From positions 1 through 64,000 of the forward strand of contig BGKB01000068.1 of assembly GCA_003116975.1 (NCBI GenBank): 64,000 nt of DNA, read 5' to 3'. Of the stretch, positions 1-64,000 are shown piece by piece. Below the pieces are notes generated by a model. The model saw only the letters and a list, made by a program, of their open reading frames with translations, had not been told where the DNA came from and ran no database searches. This stretch comes from Aurantiochytrium sp. KH105 (lineage: Eukaryota; Sar; Bigyra; Thraustochytrida; Thraustochytriidae). A program made the translations under genes and the position numbers. Positions within the stretch are counted from its first letter, which is position 1. Each line of letters opens with the position of its first letter.

Positions 1-1
1 G

Positions 2-496
2 CAGAACAACTCTGGCAACACCGCGCTCATGCTGGCATGTTGTCAGCCAGAGGAATCGCATCACATTGCGGAGAAGTTGCGCAGCCTCAAGCTCTGCTAC
101 GCGGCAGGCGCCAATCTGGATCTGACCGACAATGATGGTGACGACGCGCTGGCGCTGGCCGACATATTTGATAACGCCGACGCCGTTGCATTTCTCGAGT
201 TCGCGAAGGCGTCAGAGGTGGCGGGGCACCTGTTGGGCGAGCTGTGGCAGTCGCGGAGCCTCGTGGTGGCCTTTTACGATAAAAGCTTGCTCACCATGCA
301 GGACTGTTCGGCGCTGCAAGATGAGAACCTACGAGAGATGGGCGTGACCTCGTCGTTGGAGCGGCGCAATATCCTTCAAAAGCTCAATCCGTCCGCTGCT
401 CTGGCGCCGCGGGCGTCGCTGTTGAGACGCGCATCGCGGCACCTAGGCGGCCTGGTCCGGCGCCTGTCAGGCAAAGAAAGAGTGAGTAAAAAGTGA
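2..496 (+). CDS. Ankyrin-SAM-like protein, 3' end only, no TIR domain
   Basis: The frame is open from base 2, so the start lies outside the window and the Met at 29 is internal. The first residues (QNNSGNTALMLA) are the end of an ankyrin repeat. A degenerate ankyrin-like segment (LCYAAGANLDLTDNDG) follows, then a SAM-like helical module ending EMGVTSSLERRNILQKLN, then a basic tail. The whole stretch aligns closely with the middle of the ankyrin-SAM-TIR protein at 1479-2891, so the two are paralogues. This copy ends (RLSGKERVSKK, stop) exactly where its neighbour enters the TIR domain. The last coding bases contain GTGAGT, which resembles a splice donor, but I found no TIR-coding exon before 1479. 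It is either a TIR-less adaptor or decoy form or a truncated gene. The function as a protein-interaction module is inferred. Confidence 0.75.
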   Translation, partial: QNNSGNTALMLACCQPEESHHIAEKLRSLKLCYAAGANLDLTDNDGDDALALADIFDNADAVAFLEFAKASEVAGHLLGELWQSRSLVVAFYDKSLLTMQDCSALQDENLREMGVTSSLERRNILQKLNPSAALAPRASLLRRASRHLGGLVRRLSGKERVSKK

Positions 497-1478
497 CCTC
501 TCCTCACGTCAGACTCAAACAAGGGGTTGTGAGCTCGATGGGGACACCCATGAACTAGAAGTTTGACGTGCAAAAGGAATCTATAGCGTGAATCATGCGT
601 CTGGGGCGATATTGATCAAAGATGGTCCTGGTCTTTGCCAAGTGTTTGCTATTGGTTCCAGCAAAGAGCAAGCAACGCGACTTTGAACTAAACAAACGCT
701 CTTTTCGTCCACAGATCTTGTCCGTCGTATGCGATCGAGGACGAGACAATCTCTCCGAAATCGTAGTCTCGCGCATGGTGGTGACCTGACCAGATCAAGA
801 CGCCCGAATGAGCCTCTCTCTTCCTTGGGCTTTTCTTTACCTCAAGAGCCAAAGGAAAAAGAGCAAAAGAACGTATACTTCCAGGGACAAAATTCTACAC
901 ATTCCTCTTTCTTTTCCATGTGAGCGTGAGCTGCCCCTTGCGGGTGGAAGACGACGCCGCCTCTGTCTGACAGTGAGCGACGACTTCGCTCACGCCAAGA
1001 AATGTGCCGAGGTCTGCCCCCACAAGCTCAGGCCCACCATCTCCATCAAATGGAAGTAGTGGACGGACTCCGTTCACACACGCCAACGACCCGTGGCATG
1101 ACCGGCGGTGTCCAGCACAGAGACCCCTTCGTGTGTGCACGCGCAAGTACAAGTGCAAGTGAAAGTGTGTTCTTTCAAGCCACTTTAGCCGTGCCTAGGC
1201 CTACATTTCTCCTCTCCCTGGCCACTGCCAAACTCACTGCCACTGCCGCCTCGCGCAGTCTCTTCTCCTCTGCATACACACAGAGCGATACAGAGACAGA
1301 CAGACAGACCCCGAACGGCGCGTGCCCGCGGCCCCTCCTTCTNCCCTTCCGCCCCGACCGCCCGCCCGCCCGCCAGCAACGCCTCCGCACCAATCGCCGC
1401 CCGCGCACCGCACCGCCGCGCCCGCGCCCACGCACGCGCGGAGAACGACGCAGACGCACGCGGCCGCCCCGGGCCAAG
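497..1478. other. Intergenic region and 5' flank of the ANK-SAM-TIR gene
   Basis: No gene is supported here. The last 250 bases are C-rich and low in complexity (CCGCCCGCC-type runs) and hold the single undetermined base at 1343. An in-frame open stretch reaches upstream to about 1002, but its composition is not protein-like. Confidence 0.6.
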
Positions 1479-2891
1479 ATGGCGAGCGTGGGCGAGCTCA
1501 TCAGGGACGGCGACCTCGCCGGCGTGCAGCGCGCCGTGCAGAACGACCCCGCCCGGCTCAACGCGACGGTGACGGTTGGAAAACACACCCCGCTCATGGT
1601 CGCTCTTCACCCAGACACCGGGGGCCAGCCCGCCATCGCGCAGTGGCTCATCGAGCGCGGCGCAAAGCTCGACCTGCAGAACAACGACGGATGGACCGCG
1701 CTCATGTACGCGTGCCGCTACGACCAGCCCCACACGGCCCAGTTGCTCATCGAGCGCGGCGCAAAGCTTGACCTGCAGGAGAACAACGGATGGGCCGCGC
1801 TCATGATGGCGTGCTGCTTCGACCAGCCCGACACGGCCCAGTTGCTCATCGAGCGCGGCGCAAAGCTTGACCTGCAGAACAACGACGGATGGACCGCGCT
1901 CATGTGGGCGTGCCGCTTCGACCAGCCCGACACGGCCCAGTTGCTCATCGAGCGCGGCGCAAAGCTTGACCTGCAGCAGACCGACGGATGGACCGCGCTC
2001 ATGATGGCATGTCAGCCGCCTTTTGAATCGCATCACACCGCGGCGGGTCTCCTGCGCAGCCTGAAGCTCTGCTACGCAGCGGGCGCCGATCTGGATTTGA
2101 AAGATAAAGATGGTGATGACGCGCTAGCAAATGCCAAGATTTTTAATCGCGGCGACGCCGTGGCGTTCCTGGAGTTCGCGACGGCGTCGGAGGTGGCGGG
2201 GCTCCTGCTGGGCCAGCTGCGGCAGCCGCGGAGCCTCGTGGTGGCCTTTTACGAGGAGGACCTGCTCACGAAGAGGGCGTGCTTGGAGCTGCAGGACGTG
2301 GACCTCGAGGGGATGGGCGTGACCTCGTCGCTGAACCGGCGCAGGATTTTGAACGAGCTCAACCCGAACGCTGCCCAGGTGCCGCGCTTGTCGCTGCCCA
2401 GGCGCGTGTCGCGGCGGGTGGTGCGCGCGGCGCGGCGCCTTTCGGGCAATTATCAGTTCCACGCTTTCCTCACGCACGACTGGGGCGAGGATGGTGCGAA
2501 CCACGAGGTCGTGAGCTCGGTGAACGCAAAGCTCCGACGCGCAAACAAGGTCACGTGGTTTGATGAGGATCGCCTTTCTGGCGACATTGTCCAGCAAATC
2601 ACGCAAGGCATTGAGAATTCGCGCAAAGTGGTGGTCTTCATCACGGAGCGATACATGGACAAGCTGCAGAGCGATGATGAAGATTTTTGCAAGGAGGAGT
2701 TTCTCGCAGCGACGCGTGTGCGCAAGACGCGCAATATGATTGCCGTTGTCGTGGACCCGGCAATGCTTGACACGTCGTTGTGGCGAGGACCCCTGCAGCT
2801 CAAGCTCGGTGGCCATCTTTACATCGACTTTACGACGCCAGCTAAGCGCGAGGAGAACTTTCCTTCTCTTTTGGAACGTATCAATGCTTGA
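1479..2891 (+). CDS. Ankyrin-SAM-TIR protein (SARM1-like layout)
   Basis: The protein has 470 residues starting MASVGELIRDGD; I chose this ATG because ankyrin-type sequence begins at once and upstream sequence is low-complexity. Residues about 37-210 are ankyrin repeats, four of them nearly identical 33-residue units (TAQLLIERGAKLDLQ, then DGWTALM). Residues about 236-295 form a SAM-like domain (LQDVDLEGMGV, NRRRILNELN). Residues 325-470 are a TIR domain starting YQFHAFLTHDW, with WFDEDRLSGD, FITERYMDKL and FCKEEFLAA. The second Glu of KEEF (Glu407) aligns with the catalytic Glu of SARM1-type TIR NADases, so NAD-cleaving activity is plausible but unproven. SARM1 has ARM-SAM-SAM-TIR; here ankyrin repeats replace the ARM domain. 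It is probably a cytosolic sensor that oligomerises through SAM. The TIR shares the RYMDK motif with the protein at 7486-11997. Confidence 0.88.
   Translation: MASVGELIRDGDLAGVQRAVQNDPARLNATVTVGKHTPLMVALHPDTGGQPAIAQWLIERGAKLDLQNNDGWTALMYACRYDQPHTAQLLIERGAKLDLQENNGWAALMMACCFDQPDTAQLLIERGAKLDLQNNDGWTALMWACRFDQPDTAQLLIERGAKLDLQQTDGWTALMMACQPPFESHHTAAGLLRSLKLCYAAGADLDLKDKDGDDALANAKIFNRGDAVAFLEFATASEVAGLLLGQLRQPRSLVVAFYEEDLLTKRACLELQDVDLEGMGVTSSLNRRRILNELNPNAAQVPRLSLPRRVSRRVVRAARRLSGNYQFHAFLTHDWGEDGANHEVVSSVNAKLRRANKVTWFDEDRLSGDIVQQITQGIENSRKVVVFITERYMDKLQSDDEDFCKEEFLAATRVRKTRNMIAVVVDPAMLDTSLWRGPLQLKLGGHLYIDFTTPAKREENFPSLLERINA
1647..2010 (+). repeat. 99-bp tandem repeats encoding ankyrin units
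   Basis: Four in-frame units with a period of exactly 99 bp (the CTCATCGAGCGCGGC core recurs at 1647, 1746, 1845 and 1944) are nearly identical at DNA level. This suggests recent unit duplication or homogenisation within the gene. Confidence 0.85.
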
Positions 2892-3309
2892 GCCTGATGC
2901 ATCCGGAATCGAATCGAATGTGATTCGAAGGCTATCATGAAAATAAGACGCCGCACGGCCGCAATGAAATGTAATGTTTGTTCTTTTTGTCGCTAGTTGT
3001 GAAGTGTAATGAAGGAGACACGCGGAGAAGCCATGGCACTTTACGCGAAGAATAGAATTGTCTTCGAACAGAGACAGCGACAGAGCCGAGGACCTCAACG
3101 AGCACTAGAAACTGTGTTGTCATCGGGCAGTCTTTGTGGCAGCTGCGGAACGAACAAAACCAAGCAGATTGAGTACCTTGTCATTACAAAGCATTTTGGT
3201 GGTACCAAATGTGACTTCGTCGTTTCATCGCAATCTTTATTCCCACATCATAGCTGCTATGTAGAATCGCCTGGGCTTTGGTGGGTAGGAGGGGTTGAAG
3301 GCTAGCCTC

Positions 3310-4358
3310 GCATTTTTAAAAACCCAATGGTATCGATGGAGGTGTGCGTCCCGCTGAGCTTGGGCTGTAAAATTTCGACAAGCAGATTGTGGCGTACAGA
3401 CCGAGCGCCTCGGCTTTTGAATGATTTCTGCGAGTTTCCCAACGACGATGAGTACTTGCGATACGTGCAAAGGTATTGAAGTAAATAGAGTTGAATGGAT
3501 TGCTAGTATGTCTAAGTACGCTCGGAATGTCTGAGGAGTTTCGGTTCTGCTGAGACGAATTTGCCTGGTGGTGAAGATCGATGGTTCTTCCCACCTTAAA
3601 TGTCGTCTCGAGGATGAAGTGAAGAGCTTGATGGTCACGAATCTTTGTCCGTGCTTTTTCGTGCTTTGAGCGATGTTAGACTTACTTTAATGTCGTACGA
3701 ACTAGTGGCTGCTGAGATTGGATAGCCGCTGGCACGGCATGTCTACAATAGACTACCCATGGGTGCCAAGTTGACTTCACTACTTCTTAGCGCTGCTGTC
3801 TGCTCATTTCCATTTTCCCAACAAAAGGCATCGAAGCTAGAGCTGCGAGTAAGTTGGGATGGCCAAACTGGATAAGGTACTATTGACAAGGCCAATGTAA
3901 GATTGGGCTGGCCTTTTGCCACAACGAGCGAAAGTACTGCAGGTTACTGCAAAGGTCAAACATTTCTGTTGAATCGATTTTGCGTATCTGCTTGAAGCTG
4001 GGGCTCGCTGCTGACAGACCTGGGCAGTCTTTGCTTATCGCCACGACCTCTGTTGTCAAACTGCTTTCGTGCGGGCATACCTACTCTGGCCTCCCTCTCC
4101 GTTTGGCGCTAAACACGTCGAAAGTAACGTAGAGAAGGAGGATGCCCATTCGCTGCAGCCACACGCGCGCATTCTCGGGACACACGCTTGCGATTCATCT
4201 TTTCAAATGCCGCACAACGCACACCGCACGCTGCACGCTGCACGCGAACAGCTGAAAGCGCACGTGCCTTTAGTCGGGCTGAGTTTCCTTTGCTGCAAAA
4301 CGAACTTTTAGCACGGTGCTTTGCCAATGCAACGCATTCCGCGCAACGCAAATTATGA
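3310..4358 (+). repeat. Dispersed degenerate repeat A, copy 1
   Basis: It matches copy 2 at about 19030-19760 in collinear blocks: GCTGAGCTTGGGCT, GCAGATTGTGGCG, the AACACGTCG-AAGTAA block, GCACACCGCACGC-like runs and GCGCAACGCAAATT. Copy 1 carries about 350 extra bases (about 3480-3830). No protein is evident. It could be a decayed transposon or another non-coding family. Confidence 0.6.
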
Positions 4359-5389
4359 GCGCAACACAAATCGAGAGCGCAACGCAACGCAATTTGCAAG
4401 CTACTTCGCAAGTATCAGGCAGTGAATGGATTGTCTGTCAGCTGCAAACACACGTTGACCCGGCCCTTCCGGGCCACCGCATGCGCAGCGGAGTAGCACA
4501 CGCGGTGGCCGGTTCGATTGTCGCCTGTAGCCGTGAACGCGCGCTCTGCGAACAGCAAGAACGGGACTGCGCGATTTTTCGTAAACTTTCTACAGCGAGT
4601 GAACGTGACGGCGAGCGAGGAAGCTTCTAGAGCTCGAGGCGCCACCACGGAAATTGAGCGATCAAGACTGGCACCATCTCTTCAGGTAATACATTCTCTG
4701 CAACTGGCAGCCATTGCGAGGAGCGACGGAAAAGGACCTTGATCACACAAAAGTTTCCCCCGCCTCCTACTTCGACCGCTAGCTCTTTGTTAACGACAGA
4801 GTTCATTTTGCACATCTACGGGCTCTTCTCGCACGTGCAGAAGCGATTTCCAAGCGCGCTTCCGAATCTTAAAAAGAGGCCGACTTCCGCTTCATAGCAT
4901 TCTCGTGGTAAAACGAAGACCACTTGCTCAGGCCACTGAGCATCCATCATCAACCTTGGACGAGACGCTTTACTTGCAGAACGCGATGGTCGCCAGGATG
5001 GTCAAGGATGTCGCATCTGAAACAGCAAGGTCGACATGAAGCGTTAAATTCAGCGTGCCAGAGGCACATACATGTCCAGGCCAAGAAAGTTCAAGCTTTT
5101 GGCAAGGCTGGCAGGAGCCGTGCCCGACGTCGACGACGATTTCCGCTGTACACGCAAGCTCGTATGTCGGACCCGCAGAAAGACGTTGAAGAGTTCCGCC
5201 TGGCCTGCTCAGCTGAGGAACGCCTCGATGGAGAGATCAAGACTACAGACGACCAAGTGTAGCGTACACGACGCTAGCCGCAGAACGCCTCTGCGCTTGG
5301 TGTCCAAGTTGATCAGCCATGAGCCGATGTCAACGACACGCTATCCCAGCACAGAGCGCCAGCCAAGTGTCCTTGCGTAATGCTGTTGC

Positions 5390-6125
5390 CTTTTGACGTC
5401 TTGCTTGCCACGCGAAACAGCAGCGGCTTTGCCGCCGTAAAGGCCATCGCGGTGCCGAATGAGGTCATTTTGACGGTCGAGTTTTTCGCGTGCCTGAGGC
5501 CCAGAAGCAAGCTACGGCTTTGGCGATATGGCGCCTACAATCAAAAGCTTTGGCCAAAGCAATTGTGATCGCATGAATAGAGGATCGATGTCCAACGTTA
5601 CCATCATCGATAATATTGACAAAGCGATCGGCGCCAGCAACCGCGACTCTTAAACAATCAACTTTGCTGCAGCCCATTTGTCTGTAGGCTTGATGCAAGA
5701 CCACCACGCGTATAAGCAACCTCGTGCACAGCACATCGACGCTGCGACGTTCAATTCTTCTTCGATCACAAGCGCTCGCCAAGGCCAAGGACGCTACGGC
5801 GGCCTTTTCTCCGCCTTCCTCATTGCTGCAAAAGAGGCTGAGTCGTCGGACCGCGCAAGACGGTCTTTGCGACGCGCACGCCTGTACTGCAGCTCACCAT
5901 ACTTAGCCCCCTCGCTTCTCTCCTTGTTCTCTCGCTCACGTCGCCGGTACCCGTGCCCGCAGAGGTCGCCTTCGCGCCACCGCGTCCTCATCGTCCTCAT
6001 CCTGGTCGGCTCAGCCATCTCCAAGTCACTGCGGCGAGACCTGTCACGAGCGCGCGTCCGCCTACGCACATCGGACTCACAATGCCATCCGTCGGGCCCG
6101 CGCGCTGCCTGGGCGCACCCCTGGC
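5390..6125 (+). repeat. Dispersed degenerate repeat B, copy 1
   Basis: It aligns in order with 12212-12945. Shared blocks include CGATCACAAGCG, CGTCGG(A/G)C, CTCACCATACT(T/C)AGCC, CGCTTCTCTCC, the GCGAGACCTG(T/C)CACGAGCGCGC block and GGCCCGCGCGCTGCCTGGGCG. No coding capacity is recognised. Confidence 0.65.
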
Positions 6126-7485
6126 GTCTCCGCGACGCCGGTCTTCGTGGTCTGTCTGCGGCTGCGACAACGAGCCGTTGTTTTTGCCGAATAGCACCCA
6201 CAGCAACGAGCCCAAGTCAGACGGGGCTTATGAGGCAGTCCGGCCAGACCTTTCCTTTTTTGGCTGACAGTGAATAAAAGGATCAAGGCTGAATGCTTGC
6301 CACTGCTCGAAAACTAAACTAGGTATTGGACTGTAAAATAGGTTCTAGTTTACTTGTCTGGATCCGCTACAGATGTTTCGTTTCGGGTCTGGTCACGATG
6401 GGGTGTTGCTTTGCATCGGCGTTAGGGCCGAGGCTTGATTAGCTGGTGACGTGACTTTGTCAGGCTTTACTAGCTTAGGCGATGTCCACTGCTGTAGCCT
6501 TGCTAGCTGTTCTCTCTTGATATACTAGCCGCCGTGAGAGCTAGACGAGGCTCCTCATGGGTTAGAGGTTGACGTCATCTTGTCCATGGAGTTCCGTCGT
6601 GGTGGTGGCGTCATACTTGTTTCTTGATAACAAGCGACCAAGCGAGACTCGCCGAGAGGAAGAAGAAGATGATGACGATCTCGCCGTATTTCCTCGGTGG
6701 CAACGCAACTTGCCCCTATTCGTCCCCGGGCATCATCATCTCGGCAACCATCAGGGCCAGCGCGTCTCCTCCTTGCGCCCTTGACCACCAGCCACAGCCA
6801 GCAGCACCAGCAGCACCAGCGGCGACATCGGGCGCGTGCCATCTATTTTCTCCCCCTTTCCCCTCCCCCTTTCCCCTCCCTTCTTCCCCTCGACCCGGCG
6901 CCCCCTTCAGGTGCACGCACGACGGCCGCACCCGACCGACTGCGACCAGCGCGGCGCAATCCAGCGCGGAGAGAGCCTCGCGTGTGCAACCCTGGAGGTA
7001 ACGAGGAGGGAGGCCGGCGTGTGCAGGCTGGACACGCGGCAAACTACCTACACAATCTCGTCGCGCGCTGGAGAACGGCCGCCAGCCACGCTGGCTGTGC
7101 ACGCGTACCCGCGCCCCTTGGACAGTCAGAATGGGGAGAAAGGAGGACATCGAAGAAAAAGGCGCAGCACGCGCGGCACATAGTTTCTCGTTTGCCCCCT
7201 TCAAACCCGTCAAGATTCGCACGTAACGCCGTCATTGGGGGTACTGTGTAACATTTTCCTGTCAATTTGCACCGGGCGCGGGCGGTAGGTGTAGCGCGCG
7301 TGCAGCACAGCAAAACCAATTCGCCGCACGAGGGCGGAGAGCGAGCGAACTCGAGGACGCGCAGCCGCAGAGGCGGGGAGAACGGCGCTCGGGAGGGGGC
7401 AGCCGCGCGCGAGAAGGGAGCGCGGTCGAACGAACAAAGAGGGCCGCGCGAGGCCTGACCCGGCCCTGTCTCCGGGAGACAGAGC

Positions 7486-10400
7486 ATGGGAAGGGTGCAG
7501 GACTTGATTGCGCGCTTCAACAAAGGTCACGTCGGCGGAGCGTACCCTGAGGTTGAGGGGGACGAAGCCGCGCAGGCGGAGGTAGAGCGACAGGCTGTCA
7601 CGATGAACCAGGCGGAGGCGCTTCCTGGGGACCCTGAGGTTCTGAACGACATTGCTGTTCTCGTTGTACACGATCCCGCGGACGAGACCGTGGCCGAGCA
7701 GCTGGTTGAAGCGATCCAGCCTCACCTCAGCGTGCCTGTACACACCGCAAGACAAGCCGCTGAGGCAGAAAAGGAGGCTAAAAATGCCGAGGTTGCTCTA
7801 CTCCTTGTGGGCTCGGCACTCCAAAGCAACTGGAAGCTCGTTGAAGCTGCGGCGAGAGTCCTTCCGAACGCGCTTGTACCCATCCTCATCGACGATACAA
7901 TGTATGAACAAAAGGACTGGAAAGGCGCGATTGCGTGGTACATGCCCAATCTACTCTATGTCGATTTCTGTGACCCCGTCAAGGCTGACATTCACGCGAT
8001 CATGGCCCAAGTCTTTGCCGCCCGAGCTCGTGCTTCACCAGCACCGAACAGCAAGGACTTTCACTTTTTCGTTTCTCATGAATGGAGTGCCCACGAAAAG
8101 GCTATTGCGATCGCTCAGGAACTGCGTGACAAAGGTCTCGAAGCGTGGCTCGATGACAATGAGGTGTCTGCAAGCACTGACGAGAGTATGGCAATGGGCA
8201 TCGAAACATCAAAGGTCTTCCTCATTCTCGCAACCAAAAGGTACATGGACAAGATCAACAGTGGTAACTACGCCGATAACTGCCTCAAGGAGTTCCAGTA
8301 TGCTGGTAGCAAACGCTTCGATCGTATTGTGGTTGCTGCTCTGGAACCGGATATGATGAAGGCTTCGACGAAATGGATCGGGCGCTTCAAGCGCGGACTA
8401 TCGCGCCAGGTTCCCGTGGACCTGATCACCTTATCGGATGAGGCGACCGACCGCCTCGCTGATGCCATTCGCTTGCGCATTGAGACGCCCAAGGCTTCAT
8501 TTGATGTCACGGCCTTGACGCGCGACATCAACTCTCGCTTGAACCCCTGCAACTCAGAGGCTTGGGCCAAGGGTAAGGCGGTGAACTTTACCTCCGGCAC
8601 GCGGAGCTGGATCATCGACGAGTTTTGCGACTGGTACAACAAGAACCAGAGTGCCGTCTTTATTCTCGTAGGCGACGGCGGCGTTGGCAAAAGCGTCATC
8701 ATGGCCGAGCTTTGCCACCGTGGAGGCGCTCTTAAAACTGACGAAGATGTCGAAAAGATCAAGGCCGTTGGAAGCGTCGAGCCGCGCCGAAAGTCGTCGC
8801 GTATACGCAGCCTGTGGCGTCGTAGCAAAAAAGAGCGCCAGCCCATCTTGGTGGCCGCGTACCATTTCTTTCGTCATGATCAAGTCACGACTGCTGCACC
8901 GAAAGAGGCTCTCGTCAGCATTGCATGGCAGCTCTGTCAGAGCGTACCCGGCTTTGTCAATGAGCTTGATTCTGTGAGCCTTAGCGATGTCCGCGACAAG
9001 CCTCTGGTCGACGTGTTCCAGACCATTCTCGTTGATCCTTTGAACAGGCTCGTCTCCAACCAGATGCGACAAGTGGTTGTGCTCGACGCTCTCGACGAGT
9101 GTAGCAAGAGCGACGCTGTTTTGCGGGATATTGTTCGCACGTGGAAGGATGTGATGCCCTCATGGCTCAGCTTGGTCGTGAGCACACGTCCCGAAGGCGA
9201 GATTCAACGCGGCGTCACCAACAACAGCCTTAATTCCAAAGTGCTGGAGCTCACGGACAGAGAGAACTTTCGCGACATCGAGCTTCATATCAAAAATCTA
9301 CTCCGCGACATGAAAGATATCGTGGAACAGAAAGACGTTGCTTCCTGCGCCAAGATTCTTTCCGAACGATCCGAAGGTCTCTTTCTCTGGGCGAGCTTCC
9401 TTCCTGAGACCCTGAACCGGATGCACGAGGTGAAGCGAGGTGGATTACTGACCGCGCAAGACATCTCCCACAAAGACGCCATTCCCAACGGGCTTGGCGG
9501 CATGTTCGAGGAGTATTTTGAGCGCCTGCGCGACAAGATGGGCGGTGACGATGCCTATCAGTCCCTACTGACTCCTATCGTGGCAGCACGCGAGCCGCTG
9601 AGCGTCGAGCAACTCACCGTGATTTTTGGCAAAACCAAGAAGAAGACCCAAACGATCATTGGCAACGCGCGTAATCTCTTGTACCAGAGCGGCGATGATC
9701 GCGTGGCGCTCATCCACAAGCGAATGGCAGACTGGCTGCTGGATGACGACCTGAGCGGAGATCTTGGCGTGGACATTGACGATGGCCATATTGCCTTAGC
9801 CGACTACTGCAGCAGCTCGCGGGACGACGTTTTCTCGCTCCGTCACGCCGTCTTTCACCTCGTCAAGAGCGGCGAGCACGCTGAGGCTTTCGAGCTCCTG
9901 AACGACTTTGCATGGGTACAGAGCGCCATCTCTGTCGGTAACGATGAAGTGCAAAGGCATGCCTCAATCGGAAACCTCATTCGCGACTGCGTCGAACTCG
10001 GCATCTACTTTGCGCCCGAAAGTGATACGCCCCGTTTCCTGAGCAAAGCAGTGCATGCCCTCAGCTACGACCCCGACGAACTTGCGTCGCAAGTTCTGGC
10101 GCGTCTTGGTCACGACTCGAAAGATCCCTTGGCACGTAGTCTGCAAGCACCTGATCAGCCATGGCTGGAGCCTTCTCGCGTCACCCTTGCTCACCCCCGT
10201 GACCCCTTGCTTCACGTGTTAAAGGGGCACTCTGGTCTGGTTACTAGCGTGGCGATGAAGGATGACACGGTTGTTTCAGGGTCCGGGGACGGCACGGTGC
10301 GCGTCTGGAATGCGACGTCGGGCGAGGAACAGCACGTGTTGAAGGGCCACTCTGATTTGGTATATAGCGTGGCGGTTGATGGAGATCGGATAGTGTCAGG

Positions 10401-11997
10401 ATCCGATGACAAGACGGTGCGCATTTGGAACGCTACGACGGGCGAGCAGCAGCACGTGCTGCAGGGGCACTCTCATCGAGTCAATTGTGTGGCGATCAAT
10501 GGCGACACCATTGTATCAGGGTCTTTAGACAACACGGTACGCGTCTGGGACGCCACGTCGGGCGAGGAGCAGCACGTGTTAAAGGGGCACTTTCATGGAA
10601 TTTTGAGCGTGGCGATTGAAGGCGAAACAATCGCTTTAGGGTCAAGAGACGGTACGGTGCGCATCTGGGACACTACGTCGGGCGAGGAGCAGCATGTGTT
10701 GAAGGGACACTCGGGTGTGGTTTGGAGCGTGGCAATTGCGGGCGATACAGTCGTTTCTGGGTCCTATGACGGGACGGTGCGCATCTGGAACGCGACTTTG
10801 GGCGAGGAGCAGCACGTGTTGAAGGGGCACTCCGGTATTGTCTGGAGCGTGGCGATTGAGGGCGAAACAGTCGTTTCTGGCTCCTATGACGGGACGGTGC
10901 GCATCTGGAACGCGACGTCGGGCGAGGAGCAGCACGTGTTGAAGGGGCACTCTGAAGCGGTCTCAAGCGTGGCGATTCAGGGCGACATGGTTGTGTCTGG
11001 ATCCGGTGACGATACGGTGCGCATCTGGAACGCAACGCTGGGCGAAAAACAGCACGTTGTGGAGGGGCACTCACTTCCCGCCTATAGCGTGGCGATTGAT
11101 GGCGACGTGGTTGTGTCTGGGTCCGAGGATAAAACGGTGCGCATCTGGGACGCTACATCGGGCGAGGAGCAGCACGTGTTGAAGGGGCACTCTGATTGGG
11201 TCAGAAGCGTAGCGATTGAGGGCGACACAGTCGTGTCAGGGTCCGAAGATCGTACAGTGCGAACCTGGAACGTTATATCGGGCGAGCAGCAGCATGTCTT
11301 GGAGGGGCACACTTGTGCGATCCATAGTGTGGCAATTGAAGGCGACGCAATTGCGTCGGCGTCCGATGACCACACGGTCCGCATTTGGGACGCTACGTCG
11401 GGCGAGGAGCAGCACGTGCTGAAGGGGCACTCTGACTGGGTCAGGAGCGTAGCAATTGAGGGCGACACGATTGTGTCAGGATCTGGGGATTGCACAGTGC
11501 GCATCTGGGACGCTACGTCGGGCGAGGAGCAGCACGTGCTGGAGGGCCACTCTGGTCCGGTCTTGAGCGTGGCGATTGAAGGTGATACAATTGTTTCAGG
11601 GTCAAGAGACGGGACGGTGCGCATCTGGAGCGCTACAACGGGCGAGGAACAGCACGTGTTGGAGGGGCATTCTGATTGGGTCACGAGTGTTGCGATCGAG
11701 GACGATACGGTCTTGTCATGGTCACTCGATAGGACCACTCGCTTCTGGAATGCTCGAACGGGTGAGGAACTTGGCGCCGATGAGGAGACAGAGGTATTGA
11801 CTTCTTCTGGCATGAGCACTCTGGTGAATGTTCAGAACGAAACGCATGTGAGGCTTGGCTTAGGCATTGGCTTCACGACGGACCACCCGATCAGTAGTAC
11901 AGTTCGTCAGGGAAACGTTTACGTTCTCAGCGACCTCAATGGATTGGTACACATCTTGCATGTCGAAGGACTCGAATCGGAGACTCGAAGCCTTTAG
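7486..11997 (+). CDS. TIR-TIR-NACHT-WD40 STAND receptor (NLR-like)
   Basis: The protein has 1503 residues and no intron. Residues about 55-165 form a divergent TIR-like domain with Glu120 in NWKLVEAA. Residues about 191-340 form a second TIR (KDFHFFVSHEW, AWLDDNEVSA, ATKRYMDK) with Glu269 in NCLKEF. Both Glu residues align with the SARM1 catalytic Glu. The NACHT/STAND NTPase follows, with P-loop GDGGVGKS (396-403) and Walker B VVVLDALDE (530-538), then a helical region (FLWASFLPETLNRM). Residues 910-1429 are 13 WD40 repeats of 40 residues each, and a 75-residue tail ends in another propeller-like strand. By family knowledge, WD40 repeats sense a ligand, NACHT oligomerises and TIR acts as effector, probably by NAD cleavage. 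The plan resembles fungal HET and animal or bacterial NLR-like proteins. The ligand is unknown. Confidence 0.93.
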   Translation: MGRVQDLIARFNKGHVGGAYPEVEGDEAAQAEVERQAVTMNQAEALPGDPEVLNDIAVLVVHDPADETVAEQLVEAIQPHLSVPVHTARQAAEAEKEAKNAEVALLLVGSALQSNWKLVEAAARVLPNALVPILIDDTMYEQKDWKGAIAWYMPNLLYVDFCDPVKADIHAIMAQVFAARARASPAPNSKDFHFFVSHEWSAHEKAIAIAQELRDKGLEAWLDDNEVSASTDESMAMGIETSKVFLILATKRYMDKINSGNYADNCLKEFQYAGSKRFDRIVVAALEPDMMKASTKWIGRFKRGLSRQVPVDLITLSDEATDRLADAIRLRIETPKASFDVTALTRDINSRLNPCNSEAWAKGKAVNFTSGTRSWIIDEFCDWYNKNQSAVFILVGDGGVGKSVIMAELCHRGGALKTDEDVEKIKAVGSVEPRRKSSRIRSLWRRSKKERQPILVAAYHFFRHDQVTTAAPKEALVSIAWQLCQSVPGFVNELDSVSLSDVRDKPLVDVFQTILVDPLNRLVSNQMRQVVVLDALDECSKSDAVLRDIVRTWKDVMPSWLSLVVSTRPEGEIQRGVTNNSLNSKVLELTDRENFRDIELHIKNLLRDMKDIVEQKDVASCAKILSERSEGLFLWASFLPETLNRMHEVKRGGLLTAQDISHKDAIPNGLGGMFEEYFERLRDKMGGDDAYQSLLTPIVAAREPLSVEQLTVIFGKTKKKTQTIIGNARNLLYQSGDDRVALIHKRMADWLLDDDLSGDLGVDIDDGHIALADYCSSSRDDVFSLRHAVFHLVKSGEHAEAFELLNDFAWVQSAISVGNDEVQRHASIGNLIRDCVELGIYFAPESDTPRFLSKAVHALSYDPDELASQVLARLGHDSKDPLARSLQAPDQPWLEPSRVTLAHPRDPLLHVLKGHSGLVTSVAMKDDTVVSGSGDGTVRVWNATSGEEQHVLKGHSDLVYSVAVDGDRIVSGSDDKTVRIWNATTGEQQHVLQGHSHRVNCVAINGDTIVSGSLDNTVRVWDATSGEEQHVLKGHFHGILSVAIEGETIALGSRDGTVRIWDTTSGEEQHVLKGHSGVVWSVAIAGDTVVSGSYDGTVRIWNATLGEEQHVLKGHSGIVWSVAIEGETVVSGSYDGTVRIWNATSGEEQHVLKGHSEAVSSVAIQGDMVVSGSGDDTVRIWNATLGEKQHVVEGHSLPAYSVAIDGDVVVSGSEDKTVRIWDATSGEEQHVLKGHSDWVRSVAIEGDTVVSGSEDRTVRTWNVISGEQQHVLEGHTCAIHSVAIEGDAIASASDDHTVRIWDATSGEEQHVLKGHSDWVRSVAIEGDTIVSGSGDCTVRIWDATSGEEQHVLEGHSGPVLSVAIEGDTIVSGSRDGTVRIWSATTGEEQHVLEGHSDWVTSVAIEDDTVLSWSLDRTTRFWNARTGEELGADEETEVLTSSGMSTLVNVQNETHVRLGLGIGFTTDHPISSTVRQGNVYVLSDLNGLVHILHVEGLESETRSL
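10213..11772 (+). repeat. 13 x 120-bp homogenised WD40 repeat array
   Basis: Units start with CACGTG(T/C)T (HVLKGHS) every 120 bp without any length change. Constant residues are the HVLxGH, SVAIxGD, VSGSxD, TVRIW and ATSGEEQ segments. Variation concentrates in the four or five residues after GHS (for example GLVT, DLVY, HRVN, GVVW, EAVS, LPAY, DWVR, CAIH, GPVL) and at the residue before TVR (G, K, N, D, R, H, C). Confidence 0.95.
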
Positions 11998-12211
11998 CTG
12001 CAATAATATGTACCGTGCCTGAGGGGCCAACTTTGACTCTCTGTAATCACCCACGCGCACGCAGTATCTGCAACGCACGTGTGCATTTTGCAGAAAGAGA
12101 CGTTTGAGCAGATTTATATGTTATCTTCAGCCGCAAAACGCGGAAACAAAAATCAATATTCACCCATTATGAAGAGAGAGGATATTTTCTCGCGTGCTCT
12201 TGATGTCTGGA

Positions 12212-12945
12212 ACCCTTCACTCGCGTCGGGAAACAGCAGTAACGCAGCCCGCCTCGCTGGACGAGGTCATTTCCATCGCCGTTTTTTTTTTTTCGCGCGC
12301 TTGATGCCCTGGAGCAAGCTTCGACTCGACGATATGGCGTCTATGTTTATATCTTGGCGCCAGCGATTGTGGCTGAATGAACCCGGGGGTCGATGCCCCG
12401 CGTTATCGCCTTCGACAGCATCACGAAAAAGATTGGTGCCAGCAGCCGCGTGGACTCCGTGCAGCCAACTTTTTGTAAAAGAGACTGTGAACTTGATGCT
12501 CGGCCGCCACGCGCACAATCATCCTCGTGATAAGCACACGTATTGCGCTGCGCTATTCAAGGTTTTCTCGATCACAAGCGGTCGGCAGGGCCTTGGACGT
12601 TGCAGAGATCTTTTCGTTACCTTGCTTGCCAGTGCACACGAGGTCGAATGCACACGAGGTCGAATGTACACGAGGCCGAATGTACACGAGGCCGAATCGT
12701 CGGGCAGCGCAAAACGGTCGTTCTGACTCGCTCACCATACTCAGCCTCCCCGCTTCTCTCCTGGCTCTCTCGCTCCCGCCGCCGGCACCCGCTCCTGCAG
12801 TCGTCGTTCTCATCCATCCATGTCCAAACCACTCCAGACGCCAAAGCGCTGTGGCGAGACCTGCCACGAGCGCGCGCCCGCCTGAGCACATCGAGCTCTC
12901 AGCGCCATCCGCCTGGCCCGCGCGCTGCCTGGGCGCTGCGGCGGA
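12212..12945 (+). repeat. Dispersed degenerate repeat B, copy 2
   Basis: It is collinear with 5390-6125 and in the same orientation. Copies 1 and 2 therefore bracket the TIR-NACHT-WD40 gene as direct repeats. Confidence 0.65.
12635..12698 (+). repeat. Four tandem 16-bp units
   Basis: Units of the form (C/T)ACACGAGG(T/C)CGAATG occur four times. The first two share one variant and the last two another, which suggests a doubled dimer. They lie inside repeat B copy 2 and are absent from copy 1. Confidence 0.9.
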
Positions 12946-13111
12946 GAGGCCGAGACTCGGCCGGTCCGTCCAGCCAGCGCCGGCCCCGGGGCCTCCGGCC
13001 GAGGCAGACAGACCTCCACGGCCGTCGCCTCCCCGCGGCAGCTCTGCGCTTTCTCCGCCTCGCCGCGCTGCCGCCGCTCCCGCTCCTGCAGGCCGCTCCC
13101 GCCTCTGCATG

Positions 13112-13354
13112 NNNNNNNNNNNNNNNNNNNNNNNNNNNNNNNNNNNNNNNNNNNNNNNNNNNNNNNNNNNNNNNNNNNNNNNNNNNNNNNNNNNNNNNNN
13201 NNNNNNNNNNNNNNNNNNNNNNNNNNNNNNNNNNNNNNNNNNNNNNNNNNNNNNNNNNNNNNNNNNNNNNNNNNNNNNNNNNNNNNNNNNNNNNNNNNNN
13301 NNNNNNNNNNNNNNNNNNNNNNNNNNNNNNNNNNNNNNNNNNNNNNNNNNNNNN
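13112..13354. other. Assembly gap (243 undetermined bases)
   Basis: A continuous run of N in very GC-rich sequence in the 5' flank of the gene at 13745. Its true length may differ. Confidence 0.99.
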
Positions 13355-13744
13355 CTTCCTCTTCGTCCGCCTCCGCGCCTGAACCGCCCGCTCCTCCGCT
13401 GCCGCTCGCCCTCGCCTCCGCTTCCAGCGCCGCGCTGCTCGCCGGCCGCGGCGGCCGCGCCTCCCTCCGCCGCGCGCGCTCGCGCTCTCTCCGCGCTCGC
13501 GGCGGGGCCTCGTGGCGGGGCCTCGCGGCGCGGCGGTCGGGGACGAGGGCTCTGGTTCTCCCAGCGCTCCCCCGCGAGCTCTTCTCCCGCTTTGCAAGTT
13601 GCGTTCTCCCACCGCCCGGGGTTCTCCCGCCGCCTGGCTGGGTTCTCCCGCCGGCCGCCGAGGCGAGGCAGCAAAGAAGGCAGGCAGACGTGCAACGCGC
13701 AAGCCCGCGCATCGTCGGGGACGGCTACGCTTCGCCCGAGGAGA

Positions 13745-16700
13745 ATGCGGACGCGCGCGAGCCTGCGCGTGCTCGCGCCCGCGCTGCTCGCCGCGCTGCT
13801 CGCCGCGCGCTCGGCGGCGACGTGGACCTGCGACGAGGCGCGGCGCGGGAGCGGAGACGGCTGCGACTGCGGCTGCGGCGAGCGCGACCCGGACTGCGGC
13901 CAAGACGATGCGCCGCTCCTGGACCGCTGCCACGAAAAAGACGGCACCGTGTTTGAGCCCGTGAGCAAAGACTGGACGTGCACCGCGGAGAACGAGTGCG
14001 GGAGCCCTGTGCCCGACTGCGCCGCGATCCACCGCAAGGACGGTGACGGCATGCTCCCTTGCGGCGACTGTTATGACGGCCACGTGAGCAGCAGCGCGCA
14101 GGGCGCGTGCCGTTTACAAGGTGGAATACATTTTGTCGAAACGGAAACCGACATGCTCGATGAATTGCAGCGCCAAGCTATTTACGGGTACTATTTTTCC
14201 AACAAAGATGAAGATTATGGAATCTCCATAGATCTGTTTGCAGGTGAGCTGGTACTGGGCAACAACCCAAATGAATTTTTCCAGGTCGCTAGGGAAAGTG
14301 CCAGGGGTCCCGCTGGAATCCGCAAATATGTATTGGACGCATCTCGCAATGCATATGAACAGTTCGGGGAAACTGAGGATTTTAGTATGGGGAGTACGAA
14401 GCAATTCATTACAGACGTGGATGGCGACGGAGTCGCAGACTGGATCATGTACGGTCGCGGTGCGGATGTGGACAGATCAATAAACGTATTGCGCGTCTTC
14501 TCCTTTACCTCACCAAGCACAATCCAATCTCGTGAATCTGGTGTGACAATCTTGGAACAAAAATTACCAGACATCAGACTTCATGGACTTGGAGCCAAGG
14601 CAAATTCAAAGTTTGTCGACCGGATTGAGCGTGCTCAAGTGTTCGATCTGACCGGCGACAAACTGAAAGATTTAGTCGTTTTGCTAGACTCAGGCGAGCT
14701 CCAATTCTGGCCAAACAACGGAACTAGTCAAGAGCCAAGCTGGAGACAGGGTTTCACTTTCCAAACTGATACTCTTGCTTTAGACATCGCGTTGAACGAC
14801 CTGGATGGAGACGATCTCATGGACCTTTTGTTTCTATACAAAGATGGGATCGGCGCTCTACGAAATGTGGGAAATGCCAGCTGGCCCGCATTCGCTCTTC
14901 AGAGAATGTCGAAAGCGGAATTCTCGATTTCTAGCTTCTCGGCTTGTTCGAAAACACCTTGTGCAATATCCTTCTTAATTGCCGATCTTTTAGGGACGGG
15001 CGCTGATGACATCTTTGTTCGAGGTACACCAGACATGTGGTACTTTCGCCGTGTCACACAGAAAACCGCTTCTTTCGCTCGTGGTGACGAAAGCAAATAT
15101 CCTCACTCCATGAAAACTTTGTCAATCTGCCGTCCGCGCCACCCTTACTTTAAGGAGTTTGCTGACTTTGACGGTGATGGGGACCTGGACGTTCTTTGCG
15201 TGAATATGCTCAACCTGACCCATGGCACGATCGAGTACTATCGCAATGATGGCCTTCTTGGGTGGGTACGTCTTACAAAGACCCCTCCCTCTTCGAAAGC
15301 TCCAGCAGCAACTTTCAGCATATCAGAGGGCCTTCGAGAAGTCAAGGCAGTGGCTTTTGTGGACCTCGACAAAGACCCAGATGGCGACTTGGATCTGATC
15401 ATCTACGGCATTCCTGCCGAAAAAGGTGCTTCGCCTACGCGTGTGCTGGAGAATCGAGATGGCGTCTTCGAGCAGGTTGAAGACGATGACGACCCATTCT
15501 CAGATCTAAAGGGGCTAGAAGAGATCAAGACGTGCTTAAGGCTTGATCGTGACCTCACAATGGCTAAAAATAGAGAAACGATTCTCAAAGTTGTGAATTG
15601 CATCAACCATTCGAGCGATCTGGAGTACTCTGCCAGTCAGTTGGAAGATCTCATCAGAAGCAACAACCTTCGTCAAGAATGGCACAATTTTCTGTCTCAT
15701 TGTGAAGAGTTACAAGACACTTCGATATCAGAATGGGATTTTGATATCCTGGTCAGCGATATGCACAAATACCATTTCTACAACGAAACTGACGTTCAGG
15801 ACGTCGGATTTGCGCGATTTGCTCCAAACAAGCTCCACGCACTCTTTGACTTTCAACCATGCCAACCACAAGTATTCGTTCGAAGTACCAACGTAAACAG
15901 CCGTTTCGGGGCTTTCGAACCGGCAAGCCTCGACCTAAACTGGCCCGATAAAACACAAGCTTACGCTCTCATGGACGTCGACGGAGATGGCGACGACGAG
16001 GTGGTAGTATTTTCATCGTGGGATATGCACGTCTTCGAGAGCACAGATGGCTCAACGTTTATCGACGCTGGTGTTGTTCTTCCCCTCTCCAAAGAGTATG
16101 GTGGGGCAGATTCTTTGTACGCACTTTACGCAATTGACCTTGATGACGATGGCGATAAAGATATAGTCATGGAAACAGAACATAAGTTGCCCGGCGGCGA
16201 CAGTTTCACCGTTGACACTAGATATGCTGTATGCATTAACACCGGGCGTGACTGCGCATCTAACTGTGCAGGGAGTAGAGGTCAATGCATATCGGGGAGT
16301 GAAAAGGACAAAGACGGAATTGCAAACTTCGCGGCTTACATTCAAGGCTTGCCAAATCCAGATCTCACTCCTGGGATCTGTCTTTGTTCGGCGCAATACC
16401 AAGGTGATGCCTGTGAACAGTGCATTCCTGGTCGCTACGGCGAAAGCTGTCACCAAACCTGCCCTGACCGTTCCACAACTAGATTGGCGCCAGACGCATA
16501 CATGTTTCCTTCGTATCCAACCGTAGAGGATTGCGTGTGCCTGTCTTCGTTCGTCATGTCGAATTCTTTCGAGTGCACCTGTCCTCCAGGAGCTGGCTTC
16601 AACGCAGACTCAGATTTGTGCGAGCCCTGCGCAATTGGTGAATACAAGTCTTCGAGCGGTCTCCACGCCTGCGACACATGTCCACCAGGTAATTACACCT

Positions 16701-18808
16701 TTTCCGCAGGCCAGTCCGAATGCGAGCCAGAACAATGCGCACTTGGTTACGAACGTGATACGGAGACGCAAACGTGCAATCCTTGCGATCAAGGTCGCTA
16801 TCGTTCAGATGTCACGGAAGTCACATGCTTCCCATGCCCTGAGGACCGCCCTTTGACGGCATCAACAGGAACGATTTGGCTGAGCGATTGCTTGGCAGGG
16901 CCCGGCGCCGTTGTCAGCGAGAACGCAACCGCTGCGATCGCCTGCAGTGGTTCAGAAAAACTTCGTCTTGGCGCTGACTGCAGCCATGAAGGTCTCACGG
17001 TTGAGACGCTGCTCGTCAAGACGCATTACTGGCGTATCGCAAACACAAGCCTCGACGTTCGCGCGTGCCCCAAGGCTGCCTTTTGCGAGCCAGCAGGCTC
17101 CCCGGACACGCGAAAATTAGCCTCTGAACCTTCTACGTCTGACCTGTACTGTTCGCCTCACCACACCGGGACAATGTGCGCAAGTTGTATCAATGGTTTT
17201 GCGCTCAATGGATCTTTTCGCTGCGAAGAGTGCACACCTGCTCGTCGGAGTGAGGACACGTCCAAGGCAGCAATTTGGGCGGTGATCATGCTTATATTGA
17301 CAGTTGCGCCAGCGGGTTTTGTTGTCGCTGGACCACTCATGCGCCAAAGGACCGCCTCGCGATGTTCACTGCCAGCAAACCATTGCGGCTGCGTCACACA
17401 TGTGATCAAGATGTGTATGTCGATGCGAGCCCTCCCTAACGAGTCCGGATCTCGTCTGCAACGCTACATGTCATCAGCGCAAGGAAAAGCTCTCATTTTA
17501 CTCAAATTTGCGCAGATTGTCCTTGGGCTTGGCTCGATTGTCGGTATCATTGGCTCAAGCGGGTCGGCGGCCGAAATTATCCTCAACGGCAACTTTGGAG
17601 CTCTTCTCAACATTTTTTCTCTAGGATGCGCTGTACATGTCAACCTTTACGTGACGGTCATCGTGGTCACACTATGGCCATTGCTGTTTGCACTCGTGCT
17701 TGTGGGTGCAGTCGTTCTCTGTCGATTGGTGGCTCCCGACACTACCGTCTCCCGCGATCTCTCCATCAACGTCTTCACGGAGATCATTGTGCTCATGTAT
17801 CCGGGTATTTCGGGGACCATTCTGTCCGTCTTCGTGTACGACTCCATATCGCATTACGAGCAGGACGCAGCCGGCAATCCTGATCCGTTGCCATACCGCA
17901 TACTTCAGCAGGATTCTACAATTGATTTCGACGATGACCTGAGCAAGGCGATGCGTGTGTATGCGGGCATCATGGTCTTTGTGTACCCACTCGGGGTAGT
18001 GGCGCTCTTGGCAGCCGGCATATCTTTTCAACGTACCTCCAAGGGCTCGCGGACACCCGAGCAGGGTGTGCGCGGAATGCTTGTCGTGGCAGCTCAAGTC
18101 GTACAGCACAGGTACAAGCCAGGTCGAGGCTGGTACGCTTGCATCGAGTTGATTCGGCGCCTGATGCTGACCTCGGGCTTCCTGCTCATGCTCTTGACGA
18201 GTTTCCGTTTGGCATCAAATTATCTCATTGCGTCCAGCCAATTCTTTCTTTGCGTTCTCCTTTACGCCAAGCCGTATGCGCGCGAGGATGATGAGTTGTT
18301 TGAGATTGTCTCGCAGACGCTTTTGGTCGTCCTGGCACTTGGTGTGAACTCGCTGACGAGAGTGAGCATTGCGACAGAAACAGCTTCCGTGGTGGTCTGG
18401 ATCTGCTCGATTGAGCTCGTCGCCTTTGTCGGTCTGGCGCTTTGGGGTGGATATCGTGGTGCTTTTGTGAGCGTGACGGGGACGGGTCATTCGTCCTCTT
18501 TCGCTGAAGACGCCAAGGGTTCAACCCAAAACCCAGAAACCGAAAAGCTGCCCTCCTGGGATCTCGAGCTGAGCGAAGACGAGCTGGACCTCGAGCTGAG
18601 CGAGAGTGATTATATCCCGGTAGCGCCGCCCAACAGTCCCAATGTACAGCAGCAGGTACCTTCGTCAAGTCGTACTCTCAACGCTCATAGCTTCGTCCGG
18701 CAGCAAGAAGAAGAAGAAGAAGAAGAAGCAGAGGACACCGTTGACGATGCATCACACGTCGATAGCGATGTCCTCTCACTCAAGGCCGCCGCCCTCACCA
18801 AAACGTGA
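13745..18808 (+). CDS. FG-GAP repeat, Cys-rich, multi-pass membrane surface protein
   Basis: The protein has 1687 residues. A signal peptide (MRTRASLRVLAPALLAALLA) decides the start and is followed by a Cys-rich segment (CDCGCGERDPDC). FG-GAP/VCBS-type calcium-binding loops follow over residues about 220-820: DVDGDGVAD, DLDGDDLMD, DFDGDGDLD, DLDKDPDGDLD, DVDGDGDDE and DLDDDGDKD. Residues about 830-1170 are EGF/laminin-like and GCC2/GCC3-like Cys-rich modules (CPPGNYTF, CNPCDQGRY). Residues about 1175-1580 contain roughly nine hydrophobic segments, for example AAIWAVIMLILTVAP and LMLTSGFLLMLLTSF. The tail is acidic with a short poly-Glu run. It is likely a plasma-membrane receptor or adhesion protein with an integrin-alpha-like ectodomain; ligand and signalling are unknown. 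Similar Cys-rich plus polytopic proteins are common in protists. Confidence 0.85.
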   Translation: MRTRASLRVLAPALLAALLAARSAATWTCDEARRGSGDGCDCGCGERDPDCGQDDAPLLDRCHEKDGTVFEPVSKDWTCTAENECGSPVPDCAAIHRKDGDGMLPCGDCYDGHVSSSAQGACRLQGGIHFVETETDMLDELQRQAIYGYYFSNKDEDYGISIDLFAGELVLGNNPNEFFQVARESARGPAGIRKYVLDASRNAYEQFGETEDFSMGSTKQFITDVDGDGVADWIMYGRGADVDRSINVLRVFSFTSPSTIQSRESGVTILEQKLPDIRLHGLGAKANSKFVDRIERAQVFDLTGDKLKDLVVLLDSGELQFWPNNGTSQEPSWRQGFTFQTDTLALDIALNDLDGDDLMDLLFLYKDGIGALRNVGNASWPAFALQRMSKAEFSISSFSACSKTPCAISFLIADLLGTGADDIFVRGTPDMWYFRRVTQKTASFARGDESKYPHSMKTLSICRPRHPYFKEFADFDGDGDLDVLCVNMLNLTHGTIEYYRNDGLLGWVRLTKTPPSSKAPAATFSISEGLREVKAVAFVDLDKDPDGDLDLIIYGIPAEKGASPTRVLENRDGVFEQVEDDDDPFSDLKGLEEIKTCLRLDRDLTMAKNRETILKVVNCINHSSDLEYSASQLEDLIRSNNLRQEWHNFLSHCEELQDTSISEWDFDILVSDMHKYHFYNETDVQDVGFARFAPNKLHALFDFQPCQPQVFVRSTNVNSRFGAFEPASLDLNWPDKTQAYALMDVDGDGDDEVVVFSSWDMHVFESTDGSTFIDAGVVLPLSKEYGGADSLYALYAIDLDDDGDKDIVMETEHKLPGGDSFTVDTRYAVCINTGRDCASNCAGSRGQCISGSEKDKDGIANFAAYIQGLPNPDLTPGICLCSAQYQGDACEQCIPGRYGESCHQTCPDRSTTRLAPDAYMFPSYPTVEDCVCLSSFVMSNSFECTCPPGAGFNADSDLCEPCAIGEYKSSSGLHACDTCPPGNYTFSAGQSECEPEQCALGYERDTETQTCNPCDQGRYRSDVTEVTCFPCPEDRPLTASTGTIWLSDCLAGPGAVVSENATAAIACSGSEKLRLGADCSHEGLTVETLLVKTHYWRIANTSLDVRACPKAAFCEPAGSPDTRKLASEPSTSDLYCSPHHTGTMCASCINGFALNGSFRCEECTPARRSEDTSKAAIWAVIMLILTVAPAGFVVAGPLMRQRTASRCSLPANHCGCVTHVIKMCMSMRALPNESGSRLQRYMSSAQGKALILLKFAQIVLGLGSIVGIIGSSGSAAEIILNGNFGALLNIFSLGCAVHVNLYVTVIVVTLWPLLFALVLVGAVVLCRLVAPDTTVSRDLSINVFTEIIVLMYPGISGTILSVFVYDSISHYEQDAAGNPDPLPYRILQQDSTIDFDDDLSKAMRVYAGIMVFVYPLGVVALLAAGISFQRTSKGSRTPEQGVRGMLVVAAQVVQHRYKPGRGWYACIELIRRLMLTSGFLLMLLTSFRLASNYLIASSQFFLCVLLYAKPYAREDDELFEIVSQTLLVVLALGVNSLTRVSIATETASVVVWICSIELVAFVGLALWGGYRGAFVSVTGTGHSSSFAEDAKGSTQNPETEKLPSWDLELSEDELDLELSESDYIPVAPPNSPNVQQQVPSSSRTLNAHSFVRQQEEEEEEEAEDTVDDASHVDSDVLSLKAAALTKT

Positions 18809-19029
18809 CGTAGAGGTCATTACTTTTATAAGCAATTTTTTTCTCATATACAACCAGCCCTGAGTTTAACAGTTCTATATGTGAACCAGATTCCCATTAC
18901 CGAGTACATTCGATCATACCACGTGGGCAACTCCTCATCTCATTCGCACTGAGCAGAAAAGTCACGTAGGGCCGGGTTAGTAGTGTGATAGGGGACTGCA
19001 CGCGAAGTCCCGGTGTTGAATGTTTTTTG

Positions 19030-19760
19030 TTTTTTTTTTGGCTTGAGCACGATCTTGTCGATGGGGGAGGTGCTGAGCTTGGGCTAGAGATAGGCCTAAG
19101 TCACATGCAGATTGTGGCGCATACATCGAGCGCTTCGGTTTTTGGATGATCTCTGCAGGATTCCACACGACAATGAGGGCTTCCGTTTAAGAAAAAGAAA
19201 GAAAAAGAAAACGTATTGAAGCTGGAGCTGAGAGAAAGTTCGGATGGGGGTAGTGGTATTGAAACATCGAAAGTAAGACCGGAAGAACCTTATGCTGCGA
19301 ATGAGCGAATATACTGCAGCTTACGGCAAAGGTAAAAATCTTCGTCGAATAGCGTTCGCGTATCTGCCTGCCCCTTTGATTCTCAGGCCTGCTCCTGTCA
19401 AATTTGAACAGCTTTTGCGGGAAGCCATGACTCCTGTTATCAAGCTGCTCTCGAGCGTGCATATATACCCTGGCTTTCCGCTTCGTACGGCGTTGAACAC
19501 GTCGGAAGTAATGTAGAGTGAGAAAAAAGAGGACGACCATTTACATCTGCAGCCGCGCTCCATGCAACGCACGCGCGTACTCTCAGGCCATACGCCAAGG
19601 ATTCACCTTCCTTTTATTTTTACAAGCGCTCCAGTGCGCCGCACGCCGCACGCAAACAGCCGAAAGTGTACGTGCCCCCTAAGCGCGCCGGTTTTCCCTC
19701 TTTCTCAAAAGTCAGTCGTTGCTCTGGCTGCGCAACGCATTCTGCGCAACGCAAATTGCG
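19030..19760 (+). repeat. Dispersed degenerate repeat A, copy 2
   Basis: It is collinear with 3310-4358 and in the same orientation, without about 350 bases present in copy 1. At the equivalent site copy 2 has an A-rich AAAGAAAAAG tract. Confidence 0.6.
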
Positions 19761-19799
19761 ACAGTTGGTTGAAGGGGTGTGCTGGGCGTGGGCGATGGC

Positions 19800-19831
19800 G
19801 GCGTGGCGTGGCGTGGCGTGGCGTGGCGTGG
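19800..19831 (+). repeat. (GGCGT)n pentanucleotide array
   Basis: About six perfect GGCGT units. Confidence 0.9.
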
Positions 19832-20766
19832 CGGGCCGCCTTGGGGTGTTGGCCGCCGCCTGGCCGGGCTTGCGCGGACGTGCGGTAAGCCTCGCGCGTG
19901 CACTGCTGCCCGTGGCCGTTCTCGAGGTTCTCGCCCTCAGGCTGAGCAGCAGCGCTCTCTCGGTCTCGTCGCCGGCGGTCTCGCGCAGGCCAGGCCCCAG
20001 CGCAGGCTCGTAGCATCGTGCACGGCGTCCTCGCGTCTCGCATGCGTCGAGGGGTGAAGAGAGTGTGCGCTTCACTGCCACTGGCACGTCATGTTACTTC
20101 GGACCACAAGCTGTGACCAAAGCGCGGACACGGCACCTCGATCGAGCAATTATTCGTGCCTCTCCATAGCGCGCGACCTGAAGCTGCCCTCTACGACCTG
20201 TAGCAGCCAGCTCCAGCTCCAGCTGGCTTTAGCTGCCTTCAGCCATGCCAGCCTTGTGGCGGGTCCGCGGCGCTCCCACAGGGACTGCTGCGTGTACATG
20301 CGTGAAGAGTGCATGCACAGGCTATCCGTTGAGCCAGCGCTGCGGCCTGCTGCTGGCTGTGGCAATGGCGGGCGGAGAGAGACGTCCTTGTATACTACAT
20401 ATCTTTTTTTCTTCAATTTTTTTTCTCTAGTATCTGTCCGTCTTTGGGTGTCGGGGCGCGCGACGGCGCGGGAGCCGGCGTAGAGTCCTGGCGAGGCGAT
20501 ATACACGTCCGCGCCAGCTGTTCGCCGCACCTCGCAAACAAATTAATGGCGTTTCTTTTGTCCCGAGCGCTCTTCAGGCTCTGCGCCACAATGAGCCTGC
20601 TCTGCTCGGCCTTGCTGTGCTTTGCGCGCGGAGGCGGCTCGCTTCCGTACAGGGTCGAAAGATAATTGTCTGCTACGCCAAAGCACGCAGACAAGTGAGC
20701 AAGCGAGCTGGCAAGCAAAACCTGAACTCTCGATCTCAACAATTTCGAAACCTGAACAAAAAAATC

Positions 20767-23700
20767 ATGAAACACCACAGCGCTTTGCTTTCTCTAGCGT
20801 GTATAAGTTTGCTCGGCCAGGATGTGCAAGGCCAAGCGTGCTCTGTCACATCGACTACCACGCCACCCGCGTACCCAGCCGATGGCGGCTTCACCACATC
20901 CGGCCTCGTCAGCATGGCCACCGCCACCGAGGTCGTGACGCTTCAGTACACGCCCAATACCCCTCCCGATGGCTTCGACGACCAAGTTGACTGCCCATAC
21001 GACCAGTCAGGCCTTCTTGCCTGGGAAGACGCCGCAACCTGGACCTCGGGTGTCGTCCCTGGCGACGGCGAAGATGTCGTGCTCCCCGAAGACGCGCGCG
21101 TCCTTCTTGGCGGTTGCTCCGTTTCCGCAGATACCGTCTATGGCAAGATCACCATCCCAGCATCTTCAGAGCTCATCTTTGCGGACGAAGACATCTTCTT
21201 CAACACCACCGGCATGCAGGTCGAGGGCAAGCTCACCCTCGGCTCTGAATCCTGCCGTCTGCACAGCGACATTGTCATTACTTTGCACGGCGATCGCCCT
21301 GACAGCCTTCCCGCCCCAGCCTGGTACAAGGGCATCGCCGCGGTTGGCACGGGCACCCTCGACATTCACGGCAGCATTTTCCATCCAACCTGGACACGTC
21401 TGGCCGCCACGGCCGCGGCAGGAGACACGCAAATTTACCTTCAGCATCGTGTGAATTGGCGCGCTGGCCAACGCCTCGTGCTCACGGGAACAGAAATCAA
21501 GGACTCTCGCGACTGGCATCGCAACGAGGTGCGCGAGATTGCAGACGTGCACGTGAAAGGCGAATTCTCGCGCATCACGCTCACCGAGGCTCTTGCATAC
21601 ACGCACTATGGCGGCCCCGAGTACCAGGGCGAGGTGGGTCTACTTTCGCGCAACATTGTCATTCAAGGCGACGAGACGTCCGAGCCCACGGATACGGACA
21701 ACGATGTGTGTGAGCACGACAAGTTCGGCACGTACCCGTGCGAGCACAAGTGGCTGACGGGCTATGGCGGGCACACGATTGCCATGGGCCCGAATGCCAC
21801 GACTCGTTTCGAGGGCGTCGAGCTTTACCGCATGGGTCAGACCAATGTGCTTGCGCGCTATCCGTGGCACGTGCATGTGATTGGCGAGGGTGGCTTTCGC
21901 TCGTACCTCAAACACTCGAGCATGCACCATACATTCTACCGCTGCGCCACCATCCATGGAACGCACAACACGCTTGTACAGGACAACGTCGCCTACGATG
22001 CCATCGGGCACTGCTTTTACAGTGGCGAGGACGGCGTTGAAGAGAACAATACAGTCGCATTCAATCTAGGTAGCCATGTGCATTTCATGGAGTACCCGCG
22101 AACGGCCTACGCACAAAAGATGTCGGCCATTTCGAGCTACGAAAACCTCACCCAGCCTGCTGACACCACCGCGTCACCCTTTTACATTACCAATGCATAC
22201 AACTCGTACATTGGCAACGCCGCTTCGGGAGGTTACGCGGGTTTTGCGGTGGTGCGACTGCCCAAGCCCATCATGGTGTTTCGCGACGCGCAGACGCGCT
22301 CGGGTCGTGACGTGCCTCACTCGCTTCCCTTTCTTGCTTTTGAGGGCAACAGCTGCCACTCCGTAGGGTCGTCGTGGTGGGTCTTTCAGTCGTGCATTTA
22401 CGTTGGTGGTCAGTTGTGGCACCCGAGCGCAAATTCGAGCGCGCTCTCGTACAATCCGGGCCGCATCGTCTCAGGCCGCGACACAAAGTGCACCACGGCA
22501 GACGGCTCGCTCGTCAAATGCCCTCTGGTCATGAACAATACCAAAATTTTCCTGAGCAACATTGGAATCAACAACTGGGGCGCTCGAGGAAGCATCGATG
22601 CCTTTGAGGCGCATGACACCATGCGCGCCGCAGCCATCATTGGCTCGCACTATGTGCACAACATGCTGACCGAGTGCCGTACTTCGTCGGGCTTTGTACC
22701 AGAGCAACCGAGCTCGCACTACTACGAAAAGCTTTGGCACCTAGGAAAGCACGTGGGTTTCGAGTGGTACGACACGCTGCAGGCACATCTGATTGACGGC
22801 ATCACCTTTCGTAATTGCGGAAATGCCAAAAAGAACTACCCCGTGTGGCGCTTTCTCACACACTCGGACAGATATGTGCCAGGTCTGATGCAGAGCTCAC
22901 GACGCGTCAAGTACGAGAATGTAGACCGCGAGGCCCTAGTGATGCCCTCGTCTCAGAGTCTCCTGTCGGTGAGCGGTGCTTTGGCCAACTGGGTGGATGA
23001 CGACGGCACTGCTTTCGACAGTGTCGAGGACGGCTCGAGTGGACCCAAGCTCATTGGCGCTGCGCGTGATGGCGTCGAGTGGTGGCGCCTCGACGACAAT
23101 TGCACGCAAGAGGGCATGTGGTACAATTGCGACCGACTGGCTCCCGCATCGGGTCAGCGACGGGGCGTAGGAAGCTTTACGGCCGTGGTGGATCCGGATG
23201 TGCAGGCTCAGTTCGCAGCCAACAACATTTGCATGAATGTTGGCTCAACGCCTTGCCCTCGCATTGGCTCGGCCATGCACCTCGGACAAGCAGGCGATCC
23301 TGCAGAGGTGGGTCTTCCCATCCGCGGCAACGCCGTAGTGACAGGTCCTACCAACGGACTGGGCTGGCTTCTCCTCTTTGACGCTGGTTCGCCAGTGAGC
23401 GCCAAGTTTTCCAAGCCTCAGATTGACGAGGACGACACCGTCATCATTGTTATGCCATATCCCGCCGGAACGACATTTCGCGTCACTTACGAGGCAGTGT
23501 CTTGGTGCAAGCCCAAGTACAATACCTGCGAGCACGTCTTCACCGAGGCGACTTCGCTACGCGAGATGCTCGACGGCGTTGGCGATCAGTATTACTTTAG
23601 CGCGAGTCGCGGGCTCTTTTTTGTCCGCTTCACGCCTCAGAAACGGGATGCCCTCGACTTTTCCCAAGCTCCTGGCTATGGTAATCTTGGTCTTTCTTAC

Positions 23701-24705
23701 TTTGAGCATGACAACATGACGAGGATCCCCGGTACCGTCTCTGGCGGAGGAATTGTGATCGAGGCCAGCGGGTGCACGCTTAATGCAACGAACGAGAACT
23801 TTTGTGAAAAGTCGGAATATGATGACACGGATATCTGCTCGGAATTTGGATATCCGGCGGGCAGCACGCAGATTGCCTACGACACATGTGTTCCTTCCTC
23901 TGCAGTGGTGCTGCCAACGTTTAACCCAACAAGTGCACCAACGACATTGGCTCCGACGCAGACACCGACGCAGACGCCAACGACATTGGCGCCCACCCAG
24001 ACACCAACGCAGACGCCGACGACATTGGCTCCGACGCAGACACCGACGCAGACGCCAACGACATTAGCTCCAACGCAGACGCCGACGCAGACGCCGACGA
24101 CGTTGGCGCCCACCCAGACACCGACGCAGACACCAACGACATTGGCTCCAACGCAGACACCAACGCAGACGCCAACGACACTGGCGCCAACGCAGACGCC
24201 AACGACACTGGCGCCAACGAGCGCGGACTCAGAAGCATGCACAGTGTCGACCATGGAGGGCAGATACATTGGACCGACGAGTAAGACCGTATTGGTGACC
24301 GTGTGGGAGGTGGATTCGGTGGCGGCATGCCAGGACGAGTGCCGAAAGCACGAGGCATGCCAGGCGTACAATTACCAGGGAGAGAAGGGACGTTGCAACC
24401 TTTTGCGAAAGGATACGCACGAGCTCCTGTACAAGGATGCATGGACTTCTGGCTTCTTTGATTGCCCAGGCGATGAACCCGTAACTTCGTTCTGCCGACA
24501 CCACGATACGACCGCGACGGGCACGCTGTTGCGAAGCTTTTCGACCCGTTGGAATTATCGCTACTGTCAGCGGCAGTGCTTGAACGATGCGGCGTGTGTC
24601 CATTACGTCTTGCAAGAGGGCTCATGCACACTGCTGTCGGCCTTTGCGAGTTCATCTCCTCTGAGCGGCGCGACGTCGGGTCCCCGCGAGTGCAAACCAT
24701 TGTAA
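20767..24705 (+). CDS. Secreted G8 / parallel beta-helix / PAN protein, Pro-Thr linker form
   Basis: The protein has 1312 residues. The start is set by the signal peptide MKHHSALLSLACISLLGQ. A G8-like domain lies at about 85-185 (WEDAATWTSGVVPGDGEDVV, then ITIPASSELIF). A long beta-helix region follows (about 190-900) with PbH1-type strands and motifs such as PWHVHVIGEGG and VAYDAIGHCFYSGEDGVEENN. This is the layout of CEMIP/TMEM2 and fibrocystin-family ectodomains, which bind or cleave polysaccharide in animals; activity here is inferred only. Residues about 1059-1155 are a Thr-Pro-Gln-Ala-Leu linker. Two PAN/apple-like Cys modules end the protein (CQDECRKHEACQAYNY and CQRQCLNDAACVHY). No C-terminal membrane anchor is seen, so it is probably secreted or bound to the cell surface. 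A paralogue lies at 33915-37535. Confidence 0.88.
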   Translation: MKHHSALLSLACISLLGQDVQGQACSVTSTTTPPAYPADGGFTTSGLVSMATATEVVTLQYTPNTPPDGFDDQVDCPYDQSGLLAWEDAATWTSGVVPGDGEDVVLPEDARVLLGGCSVSADTVYGKITIPASSELIFADEDIFFNTTGMQVEGKLTLGSESCRLHSDIVITLHGDRPDSLPAPAWYKGIAAVGTGTLDIHGSIFHPTWTRLAATAAAGDTQIYLQHRVNWRAGQRLVLTGTEIKDSRDWHRNEVREIADVHVKGEFSRITLTEALAYTHYGGPEYQGEVGLLSRNIVIQGDETSEPTDTDNDVCEHDKFGTYPCEHKWLTGYGGHTIAMGPNATTRFEGVELYRMGQTNVLARYPWHVHVIGEGGFRSYLKHSSMHHTFYRCATIHGTHNTLVQDNVAYDAIGHCFYSGEDGVEENNTVAFNLGSHVHFMEYPRTAYAQKMSAISSYENLTQPADTTASPFYITNAYNSYIGNAASGGYAGFAVVRLPKPIMVFRDAQTRSGRDVPHSLPFLAFEGNSCHSVGSSWWVFQSCIYVGGQLWHPSANSSALSYNPGRIVSGRDTKCTTADGSLVKCPLVMNNTKIFLSNIGINNWGARGSIDAFEAHDTMRAAAIIGSHYVHNMLTECRTSSGFVPEQPSSHYYEKLWHLGKHVGFEWYDTLQAHLIDGITFRNCGNAKKNYPVWRFLTHSDRYVPGLMQSSRRVKYENVDREALVMPSSQSLLSVSGALANWVDDDGTAFDSVEDGSSGPKLIGAARDGVEWWRLDDNCTQEGMWYNCDRLAPASGQRRGVGSFTAVVDPDVQAQFAANNICMNVGSTPCPRIGSAMHLGQAGDPAEVGLPIRGNAVVTGPTNGLGWLLLFDAGSPVSAKFSKPQIDEDDTVIIVMPYPAGTTFRVTYEAVSWCKPKYNTCEHVFTEATSLREMLDGVGDQYYFSASRGLFFVRFTPQKRDALDFSQAPGYGNLGLSYFEHDNMTRIPGTVSGGGIVIEASGCTLNATNENFCEKSEYDDTDICSEFGYPAGSTQIAYDTCVPSSAVVLPTFNPTSAPTTLAPTQTPTQTPTTLAPTQTPTQTPTTLAPTQTPTQTPTTLAPTQTPTQTPTTLAPTQTPTQTPTTLAPTQTPTQTPTTLAPTQTPTTLAPTSADSEACTVSTMEGRYIGPTSKTVLVTVWEVDSVAACQDECRKHEACQAYNYQGEKGRCNLLRKDTHELLYKDAWTSGFFDCPGDEPVTSFCRHHDTTATGTLLRSFSTRWNYRYCQRQCLNDAACVHYVLQEGSCTLLSAFASSSPLSGATSGPRECKPL
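20861..21697 (+). repeat. Segment nearly identical to 34009-34845
   Basis: About 840 bp of coding sequence match the second G8 gene with only scattered substitutions at a constant offset of 13148. Similarity falls sharply after CGAGCCCAC(G/C)GATACGG, apart from another near-identical patch to about 21876. Confidence 0.92.
23941..24220 (+). repeat. 39-bp coding minisatellite (Pro-Thr linker)
   Basis: Six full 13-residue units TLAPTQTPTQTPT plus two shortened units encode a mucin-like linker. Synonymous differences between units (ACATTGGCT versus ACGTTGGCG versus ACACTGGCG) show it is not brand new. It is absent from the paralogue. Confidence 0.93.
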
Positions 24706-25030
24706 TTTGGAGGGCCAAGCAGGCCGCACCAAACGATCTCTAAATAACTGACTGTGACTGATGATACTTGATCCAAACTTTGTGTCCGTCGAGGCAGGCA
24801 GGCCGGCAGACGTGTACATGGGCAGCGCACAGCAGGAAGAGAAACGAAAAAAGGGAGAAGACGAGGAATAAAGAGAAAAAAAAATAGCTCAAAGTAGGCG
24901 CCATCGCAGTGCGGGGTGGCGAGGGAGAAGAGGAAGAAATAAGTTAGGGCAGCGAATGCATGAATGAAATGTGACGTTACAGCGGGGATGGAAGAGACGA
25001 TTTGACGCCTTTTGTCGTCGTCGAGTACAT
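24706..25030. other. Convergent 3' flanks
   Basis: It lies between the 3' ends of the G8 gene (+) and the FNT gene (-). An AATAAAG element occurs near 24868. Nothing else is recognised. Confidence 0.6.
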
Positions 25031-26149
25031 TTAGTTGTTGCGCTTGTGGCCAGTGAGCACCCAGTAGTTGGTGGGCACCATGGCATACCAGTGGAGCCAG
25101 CCAACACCGATGCCAGCGCCAATGGCGTTGCCGAAGATGACGAGGAAGAGGTTCTTGCCAAGGAAGTCACCAACGGAAACGTCGGCGCCGTTGTACATGC
25201 CGAGGGGGACGAGGAACATGTTGGCGACACTGTGCTCAAAACCGCAGGCAACGAAAGCGGTAATGGGCAACCAAAGAACAATCATCTTGCCATGGGCGGA
25301 CTTGACGCAGGCAGCCTGGAACACGGCAATGTTGACGAGCCAGTTGGCAGCGATGGCGCGGGCAAAGCGAATACCGAGGCCACCAGCGACCTTCTTCTCG
25401 GCGACGGCGACGACAAAGTTGGTTGCGGCTTCCGAGGTGACAACCATGGGGCTAATGTAGGCGGCCATGAGCGCGCAGGAGAGGAAGTTGCCGACAAAGC
25501 TGATGGAGAGGAGCTTGCACGAGGAGAGGAACTTGCGCATGTTCTCGCGGCGCGGGTCCATGGTGGCAAAGGGCATGGTGCCGTACATCATGTTGGAGGT
25601 GAGGAGATCACTGCCGGTGAGCAGAATGCCGGTAAGACCCATGGGGAAAACGGCGGCAGAGATGAGCGAGTGGAGACCCGGCGCCTCGGCCCAGAAGGCC
25701 TTGGTGCCTGCGGCGAGGACGACGTAGAGGGCGCCACCCCAGGAAAGCATGATACCGGCGAGGATGGCCGAGAGCATCATCTGGACGGGGTTGCGGTCGG
25801 CGCGGATAAGAGCGGTGTTGTTGAGGTCAACCATGGCCTGCTGGCCGGCGCTGAGCTTGAGCTGGGTGGGGGGCTCGGCCGAGCGCTGCGACTCCATGTC
25901 GACGTTCTCGCGGGCCTCCTTGAGCACGCGGCGGGCATCGACGAGGTTCATGCCGGCGCCGCGGAGGTCGTCCTCGCTGAGGAGGGTGATGTCGCGGGGC
26001 TCCTTGACGCCGAGCGACGCGAGCATGTTCTGCACATCGGAGCGGGCCGAGGGCGAGTCCTGCTGGGGCGCGACGCCGTGGCCGTGGCCGTTCTCGACGT
26101 TGGACGACTCGTTGGCCGAGGTCATGGTGTTGAACGAGGTCTGGAGCAT
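25031..26149 (-). CDS. Formate/nitrite transporter (FNT family) with SAM-like N-terminal extension
   Basis: The protein has 372 residues from the ATG at 26149; a second in-frame ATG at 26125 is possible. FNT channels move formate, nitrite or related small anions as pentamers. Family marks are the TGSDLLTSN loop after TM2, ANWLVNIAV and FEHSVANMF, whose His306 matches the conserved pore histidine. Six hydrophobic segments are visible (for example MMLSAILAGIMLSWGGAL and FLVIFGNAIGAGIGVGWL). The N-terminal 95 residues are hydrophilic and include MLASLGV...LLSEDDLRGAGM...ARRVLKEAREN, which looks like a small SAM-type helical bundle. Such an extension is not typical of bacterial FNT proteins. The substrate cannot be told from sequence. 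Confidence 0.93.
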   Translation of the reverse strand: MLQTSFNTMTSANESSNVENGHGHGVAPQQDSPSARSDVQNMLASLGVKEPRDITLLSEDDLRGAGMNLVDARRVLKEARENVDMESQRSAEPPTQLKLSAGQQAMVDLNNTALIRADRNPVQMMLSAILAGIMLSWGGALYVVLAAGTKAFWAEAPGLHSLISAAVFPMGLTGILLTGSDLLTSNMMYGTMPFATMDPRRENMRKFLSSCKLLSISFVGNFLSCALMAAYISPMVVTSEAATNFVVAVAEKKVAGGLGIRFARAIAANWLVNIAVFQAACVKSAHGKMIVLWLPITAFVACGFEHSVANMFLVPLGMYNGADVSVGDFLGKNLFLVIFGNAIGAGIGVGWLHWYAMVPTNYWVLTGHKRNN

Positions 26150-26152
26150 CCT

Positions 26153-26217
26153 TGCTTTGCTTTGCTTTGCTTTGCTTTGCTTCGCTTTGCTTTGCTTCGC
26201 TTGCCTTTGCTTAGGTT
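26153..26217 (-). repeat. (TTTGC)n array in the FNT 5' flank
   Basis: CTTTG/CTTCG pentanucleotides begin four bases upstream of the FNT start codon, so they probably lie in the 5' UTR. Read in the gene's direction they are GCAAA repeats. Confidence 0.85.
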
Positions 26218-26742
26218 TCGGTTTTGCTTTGGTTTCGGTTTTGCTTGGCTCGTTTCGGTTCTGCTGCTGCCGCCGCCGCGCCGGCCTCGCCTCCCCACGT
26301 GTCCGGCTCCTGCTTCCTCCCTCTCGTCACCGCTCGCGGCCCTCGCCTTTCTCGCCTTTGCCACTCGCGACAAGCAGCCTCTTCCGCGAGGCGCTTCTTC
26401 TTCTTCCCGCGGCCGAGCTGTGGTCGCCAGCCAGCCAGCCGCGGCTGGCCGGTGCACAACGCGCCGGATCCAATTTCCCGCCGCCGTCCGGAGCGGACCA
26501 GTTCTCGCTCATTGTTCGCGGTTTGTCGTCAGTTCGCTCGTGAAGCCGCGGCGGGAGCGCCTTGCGTGCCTCGGCTCGGCCTGGCTCGGCTCGGCTCGGC
26601 TCGGCTCGCCTCGCTTCGCCTCGCCTCGCCTCGCCGCTGCGCGTGACTCGGCACGGCTCGCGGCGAGAGGCCGACCCGCCGGGACGCCGGGACACGCGGC
26701 CGGTCGGCGGGCCGCCTGCTCTGCTCTGCTAGCTTGCGAACG

Positions 26743-26774
<32 letters not shown>

Positions 26775-28594
26775 CATAGGTGCCCGCCCGCCTTTTCGTC
26801 GACCGGCCGGGCGGATCTGTGAATCCGAGGCGAGGCCGAAGCGCTTGCAGTCTATGGCGACTCGCGCGTCGGAATCGGGCGCGGCCGCCGCGAACAGCCC
26901 GCGCTGCTTACCCGCTGCACCAGAGCGTCGCTTTGCGGCGTAGCAGCTGGATCTCGATGGGCCGACCGGCGGCAGGCCAGCCGCCTGGTCGCGGGGGCGA
27001 TCGCTCCGTCGCGCGAGGCGGCGGTGATGAAAAGGGCGCGGCACCACAGCGCGCTCGGCCCGACCATGCCAGGTCGGTGATGGAGGCAAGCAGGCAGCAG
27101 CAGCAGCAGGTAGCAGCAAAGCAGACCAGGCTGGTTTGGCCCAGCCCGCGGACCCGCGAATCGTAGCAGCAGGAAGGAGGGCAGCCAAGGAAGAAAAAGG
27201 GACACGAGAGCTGGCTGAAAAAATGCAACCAATAGCCTACTATTGCAGGCAGCCATTTTCAATCTTGACACTCTCTGTCAGTGGCAGGACGAATATAGTC
27301 TGAAATGAACGACCTTTTCCGGAAAAAGTGAACTCAACGCAGCGCACCTGGCCGGGCGAGCCTCTGTTTTTCTCCCATTCAAGTTCCTTCCTCCCCACGC
27401 GTCGCGCTCCCAGACCAGGCCCGGACCTGACCCGGCCGCGGGCAGCACCAGCGCCAGCAGCGCCAGGCAACAGCACCTGCAGAGCCAGCAGCAATGGCAA
27501 ATGCAACGAGTTCTACTTCGACTGTAAGCAAAGAAAGGAAAGCACAGCGGTACCAAACAGCCAGACGGGCTCAGCGGCGCAGCTCAGCAGGCCTGAGCGC
27601 GCGCGCTTCGCGGGGCCAAGCTGGCGCCGAGCTGCCTGCTTTCGCGGAGAAGCTGCCGGGGCCCCGCAGCCGGGCCAGACTGCAGTGGGGGCCGAGTAGG
27701 GGGGCGCCGCCCTCTCTTCCGCGCTTCCACAAGCGTCCCCCGCACTGGTGGCTGGGCCTTCTTGTTGCCCCCTATTTCGAAAGCCGGAATGATGGATGGG
27801 TGAACGGTCGCTCGCTCTCTCTCCCGCTTCGCAGCGACGGCCAGCCATCCGCCAGGGTGGGCTCGCAGCGGCCCAACCGCCGCCCCCCAGCACAGTCTGC
27901 AGAGCCTGGCTCTGCAGAGCCGCCGGCCGGAGCGAAGACGCCGCTCGATGTCGGCCACTTGCTCGGCCACAGCCAGCCGATGAATGAATGAATGAAAGAG
28001 CACGCGACAGTGGCGAGTAGCAGCTGACCTCCCTCCCACACTCCCCCCGTCCCCCCACTCCCCCTCCCTCCCTCCTCCTCTACGCAAGCAGCACTCAACA
28101 CTGAGAATTCGCGGCCCCCCGGCTACCCCTTTCTCCCTTTCATTTTCTTTCTTTCTTTCTTTCTTTGTCGCATTTCTTCCTTGCTTGCCTGCCTGCCTGC
28201 CTGCCTGCCCGCGCATGCTTGCTCTCGGCCAGCTCGCCTCGGCGCCCCGCCTCGCTGGGCTGCCACGCGCGCATGCTCGCTCGCCGGCGCGCGGGTCCAG
28301 GATGTCGCCGCGCGGTCGAGGATCGCGCTGCGCCTCTCGCTCGCACGCCCGCGTCATGGGCGCCGCCGCCGACCGTGGCACGACCCCGGGCCGCGGCCGG
28401 GAGGCCCGTGCGTGCGTGCGACGAGGCCGCGGCACACCGCGAGGTGGGAACTCGAGAAGAGCAGCTGGCAGCTGCAGAGAGAGGCGCCGCGAGCGGCAGT
28501 CACTTGCGCAAACCCTCGCGCAAGTCAGACAAACCGCCGCGGCAACACGAGCAAACCGCCAGGCTGCACAAGCAGCCCGCCAGCCAGCCAGCCA

Positions 28595-28599
28595 GAGAA

Positions 28600-28687
<88 letters not shown>

Positions 28688-28688
28688 A
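28595..28688 (+). repeat. (GAAA)n microsatellite
   Basis: About 22 nearly perfect AAAG units, ending in a diverged GAATGAAAGG stretch. Confidence 0.95.
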
Positions 28689-29548
28689 TGAAAGGAAGAA
28701 AGAAGCCGCAGCCGGGAGCACACTTGGGCCGCCAACAAAGTACCGGCCGCCACGCGCGCCGATTCCGCATAGTAGCCACGCAGAGTTTCACTGTGCGCCG
28801 CCGCGCGCCAAGTGCCCTATTGCCAGCGACCACGCGAACGAATCAGCCTCGCGCGATCGACACGATAACGAAGAAACACTCCCTCCCTGAAAAGTTCGCG
28901 GGCGCACGTGCGCGCCCTCTCCTCCTCCGCCGCCGCCGCCGCCGCCAGGGCGCGCGTCCTGAGCGAGCGGCCAGGCAGCTCTCCGCTGGCCAGCCCGCCC
29001 GTCTGCGCTGCCCGCCCGCGCGGCGGGACCATATCGCGCGCGGCCCGTCGCACGCTCCGCCGCACGTACGCACGCACGAAGGCGGCACGACGCGGGAATA
29101 ATTCGCGGGTCTTCGCGCGATGGACGCATGCCGGCTCGTACCAGTAAAGAGGGAGAGCGGCAGGCAGGCAGGCAGGCAGGCCAAGCCCGGGCTTCGCGCA
29201 GCACAGGCGGCAGAGCAGAGCATTGCGGACCGGAGCAGAGCAGAGGCTGCGTCGGCTCGCGCCTGCGGTCGATATCCCGCCCCGCCTCGTCCCGAGTCCG
29301 CTCGCAAGATGCCGTCGCCGCCTGTTGGCCGACCCGCCGCCGCGAGCTAGACAGATCCTCCCACGGCTGCGTCCCTGCTCTCTCCTTTTCTCTCTCGTCA
29401 TGGACCTTGCAAAGCACGCACGCCTCGCCCTTTCCTCCCGACTTGCTCTTACACAGTTCGTTAGTACTTGCGCAGTAGACACGGCGCGACATTTCTCGCG
29501 GCGGCCGCCGGATCGGCATGACCCGCGAGGAGCGGGAAAGATCGCCGC

Positions 29549-29596
29549 GAGGCGAGGCGAGGCGAGACGAGACGAGACGAGACGAGACGAGACGAG
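29549..29596 (+). repeat. (GACGA)n / (GGCGA)n array
   Basis: GGCGA units change to GACGA units within one pentanucleotide array. Confidence 0.9.
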
Positions 29597-29916
29597 AAAG
29601 AGGTTGCCGCGAGACGAGACAAGACGCGAGGCACGGCTCGAAACGATGCCCGTAACAAGCTCAAGCAGCAACAGCAGCCAGGCAGCAGCAGCAGCAGCGC
29701 GGCCGCAGCGGATTCCGGATCTCCCGCGGATTCTCTGGGAGGGAGACCTGGAACTTGCGGCCCCCGCAGTGCGGGCTCGCCGCACCGCCGCTGCAGTGCG
29801 TGCGTGCTCCGCGATCCTCTTTCTTTTCTTCTCTCCCTCGTCCGTGTTTCTTGGGTCTCGTTTCCCTCGCGCTACGGTTCGGACTTGGAGACCGAGGCTG
29901 CGATCGACGGATCGAC

Positions 29917-29946
29917 CATCCATCCATCCATCCATCCATCCATCCC
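29917..29946 (+). repeat. (CATC)n array
   Basis: About seven perfect CATC units. Confidence 0.9.
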
Positions 29947-31468
29947 TCGAATCCATCGATCCGTCGAGCGCGCGGGCAGGGACGGACGCGGCCGCAGCGC
30001 GATCCGCATCGACGCAGCCGGCTGACGCTCGCGTGCTCGCCCGAGCGAGGTTCGCGGGGCGCCAGAGACGAAACATCAGGGCGTACAAACGCACAGGCAG
30101 TCTGACAGACCCGGCGGTCCGTTCGCAGGCCGGCGGCCTGGCCGGTGGCGGACTCGGCCGACCGACCCGCGCGGCGAGAGAGCCCAAACAGCGCGACCGC
30201 GAGAGAGCCCAAGCCTCGGCGGGAGGGGATCGGCGCTCGCCCGCTCGCTCGCTGGCTGGCTGGCCGGCTGGCTGGTCGGCCGGCCATAACGACGATCGCG
30301 ACGGTGCCAACGACGGCGTCGCCTGCCTTCGGAGATCGTGGCGGCAGAACAGAGCAAAGCAGAGCAGTGCAGACCCACCAGACCAAGCAAGCCAAGCCAA
30401 GCCAGCAACCACCAGACAGTCACAAGCTCGTTCGTTCGCTCGTTCGTTCGCTCATTCACAGCGCTGCCAGGGCTGCCAAGAGCTCGAAGGCGGCGTCGAC
30501 TGCGAGCCCGGTTTCGACCGGGCAGGCCGTCGGGTGCGGATTCCGGCGCGGCGCTTCCTGCTCGCCCCGCGCAGTTCATTTCGAGACGAGGACCTGGCCG
30601 GCATCGGCTGTGCCGGTTCGCGGGAGATTGGGTGGCAAGGGAGGCAGGGAGGAAGGAAGGAAGAAAAGCACGCCCGGTGGGTGGGTCGGCCAGCACGCGC
30701 GCGCACTGCGACGGTGCCCGGAGTTACGGAATGTGTCTAATGTAAATGGACAAAGTAATTGTAACGAACGAGCTTGGCGAGGACTGCGCGCGAAAGAAAA
30801 ATTTGCGCGCTTCCAAGACCAGTCCGCATTCGCGGCGGCGCCTGCCAGTGCAGCCTATAGCTACGTCACAGTTATGGGTGCATGAAATCCACCGCCAGCC
30901 AGCACAGCAGGATTGAGACTGGTTGATTGGCTCGTGCCGCTCGGCCCACCCGCCGATCCGCTAACCACTGCTCGGTGCGGCCACGAGCGCAGCCGCGTCA
31001 TGATCGGATCCAACGATCTCATCTCGCGACCGATCGACCGACCGGCTGATCAAGCAGTCGATCGACAAACCGACCGATCGACCGCGAAGCTGCCTCAGCG
31101 ATCAAGCGAGAACGTCGCCTGTGTGTTTTTGCTTCTTTACAGAGCTGGTAATTGCGAAGAGGCCTATTTCAGCCACAAGTGCACTGCAATGACCAAGAGC
31201 TAAGACTGAACGCGAGCTGAAACCAATGGCGCACAGATATCGCTATCGCGGACCTCGTTTGACGTTTCAAGTGGTCTCTCGCCAAGGGGAGAAGCGGAAT
31301 GGGCAACGTGCCGCGAAGCACGCCATCACCCAAGTTCAATAAGATGGAGTGGTCGCAACATCACCGCCCACGGTAAGAACCTCGACAACGCAGCAAGCAC
31401 TTCTTCAGCAACATGATCAGGAAAACAATGCAATTGCTGGCTGATAACGAATCCAGCGTACTGCCATG

Positions 31469-31640
31469 TTCGTCTCACCTTTCCCTTCTCTCTCGGTGAT
31501 GGCCTATATAAAGCGCAAAGCTCACGTCAAAAAGAACGCGGTGAGCATAACACACGCTGTTTGTCAATTCCATTGACGCATCAGAGATGTACTGAGCCGT
31601 CTGCAATCCTTTTCTAGCTGCGCACAATACCTCTGCTTCG
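31469..31640 (+). promoter_or_regulatory. Putative promoter module, copy 1 of a 172-bp tandem duplication
   Basis: It carries TATATAAA at 31505-31512, preceded by CCTTTCCCTTCTCTCTC and followed by AAGCTCACGTCAAAAAGAAC. The unit is repeated at once downstream with essentially no change. Promoter function is inferred from the TATA box; no protein gene follows. Confidence 0.55.
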
Positions 31641-31811
31641 TTCGTCTCACCTTTCCCTTCTCTCTCGGTGATGGCCTATATAAAGCGCAAAGCTCACGTC
31701 AAAAAGAACGCGGTGAGCATAACACACGCTGTTTGTCAATTCCATTGACGCATCAGAGATGTACTGAGCCGTCTGCAATCCTTTTCTAGCTGCGCACAAT
31801 ACCTCTGCTTC
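31641..31811 (+). promoter_or_regulatory. Putative promoter module, copy 2 of the 172-bp duplication
   Basis: An almost exact copy of 31469-31640 with TATATAAA at 31677-31684. The higher-order minisatellite starts within about 100 bases downstream. Confidence 0.55.
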
Positions 31812-31904
31812 TCTACATGTACAAGGAACCCGGAACGCCTTTGCAGATCATCACCCTTTGACCGAGACTTTTGCCGCTGCCCTTCTCTTTCGTTCAGTGG
31901 CTCC

Positions 31905-32965
31905 TTTCAATGCAAGCCCAGGTCTCTAAGCCTATGAGCGAGGCTCTTGCCTTGGACTTTTTCTTTCGATTAAGAACTCGTTCCTATGGGCTTCGGTACG
32001 CTTATCATGACTTCGCGTCAAACGGACTCTTTTGTCTCAAGCATAAATCTTTGGACCTACGGGCTCAAGCCTGCTGGTCTTGGCCTCGCGCGACAGCTTC
32101 TCCTCCATCTCGAGCACAGGTCTCCAAGAATACAGGGCAAAAAAGAATGCTTCTCTGGGTCTCGCGCCACCATCTCAAGCACAGGGTTTTAGGCCTATGC
32201 GCTTGAAAGTATGCTTCTCTTGGCCTCGCGCGACAGGATCTCTTTCATCTCAAGCACAAGCCTCTGAACCTACAGGCTCACGTATGCTTTAGTCAGTTTC
32301 GAGCACACACACAAGTCGCTGGATGTACGGGCTCAAGCATGCTTGTCTTGGCCTCGCGCGACAGGGTCTCCTCCATCTCAAGCACAGGAGAATACAGGGC
32401 AAAAAAGGATGTTTCTCTGGGCCTCGCGCCACCATCTCAGGCACAGGCTTTTAGGCCTATGAGCTTGAAAGTATGCTTATCATGACCTCGCGTCAAACGG
32501 AATCTTTCATCTCAAGCATAAGTCTTTGAACCTACGGGCTCACGTATGCTTTAGTCAGTTTCGAGCACACACAAGTCTTTTAGGCCTATGCGCTTGAAAG
32601 TATGCTTATCTTGGCCTCGCGCGACAGCTTCTCTTTCATTTTCATCTCAAGCACAAGCCTCTGAACCTACGGGCTCACGTATGCTTTAGTCAGTTTCGAG
32701 CACACACAAGTCGCTGGATGTACGAGCTCAAGCCTGCTGGTCTTGGCCTCGCGCGATAGGTTCTCTTCCATCTCGAGCACAGGTCGTCAAGAATACAGGG
32801 CCAAAAAGAATGTTTCTCTGGGCCTCGCGCCACCATCTCCGGCGCAGGGTTTTAGGCCTTTGGGCTTGATAGTATGCTTATCTTGGCCTCGCGCGACAGG
32901 TTCTCTTCCATCTCAACACAAGCCTCTGAACCTACAGGCTTACGTCTGCTCATGTCAACCTCGAG
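31905..32965 (+). repeat. Higher-order minisatellite of four modules (about 267-bp period)
   Basis: Four related modules recur. A (about 64 bp) is AGAATACAGGGC...CTCGCGCCACCATCTC. B (about 75 bp) is TTTTAGGCCTATGCGCTTG...TTGGCCTCGCGCGACAG. C (about 55 bp) is CCTCTGAACCTAC...TTAGTCAGTTTCGAGCAC. D (about 73 bp) is GTCGCTGGATGTACGGGCTC...CTCCATCTC. The A modules begin near 32120, 32387 and 32782. The first interval is 267 bp; the second is 395 bp because an extra B-C pair is inserted. More diverged copies occur at 31905-32050. I see no convincing coding frame. Confidence 0.8.

Positions 32966-32967
<2 letters not shown>

Positions 32968-33015
<48 letters not shown>
32968..33015 (+). repeat. (CA)24 microsatellite
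   Basis: Forty-eight bases of perfect CA dinucleotide directly terminate the minisatellite. Confidence 0.97.
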
Positions 33016-33016
<1 letters not shown>

Positions 33017-33914
33017 CTCTCTGCCTGCTTGTTCTCTTTGAACCAACGAGCGAAGTAGCTACACTTGACATGGCCTCTTGCCGCAACACCCTCTGCGACG
33101 CTGCACATGAGACATTTGCGCTTTCATCGGCATGACATCATGACAAGGATTGCGCCTGTATCTTGAAGGCTCCTACCTTTTTCGAACGCCCAAACGTCAC
33201 GTCGCCAAGCAGGACTATGAACCTTCCATGCGGCGGACAACGCACTCAGGAAAGGAGAGCCAAGATTCTTGTCACGTCCACACCGATTCCCTTCAAGTTG
33301 CCAGTGTCACAGTGTGCTTTTACTCAACCGGACACCTTGCCCGCGTGCTTCGCCTACGAGATCTTTCGCATCGAAATCCTTTCGATTTTCTTCTTTTACC
33401 ATCACTCACGCCGCCTTATGTCCCGGCCCAACCCTTGGAATGATCAGTCATTTGCTCGTTGTCAATCAAAGTGGGGGAAACAACAAAAAGAGTCTCGCAG
33501 TTTTTCAAAAAGTCTCGCGTTGGAAAAAAAGAAAAAGAAAAAAAGGTGTGTACTTTTTTCTCCAATGTCCGCCTAGCCATCCCCTAACCAGCTCCTAGCC
33601 AGCTCCGCTACGATTTCCGTTATGGCCAGCGCCGTGCATTCGCGCCGTGTCCCAACTTCGAGCATCGGGACCGGCCGTCGGACAACCGCAGGTTGGCTTT
33701 TCTCGCCTTCCTTCCCTCTCTCGCGCCAAGCTCCTAGCGAGCGACCCCGCTGTCGCAAGAGATGGGGAAAAGAAAGTGAGCGCTCCTCGCTCCGGAGGGC
33801 CGCCGCTCCGGCTCCCGGCACGCTGGTGTCGTTCTGGCAGGAGGTATGCCACGCCGCCTTCAAGCAAACACGAAACGCCACCAACCCAACCAAACGATAA
33901 AGAGAATAAAGGCA
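33016..33914. other. 5' flank of the second G8 gene
   Basis: No gene is supported. It includes A-rich (AAAAAGAAAAAG) sequence near 33525-33545. Confidence 0.55.
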
Positions 33915-36900
33915 ATGCGCCTTCCCCAGATCACCGCCGTGGCAGTACTAGCCTTGATCTCGGCCGGCCAGGGCGTACAGGGTGCATGTCCTGCTACCTC
34001 GACCACCTCGCCACCCGCGTACCCAGCCGATGGCGGTTTCACCACATCCGGCCTCGTCAGCATGGCCACCGCCACCGAGGTCGTGACGCTCCGCTATACG
34101 CCCAATACCCCTCCCGATGGCTTCGACGACCAAGTTGACTGCCCATACGACCAGTCAGGCCTTCTCGCCTGGGAAGACGCCGCAACCTGGACCTCGGGTG
34201 TCGTCCCTGGCGACGGCGAAGATGTCGTGCTCCCCGAAGACGCGCGCGTCCTTCTTGGCGGTTGCTCCGTTTCCGCAGATACCGTCCATGGCAAGATCAC
34301 CATCCCAGCATCTTCAGAGCTCATCTTTGCGGACGAAGACATCTTCTTCAACACCACCGGCATGCAGGTCGAGGGCAAGCTCACCCTCGGCTCTGAATCC
34401 TGCCGTCTGCACAGCGACATTGTCATTACTTTGCACGGCGATCGCCCTGACAGCCTTCCCGCCCCAGCCTGGTACAAGGGCATCGCCGCGGTTGGCACGG
34501 GCACCCTCGACATTCACGGCAGCATTTTCCATCCAACCTGGACACGTCTGGCCGCCACGGCCGCGGCAGGAGACACGCAAATTTACCTTCAGCATCGTGT
34601 GAATTGGCGCGCTGGCCAACGCCTCGTGCTCACGGGAACAGAAATCAAGGACTCTCGCGACTGGCATCGCAACGAGGTGCGCGAGATTGCAAACGTGCAC
34701 GTTAAAGGCGAATTCTCGCGCATCACGCTCACCGAGGCCCTCGCATACACGCACTATGGCGGCCCCGAGTACCAGGGCGAGGTGGGTCTACTTTCGCGCA
34801 ACATTGTCATTCAAGGCGACGAGACGTCCGAGCCCACCGATACGGAAGATGACATTTGCGAAAGCAGCGGCTACGGCACGTATCCGTGCGAGCACAAGTG
34901 GCTGACGGGCTATGGCGGGCACACGATTGCCATGGGCCCGAATGCCACGACTCGTTTCGAGGGCGTCGAGCTTTACCGCATGGGTCAGACCAATGTGCTC
35001 GCGCGTTATCCGTGGCACGTGCACTTGATCGGTGAAGGTGGTGTTCGCTCGTACCTCAAACACTCGAGCATGCACCATACATTCTACCGCTGTGCCACCA
35101 TCCACGGCACCAATAACACCCTTCTTCAGGACAACGTCGCCTATGACGCCATCGGGCACTGCTTTTACAGTGGCGAAGATGGCGTCGAAGAAAAGAACAC
35201 GCTCGCCTACAACCTGGCCAGTCACGTGCACTTTATGGAATATCCTCGGACCTCTGGTGCGCAGTTCATGGACAACGTGTACAGCTCGGATGTGCTCACC
35301 CAGCCCGCCGACACCACGGCCAGCGGTATCTACATTACCAATGCATACAACTCGTACATTGGCAACGCCGCTTCAGGAGGTTACGCGGGATTTGCCATTG
35401 TGAAAATGCCCAAGGCCATCATGTTCTATCGCGACCTCGAATTCGACCCGGGCATGACCCCTGAAGAGCGCCCTTTCATCGAATTCGACGGTAACACCTG
35501 TCACGGCACCGGTATCTGGTGGGTCATGGGCGGCTGCATCTACGTAGGAGGCAAGCTCGAACATGTCGACGACAGCTCCGATGATCTCGTCTATAACCCC
35601 GGTCGCGAAGTGTCCGGAAGAAGCACAATGTGTCTCACAGACCCTACTAATTCGAGCCCTTGGGGCCGATACACCGAGTGCGATCTCATCTTCACCAACA
35701 CCAAGATCTTTCTCGCCAACTACGGGCTCAACAATTGGGGCGCGCGCAGCACCATCGATGGACTCGAGGCGCACGACGTTACACGTGCCATTGCCATCTT
35801 GGGCTACCACTACGTGCACAACATGCTCACTGTCTGTCGCTCCAACTCCTTCACCCCCGAACTTCCAGGGACAAGCTGGTACGAGAAACGATGGTCGCAA
35901 TACCATATGGGCTTTGAGTGGTACGACACGCACCAACGCCACATCATCGACGGCATCACCTTTCGCAATTGCGGCGACGCCGCATCTGGCAGTCCCGTCT
36001 GGCGCTTCCTCACACACTCGGACCGCTACGCGCCCGGGTTTCTCCAGGCCACACGCAATGTCAAATATGAAAATGTCGACACCTCCATGCTCATCCGTCC
36101 TTCGGTTTCAGACTATCTTTCTGTGAGCGGCTACTTGGCCAACTGGCTTGACGCTGACGGGACTGTTCTCGGCTCTGAGGCCGATGGACCCAAGATCGTT
36201 GGTGCCGCGCGAGGGGGTATCGAGTGGTGGCGCACCGACGACGACTGTACGACCCAAGACATCTGGTACCTCTGCGATCACGTCTCCAAGGACAACGACA
36301 ATCGTCGTGGCATTTCAAGCTTCACCATTGCCTTTGACGAGGCACTCGACGCGAAATTCGATGCCAACACGATTTGCGGTAACGGAGATCAAATCGAGTG
36401 TCCGCGAGTTGGCTCCGTCGTCCATCTCGGATACCAAGATCCGGACGCTGCCGACCAAGTCGGTCTCCCCATCAAGGGGAATCCTGTCATTACTGGTCCT
36501 TCCAATGGACTTGGTTGGCTCTTCCTCTTTGACAGTGGAAGCCCAGTGAGCATTGATTTCAAGGGTGCCCAAATTGATGAAGACGACGTTGTCCTTATCG
36601 CCATCCCGTACCCGAGCGGAGTCACCATCAGCTTGCATTACGTGGCGGCCTACTGGTGCAACCCCGTCTGGAACCAGTACTGTGACCACGAATTCACATC
36701 CGTCAACTCCATTGCCGAGGTGCTTGCAAGCAATGGCGACACGTACTTCTTCGACACCAACCGTGGCCTCCTTTACTTCCGCTTCATCCAGCAAAGAATG
36801 AGTCCTCTCGATTTCACGTCGCCCCCGGCTTACGGGAATCTCGGCACCTCGTACTTTGAGCGCTCTGACGTCCGCATTCCTCCCATCATGTGGCATGGCC

Positions 36901-37535
36901 AGCTCGAGCTCCGTGTTTCAGGTTGCAAGCTCAACTCGACCAACTCTGCTTACTGCGCAAAGTCTGCTTATGACGCTTCGGCCATCTGCGAAGACTACGG
37001 CTTTGGGATGGGGAGCTACGCCGCCGCCTTTGACCGCTGCGTCCCGGGCCTCAGCGTGACGACTGGCGAAAGTCTTTACATTAAGCCCACCAAGCAGACC
37101 AAGATCAAGGTTCAGTCGAAGATTACCACCACCGAGGCATGCCAGCAGGCTTGCTTCGAAAACGCTGAGTGTGGCAACTTTAATCACTTTGCGAAGCGCA
37201 AAAAGTGCATGTTGCTTCGTGGACAGGACCACGAGGTTATTCGCAAGAACGGATGGACTGCAGGCGTTCTCACATTGTCGACCGCCGATCCGGTGCATCA
37301 ATTCTGTCAGAACAAAAAGACCGCAGCGCAAGGAACGGTGCTTGATCAGATTGCAAACGTCAAGAACTGGCAAGCTTGTCAAACCGCTTGTCGTGACGCC
37401 GAAACGTGCACGCACTGGAATTACACGGCCAAGGGGTCCAACAAGAAAACGTGCGCGCTCCTCTCTGATCTCGATGGCGGCACGAGTGCTGATAAAAAGT
37501 CCATTTCCGGGCCGCGCAGCTGCACTGATCTCTAA
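33915..37535 (+). CDS. Secreted G8 / parallel beta-helix / PAN protein, linker-less paralogue
   Basis: The protein has 1206 residues and a signal peptide MRLPQITAVAVLALISAG that fixes the start. Layout matches the protein at 20767-24705: G8-like domain (WEDAATWTSGVVPGDGEDVV), long beta-helix region (PWHVHLIGEGG, NNTLLQDNVAYDAIGHC) and two C-terminal PAN-like modules (CQQACFENAECGNFNHF and CQTACRDAETCTHWNY). The Pro-Thr linker is missing; the beta-helix part joins the PAN part through a short SVTTGESLYIKPT stretch. Residues about 30-310 are almost identical to the paralogue, while the rest has diverged clearly. A role in polysaccharide binding or cell-surface matrix is inferred from the fold family. 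Confidence 0.88.
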   Translation: MRLPQITAVAVLALISAGQGVQGACPATSTTSPPAYPADGGFTTSGLVSMATATEVVTLRYTPNTPPDGFDDQVDCPYDQSGLLAWEDAATWTSGVVPGDGEDVVLPEDARVLLGGCSVSADTVHGKITIPASSELIFADEDIFFNTTGMQVEGKLTLGSESCRLHSDIVITLHGDRPDSLPAPAWYKGIAAVGTGTLDIHGSIFHPTWTRLAATAAAGDTQIYLQHRVNWRAGQRLVLTGTEIKDSRDWHRNEVREIANVHVKGEFSRITLTEALAYTHYGGPEYQGEVGLLSRNIVIQGDETSEPTDTEDDICESSGYGTYPCEHKWLTGYGGHTIAMGPNATTRFEGVELYRMGQTNVLARYPWHVHLIGEGGVRSYLKHSSMHHTFYRCATIHGTNNTLLQDNVAYDAIGHCFYSGEDGVEEKNTLAYNLASHVHFMEYPRTSGAQFMDNVYSSDVLTQPADTTASGIYITNAYNSYIGNAASGGYAGFAIVKMPKAIMFYRDLEFDPGMTPEERPFIEFDGNTCHGTGIWWVMGGCIYVGGKLEHVDDSSDDLVYNPGREVSGRSTMCLTDPTNSSPWGRYTECDLIFTNTKIFLANYGLNNWGARSTIDGLEAHDVTRAIAILGYHYVHNMLTVCRSNSFTPELPGTSWYEKRWSQYHMGFEWYDTHQRHIIDGITFRNCGDAASGSPVWRFLTHSDRYAPGFLQATRNVKYENVDTSMLIRPSVSDYLSVSGYLANWLDADGTVLGSEADGPKIVGAARGGIEWWRTDDDCTTQDIWYLCDHVSKDNDNRRGISSFTIAFDEALDAKFDANTICGNGDQIECPRVGSVVHLGYQDPDAADQVGLPIKGNPVITGPSNGLGWLFLFDSGSPVSIDFKGAQIDEDDVVLIAIPYPSGVTISLHYVAAYWCNPVWNQYCDHEFTSVNSIAEVLASNGDTYFFDTNRGLLYFRFIQQRMSPLDFTSPPAYGNLGTSYFERSDVRIPPIMWHGQLELRVSGCKLNSTNSAYCAKSAYDASAICEDYGFGMGSYAAAFDRCVPGLSVTTGESLYIKPTKQTKIKVQSKITTTEACQQACFENAECGNFNHFAKRKKCMLLRGQDHEVIRKNGWTAGVLTLSTADPVHQFCQNKKTAAQGTVLDQIANVKNWQACQTACRDAETCTHWNYTAKGSNKKTCALLSDLDGGTSADKKSISGPRSCTDL
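34009..34845 (+). repeat. Segment nearly identical to 20861-21697
   Basis: Partner of the shared 840-bp block in the two G8 genes. Confidence 0.92.
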
Positions 37536-38171
37536 GAAATAGAAAGCGCTCCGCAATTGAGCATAATTGGTCGCACGCAAAATCGAACGAAATATCATTT
37601 GCACGATCCTTTAAAGCACGCTTTTAGAAAATAAATTCAAAATGAATTGTTGTGTCAAAGTTTGAGGTCTTGTCAGAATGACCGAGGAAAAGGGAAACCT
37701 AGGCCGAAGTAGACCGATATACAGTGAGGAACCAACAAATTGCGTTGCGCTCGGGGGATTTGGATGTGCCGTTTTAGCGCTCGACAGTTTGCCTTCGTGG
37801 CGACCAACTTTGCAAAAAACCAACGACACTTCCACCGAAAGAATTCCCCTACATCGAACACAACCATTGCCACGACTAGCGCTGCCAACGCAGCCAACGC
37901 CTCGGCTCCATCCGCAGAGGCGAACGGGTCGGCGGTCTCTGCAAAGAAGTGACGCAAGCCCGGCCACGACACTTCCACCGGGAGAGAGAATTTCCCTACA
38001 AATTCGTACAGGGGTGCGAGGGCTATCATAGGAATCATTTGGCCATGTGGTATTTTATTATTATTCCATAATGTAATAACTCGTGTGTTTGACGCCGCGT
38101 CGGGGAAATGGTTTCGCCGAAAATCTCGTACGGTAGAGAGAGAAAAAAACAGAAAAGGAAGCGAAGACCTC
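37536..38171. other. Convergent 3' flanks with a short direct repeat
   Basis: It lies between the ends of the G8 gene (+) and the sulfotransferase-like gene (-). A CGACACTTCCACCG motif occurs near 37825 and near 37968 within a roughly 143-bp imperfect direct repeat. A 70-codon frame at 37740-37952 ends in Ala/Ser/Thr-rich sequence but has no other support. Confidence 0.5.
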
Positions 38172-39122
38172 TCAAGCAAGCTTCTTCTTCGTGTCGAGAC
38201 CCGTGCTCGAGCGACGGCCACACAGCGTGCTCACACAAAAGCGGAGGAGACCAAAAACAATGAAAATGTTGAGCAACGCCAGAAATGGCCAAGCCACGGC
38301 AATGGAACGAATGATCGTCTTGCCAATGACAATCTCGGACCTCGAGTTGAGGCGTGGAAAGGGCACATCAGGCTCCGGGACGCCCAAACCTTCGCACAAA
38401 GGCTTCCAGCCATCCGTGACGCTCATCTCAATGAGACGCTCCTGGGGCACGATGGTACGCACATTGTGTACGTACGCATCGATTCCTTGTGCACATCGCG
38501 CCGTGTCAATCTCGTAGTCCCAGACCGTACGAATCCAGGGAAAATACGTCGAGTTCCACCAAACTTCGCCGAATTGACAATCCAAATTGTCCTGGAGACC
38601 TTGCGAAAAAGGTCCTGTAAAGTCCTCCCAAGTCGGGATGAGCCAGTTGAAGGGGTAGCCCGTGATGGAACTAAAGGCTCTGGATTGAGCGGCGAAACTT
38701 TCGGCCCAAGACGTGGTGTTTTCGCGAACAACGAGGAGGACCTTGGCTTCCGGGTACAACTCCATAAGCTCTTCAAAAAAGAAAGCCATGGGAACGTCCA
38801 CTGTAGCGTTGTACCCCTGGGCCTTCACCTTGGCCATCCAGGTCTCTAGCGCACCTTCTTGGCCTTCGAGCGCGCGGGCCGCAATCACATGGTCCTCGCT
38901 GGCGCAGTCCTCTCCATGATACACACGAAATCCGAGCGTCTCGAGCGCCGACTTGATGGACTTGCTTCCGGACTTGGCCAGCGCCCCGCTCAGAATTTGC
39001 AGGTCCTCTGCGCGTTCCGCGCCTTCGTCCAGGTTCAACCCAAACGCTACACGAAACGTGAGGTAAAGGTTGCTTCCGCGGAAGTCCTCGAGCCAGGTGC
39101 GCTGGTCGTCTGCACTCCCCAT
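38172..39122 (-). CDS. Sulfotransferase-like protein with C-terminal membrane anchor
   Basis: The protein has 316 residues. It resembles the P-loop sulfotransferase-like family (Sulfotransfer_4): LAKSGSKSIKSALETLGFRV stands where the PAPS-binding loop and following helix usually sit, then VDVPMAFFFEELMELYPEAK and VLLVVRENTTSWAESF, which match the typical D.P....F.EL...YP.AK.ILT.R.. pattern. The loop is less canonical than the usual G..R.GT.S, so catalysis is uncertain. Residues about 270-295 (SIAVAWPFLALLNIFIVFGL) form one membrane segment followed by a short basic tail. It is probably a tail-anchored enzyme or relative; the substrate is unknown. Confidence 0.72.
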   Translation of the reverse strand: MGSADDQRTWLEDFRGSNLYLTFRVAFGLNLDEGAERAEDLQILSGALAKSGSKSIKSALETLGFRVYHGEDCASEDHVIAARALEGQEGALETWMAKVKAQGYNATVDVPMAFFFEELMELYPEAKVLLVVRENTTSWAESFAAQSRAFSSITGYPFNWLIPTWEDFTGPFSQGLQDNLDCQFGEVWWNSTYFPWIRTVWDYEIDTARCAQGIDAYVHNVRTIVPQERLIEMSVTDGWKPLCEGLGVPEPDVPFPRLNSRSEIVIGKTIIRSIAVAWPFLALLNIFIVFGLLRFCVSTLCGRRSSTGLDTKKKLA

Positions 39123-39302
39123 CTTGCGTTCGCTTCTTGCCTACCTGCTCGTCTGCCTGTCTCTCCAAGCTGTGTTCTGCTGCCTCAACCAACGCCAAGC
39201 ACGTTGCGCGTTTGCTGCAAGACCAGCAAGCTCCGAGTGGCAGCTGACGATGGGTCGTAAGATTTGCTCAGCGGCAGCTTTTTGCGTGCCCGCTTGCGCG
39301 TG

Positions 39303-40709
39303 TCACAAACCGCAGTTGTTCTTCCCGGTCTCCATCTGTCTCAAGACTTCTTCTTCTCCCTTGCCTGCTGCTGCCTGCTGCAAGCGCTCGCGAGAGGCGG
39401 GGCCTCGCCTCGCCGGCCGCGCGGCGGTCGTCTGCGCTGCCATGCCATGCCATGCCATGCCATGCCATGCCATGCCATGCCACGCAGCGCCAGGCCGCAG
39501 CCGTGCTTGTTGGCGATGCCGTCGCTTCCCGAGAGTCAGCTCGAGGCCACGTTTGCGACGCTTGCGCAACCATCGTGCAGGGCGCTCCGGGACGCAGGCG
39601 GCGTCGCAGGCGAGGTCCAGCGCCGCGCCCGAGGCCGAGGCGGCGACGGTGGAGAGCCCCGAGGCCGCGGTCGCGGAGGGCGTGACTCGACGGCGCTTCG
39701 AGGCCGTGCCGTTGGAGAGCCGCCGCTGCTTGTTCTTCTTGCGCAGCACGCTGAGCGCGCTGTGCACGATGGCGTCCACGAGGCCCAAGGTGAGCACCGT
39801 GACCGCAGTATATTCCGAAAAGGGAAACAGGGTCTCGAAAAAGAGGCCCAGCGAAAGATGGCACAAGGTCGTAAAAATTTGCACACAGCCGTCCACAGCG
39901 CGGAGTAAATAACATCGCCAGAGCATTTGTCGTAGCTTTTGCGTTGACCTTGCGCCTGATGGAGCCGAGCTCACGGCCGCGCGCAAATGGATGGCAAGGT
40001 GCGACATGATGCGCACCGTCGAGCTTGCAAGGTAAGTGTCCACGATTGCCATGCAACAAAATCCAGCTCGAATGACACGCTGATTCCCCAAACTGAGTCC
40101 GATGAGCGGCATCGAGAAGACGCCCATAATACACGAGGCGGTTACGATCAGCCCTCGCTGCGAACCAAGCGCCCTTCCCGGGACGCTCGCTCGCGTGATG
40201 CCCTGAGCACTCACGATGATGAGCACGCGGCGACGAAATGACGTCAAAAAGACGGTCTCGCTCACAAGCGCCAGCGCCAGACCCCAGTCTGAAATCGCCG
40301 TGACCGGCTTGTGAACCATGTAATTGTGAAGGTGGCCCTCGTCGTCTCGACTAAACCAGAGTGTGATAATAGTTGCCGACAGCCCGTGCATCGTGAGAAT
40401 GGGCAGAGACTTGGTGAGCAAGGCTAGCAATCCCCCGCCTTTGCGTTTGCGCAACGCCTCCTGAAAACTAAACACAAAGAGGAGAAAGGCGATGATGGCC
40501 AAGACCACATAGCAGCCACGTACTGCCAAGATGAAGCTTTCATTTACATTGCATGCTGGTCGGCCTTCTGCAAGCTGGGCGCCTGCCACAGCCCAATTGC
40601 TGTCACATTGGCAATACCCGCTCGAGACGCACTCCCCAAGGCCAAGGCAAGCGTAGGCCGCGCTGGGGTCGCACGCCACGGCCTCGTAGCGCGTCAACCC
40701 CCTCCGCAT
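39303..40709 (-). CDS. Multi-pass membrane protein with EGF-like N-terminus
   Basis: The frame has 468 codons. The N-terminus has a Cys pattern (CDPSAAYACLGLGECVSSGYCQC) like a small EGF-like ectodomain, but no signal peptide, and an in-frame stop lies two codons upstream, so an upstream exon may be missing. About seven hydrophobic segments follow (for example FILAVRGCYVVLAIIAFLLF, GLIVTASCIMGVFSMPLIGL and AVTVLTLGLVDAIVHSALSV). The C-terminal 150 residues are basic and low in complexity and include HGMAW units from a CATGC array. No family is recognised; a receptor-like membrane protein is possible. Its end is only 180 bp from the next gene's start. Confidence 0.65.
   Translation of the reverse strand: MRRGLTRYEAVACDPSAAYACLGLGECVSSGYCQCDSNWAVAGAQLAEGRPACNVNESFILAVRGCYVVLAIIAFLLFVFSFQEALRKRKGGGLLALLTKSLPILTMHGLSATIITLWFSRDDEGHLHNYMVHKPVTAISDWGLALALVSETVFLTSFRRRVLIIVSAQGITRASVPGRALGSQRGLIVTASCIMGVFSMPLIGLSLGNQRVIRAGFCCMAIVDTYLASSTVRIMSHLAIHLRAAVSSAPSGARSTQKLRQMLWRCYLLRAVDGCVQIFTTLCHLSLGLFFETLFPFSEYTAVTVLTLGLVDAIVHSALSVLRKKNKQRRLSNGTASKRRRVTPSATAASGLSTVAASASGAALDLACDAACVPERPARWLRKRRKRGLELTLGKRRHRQQARLRPGAAWHGMAWHGMAWHGMAAQTTAARPARRGPASRERLQQAAAGKGEEEVLRQMETGKNNCGL
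39441..39480 (+). repeat. (CATGC)8 array inside a coding region
   Basis: Eight perfect units are translated on the minus strand as HGMAW repeats near the C-terminus of the membrane protein. Confidence 0.95.
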
Positions 40710-41936
40710 ACCTCAATAAAGCTTTGTTGTCTTAGCCGAGAGCAACGTCGGAACCCCTTTTCTCCCGAAGCAACGTTGTTCTGACGTGCCATGAATTGCC
40801 ACGAAACGGACACACGGATGTGCTCGTAGGTGAGCTGAGATGCCTGCAAGAGAGAGCGCCACGTGACCGCTTCGTCACATTTTGTAACGTTTGACTATAC
40901 AAATCTAGGACATATCCGGACGGGTGGAGTACGTAAGCCTAGCTGCGGTAAAGGGCTTTTCTAAGTGGCTGTCGACCGCGCAGCCAAAGAAGCGCTCGAC
41001 ATGCACTGCAGGCAAGCCTTCGAACGGACACCTTTTTTTCCCTCTTCGATGCGATCCTTGCCGGGAAATGTGATCAAGAGCCTCCCTACAAGCTAAGTCT
41101 TTCTTGGCTCTTCCCCGCCGCGGCCCTCTCTCCCAGCCCCTTCCCCCACCCCTACGAATGAAGACTCTATCCGTTGAAGAAGAGCCAACCGTGGTCACCA
41201 TCCAGCACACACCTTCACGTCCATCCTTGTTCGCAGACGTGCACGCACGTGCTAGACTACCCCCCTGGCCTAGTGCTAAACCTAAGGAGAGTGGGGGACA
41301 TCGCACACGTCCCGGACGGTCGGCTCCCACCCTACCCTCTCTCCAAGAATATCCTCTTTCCAATCTCCATCTTCCGTAATCCGCGGCGCGTGATGGCGGC
41401 CGTCCTCCCTCTCTCCGTCGCTCCGCGTCTCTCTCTCGCGCTCGACGCGGCCCGGCTTCGATCAGCTGAGCTGAGCTGAGCTGAGCTGAGCTGAGCTGAG
41501 CTCGGCTCGGCTCGACTCAGCTCGGCGCTCGCCTCGCGCGCCCCGCGTGCAGCTGCAGCTGCAGCGGCGGGCGGCGCGCCGGCCCTGGAGGCAGCGTGGA
41601 GTCGGTCGCTTCGCGCGCACGTGCCTCCATGATGCGTCCATGATGGTGTTTCGAGCTGCTCTTGCGGGCGCCCCCTGCAAGTCGGCTATCGGCGCGCCGC
41701 AAGTGGACAAAGCGCGCCCGCGCCCTTGCGGCCGCGCTTCGTTCCACTTGGCCATTCTCCCTTTCTTCTTTCCAATTCCTTTCTTTTCCTGGCTATTCTT
41801 CTTTCTTTCCCGCCTTGCTTTCTCTTCTCTGGCTGGCCTCGCGGCTGTCTTTCGAAAGGGGCGCGATGGAGGTCCTCTCTGGTGCGCCGTGCGTGACCCC
41901 AAAACTGGATTGGCCGGCGGCAACAGAGGAGCGAGC

Positions 41937-41967
<31 letters not shown>

Positions 41968-42173
41968 GCTCGGCGCGGCCTCGCCCGACGCGGCTGGAGC
42001 GGAGCGGAGCGGCGCGACGCTGCTGCTGGGCTCCGACCAACTTGCATCGGCGCGCGGCATCAGGCAGGAGGATCCCGAGCTTGCGAGGCGAACCGAGGCG
42101 AGTCAAGTCGAGCCCAGGCGAGCCGAAGAGGGCGCGTGTCCTCCGTGCGTGCGTGCGTGTCGCTCGAGGGAGG
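40710..42173. other. Divergent intergenic region
   Basis: It lies between the membrane protein gene (-) and the RCC1-like gene (+). An open frame extends upstream of 42174 to about 41547, but it is Arg/Ala/Gly-rich and lacks domains. It contains pyrimidine-rich stretches and a (GCTGA)n array. Confidence 0.55.
41464..41501 (+). repeat. (GCTGA)n array
   Basis: About seven GCTGA units followed by related GCTCG units. Confidence 0.92.
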
Positions 42174-43772
42174 ATGTCGGCCCGCTGCGCGGCGCTCGCG
42201 GTGCTCGTGAGCATCGCGTCTCTCGCAAGCGTCGCAGAAGCGGACTTTGTACAGCTCGTGACCTTTGGCGGCGAGCTCAGCGACCCAACAACGCCGACTT
42301 ACTATGAGGATGTGACCAAGCTCGTCGCCACGGACGGCGCCTTTGCCATGCTCACCGACGCTGGCGCCGTGACGGCCCGCGGCGACAGCGATGCCGGCGG
42401 CTCCGTCTCCTCCGTCCGGTCACAGATCACCAGCGGCGTCACGGACCTCGTGGGCAACCGCATGGCCTTTTGCGCCATCAAAGACGACGGCTCCGTCGTC
42501 ACCTGGCCGTCCACGTACTCTTGGAGCGGCGGCGATTCAAGCGCCGTTGCTGACGATCTCGTCGATGTTGAGGCCGTCTACAACAACGACTGGGTATTTG
42601 TCGCCGTCAAGTCCGGCGGCGGCCTCGTCGCCTGGGGTGACGACTACTTTGGAGCCAGCATCCCCGACGACCTCGACATGTCGCAAGAGGTCACAGACAT
42701 TGTATCGACACGCCGCGCATTTGCCGTTCTCCGTGCTGATGGCTCCGTTGTCACCTGGGGACACGAAAACTGGGGTGGCGACTCCAGCGACGTGGCATCA
42801 GATCTGACCAGCGGCGTGACGTCCATCGTCGCAGCCGAGGGCGGCGCCTTTGCGGCCATCAAGGACGACGGGTCCGTGGTCACATGGGGTAACTCGGCCC
42901 GCGGCGGCGACAGCTCTGGGGTCCAGTCCGAGCTCGTCGACGTTGTCTCCATCTCCAGCACCTTTGATGCCTTTGCAGCAATTACCGATAGTGGTACCGC
43001 GGTCGCCTGGGGCGACAGCGTTTCGGGAGGCAACCTTCGCTCCGTTGCCGACGTCGTCCGCGCTGGCGTCACCTCCATTACCTCAAACCGATTCGCCTTT
43101 GCCGCACTCAAGGCCGACGGCAGCGTCAAGACCTGGGGAGACCCGCTCTACGGCGGTGACTCCTACCTCAAGGGTGTAGATACCGGGGTCGAGGCCATTT
43201 ACAGCACGGCCTTTGCATTTGCGGCCTTGAAAAGCGACGGCGCTGTCTTGACGTGGGGCAATGAGCAGTATGGTGGCTCCATCGAATCTGTCGAAGGAAG
43301 TTTTCTTCAGTACTTTAACGAGGAGTCAAATTCTCGATGCAAAAACAACATTGGCCAGACTGCCGACAACACGCTTCAGACGTGCGCTCGTCGCTGCGCC
43401 CGGGGTTACAATTGCCGATACTTTAGCTTTAACTGGGACACAAACGACGTGACCCAGCGCTGTACCTTGTACAGAAAGACGAACTGCGATGGAGAAAATG
43501 AGGTGATCGCAGCGACGAGTCAGACTCTCTATCAGCGGAACACCACGGTCACCGTGGCCGAGCTTCGAGAGCTCTCGGAACAGGCTCTTCTTTACCGGAA
43601 TGTCCAGGAAATCTACTCCAACGACTGGTCCTTTCTGGCTGTACTCAAGAGCGACATTGCTCAATGGGGCGCAGAGGCTTACGGAGGTGCTTATGACGGC
43701 ACCTATCCATCTGGCTCCGTCGAAATGGTCGTGCCCAATCGCGTCGGATACGGCATTCTCTTTTCTACCTAG
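42174..43772 (+). CDS. Secreted RCC1-like repeat protein with inserted PAN-like module
   Basis: The protein has 532 residues. The signal peptide MSARCAALAVLVSIASLASV fixes the start. About eight RCC1-like units follow, each with a core of the type AFAAIKDDGSVVTWG and a GGDSS.V spacer, over residues about 45-375, and a last unit near the C-terminus (FLAVLKSDIAQWG). This predicts a beta-propeller. Between them, residues about 385-455 form a Cys-rich segment (CKNNIGQTADNTLQTCARRC, then CRYFSF and CTLYRKTNC) that looks like a PAN/apple module. It is probably extracellular and involved in carbohydrate or protein binding; no enzymatic motif is visible. Confidence 0.82.
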   Translation: MSARCAALAVLVSIASLASVAEADFVQLVTFGGELSDPTTPTYYEDVTKLVATDGAFAMLTDAGAVTARGDSDAGGSVSSVRSQITSGVTDLVGNRMAFCAIKDDGSVVTWPSTYSWSGGDSSAVADDLVDVEAVYNNDWVFVAVKSGGGLVAWGDDYFGASIPDDLDMSQEVTDIVSTRRAFAVLRADGSVVTWGHENWGGDSSDVASDLTSGVTSIVAAEGGAFAAIKDDGSVVTWGNSARGGDSSGVQSELVDVVSISSTFDAFAAITDSGTAVAWGDSVSGGNLRSVADVVRAGVTSITSNRFAFAALKADGSVKTWGDPLYGGDSYLKGVDTGVEAIYSTAFAFAALKSDGAVLTWGNEQYGGSIESVEGSFLQYFNEESNSRCKNNIGQTADNTLQTCARRCARGYNCRYFSFNWDTNDVTQRCTLYRKTNCDGENEVIAATSQTLYQRNTTVTVAELRELSEQALLYRNVQEIYSNDWSFLAVLKSDIAQWGAEAYGGAYDGTYPSGSVEMVVPNRVGYGILFST

Positions 43773-44185
43773 GCTCCAAAAAACAAACCCAAAAACGTAT
43801 TCTACCTCCTTTTTGTTTCATCTTCAAATGACAACCCACTTGAATCAACTCGCTTGGTAGTCCTGGCCAAGCTAAGCGTATTCTGCGCAAGTCGTCCAAA
43901 GCATCAGTGTCTCCAGTGAGTGATTTGGTTGTCTGCGACGTTTGTTTACGATGTGTCAGAAAGTTTCCGCTCTTCTCACCGAAAACGTCTTGTCACCAAA
44001 ATCTGGCCACGAGACAGTGAATGCCGAATGAATCGTCCCCATCGTCAACCAAGCGACTCTGCTCTTGGACTCTGCTCTTCTCTGCGCTTGTGTAGTGGGC
44101 CAAAAAAGAAAAACCTCGTCACGGACATTCAATCAATCGTGCACGAGACCTTTTGGTCGTCCTTCAATACTTCAAGAAAAAGAAG
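43773..44185. other. Intergenic region
   Basis: It separates two same-strand genes. No feature is recognised. Confidence 0.6.
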
Positions 44186-45733
44186 ATGGACGACGCGCCA
44201 CGCCCCGCGCCGCGCGAGGGCGTGGCGGCCGCGTGCCTAGCTCTTGTGGCTGCACAGATCGCGCGCCTCGTGCTCGCCGCGGCAGAGGACGGCGCAGACG
44301 CAGCTGCAGCGGGGGACGCACTGGGACCGGTTCTTGTGCTAGAAGTCGCCGACGTTCACCGAGGCCGTCTCTCTTTCCTCGTCGTCACCGAGCTCCTGCG
44401 TCTGCGCAGCCTCTGGCCCGACCCTGCCAGCCCTCCCTTTCTTTACGTCCTTGGCGCAAGGACGCGTCGCGCTTTGCAGGCTCTACAGGACCACGCTGCT
44501 CTGCAAGCGCTCGCGCGTCAGGGTCTCGTCGACTTCTCCGTGGTGGACTTCGACGCCCTTTGCGCCGACCGCGACGTCAACATCGCCCTCGAGCGATGCA
44601 AACGCCGCGTCAACGGGCACAGACCTTGGCGCGGGCCTATCATGCCCATCCTCGTTCACGCAGCTAGTGCTCTTCGAACGAATGCTTTTCGCATCACGGA
44701 TGGCGACCTTCAGCTCGGGGCACGGGATGTCGACGTCGAAGGCGCATGGCGCTTTTGTGAAATTGCTCCTGGTGCATCTCTTCTGCCTGGTTCCAATCCG
44801 GGGGGTCGCGACGACCTCCAGTGGCTCCTCGACGACTACGGCGCAGAATTCTTTGCGCAAAATGCTGCCTTTTCGGTGCCCGTCGCCGCAATCGCCACAC
44901 TCGGTCGACTTCGCGAGGTTTGTACCGACAAAATAGTAGGCATCATCTGCGATCGTGGTGTCGTCAATCTTGACCAGCAACGCGGCAGGCGCGCGCCAGC
45001 GCCAGGCCTCAATTTCCATGCTCTGCACCGTATCGCGCAGAGCCGCTGGCATGGTGCAGTCTTTACGACTCCGCACTGCGCCACGACTGTGTCCACCTGC
45101 ATCGCAATCTCCTCTCGCCCAGGCTGTCGTCCACTCACCGCGCAGCTTGCCGTGCAGTGGCTTGATTCTGCCCCGCGCCTCGACGTCGACGCCTACATCG
45201 CGCTTGAGCGCTCTGTTGCACGCAACTGCGCCAATGGCGATACCGAACTTTCGGCCCTGCTCGCCGTTTTACGACTTGCCAATCATGACCCGCATGTTTT
45301 TTTTCGGCTGCGTAATTTCATCGTGGGACAAACGCCCTTTGCCACGCCGCGTCAAGCCCAGGATCTCATCCAAGATGTCGCAGCCGTGCGAGCACGATGT
45401 TTTGTGGCTCCATTTACTCTTGCCGGAACGTCGCCCCAAACGACCAAAGACGTGGCCTTTCATCTCGGTCGAGTCCTCATGGGCCTTCGTCGCTACGCGT
45501 CCGCACTCGACGCATTCCAGGCCTCAAATGCCCTCGCTGGCGAGCATGCAGCTACCTTGTACAATATTGGCGTTTGTGCTTTTCATTGCGGAACTTTTGA
45601 TCTCTCGGCCGAAAGCCTTCAAAAAAGTTTGGCTCTCAACCCGCACCAGCCGGGCGCTAATGCTTGGCGCGCACGGGCAATCGCGAGACTTGGGGGTATC
45701 GCAGACCATGACCGCGGCCTCGAAGAAGAGTAA
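44186..45733 (+). CDS. Unrecognised protein with C-terminal TPR repeats
   Basis: The protein has 515 residues; the ATG at 44186 sits in a good context (AAGAAGATGG). The N-terminal 420 residues are not recognised. They contain an Ala-rich helical start, VLVLEVADVHRGRLSFLVV, FRITDGDLQLG, LLDDYGAEFF and IVGIICDRGVVNLDQQ, suggesting an alternating alpha/beta fold, and I could not match a nucleotide- or cofactor-binding motif. Residues about 424-505 look like two TPR units (AFHLGRVLMGLRRYASALDAF and LYNIGVCAFHCGTFDLSAES). There is no signal peptide, so it is probably cytosolic. Confidence 0.78.
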   Translation: MDDAPRPAPREGVAAACLALVAAQIARLVLAAAEDGADAAAAGDALGPVLVLEVADVHRGRLSFLVVTELLRLRSLWPDPASPPFLYVLGARTRRALQALQDHAALQALARQGLVDFSVVDFDALCADRDVNIALERCKRRVNGHRPWRGPIMPILVHAASALRTNAFRITDGDLQLGARDVDVEGAWRFCEIAPGASLLPGSNPGGRDDLQWLLDDYGAEFFAQNAAFSVPVAAIATLGRLREVCTDKIVGIICDRGVVNLDQQRGRRAPAPGLNFHALHRIAQSRWHGAVFTTPHCATTVSTCIAISSRPGCRPLTAQLAVQWLDSAPRLDVDAYIALERSVARNCANGDTELSALLAVLRLANHDPHVFFRLRNFIVGQTPFATPRQAQDLIQDVAAVRARCFVAPFTLAGTSPQTTKDVAFHLGRVLMGLRRYASALDAFQASNALAGEHAATLYNIGVCAFHCGTFDLSAESLQKSLALNPHQPGANAWRARAIARLGGIADHDRGLEEE

Positions 45734-46041
45734 GACAACGGCAATGTATAGCAATTATAACATTCGCAGCCTCAAGACCACGCAAGGCCCACATGGGGCT
45801 CGGCCAAGACACAGCAAACAAAGAAACAGTTCATCGGGGTCCGAAACAGAATGGTCCTGTGACTGCAGTCTTGCATCGTATTGGCAAGCGCTTTCCCTTG
45901 ACGCATCGGGCCGTCGGGCAGTGGTCATATTGTCGCGCGACGAAGCTCTTAAACTGTGTACGTACTTTTTTTTTTTCGTTCTTTTCTCCGCCTGACAGAA
46001 TCAGAATGAATCATGTTTTACACCGGAATCTTTTGTAAAGC
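45734..46041. other. Convergent 3' flanks
   Basis: It lies between the TPR gene (+) and the coiled-coil gene (-). It contains a T-rich tract near 45967. Confidence 0.55.
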
Positions 46042-46638
46042 TCAACGCGTCGGGTTCTGCGCAAAGCTCACCTGACGCTCCACCTCCTCTGTGACGTGCC
46101 CGATTTTCCGTACTAAGCCGTCAAAGCCGAGTACTTCTGATACATCGTCAGTCTCATCGCGTATCTTGGCAATGGTACGCATCAGGGACATTTTCTCCTG
46201 CGCTTGTTTCACGTGCGCTTGCAATGCTAGATTCTCTTTCATGAGCACGATTGCTCGTCGCTCCGCCTTTCGCGCTCGTTCCTCTGCAGCTGCGCGCACG
46301 TTGCGCTCTTCCTCGAGGGCCGCACGATACGTCTCAGCCTCCTCGCGCACGCGGCCATTCTCGACCTTCATGTCGCGCCACAGTTCCCGAAATCGACGGT
46401 CAAGAGCCAGCATGCGTTCATTAGCGCTGCGCAGGCGCTCCTCTTGCACTACATCCGCCTCGCTCCTCGCCTTGGTCTCCTCTTCAGCGGCCACCGCGCG
46501 CGATTTGTCGTCGTCCTCTTGTCTCTCGAGTCGTCGTTGCAAGGACTCCACCACCGCGGCACTCTCACGCGCGGCCTGCGTCGCAGAAACGCGCGTCGCG
46601 CTCAGTTCCTCACGCAATCGTGCTATCTCCGCCTCCAT
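46042..46638 (-). CDS. Coiled-coil protein
   Basis: The protein has 198 residues from MEAEIARLREEL. Nearly the whole length has heptad character with Glu/Arg/Ala-rich sequence (ESLQRRLERQEDD, RKAERRAIVLMKENLALQAH), ending in a less charged tail (VLGFDGLVRKIGHVTEEVE). The frame continues upstream to about 47028, and Met residues there are possible starts, but that part is low-complexity and overlaps the neighbouring gene. It is divergent from the glyoxalase-like gene. It may be a cytoskeletal or scaffold protein; no family is assigned. Confidence 0.7.
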   Translation of the reverse strand: MEAEIARLREELSATRVSATQAARESAAVVESLQRRLERQEDDDKSRAVAAEEETKARSEADVVQEERLRSANERMLALDRRFRELWRDMKVENGRVREEAETYRAALEEERNVRAAAEERARKAERRAIVLMKENLALQAHVKQAQEKMSLMRTIAKIRDETDDVSEVLGFDGLVRKIGHVTEEVERQVSFAQNPTR

Positions 46639-47018
46639 GCTCCGCTGCACGCGCGCGCGCGCCTTGCGATGCGATGTGCATGCGATGTGCATGCGATGTG
46701 GCTCCGTCTCAGGCCTCGTATACGAGGCTTCACAAGGGTGCTGCGCAACCCCAATTCTCATAACGGCTATTTGTGACGGACTTACGAAGATCTCGTCAGA
46801 TCGCGTGCACATCGAGGACAGGGACCCCAGCGCGGCGGATACAGAACGCAATCTCGACAGCCGCCCCGAGACACCAGCCCGCCCGCCCTCCCGCGAGCAC
46901 GCACGCACGCCCGCCCGCACGCACGCACGCACGCGCGCTCGCACGTGGCCCCGATCTGCTCTGGTGCAGTAGCGTCTATTGACATTGTGAGTGAGAGCGA
47001 GAGTCGGGGCTTGTGGAG
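46639..47018. other. Divergent promoter region
   Basis: A 380-bp spacer between head-to-head genes, with CGCACGCACGCACG-type repeats near 46905-46935. No TATA box is seen. It probably serves both genes. Confidence 0.55.
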
Positions 47019-47727
47019 ATGGGCCCACTTAGCTACGAAGAGGTGAAAGCGCTCTCGGTGGAACAACTCCGCGAGCGCTTCGGCAAGGAACGAAGCGATG
47101 CTATCGCGGTCAACGGGATCAATGTAAGTTGCACGAGAATCTCCTTCACATGACCCGTTCATATTTCTGACCTTGAGCGTGAGCGCGTCGTAGCATGTGG
47201 CTTGGGTTTCGTCCGATATGGCGCGCACCATCTGGTTCTGGTCCGAGGGACTGGGTTTGCGGCTCACCAAGACCATTGCACTTCCTGATGGTGGCCAGCA
47301 CTTTTTTCTCGATGGCGGCAACGGCGCTTCGGTCGCATACTTTTGGTTTCCTAATGCGCCCAAGGGCCAGCCGGGACTGACTACCATCGATCTATCCAAC
47401 TTGGCCTCGGGTAACTTCTCCACAGCCCATGGCTCTGTGAACCACGTCGCGTGGAACGTCGATGCTGATCGTCTCCGCGAGTACCGAAAACGGATTGCTG
47501 CTCTCGCTGTGGGATTTGTGAGCCCCATGCTGTACCACACCGATGAAACAGAGACCGGCTACGCGGCGTCCCGCGATGAAAATACCACATGGGAATCCTT
47601 TTATTTCACCGGACCTGATGGCGAGTACCTCGAGCTCACGGCGCAGACCCCGCGTCCTTTTACGCCTGACGTCGACATTAATCACGCTCCGAAAACGGCG
47701 CAAGATGCCGCCCCAAGCAAGCTGTAA
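47019..47727 (+). CDS. Glyoxalase/VOC-fold protein, two exons
   Basis: The coding sequence is 47019-47123 joined to 47194-47727, giving 212 residues. Exon 1 encodes MGPLSYEEVKALSVEQLRE to INGIN, and the join restores the NHVAW motif. Two VOC half-modules are visible, each beginning with NHVAW (His36 and His119 as candidate metal ligands); Glu182 in GEYLELTAQ is a candidate for the usual acidic ligand. The length fits a glyoxalase/bleomycin-resistance/dioxygenase superfamily member with both modules on one chain. The substrate is not predictable. There is no targeting signal, so it is probably cytosolic. Confidence 0.85.
47124..47193 (+). other. 70-nt intron in the VOC gene
   Basis: GTAAGT donor, TAG acceptor and a CTGAC branch-like site near 47168. 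Removing it joins the NHVAW motif in frame. Confidence 0.85.
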
Positions 47728-48276
47728 GCGCTCGGTCTCGTCTCCGGCATCGCCTTTTTTTTATCTTTTACAAATGTTGTGAATAATTCACTTTGTCCGA
47801 CTTGACTTCGAGCTTCAAGCCGAGCTCCGTAAGCGGTATATGCTTTTGTTTACCTATAATTTAACAAGCAAGTCATTGCGCGATTTCGTCTTGGTTTTTA
47901 TAAATCGATCGAAAACGATACAGCATGCGCTTGCTCTGCATATTCACTATGCAGGCATTTTCTTCTTTTCAATCTCTCGAGGCAGATCTTCTGTGCATGT
48001 CCAACCACCTTCAAGTTGAACAATCGGTCTTTCATTTTTGCTTGTTTCTCAAACCGTCGAAAGAGAGGAAAAAGATCGCGCTCGAGACAATCGGTCAATC
48101 GCCACGTCACACGCGGCTCTTTGTTCAAACACAGGCGCCGGCGCGAGAGAGAGCGAGCGAGCGAGCGAGCGAGTAAGAGAAAGAGAGAGAGAGAGAGAGA
48201 AAAGACGGGAGGAGCGGGACGCAGCAGACGCCGGACTTAGTCAGAAAGGAGGCCGTCTTTCTGTACCGAGAGCACC
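47728..48276. other. Intergenic region
   Basis: It has comparatively AT-rich sequence, then (GAGC)n and (GA)n purine repeats near 48148-48205 just upstream of the next gene. No gene is recognised. Confidence 0.55.
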
Positions 48277-48608
48277 ATGACCAGGGGCACGCAAGGTCCA
48301 AGTGCTTCGACAAAGGGCCACACGCAGCGCGTACGAAGGGCGCCGCGCTCGCGGCGGCCCATGCTCGGCATCGGTAAGTCGTTTGCCATGTGATGCTGGC
48401 GCGAGCGCTCTTCTCACGAGAAAATTGTTTCGTATTTTATTATCCAGGAGGTTCGTCCGAAGATATCTTGCCCAGCATGAGCAAGGGCGGGGATGACCCC
48501 ATGTCGCTGGACCCCAATGTGCGCATCCAGGATAAGGATTTCTTCGACAACTTCTCCGCCACAGACTTTGACCTGGGTTACCCCAAGGTCACCGAGGAGT
48601 CATCATAA
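48277..48608 (+). CDS. Small hypothetical protein, two exons
   Basis: The model is 48277-48373 joined to 48448-48608, giving 85 residues. Exon 1 is basic (QRVRRAPRSRRPMLGIG) and exon 2 acidic (NVRIQDKDFFDNFSATDFDL). The unspliced frame stops at once after GTAAGT, and splicing restores a clean frame to the stop at 48608. The acidic, Phe-rich C-terminus looks like real protein. No family is recognised; the basic N-terminus might be an organelle-targeting or nucleic-acid-binding segment. Confidence 0.6.
48374..48447 (+). other. 74-nt intron in the small gene
   Basis: GTAAGT donor and a pyrimidine-rich stretch before the CCAG acceptor. It is a phase-1 intron. Confidence 0.7.
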
Positions 48609-49051
48609 GATCGATCGTCTTGTCCCTTTTCCAGTCGTTGTGGTTCATGATTTTATCATCATCATCATCAGCATCATTGCTACATCGTCAACGTCATCCG
48701 GCCCATGACTTTACTTCTAAATCGTGCTTTGTTTCCCTCTTTGGCTTGGCCTGCGACAAACGGCTTGGTATGCGAGATACGAATTTGTAACAGACAGACG
48801 CGAAACAAGTTCAATGAAGCTAATCGATGCATCCTTTACATAAAGTCAGCCATGGATGACCCCAATTGTAACCAACTCAATTCGAAAGAGAACTTGAATC
48901 TACATTGTGACAATCGATGCCATTCCGGCCTCAAACCTTCGACGAATTGATGACGCCAAAGTACTAAGCAAAGGTCATTGCACCCGATCACACCGCCGAC
49001 GCCCCCTTGTGAAAGTAGATTGTAAAAAGTAAAAATGTTGAAAATCACGAC
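48609..49051. other. Convergent 3' flanks
   Basis: It lies between the small gene (+) and the hydrate dehydratase gene (-). It includes a short (ATC)n run near 48655. No gene is seen. Confidence 0.6.
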
Positions 49052-50108
49052 TCAGAGACTCGAATTGCCGCCGTCTGACTCAAAGAGGGTATGGAAAGCA
49101 CTGCCTAAATGTTCAATAATGTCAGGCGTGGTGGTGCTTCGATGATGATCTTGAAAGGCGAGACGGTTCGCTGTCCGCGTGAGCACACTTGCCGCAAAAG
49201 CCGCTGGGATGGTCCCCTCGGGGCCCGGAGCCTCCGTCTGACCGTCGCCGGCCCCATTTAGAGCCCAATGCAGAAACACACCACTGCTTCCCGCAAGCAC
49301 GTCGCCCTGTCCTCCACAACGTCGGTTCGAGCCCTGCGCAGTGCTCACCGCCGCACGCCTGCCATCAGTGATGATGTCGACCTCCCCCTTTTGCATGACT
49401 GTCACATTGCCCATCGCGCGCGCCAGACGCACGGCACGTCGCAGCGGGCTCGCTTCGTCGGCGTCGTTGATGTCCATCCACGCCCCAAATTCGTTGTCCA
49501 CACTTTCGGCCACCTTGCTCAGGTCGGGCACTGGCACGTCCTCAGCGTCCTCAAAAAGCGCACGCTCCAAACGGGAAAACTCTACCACATTGGGTGTCAG
49601 CAGGGCGCGCGCATAGCCCTTGACGAGATCGGGCTGCTGTGTCAGTAAAAAGAGCGCATCCCCATCGAGTACAAGTGGCACGTCCTTTCCCATGGCCTCG
49701 CGGATCAGCTTGGTCGTGAGCTTGAGCGTAGTCTCGTCGCGTCCGAGTCCGGGGCCAATGACGAGCACATGGACCCGCGGCAAGAGATCAACGGCCCGGT
49801 CGATGTTCGCCTCGCTCATGGTCGGCAGGACAATGACCTCTGGCGTGTATGACTTGATGGGCACCGCCGCGCTTTCCTCACAGAGAACAAATGCAAGATC
49901 GGCGCCAACCTTGAGCGACGACATCGACGCGTAGTACGGTGCTCCCGTGTACTCGAACGAGCCACCCACAATCGCAATCCTCCCGGCCTGGCCCTTGTGC
50001 ATCGTCTTGGTTAGCTTCGGGACGAGTCTCCGGGCAGCCTCCATGATGCTCGCTCCTTGGGCCATGCTCGACGCGACGACGTCTCGCCCGTCACAGCGCG
50101 AGTCGTCC

Positions 50109-50143
<35 letters not shown>

Positions 50144-50206
50144 AGTGGCCACGCCCGCGGCCACCACCAACGCAAGCCACACCGTCACCACTCGCAGCGT
50201 CCGCAT
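49052..50206 (-). CDS. NAXD: ATP/ADP-dependent (S)-NAD(P)H-hydrate dehydratase
   Basis: The protein has 384 residues. It repairs hydrated NADH and NADPH by dehydration coupled to ATP or ADP. Family marks appear in order: GRIAIVGGSFEYTGAPYYAS, VLVIGPGLGRDE, PLVLDGDALFLL, LLTPNVVEFSRL, MQKGEVDIITDG and RCGGQGDVLAGSSG (about residues 297-310), the nucleotide-binding end of the ribokinase-like fold. The N-terminus MRTLRVVTVWLALVVAAGVA plus a poly-Ala run may be a targeting or signal peptide, as in mitochondrial or ER forms of animal NAXD. The next conserved Met (MEAARRLVPKL) could give a cytosolic form. The epimerase partner NAXE is not in the window. It is divergent from the giant gene. Confidence 0.93.
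50110..50143 (+). repeat. (TGC)11 array, poly-Ala in NAXD
   Basis: A trinucleotide tract encodes about 11 Ala residues after the hydrophobic N-terminal segment of the minus-strand gene. Confidence 0.95.
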
Positions 50207-50854
50207 CAACCAGCTCGGTTCGGTTCTGCTGCACGCCAATCCTACAAGCTGCCCTGGTCTTCATCCTCATCCTCGTCTTCACTCCTTCGTCTTTCCATGC
50301 TGATGCTCATCCGTGATCGTCCTCGATACCGTGCACGATGCGGCGTCCCGGCTTCCATCTTCATATCATTCATAGTAGGCCTACTACGAGGCCCACGCAC
50401 CGTATCGTGCACGGTGTCGCCCCGGATTGAATCATCGTTCAAATGCCATCCTGGCGCCGCTCGAGGGCGAGCGGCGCGGCGGACCCGGAGGAGACGGCTC
50501 TGCGCTCGCGGAACCTCTGCGCGCCCGGCTGGCCGCGGCGCCCCGCACGCGCGCGCCTGCTCGCGGAGAGGACGCGAAAAGCGACGCAGGAAAGGAGCGA
50601 GGAGACGAGACGAGTCGCCAACGCCCGACAGGGGGCGAGCCGGCGACGGCCTGCGCACGTCTAAAACCGTGCCTGCGCAAACGTCAGGGTTCTGCGAGAC
50701 CTGACCTTCCTTCTCTCGCTCCCGCTCTTTCTCTTGGACGTCTAGACGAGTAGATTTCTGACAGCCGCGCCTACGCCGAGCCCTCGTTGCCTCTCGCGCT
50801 CGCGATCGCGCCGAGGACCACCTCGTCAAAAGGGAAAGGAAAAAAAAGGGGAGA
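50207..50854. other. Divergent promoter region
   Basis: A 650-bp spacer between NAXD (-) and the giant gene (+). It contains GTAGGCCTAC near 50376, a perfect 10-bp palindrome. No TATA box was recognised. Confidence 0.5.
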
Positions 50855-53800
50855 ATGACGACTCCTTATGTTTTTGGCGACAAACCTATTTGGGAGCACT
50901 TTGCGCTGCCTGATATCTTCGCCGACCCTTTCATCAATGCAGAAGTACGCCAACGGGAGGCGCCCTCAAGCTCCTTCCACTGCATGGCAGGGTCCATCCA
51001 GCTTTTGGGCGCGGCGCTCAGTAGACTCCTCAGCGAAAAAATGCTAGAAGGCAGCTCGCGACATCTTCGTGCTGTGGCTCTCTTGCAGACCGCTATTTCC
51101 GAGTGCGCGCAAATCGGGGCTCGTCTGCCCCTCTCGCAATTCAAGAACGACACCGAGGACGTCAAACGCAGCGCCCAGTTTCTCGACTTTCTCAATGCCT
51201 TTGTCATGAAAGTCAACTCGCTTCGCGTTGGCGAGGTCCTCTTTTCCCCTGGCGGATGGCGCACTACAGAAAAGGATGGGCATGCTCTTCTCTATGTTCT
51301 CTTACGAAGGGAAAACACATTCACGTTCGCCATCTGCAACACAGGCGAGGGACTCGAATACCACTACGCGCGCGCAGAGACCTCACCGCCAAAGGTCAAA
51401 AGGGCTCTCTCGTACGTTTTCAATAATATCCCGCTCTATCGGCTTTGCGACAGCTCCTTTTGGTTCATGCTCTTCAAACCGCTGGCCTTTCCTGCTGCCA
51501 GCAACGGGCCCGCATTCATATACGAGGTCATCTTGCCCTATCTTAATTCAAAGCCGCTCTACGCGAACGGTATCCTTGACGAACGACAGCGGGGCGCAGA
51601 GGCGGCCGCACAGCCTGCCGCACCTCTCCCAGTACCGGTTCCTGTGCCCTCCGCCTCGCAAAACCCGTTCGAGTCTGCGGCACAGTCGACTGCTGCAGCA
51701 CCTGCTGCAACAGGTCCATCATTTTCATCTGCGGAAGACGATTTTGCCGACTTCTTCTCGGCGGCGCCAAAGTCACAGCCGCCCAAACCGTCGCAGCCGG
51801 CTGCACAATCCACGAGCCATCACAATGATGACGATCCTTTCGGGACTTCCGCATTCTCTGCTCCGTCGACCGGGGGCCGAAATCCTGAGGACGACTTCGC
51901 TGACTTTGGCACCTTTGCCTCGTCCAAGCCTTCGCAAAGTGCGCCAAAGCCACCGACGCTGAAGCCTCCTTCATCACAAACCAAAGCTTCAAAACCTTCT
52001 GTTCCTTCGCAAAAGCAGCAGCGCCAGCAACATCAGCAGCCTGTGCGCCCTCTCGCGCCCCCAGCCTCCGCTGCCTCGAGATCAACGTCTTCCTCTTCCG
52101 CTTCTTCAAAACCTGTTGCTGCCGCTGCTGCTGCCCCTTCTTCAAAATACGAAAACGACCTCGATGCCTTTTTTGGACCTTCCGAGACGGTGTCCTCCGG
52201 AGCATCCACGGCTACGCTTGCACCTACCCCGGCGCCTTCGAGTTCATCCAACAGCATGTTTGCCGGCCTTGATAGCTTCAACAAGCTCCCTGAACGCTCA
52301 CAGCGTGCCCCGTCGACTTCGTCGTCAGCGTCATCGGCAGCCCCGGCTTTGCGTCCGCCTCGCAAAGCCACACCTTCCTCAACGCAATCTCCCGCCCTTA
52401 AACCGGCGCCTCGTGTCCCACGGCAGTCGTCAACGTCTTCGTCTTCTTCCATGGGCTCTGCCGTGCTGCAGCCCATGTCTGTGGCATCTCCACTGATGCC
52501 GACTCCCATGCAGGCCCTGCCTGCATCGCAGCCTGCCCCAAAGCAAGAACCAGATGACCCGTGGGCAATGCTGGGTCCGAGCACATCAATTGCCTCCATG
52601 TCTTCTTCGGTATCGTCTTCATCCTCCTCGACGTCCTCTGCTGCATCTTCGACTGCGGCGCCGGCGTCCACTGCCTCTGTACCTTCAGGCTTTGATTTTG
52701 TGAAAAGCGCTGGCACTTTCCCGGATATGCCGTCTGGCACTCCGCAAACCCAACACGCAGGTCATTCTATTGCTTCACTGAGCGGCCCCGGCATGCCACA
52801 GCCTACCCGAACGTCTTCTCAGCAAATGGCACCATTGCAACAGGCGTACGCATACCAGGGTTCAGGAGCGCAACAATACCAACAGCCGCAGCAGCCCCAG
52901 CAGCAGCAGCAAGGAATGCACTTTGCTCAGTACCAACAGCAACAACCGTACCAGCAGCAACAACCTTATCAGCAGCAACAACCGTATCAGCAGCAGCAGC
53001 AACAACAGCAGTACTATCAGCAACAGCAGCCATCGCAACAGCAATACTATCAACAACAACAACAGCAGCAGCAGCAGCAGCATAACCAGCAATACTATCA
53101 GCAGCAAAACCAGCAAAACCAACAAAGACGCCAAGGTCCCCGAGGAGACCTTGGCCCATGTGGAGATCAGGGCCCATCATTGGCGGGTCCTCAAGGTCAC
53201 GAAGGCGCGCTAGGAGACGCCATGGGCCTCTCGAGCCAGCTTGAAAAGGAGGTCGTTTTCCGTACCGTTCCTCGCGGCGGCGACGTCTCGCTGATGCGTT
53301 GCCTCATGGAGGCCATTCACTGCGGCCTCCGTCTCTTGGGCATGTCGTCACAAGAAGCCAAGAATCTTGGCCTCCTTTTGCGCTGGACACTCACCAAAAT
53401 GATCCAGGCTGATCTTTCAGTGACCGCACGCTACGCGCTAGGCGTAGAGGGTCGCCAAATCGTCGAGACCTCGTGCAAGCAACTCGCCCATGCCGCAGCC
53501 AAGCAAGCCCGCCTCGGCGTGCGTAAAGGCGGCGTCAGTGTCTCGCAGCTCTTTGAAATGAAGCGGACTATCAACGGAATCTCTAGCATTATTGAAAAGA
53601 TACAGCCACGACCTGCACAGCTCCCGCCCGAGTTGCAGCTCGCCTCGAGCGCCATCGACCCTGGGGCAACGGAGTTTGTCTTTTTTGGGAGATTCGCCCA
53701 ACAAAAGGCTATCGAGGGCCTAGCGGGAAGCTCGGCAAAGGCTCCCATCTATCGTCCGGTGCAGCTCACGCTTGTCCCGGACCGCGTATCGTCCTTTAAT

Positions 53801-56800
53801 GACGTCGCCAATGCGCTCCGTCATTGCTGCAACATCTGTACGCTGCTCGCATACCAGAGTGATCTCGTCAAGAACTCGTATTGCCTTCGCGTCGCGCTCG
53901 TGCAGCATCTCTTCACGAGGGTCATCCCGCTTCCGCTTCCTTTGTCGCACCCGCGACGCAACGACCAGTGCTTTTGGGCAGCGACCAACCGCGAAATGCG
54001 CTACGAGACGCAAACCGACCTCTTGCGTCTTCTCTGTTCCGTCGCGGAGCACTTTGGAACCGCTGCTCTTTCGCTGCACGTGACGCGTTCTTTTGACGCA
54101 GCGCGTATTCTCACCATGGCGTGCGTTGCCACCGTTGCGGATGCTATCATGCGCAAAGAGGCCTGTGACATCCCTTCCCTCCTTGCACAGCATTACAGTG
54201 GAACCGCAGATGGTCCCGTCAAACCGTTTGGCGTGGAAATGCGACAGTTCGCCGCCGAGTCTGCAATGTTTCTTCTTCCCGACCCGGCGCTTACGCTCGT
54301 GCGGACGCAAGTTCTGGACTACTTTATCGAGCAAATGGGGCTGCTCGATCGGGACCACATTCTCTTTTCTTGGGAACGCTCCATGCTGTGCGGCCCCGCC
54401 GAAGAGCTCTTCGTCGACCAGCTTTGTCTTCAAATCGGCTATCCGCGCCCTGGAGTGCAGTACGGTCTAGCGCAGCCGCTTGCTCAAGAGAGCGCCAAGG
54501 AGGGTCACGAGCGCCAGCTTTTGGCTGCCCAGTACCTCACCGGTGAGCGTCGCGAAATCCTCACAGACTTTCCGGAACTCGGCTACTTTCGCGATATTGT
54601 GTACATTCTCAAGATTCTCATGGCGCCCACGAGCGACTCGCTTCCGCCCATCAAGGCGTGGATGCCCTGCGATGCCAAGCTCTGCTGGACGGCCGTCTAC
54701 ACAAAACCGCCCAAGGCGAAAAAGACAAAGCCTCCCGCCACTAAGGCCGACGCCAATCAGGCCGCGAACGATGATGACAACAAGCTGCACAAGGATCTCG
54801 AAGGTCTCGACGATCCTGCGGTAAACGGCGATGCCTCGCAACAAAGCCAACAGGTGGCCGTGGTTGAGGATGCCGAGCCGCTGATCGAAAAGCTCATTCT
54901 TCAGCGCCCGCCCTCTGCAAAATTCATGGTCACAGCCTTTGGAGGCACACAACTCAAGTGCGAGTGGCCAGAGAATGAGGACGAAAAGAAGCCCTGGTTC
55001 AAGTCGATCTACAGGCGCATCAAGACCATCTTCTTTAAGCAGGAACCTCGTGCGCCTCCCTCCATGGCAAATCCCTCCTTCCTCGCCGGAACGCCTGTCG
55101 AGACCGAGGATGATGTTTTGCACGTTCGAGATCTTCCTGATTTTGGTGGGCGCATTACGGCCAGCAACGCGGAGCTCCTCATCCAGTACCTGACGGCTCC
55201 ATACCTACGCATTCCTCTGATTCTGCAATTTTTCAGCAACCAGGAGCATACTCTCGCCCTCGCTAGTGAAGAGCTCATGGAAATGGTCGAGTGCGCCGTC
55301 TTCGAGCCCGGTGAGTGGCAGCCGCCAGGCGATGATGCGAGTGCACGGGTCCAAAAGGTTCCCTGCGAGGACAAGCAAAAGGTCCAAGCAACACCTCTTG
55401 GTCTTCTCTTTAATGAACTACGGTACGCGCATCAGGGCGTTGTTTCTCCCATTGAAACGATGATTAGCAACGTGCTCGAAGTCGATACAGGCCGATACTC
55501 CACGTCCTCCTCGCCTGCCGCGCTGTTCACCGTGCGCCTCGCAGTTCGTGTTTATGCTTACATGCAATGCCTTGTCCAGTTCTCGTCATGGCACGAGGGC
55601 AGTGGCGGTCTTGCCATCACCGAAGCCTTGGCCGGGTCGTACATTCGTGGCATTGAGGTACCCAAGGACCTTGCTGAGCAGCTTGCTCAGGTAATCTCGC
55701 ACTGGCGTCTGCTTTTGCTGGGTCGCATCCTTCCCATGCTTGCGTCGTGGCTGCGGCGTTCCACCAACGAAGGCGACATTCGGCTCATGTGCACCTTGCA
55801 TGCCCACATGGCCTACCTTTTCAAGGAAACGAGCTGGAATGGCGATGACCAAGAGGCTCTCAGCGCACAGGAGACAAAGAGCGTGCTCAAGCAGTTCAAT
55901 CACTCCTCCGGCTTTGACTTTTTGTCATCGCCCACGTCCGATACGCCCAATTCGCCTTCCGATGCCACGAGCACGGGTGGCAGTGCCAGTACTAGTGGTG
56001 ATGGCGGCCTTGGGCCCGTCCCCACCGTTGATGGCATACAAGACGCTTCAACAAAAAAGCAAGAGTCTACTTTTCCCAACGCATCAAAGGATTACGCCAC
56101 GCGCGCCGACGTGGCGCACATCAAAACCATCGCGGGTCTTGCCGCCAAGACACTCTTGTGCTCGCAAGTATTCTTGACAGCATCGTACCGTATCGCGGCC
56201 GAGCCGCGCATTCTCAAGTATGGCGACATGGTCTCTGGCGGCCTCGCCGACGAGGTTGAGGAGACAAAACGTTCCGCTATGAGCCGTGCTGCCCCTCGTC
56301 TCGGTCTCGATGAGCTCGAGCTCATGAACGTCTTTCAACGCCATCGCGTTGGTCTGCTGAGCTGGCTCTTGGAACACGAAGGTGCGACGAACGAAATTAT
56401 GGAGTACACCGTATCTGTACTCATTAACGAGCACGACGCGGTCATTGGCGGAGGAAGGAAAAGGCTTCGCGAAGGCGATCACCCGGGTTCCATGGTTCTG
56501 CGCAGCTGGAAGTCGCTCACAACAAAGAACTGTCTTGGTCGCTTCACCATTGACACGGAGCGCTTGGCTGGCGAGGCTCGCGACAGACATCTCACGAAAC
56601 AGCAAGACGGGGAGAAGCAGGAAAATGGTGGCGACGGTCACACCGAGGAAACGGCCACAAGTCTAGAGCAATATCTGCGCGCAGCATCCTCGCAAAAGGT
56701 AGACACCGAGATCAATGTGCAGCTTGGCGAGTTCACGCTGAAGAAGCACCGCGTCGAGCCTGTTGACGAGGAAATGTGCGAGTTTGCAGACTTTGTGAGC

Positions 56801-59800
56801 GTATTTGGAGAAACGATGGCGGACCGCGGTCTTCACAGCGCCGAAGTGAAGAACACCTCGAATCGGTCGTGGATCCGTCTCGTCGGACGCCGTCATGATC
56901 TGCAGCTCTGGCTGCCTGATGGTCGAACGCCCCGGTCCCCCTTTGCTCGCGTCTACCCGGCGCAGCTTCATTCGTACGAGCGCTGGGTGATTGATGTCCT
57001 TACGCCTCTAATGCAGGCCGCCAACTCTGGGGCCTCGGGCGGATCGACTTCGCTTGATTTATATCTGGACGATGATGGCGACGATGGCATCGTCGGCGAA
57101 GGCGAACGTGTGCGGCTCTGTGCAGTCGTCAAAGAGGGATCTGGTCTCGTTTTTCTCAAAGAAATCGTCGTCTTCAGACACGTGATGCCTCGGTTGCTTC
57201 ACGTGTACGACGTTGTTGAGCACGGACGCTTCTACTACACCTCGTTGATTTACTCATCCGACGCAGGCCGCTGCTTGCAGCAGCTGTCAAAGTCAGGTGA
57301 TGGGGTCATGGGTGCTTTGCCTTTTTTGATGCGTCCCAACATGCCCATGGCGTCCCTGGTCATCACGCGCAGCCTCACTGCAACAATGGGTCACCAGATT
57401 TTTGTTCCCGAGCGTCTCTTGTACGGTTTGCTTCCGCAGGCACTCATCGAAGAGTACATGTTCTGGCACAACCCTACCGACAGAATACTCTATGGCTACC
57501 AAAAGGCCGTGCGTACCAAGGCTGGGTCCGCCAAGGATCGAACGCAGATTCGTGTAGTGCTTCGCGCAGGCGAGTCCAAGGGCAGCGTGACGTCGACTGT
57601 CAAGTCCTCGGCTCGCTCCGGGTATGACTTTCTTTCGCGCACTTTCCGCGGCGCCACAGGAACGGGTGGTGTTGGTCCGCAAGTCGACAGCATGGCTGGT
57701 TTCGAATCTCCTCCGATGCGCGCTCTCGTCATGCGCGTTCCGCTTTTGCTCAGCGATGATAACGATTTTCCTGGCCGTAGAAAGCAAGTGACAAAGAAGT
57801 CCAGCGCAGACAAAGAGCGCGAGGACGAGGGCGTCAATGAGCTCCAGGAAGAATCAAAGGACGAGACTGCCGAAGATTCTACCGCCATTGCAGGCGCTGC
57901 TGGGCATCTAGAAGGGGACCAAAACGAGATCGACGACAGCGACGTGAATCCTGAAGAGGAGGGGCTCATGGGAATCGGCATTGAAGACAAGGTCGACCCT
58001 GACGGACAGGTTATGGTATTGGTGGATCTTTTGCAAGTTTGCGCTTCGGAGAGCGGTCCTCTCAAAGACCTTTGCGAAATCCTTTTGCGTCTCGACAATT
58101 TGACGCACATTCTGGCGTGGTCGAGGGCGACCGCGGACGGCGAGACAATTTCCAAGCGGATCGATGTGGTCGAGCTCCCCCGACTCGGTCTCACGTTTTC
58201 TACAGAGGAACACGTCGTCAATGGAAAGACGGAGGTTCGCCTCTACTGCAATGACCATGCGGGTCTCTATGTCAGTAATGCGGTTCGCAAGAGCAAGATG
58301 GCCCAAGATCTCTTGCGCGGAATTCCGCACGGCGTCATTTTGCAAAGGGCCGGTGACAGAACGCTGCATCTCCTGTTGCCCGCGGCTGCCAAGCCAACGC
58401 GCAAGCTGCATCGCGGACAAGGTGGCTTTCACGGCGTCGAGCTCGTGCTGGACCGTAGCGACGTTTCCTGGGTCCGCGGGCTGCAGGATCCTCGCTCGCG
58501 TACTTCCATGCACTACCTGTACCCTGTGCACTCATCGCGTTCTTTTCTGTTCACGCGGACGCTTTCATCAGCGCTGTACCTAATGCTGTTGCACCTGATT
58601 TCCGGCGAGTTCGATCTGGCTTTTCGCCTGACGGACTTTTGCGTCGCGGATACGAGGCTGACCCCCGAAGAATCGCAACTCGTCAAGCAAATTGTACGCG
58701 TGCAAAAGGGCGACACGCGCACCGACGCCATTGCGTGTCGCCTCAAGCTCATTCTCGTCACCGCTGGCACGGAAATGGCCCAGCTCATCCCTTGGAAGAT
58801 CACCGAAGAGCTTGTCGCGTATCTGAACAGGCTGCCTCACGTGAGCGGCGCGTGTCGCCTCACGCGCGAGGAAGAGATGCTCTTGCTTGAACTCCAGTCT
58901 TCCGGTGCCGACGATGACGAGGAAAAAGACGCCGAGGATCTCGTCATGGCCTCGGAAGCTACGGCTGCGGCAACAGCCCAGGCGCCGCCTCGAAGCGCGA
59001 GTGCCAAGGCCAAGGCCGCCAAAGGAAGCGACGCAGCCGAAGGAGAGGCTGGTGAGGGCGAAGGTACGGCCACCGAAGACGAGGACATGGAAGACGGCGA
59101 CGGCGACCTCGTTGAAGGTGCAGGCAAGGCGCCGAGCCGACGTGATGCCTTTCGTCAAGACCCAACACATATTCTTGTCAATCGCATCAACTACCTGCAC
59201 AAACTGGAAGCGCAATATCAGTCGGACCCCGACGCACCATTCTCAGTGCAAGTGCTGAGTCCCGAGGCTCCCACGATGTACCACTTTGACGCGGTGTGCG
59301 ATTTGACTAGCATTGAAGCATCCGACTCGGCCATCAAGAAAATGACCGCGCTCTCCTACACGCGACCCAAGGACGAAGACCTTAGTGGCGTGGCGGCAGT
59401 CAAGCGTCTGTCAAAGTGGTCTCGGCCAGGGCGCATGCGCCTGCACGGCGGCAAGGACAGTCTCGGTTTCCTCTTTTTGTACGAGCTCATGACTGAGTCT
59501 GCCCCGCTCAAGGTGCTTCCCGGAGACTCGCCATTCAATTGGGCTGCAATTCTGCTTCGTCTTATGCCTGCCCGGGACACCAAAGGTCGCGACGTGCTCA
59601 ACTCGATTCTGCGCATTCTCGCCGAAAATCGCTTTCTGGCGCGTGCCGTGCCAAAGTTTGAGGACGCGCGCAAGTTCAAGCTTTCCACGATCTTTCGTGG
59701 TCAAAATGTCCTGCAGCGTCTCCTCACGGAGTTCAGAGATGTCGTGTCGCGTCACAAAGACCGTCTGGTGATCCCTGGCCGCATTCCGCGCTCTCTTTTC

Positions 59801-62800
59801 GAAGTGGGCATTGTCGTTCCGAGTCCATCCCCGCGCGAGCTCTTTGGCACGGGACCTACGGCTGACCGCATGCTTGTTGCCCCGCGCGTCCGCGACCACG
59901 CGTGCGAGCAACGCGAGCTTCGTCCCGTCTCTGTCGATGGCGTCACGCTCAGCGAGGAGGAACTTCGCGCCTTTGCTACGGCTCCCGTGCATTCGGTCAT
60001 TCCTGGGTACATTGACGAGGTGGACACTGTGGAAGGTGGCCTGCGCGCCATGGATGATCTTTCGCAAGATGGGCTGCCTTTCTCGGTGGACAGTCATCCC
60101 AACGCCCGGGCGCACGTGGCCCAAAATATGCTCGCGCGTCTTCGAGAGGACGTGAGGTATTACGGCGAAACAGAAAGTAAAGTGCAAGGTCTGCAGATCA
60201 AGGGTCTCTCGCCAGCTGATATCGATCGGTGCGTGGAGAGCACCGGGGCACTCCAAGGCGCTGAGGTGGCCGTCCACGAAATTCTGAACGCCCTGCACAC
60301 GCAGCTTCGACGAGATAACGAATTTACCTCGCGAGGTATCGAGGCCGTTCTCCGCCTCGCCAATCAAATTAGTCCGGATCCGCCTCCCGCTCGAGCTTCA
60401 GAGGAAGTTGAGCTCGAGCACCGGCGCAAGATTGGTGCGCTGTTTGCGCGCGAGCACGGCCAGGAGGCAACTCTGTGGCTCTCGCTGTTGATTGGAATGA
60501 CTCTTGCCTCGGATGGTTTTGCCGAAGTGAAACGCCTTAACCCATTCCTCTCGGACCAAGATCTTCGATCCCTGGAGGATCTCTTGGCGGCTGTCATGCT
60601 TGCCACCAACCGGGCAGGCCAGCTCGCTAGGTGCATTGCGAGCGCCTCGGGTATCTTGCGCATTCTTGGACAAATGCGCGAGATCTGCGGCTCGAGTGCT
60701 GCTTTCGACTCTGCAGAGGTCGGCGAGAGCATCGAAAATCTCAAACTCGAGGTGCAGCTGACTGCATCCGAGCTCGCCAGTCATCTTGCTTGCAAACGGC
60801 AATACGTGACTATGGAAGAGAGGCGGAGCGCAGATGGCAAGACGTCGATGCGGCTGCGCTACGATCCTCGTCTGCTCGTCTTTGAGTTCATGCAGGATAT
60901 TCTCTTGCGCAAGTCGCAGGTGGAGCTCGTGGAACAGTTCAAGGTAGCCCTACGCGCGGGCGACTCGCGTTGTCATCAAATGCTCATGGGTGCCGGAAAG
61001 ACGACGGTGGTGGCCCCGATCCTCGCGCTTCTTCTTGGCAGCGACAGCGTCTCGCCTCTCGTCATGCAGGTGGTGCCCCGTGCGCTCTTTCAATTTTCTT
61101 GCTCGGTCATGCGTTCGTGCTTCTCGGCCGTGATTCAGAAACAAGTCTACACTTTTACGTATGATCGCTTCAAGCCTCCGTCAAAGACCTTGTACCAAAA
61201 ACTGCTCAAGGCCAAGGCTGCTCGGGGTGTGGTGATTTCGACGCCAACGGCCATCAAGTCGTTCACGCTCAAGTTTGTTGAGACGGTGAACGCCATTCTC
61301 ACGCTCAAGGCGGCCATCGCGGACAACAAAGACACGAGCGAAATGTCCTTTTTTGGCGTATTAGGGCGGCGCATCACTACCACGATTCGTGGCGACCGCC
61401 AGCAGGAGATGAACCAATTGATGTTGCAAAAGCTCATTGTGCAGGCTCAGACATGCGTGCGCATCCTCTCCCTCTTTCGCAACGGCTCGCTCATCCTCGA
61501 CGAGGTGGATCTCATTTTGCATCCCCTCAAGAGCGAGCTGAACTGGCCCATGGGCCAAAAGGAGCCACTCGACTTCACGCGTACACCAACTGGGGCCGTC
61601 ACTGGATTGCGCTGGCGCATTCCTTTTCACCTTCTCGATGCGATTCTCTTTGCAACCGAGCGTCGCATGACTGTCCGGTTCGAGAACAGCCGCGAGGCGC
61701 GCGTGATACTGAACAAACTTCGTGAAGCCATTGACCACGGATGCGAGCGCAAACACCTACAGCGTACCCCGCATCTCATTCTGGTTTCCAAACAGTACTA
61801 CAACCAAGCCATCAAACCGCTAATTGCGCAGTGGATGCTCATTTGGCTTTCGGAGCACAAGATTGTCGGCGTGAGCAACAACGAGCTTCTCGAGTATCTT
61901 CTCAAGGGGTCGGTAGGCGCGCGCCAAAGCGTGACGGAGAAGATCAACCGGTGCCTCACCGACGACCAAATGAAGATGGTGAATCTCGGGCACGACTGGA
62001 TTCGTTCTTTTCTCCCGCACGCCTTGAGCAAGATCAACCGCGTACACTTTGGTCTCTTGACACCGCGCGATCTGCGTCGCGCTCTCGTTCTCGATCCAAA
62101 CATGCCCGAGTCGCGGCGTCTCCTCGCCGTTCCCTTTGTGGGCAAGGATGTCCCGAGTCGAGCTTCTGAGTTCGCGCATCCAGATGTAGTGATTGGGCTC
62201 GCTATTCTGGCATATCGATACGAAGGTCTGCGCTTCACGGACTTTCAGACGGTCCTCGAAGGCCTGCGCGCGCGCGTGGAGACGGAAACGGGCCCGTACC
62301 GCAAGCGCGAAGCTTGCAAGTTGTACTCTCGCTGGGTTCGGCTTGCGGGCGGACGTGTGCGCGGAGAGCTGACAAAGGAGCAGCTCGAGTCCAAGGCTGG
62401 TGATGGTGACGATGCTGATGAGGAGGATGACCTGGACCTTCTGATGATGGATGGATGGGCAGGCGCCGAAGAAGAACTGGCTCGCGCTAATGCCGAGGAC
62501 GAAGCTGCACGTGCGCGTCTCAAGGACGTTGTGCGTCGCGCTGCGTACCTGGGCGGCACGCGTAGCGACGAGGAGGTATTTCAGGATATTTGGCCGCTGC
62601 AACTCGTCGACATGCGAGACATTGAGCAGGTTCGTGTGCTGTACAGATTGCTCTGGCGACTTCCGCACGTGGTCGAGCATTATTTGAACGAGTATGTCTT
62701 CCCACAAACCTGCCGACACCAAGGTCTGAAGCTGTCTGCGTGCGGGCAGGCTCTCGGTGGCGAACTCTTGTACAATCAGCGATTCGGTTTTTCGGGAACG

Positions 62801-64000
62801 CCGTCTGATCTCCTGCCCGTGGAACTAGGGCGCTGCCACTACGAGGCAGGGTCCGATGGAAAGATGATGCACTTGCTGACGGCACCACAAGTGGTCACGT
62901 ACGAGAAGCTGAGCCTGAACTGGACCGTCTTGGGCGTTTTGGACCTCGTCGCAGCGGCGCAGCCGACGTATCACGCGCTCTTGGACACGGGTGCCCTGAT
63001 TACGGGCATGTCGAATCTCGAAGTGGCTGCGTACCTGCTGCGTGCTGGCTTGCCGGATCACGAAGGTGTGGTCTTTCTCGACGAGTCTGACCGCAAAATG
63101 ATCTTGCTGCGTCACGGATGGCGTGTGATGGAGCTCGAGCAATGTGGGCTTGCCAAACATAAACGTTTCTCCTTTTACGATCAGATTCACACAACGGGTA
63201 TGGATATCAAGCAGAGTCTGGGTGCCAAGGCTGTTTTAACGCTTGGAAAGGACATGACGTTTCGCGACTACGCGCAGGGTGCCTTTCGTATGCGCGGTAT
63301 TGGCAAGGGCCAAACGATCCATCTGGTCATCATTCCCGAAGTTTTGCATTTGATGGAAGCGGAACTTGCCAAGGCGAGCAAGGGTGCCATGACGGGGACG
63401 CCCGAGCTCGAGGCAGTCAACGCTGCCATCAACGAAGCTAAAGCGAACGAAACCCGAAGCGAAGCTGGTCTCTTGCGAGCTGTGTGCGCCTGGCTGGTCA
63501 TCAATTCCATGCACTCGGAGCGACTGCAGTTCAATCTCTTGTGCGAGCAAAACGTGCGCAATGTGTGGCGGAAACAGGCCTTCAAGACGCTCATTCAGGA
63601 CTTTGCAGACGGCCAAACACGATTCGAGCTGCAGGGCGGACGATACTCGCGTCACGTCAAGACGCGATTTACGCCAGACGGACACGAGCGTTTGGCGCTT
63701 GCAGAGTCTGTCGAGGTCTTTCGAGAGCGCGTCGACTACAGCGTCGCCAACGTGGTGCCGAAGCCGCGCCCGCTGGCTGACAAGATTGCGAGCCTGATTC
63801 AGACCCACGAACACTTTTTGACCGGTCCCAACGACATTACGCAGGTATCGGAGATTCAGCGCATGGTGGCCAACATTGACGCTCGCACGCCATCGAAGGC
63901 AGAAAAGTGGCACAAGACTGCCGAAGAGGTCGAAGCGGAGATCCAGCAAGAAGTGCTGGAGGAGGAAGAGGTGCTTCAGGGACAGGACGCAGCCTTTGAT
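50855..64000 (+). CDS. Giant DUF3638/DUF3645-type protein, 3' end beyond the window
   Basis: One reading frame runs without a stop from the ATG at 50855 to the window end, at least 4382 residues. The N-terminus (MTTPYVFGDKPIWEHFALPD) leads into a folded region of about 240 residues, then a Ser/Pro/Ala-rich stretch with DDFADF-type acidic motifs, then a Gln/Tyr-rich segment (about 670-757). A long, mostly helical body follows. Residues 3378-3385 (MGAGKTTV) are a Walker-A-like motif and 3549-3552 (DEVD, in LILDEVDLILHPLKSELNWP) a Walker-B-like motif, the hallmark of the DUF3638 region; the sequence after it (YNEYVFPQTCR-like, LLYNQRFGFSGTPSDLLPVE) fits DUF3645. Databases often label such proteins ubiquitinyl hydrolase, but the biochemical role is not settled. 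It is probably cytosolic, as no signal peptide is visible. Confidence 0.85.
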   Translation, partial: MTTPYVFGDKPIWEHFALPDIFADPFINAEVRQREAPSSSFHCMAGSIQLLGAALSRLLSEKMLEGSSRHLRAVALLQTAISECAQIGARLPLSQFKNDTEDVKRSAQFLDFLNAFVMKVNSLRVGEVLFSPGGWRTTEKDGHALLYVLLRRENTFTFAICNTGEGLEYHYARAETSPPKVKRALSYVFNNIPLYRLCDSSFWFMLFKPLAFPAASNGPAFIYEVILPYLNSKPLYANGILDERQRGAEAAAQPAAPLPVPVPVPSASQNPFESAAQSTAAAPAATGPSFSSAEDDFADFFSAAPKSQPPKPSQPAAQSTSHHNDDDPFGTSAFSAPSTGGRNPEDDFADFGTFASSKPSQSAPKPPTLKPPSSQTKASKPSVPSQKQQRQQHQQPVRPLAPPASAASRSTSSSSASSKPVAAAAAAPSSKYENDLDAFFGPSETVSSGASTATLAPTPAPSSSSNSMFAGLDSFNKLPERSQRAPSTSSSASSAAPALRPPRKATPSSTQSPALKPAPRVPRQSSTSSSSSMGSAVLQPMSVASPLMPTPMQALPASQPAPKQEPDDPWAMLGPSTSIASMSSSVSSSSSSTSSAASSTAAPASTASVPSGFDFVKSAGTFPDMPSGTPQTQHAGHSIASLSGPGMPQPTRTSSQQMAPLQQAYAYQGSGAQQYQQPQQPQQQQQGMHFAQYQQQQPYQQQQPYQQQQPYQQQQQQQQYYQQQQPSQQQYYQQQQQQQQQQHNQQYYQQQNQQNQQRRQGPRGDLGPCGDQGPSLAGPQGHEGALGDAMGLSSQLEKEVVFRTVPRGGDVSLMRCLMEAIHCGLRLLGMSSQEAKNLGLLLRWTLTKMIQADLSVTARYALGVEGRQIVETSCKQLAHAAAKQARLGVRKGGVSVSQLFEMKRTINGISSIIEKIQPRPAQLPPELQLASSAIDPGATEFVFFGRFAQQKAIEGLAGSSAKAPIYRPVQLTLVPDRVSSFNDVANALRHCCNICTLLAYQSDLVKNSYCLRVALVQHLFTRVIPLPLPLSHPRRNDQCFWAATNREMRYETQTDLLRLLCSVAEHFGTAALSLHVTRSFDAARILTMACVATVADAIMRKEACDIPSLLAQHYSGTADGPVKPFGVEMRQFAAESAMFLLPDPALTLVRTQVLDYFIEQMGLLDRDHILFSWERSMLCGPAEELFVDQLCLQIGYPRPGVQYGLAQPLAQESAKEGHERQLLAAQYLTGERREILTDFPELGYFRDIVYILKILMAPTSDSLPPIKAWMPCDAKLCWTAVYTKPPKAKKTKPPATKADANQAANDDDNKLHKDLEGLDDPAVNGDASQQSQQVAVVEDAEPLIEKLILQRPPSAKFMVTAFGGTQLKCEWPENEDEKKPWFKSIYRRIKTIFFKQEPRAPPSMANPSFLAGTPVETEDDVLHVRDLPDFGGRITASNAELLIQYLTAPYLRIPLILQFFSNQEHTLALASEELMEMVECAVFEPGEWQPPGDDASARVQKVPCEDKQKVQATPLGLLFNELRYAHQGVVSPIETMISNVLEVDTGRYSTSSSPAALFTVRLAVRVYAYMQCLVQFSSWHEGSGGLAITEALAGSYIRGIEVPKDLAEQLAQVISHWRLLLLGRILPMLASWLRRSTNEGDIRLMCTLHAHMAYLFKETSWNGDDQEALSAQETKSVLKQFNHSSGFDFLSSPTSDTPNSPSDATSTGGSASTSGDGGLGPVPTVDGIQDASTKKQESTFPNASKDYATRADVAHIKTIAGLAAKTLLCSQVFLTASYRIAAEPRILKYGDMVSGGLADEVEETKRSAMSRAAPRLGLDELELMNVFQRHRVGLLSWLLEHEGATNEIMEYTVSVLINEHDAVIGGGRKRLREGDHPGSMVLRSWKSLTTKNCLGRFTIDTERLAGEARDRHLTKQQDGEKQENGGDGHTEETATSLEQYLRAASSQKVDTEINVQLGEFTLKKHRVEPVDEEMCEFADFVSVFGETMADRGLHSAEVKNTSNRSWIRLVGRRHDLQLWLPDGRTPRSPFARVYPAQLHSYERWVIDVLTPLMQAANSGASGGSTSLDLYLDDDGDDGIVGEGERVRLCAVVKEGSGLVFLKEIVVFRHVMPRLLHVYDVVEHGRFYYTSLIYSSDAGRCLQQLSKSGDGVMGALPFLMRPNMPMASLVITRSLTATMGHQIFVPERLLYGLLPQALIEEYMFWHNPTDRILYGYQKAVRTKAGSAKDRTQIRVVLRAGESKGSVTSTVKSSARSGYDFLSRTFRGATGTGGVGPQVDSMAGFESPPMRALVMRVPLLLSDDNDFPGRRKQVTKKSSADKEREDEGVNELQEESKDETAEDSTAIAGAAGHLEGDQNEIDDSDVNPEEEGLMGIGIEDKVDPDGQVMVLVDLLQVCASESGPLKDLCEILLRLDNLTHILAWSRATADGETISKRIDVVELPRLGLTFSTEEHVVNGKTEVRLYCNDHAGLYVSNAVRKSKMAQDLLRGIPHGVILQRAGDRTLHLLLPAAAKPTRKLHRGQGGFHGVELVLDRSDVSWVRGLQDPRSRTSMHYLYPVHSSRSFLFTRTLSSALYLMLLHLISGEFDLAFRLTDFCVADTRLTPEESQLVKQIVRVQKGDTRTDAIACRLKLILVTAGTEMAQLIPWKITEELVAYLNRLPHVSGACRLTREEEMLLLELQSSGADDDEEKDAEDLVMASEATAAATAQAPPRSASAKAKAAKGSDAAEGEAGEGEGTATEDEDMEDGDGDLVEGAGKAPSRRDAFRQDPTHILVNRINYLHKLEAQYQSDPDAPFSVQVLSPEAPTMYHFDAVCDLTSIEASDSAIKKMTALSYTRPKDEDLSGVAAVKRLSKWSRPGRMRLHGGKDSLGFLFLYELMTESAPLKVLPGDSPFNWAAILLRLMPARDTKGRDVLNSILRILAENRFLARAVPKFEDARKFKLSTIFRGQNVLQRLLTEFRDVVSRHKDRLVIPGRIPRSLFEVGIVVPSPSPRELFGTGPTADRMLVAPRVRDHACEQRELRPVSVDGVTLSEEELRAFATAPVHSVIPGYIDEVDTVEGGLRAMDDLSQDGLPFSVDSHPNARAHVAQNMLARLREDVRYYGETESKVQGLQIKGLSPADIDRCVESTGALQGAEVAVHEILNALHTQLRRDNEFTSRGIEAVLRLANQISPDPPPARASEEVELEHRRKIGALFAREHGQEATLWLSLLIGMTLASDGFAEVKRLNPFLSDQDLRSLEDLLAAVMLATNRAGQLARCIASASGILRILGQMREICGSSAAFDSAEVGESIENLKLEVQLTASELASHLACKRQYVTMEERRSADGKTSMRLRYDPRLLVFEFMQDILLRKSQVELVEQFKVALRAGDSRCHQMLMGAGKTTVVAPILALLLGSDSVSPLVMQVVPRALFQFSCSVMRSCFSAVIQKQVYTFTYDRFKPPSKTLYQKLLKAKAARGVVISTPTAIKSFTLKFVETVNAILTLKAAIADNKDTSEMSFFGVLGRRITTTIRGDRQQEMNQLMLQKLIVQAQTCVRILSLFRNGSLILDEVDLILHPLKSELNWPMGQKEPLDFTRTPTGAVTGLRWRIPFHLLDAILFATERRMTVRFENSREARVILNKLREAIDHGCERKHLQRTPHLILVSKQYYNQAIKPLIAQWMLIWLSEHKIVGVSNNELLEYLLKGSVGARQSVTEKINRCLTDDQMKMVNLGHDWIRSFLPHALSKINRVHFGLLTPRDLRRALVLDPNMPESRRLLAVPFVGKDVPSRASEFAHPDVVIGLAILAYRYEGLRFTDFQTVLEGLRARVETETGPYRKREACKLYSRWVRLAGGRVRGELTKEQLESKAGDGDDADEEDDLDLLMMDGWAGAEEELARANAEDEAARARLKDVVRRAAYLGGTRSDEEVFQDIWPLQLVDMRDIEQVRVLYRLLWRLPHVVEHYLNEYVFPQTCRHQGLKLSACGQALGGELLYNQRFGFSGTPSDLLPVELGRCHYEAGSDGKMMHLLTAPQVVTYEKLSLNWTVLGVLDLVAAAQPTYHALLDTGALITGMSNLEVAAYLLRAGLPDHEGVVFLDESDRKMILLRHGWRVMELEQCGLAKHKRFSFYDQIHTTGMDIKQSLGAKAVLTLGKDMTFRDYAQGAFRMRGIGKGQTIHLVIIPEVLHLMEAELAKASKGAMTGTPELEAVNAAINEAKANETRSEAGLLRAVCAWLVINSMHSERLQFNLLCEQNVRNVWRKQAFKTLIQDFADGQTRFELQGGRYSRHVKTRFTPDGHERLALAESVEVFRERVDYSVANVVPKPRPLADKIASLIQTHEHFLTGPNDITQVSEIQRMVANIDARTPSKAEKWHKTAEEVEAEIQQEVLEEEEVLQGQDAAFD
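52877..53125 (+). repeat. CAG/CAA-rich tract encoding a Gln/Tyr-rich segment
   Basis: The tract encodes PYQQQQ and YYQQQQ units with mixed CAG and CAA codons, resembling yeast prion-like domains. It lies in the linker of the giant protein. Confidence 0.92.

Follow-up and report, generated by a model that had tools for sequence, protein, structure and literature searches.

The locus described here raises the question of whether one gene of a unicellular protist encodes a complete NLR-like receptor and, if so, what such a receptor would serve. The window, i.e. the whole stretch of 64,000 nucleotides that was analysed, is the start of contig C68 in a genome of 76.03 Mb and 367 contigs. An earlier note had claimed a complete receptor of the STAND immune type in a single 1503-residue frame, with a P-loop, a Walker B motif and 13 WD40 units. 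The frame at 7486-11997 was confirmed, and its domains follow the order TIR-like, TIR, NACHT (NPHP3_N type), TANC1-type winged helix, 13 WD40 repeats and a divergent last blade. A stop-free run as long as this gene has a probability of about 1e-23 on base composition alone, and the open frame suggests a gene without introns. We have next to no doubt about the receptor architecture, the features of which are as follows.

7486..11997, + strand: whole gene, ATG to TAG, 1503 codons plus stop in one open frame; a full-length 97% copy lies on contig C21
7639..8040, + strand: TIR1, putative degenerate TIR-like domain, residues 52-185
8053..8505, + strand: TIR2, TIR domain, residues 190-340
8290..8292, + strand: Glu269 codon; the residue aligns with the KE motif in the TIR of SARM1
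8548..9465, + strand: NACHT (NPHP3_N type) ATPase core, about residues 355-660
8671..8694, + strand: P-loop GDGGVGKS, residues 396-403
9073..9099, + strand: Walker B VVVLDALDE, residues 530-538
9490..9795, + strand: winged helix (HTH_TANC1 type), about residues 669-770
10204..11037, + strand: propeller 1, seven blades, from the structure model
10219..11778, + strand: 13 WD40 repeats of 40 residues, a 120-bp tandem array, residues 912-1431
11080..11961, + strand: propeller 2, blades 8-13 plus the divergent blade, from the strand order in the model
11779..11994, + strand: C-terminal tail of 72 residues, divergent 14th blade, strands 589-612 of the WD model

The Pfam search for the N-terminal domains used residues 1-895 as the query. 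TIR_2 (best stretch 194-289, 55.7 bits, cut-off 28), NPHP3_N (447-566, 69.9 bits against 24.8) and HTH_TANC1 (692-785, 27.3 bits against 27) exceeded their cut-offs, as did the WD40 profile in the window protein. The profiles named in the earlier note were recovered, except that classic NACHT PF05729 stayed below its cut-off (21.6 against 26.7 bits). NB-ARC was also below (12.4 against 23.5 bits), a second TIR_2 stretch appeared at E below 1 without a stated position, and the HET domain was absent from the ten Pfam families found at E up to 1 with this query. NCBIfam gave only low-scoring matches to the window protein, all under cut-off, and PADLOC placed HEAT-ARM_XIII over the WD40 part and Avs1b over NACHT (24.8 bits), together with weak TIR-type matches. 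P-loop, Walker B and winged helix stand in order, and the protein is a STAND NTPase of the NACHT/NPHP3_N type; the identification of TIR2 and NACHT is certain.

Structure models, a check that the earlier note had proposed, covered the TIR/STAND part and the WD40 part and agree with this assignment: TIR and STAND folds were found in the N-terminal model, the fold search covering the part from TIR2 onwards. Against RPP1, the region from TIR2 to NOD gave 423 aligned positions with an overall rmsd of 19.7, the single domains superposing only when taken alone. The WD40 model holds two seven-bladed propellers, a result for the window gene only and from a model, and 2ymu aligns over its residues 34-612. 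The count of 13 WD40 units proved exact, with thirteen repeats of precisely 40 residues followed by the divergent 14th blade.

The claim of two tandem TIR domains held in full for TIR2 and in part for TIR1. By itself TIR1 had no Pfam match, retrieved no TIR in a profile search of the PDB and had no similarity to TIR2 in a direct BLAST comparison (E 0.72). Profile-profile comparison with hhalign aligned it to the TIR family over 123 of 128 columns (probability 73%, E 3e-5) and, weakly, to a narrower TIR2 profile (probability 7.5-20%). The second half of TIR1 resembles the TIR of a neighbouring ANK-SAM-TIR gene, and in the structure model its strands and helices are ordered as in TIR. Profile and secondary-structure evidence together point to a degenerate TIR-like domain, probably a helper or scaffold TIR; its glutamate 120 is E in 26 of the 31 family loci described below, K in four and a gap in one. 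TIR2, in addition to its TIR_2 profile match, takes a TIR fold in the model, and its Glu269 aligns with the KE of SARM1 and tir-1, in which this glutamate is the catalytic one. This residue is invariant in all 11 TIRs of alignment A5 and is E in 30 of 31 loci, with one gap. We lean towards NADase activity as the predicted output of TIR2.

When compared with its own genome, the window protein gave at least 57 matching pieces (31 of 633 candidates scored). The family comprises at least 31 loci, namely the window gene and 30 further loci that were fetched, each of the latter with one long open frame (1107-1905 codons from stop to stop; the window gene has 1512). The residues of the switch, P-loop K402 and S403, Walker B D534, D537 and E538 and winged-helix His744, are kept in all 31 loci, as are NACHT plus winged helix. 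At least 70% of the TIR1 stretch is present in 30 of 31 loci, and the same holds for TIR2, so that the tandem arrangement, regarded earlier as an unusual feature of one protein, is a family trait. Median NACHT identity is 78.6% among 30 loci (L021, without anchor, was left out). Only the window and C21 copies reach 95% identity over the 420-residue NACHT stretch among the 31 loci, and the C21 copy (L009) is presumably the other allele of the window gene; both haplotypes may be partly in the assembly, in which case genes per haploid genome would be fewer than loci.

With the first 900 residues as a protein query, 13 relatives were found, of which ten were from Hondaea fermentalgiana (60-97%), two stood at 41% and 38%, and one, of bacterial type, at 23%. 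When 13 Hondaea fermentalgiana proteins were compared with the 31 loci, six found a match at 94-99.9% and three matched nothing better than 74%, so that the source genome appears to be Hondaea fermentalgiana or close to it, within the Labyrinthulomycetes. The stock of TIR and NACHT domains in this genome is very large for a unicellular eukaryote, with at least 150 TIR_2 matches (150 of 258 candidates scored; those listed above cut-off) and 80 NPHP3_N matches (138 of 138 candidates scored), two haplotypes possibly being counted in both; the TIR_2 proteins could supply partners. One protein, P0028, carries HEPN_DZIP3 ahead of an NPHP3_N NACHT and a TANC1 winged helix, apparently another effector on the same switch.

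Two further observations concern the distribution and size of the loci. Of the 23 family loci on contigs at least 100 kb long, nine lie no more than 20 kb from an end of their contig, where 2.6 would be expected (P 0.0003); the window locus was left out of this count, and seven further loci are on smaller contigs. Such a pile-up could also be produced by repeats that break the assembly, and the four contig ends inspected held no TTAGGG runs that would point to a subtelomeric position. Seven proteins (7, 14, 14, 14, 21 and twice 13 blades) had suggested that blade numbers come in multiples of seven, a rule that was rejected since the WD regions of the larger set are about 5 to 18 units of 40 long (24 of 31 loci with a value).

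The number of loci also bears on the idea that the gene encodes a scaffold similar to NPHP3, TANC1 or ANKRD50, with a role in housekeeping or development, in which the TIR folds would bind proteins and cleave no NAD+. NPHP3_N and HTH_TANC1 do fit the NACHT region better than classic NACHT, relatives are listed at their source under names like 'Ankyrin repeat domain-containing protein 50' or 'Protein TANC1', and the use of WD40 repeats by non-immune proteins is likewise counted against a receptor. However, a family of at least 31 loci with hypervariable sensor codons and repeat exchange (see below) does not fit a scaffold, NPHP3_N is also found in the fungal NACHT-WD40 proteins P0059, P0060 and P0062, and TIR2 keeps its catalytic-type Glu. 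We consider a scaffold role improbable.

The evolution of the sensor was followed in 277 recognised repeats from 30 genes, restricted to 40-residue repeats that fit the framework motif, with the C21 allele left out. At framework sites, 162 of these repeats, distributed over 23 of the 30 genes, lie within 10% of a single DNA consensus, and silent positions of this homogenised set are uniform as well (codon 29, for example, is ATC in 154 of 162). Codons 6, 7, 9, 23 and 25 of the same 162 repeats take 22, 36, 27, 23 and 17 different forms and the other 35 codons 2-14, a contrast partly built in by the picking of repeats for framework likeness; positions 5 and 14, which lay outside the picking criteria, take 9 and 7. 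Without picking, mean identity within genes is 0.57-0.97 for the framework against 0.11-0.39 for the five residues (30 genes). Framework DNA identity is 0.90 or more in 11 of 30 genes, and internal repeat identity reaches 85% in five (L011, L024, L033, L034 and L036). Both the window gene and the family have a conserved repeat in which codons on the propeller face are hypervariable. As many as 247 of the 277 five-residue combinations are distinct, and the homogenised set without the window gene has 152 distinct five-codon combinations among 161, of which two occur in more than one gene.

For 44.2 of 276 repeats the nearest relative belongs to the gene that holds the repeat, against 8.9 when shuffled (sd 3.1), pairs at 90% DNA identity occur between genes (4575 of 36,698) and within genes (238 of 1252), and repeat order is not conserved between P0001 and seven annotated relatives (0.34-0.99 of shuffles reach the observed value). 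It follows that repeats turn over inside genes and are also common to different genes.

Substitution rates were compared in 11,022 repeat pairs with DNA identity of 85% or more, 498 of them within one gene, and with positions 5 and 14 excluded from both classes. In these non-independent pairs, pN was 0.542 at the five codons and 0.035 elsewhere, and pS was 0.403 and 0.091, respectively. The raised pS leaves room for focused mutation, codon shuffling or repeated selection, and for this reason selection and local mutation are not separated by these figures. Template-adenine mutagenesis of the kind seen in diversity-generating retroelements was rejected, as all three positions of the five codons hold several bases with no adenine-only pattern.

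It could be argued that neutral gene conversion alone homogenises the repeats and that the five codons vary freely as exposed surface. The WD40 arrays of seven other proteins, mostly NACHT or kinase-NACHT proteins and hence no clean non-immune control, are also most variable at this face (an eighth had too few repeats), and in the window gene dN/dS is about 1.1 at positions 5, 6, 7, 9, 23 and 25 and 0.16 elsewhere, which is compatible with relaxed constraint. Because those other arrays vary there too, face variability by itself is no immune mark; the unusual feature is the near-identical framework around the face. On the other hand, the ratio of pN at the five codons to the synonymous rate elsewhere is about six, whereas free drift would give at most about 1, an argument that weakens if mutation is focused at these codons, as their pS allows. 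We give little credence to neutral conversion as the sole cause and favour, from the way the sensor repeats of the family evolve, a putative role in self/non-self or antiviral recognition.

The window gene itself takes little part in this homogenisation. Its repeats share on average 68% protein identity (0.679 over 40 residues) and 73% DNA identity in pairs, only one of the 13 belongs to the 162-repeat consensus set, and a dS of about 0.86 rules out recent homogenisation. The presumed alleles on the window and C21 contigs differ at 38 of 1503 residues, with dN/dS of 0.25 overall and 0.27 in the WD40 part, and the five codons take three of 14 WD40 differences (1.8 if spread evenly), giving no clear excess that would indicate ongoing diversification of this gene. 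Their dS is uneven, being 0.19 in TIR1 (7639-8040) and 0.01 in the NACHT-winged helix-helical region (8521-10218), a pattern that short tracts of conversion could have left.

In two other members with Hondaea fermentalgiana counterparts of 99-99.9%, the five codons take none of two and one of three differences, which makes these members as stable there as the window gene. In the remaining pairs they take seven of 11 in P0003/L014 (even 1.4; WD part 83.0%, N-part 94.4%), two of four in P0007/L013 (even 0.5; WD part 94.1%, N-part 86.9%) and two of 24 in P0008/L037 (even 3.0), where P0003 and P0007 are partial proteins from contigs of 4.4 and 2.9 kb that are possibly mis-assembled. Only P0003/L014, one of six pairs, combines an excess at the five codons with a faster WD part. 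The window gene is therefore a diverged, intact member, and it is in other members that sensor diversification of the fungal type is seen.

The next gene upstream offers a possible partner, and a second copy of its first domains is cut by the contig start.

1479..2891, + strand: ANK-SAM-TIR gene, next upstream, possible partner; five ankyrin stretches, weak SAM, TIR
2..496, + strand: second ANK-SAM copy, cut by the contig start; the frame closes before any TIR

The two copies are 66% identical over 158 residues. In the gene at 1479-2891, SAM scores below its Pfam cut-off (16.8 against 23 bits) and a 99-bp ankyrin repeat array (90% matches) is present; when searched against the genome, its protein matched at least 153 pieces, with 90 of 587 candidates scored. 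Elsewhere in the window, the genes at 20617-24705 and 33846-37535 both carry G8, CEMIP-type beta-helix and PAN domains, the long frame at 12527-18808 holds FG-GAP repeats and an ephrin-receptor-like stretch with an N run at 13112-13354 inside it, and 31468-31811 is a perfect tandem duplication of a 172-bp unit.

From the architecture, conserved residues, model folds, number of loci and repeat statistics given above, we infer the following working for the receptor. A ligand would be bound on the top faces of the two seven-bladed WD40 propellers and would release the NACHT-winged-helix switch, which would then bind ATP and form a ring. The ring would bring TIR2 domains together for cleavage of NAD+ via Glu269, leading to cell death or to a nucleotide signal, perhaps received by separate ANK-SAM-TIR proteins. 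New specificities would arise in the family through homogenisation of the WD40 repeats and their exchange between genes, with the five binding-face codons remaining hypervariable. We think it probable that the gene at 7486-11997 is a STAND (NLR-like) non-self receptor with this full working, one of at least 31 loci, and judge non-self recognition in the broad sense a likely function on the same sequence evidence.

We further propose, tentatively, that the family is a fast-evolving germline receptor library in a unicellular protist, which we hold to be a real possibility rather than a likely one: 22 loci besides the window gene would draw on one WD40 repeat cassette, which recombination would keep the same in all paralogues even at silent sites, with the five face codons renewed by selection or by focused mutation or shuffling, and with nearly as many face combinations as repeats. 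If this is true, single cells have an NLR repertoire that does not depend on multicellularity and whose repeats are exchanged across the whole family. Fungal NLRs are reported to occur only in filamentous species and to be absent from yeasts (PMC4986451), and diversifying eukaryotic NLR repertoires have been tied to multicellular life. This link could be put to a direct test in a large, intact and diversifying TIR-NACHT-WD40 family of a single-celled stramenopile, which would also offer a simple system in which to study the targets of the receptors (virus, bacterium or self) and the origin of repeat exchange and hypervariable codons.

The origin of the switch was considered in a NACHT tree of 28 sequences, P0058 being dropped for want of a P-loop. 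The thraustochytrid copies grouped with P0012 and P0013 (99/97), apart from the bacterial-type and fungal groups; long branches, seven open forks and a midpoint root mean that no donor can be named. Short exact patterns, which can miss distant relatives, matched 21 times in viral_contigs and 11 and 87 times in genome_contigs, and no close-family relative was confirmed among these matches, so that a viral or bacterial origin of the close family found no support in these scans.

The earlier note had called such architectures sparsely described in heterokonts. This stands insofar as no paper on thraustochytrid NLRs was among the matches listed in a search of the open-licence literature for thraustochytrid or stramenopile NLR, TIR and NACHT. 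However, TIR-NB-WD40 proteins have been published for a red alga, Chondrus crispus, as a multigene group that joins TIR, a nucleotide-binding domain and WD40 in one protein, with TIR in 23 of 58 NB-WD40 proteins (PMC7145615); the likeness is drawn from the published description, and the available text of that paper does not mention hypervariable repeats. TIR-NBD proteins with WD40, TPR or LRR have been published for bacteria and plants (PMC9153377, PMC7145615). Fungi have TIR NLRs as a small group, oomycetes have ankyrin-TIR proteins (PMC9153377, PMC7145615, PMC10197012), and brown algae have NB-ARC-TPR candidates (PMC11378527).

The bacterial-type TIR-NACHT(NPHP3_N)-WH-WD40/-TPR proteins P0014 and P0054 have the same domain order, including NPHP3_N and HTH_TANC1, and the same catalytic-type Glu as TIR2, but carry only one TIR and lie on another branch of the NACHT tree, P0014 being about 25% identical to the window protein. 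Plant TNLs (RPP1, ROQ1) share the TIR-NOD-sensor order, with TIR2 and NOD each matching RPP1, whereas the sensor here is WD40 and not LRR and the switch is NACHT/NPHP3_N and not NB-ARC. Apaf-1 shares the STAND core, the winged helix and the double WD40 propeller, its paired propellers having seven and eight blades, and TIR stands here in place of its CARD.

The closest design is that of the HNWD genes of Podospora anserina (HET-D, HET-E and HET-R), which combine NACHT with a WD40 sensor of varying repeat number. HET-D and HET-E are described with homogenised repeats, a variable face, two seven-bladed propellers and divergent last blades, the variable positions of HET-E being 10, 11, 12, 14, 30 and 32 (PMC12222747). 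The likeness extends at the family level to homogenised repeats with few hypervariable codons and, in the model of the window gene, to two seven-bladed propellers and divergent C-terminal blade(s). Through a hand alignment of the 42- and 40-residue repeats, we take the six HET-E positions to correspond, in order, to 5, 6, 7, 9, 23 and 25, of which position 5 is not hypervariable here. This shared design, with conserved repeats, a variable binding face and, in the window model, the propellers and last blade of HET-E (PMC12222747), would also suit an allorecognition receptor that reads a polymorphic self protein at fusion of cells or nets, like HET-D and HET-E, rather than a pathogen. Such a role seems unlikely, given about 30 loci against the ten NWD genes of P. 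anserina (PMC4986451), and given that HNWD repeats are described as differing more between paralogues than within one (PMC12222747), in contrast to the between-gene pairs at 90% identity found here.

The window gene is not an HNWD member: its N-terminus is TIR-like plus TIR and lacks the HET domain, fungal NACHT proteins fall outside the thraustochytrid group of the tree, and its own repeats, at 0.679, are unhomogenised against the fungal NLR criterion of 85% or more internal identity (PMC4986451). The family differs further in that its repeat cassette is common to the 22 loci besides the window gene and that its host is a unicellular stramenopile. A probable non-self receptor family, it nevertheless matches Podospora HET-D and HET-E in the main features of sensor evolution.
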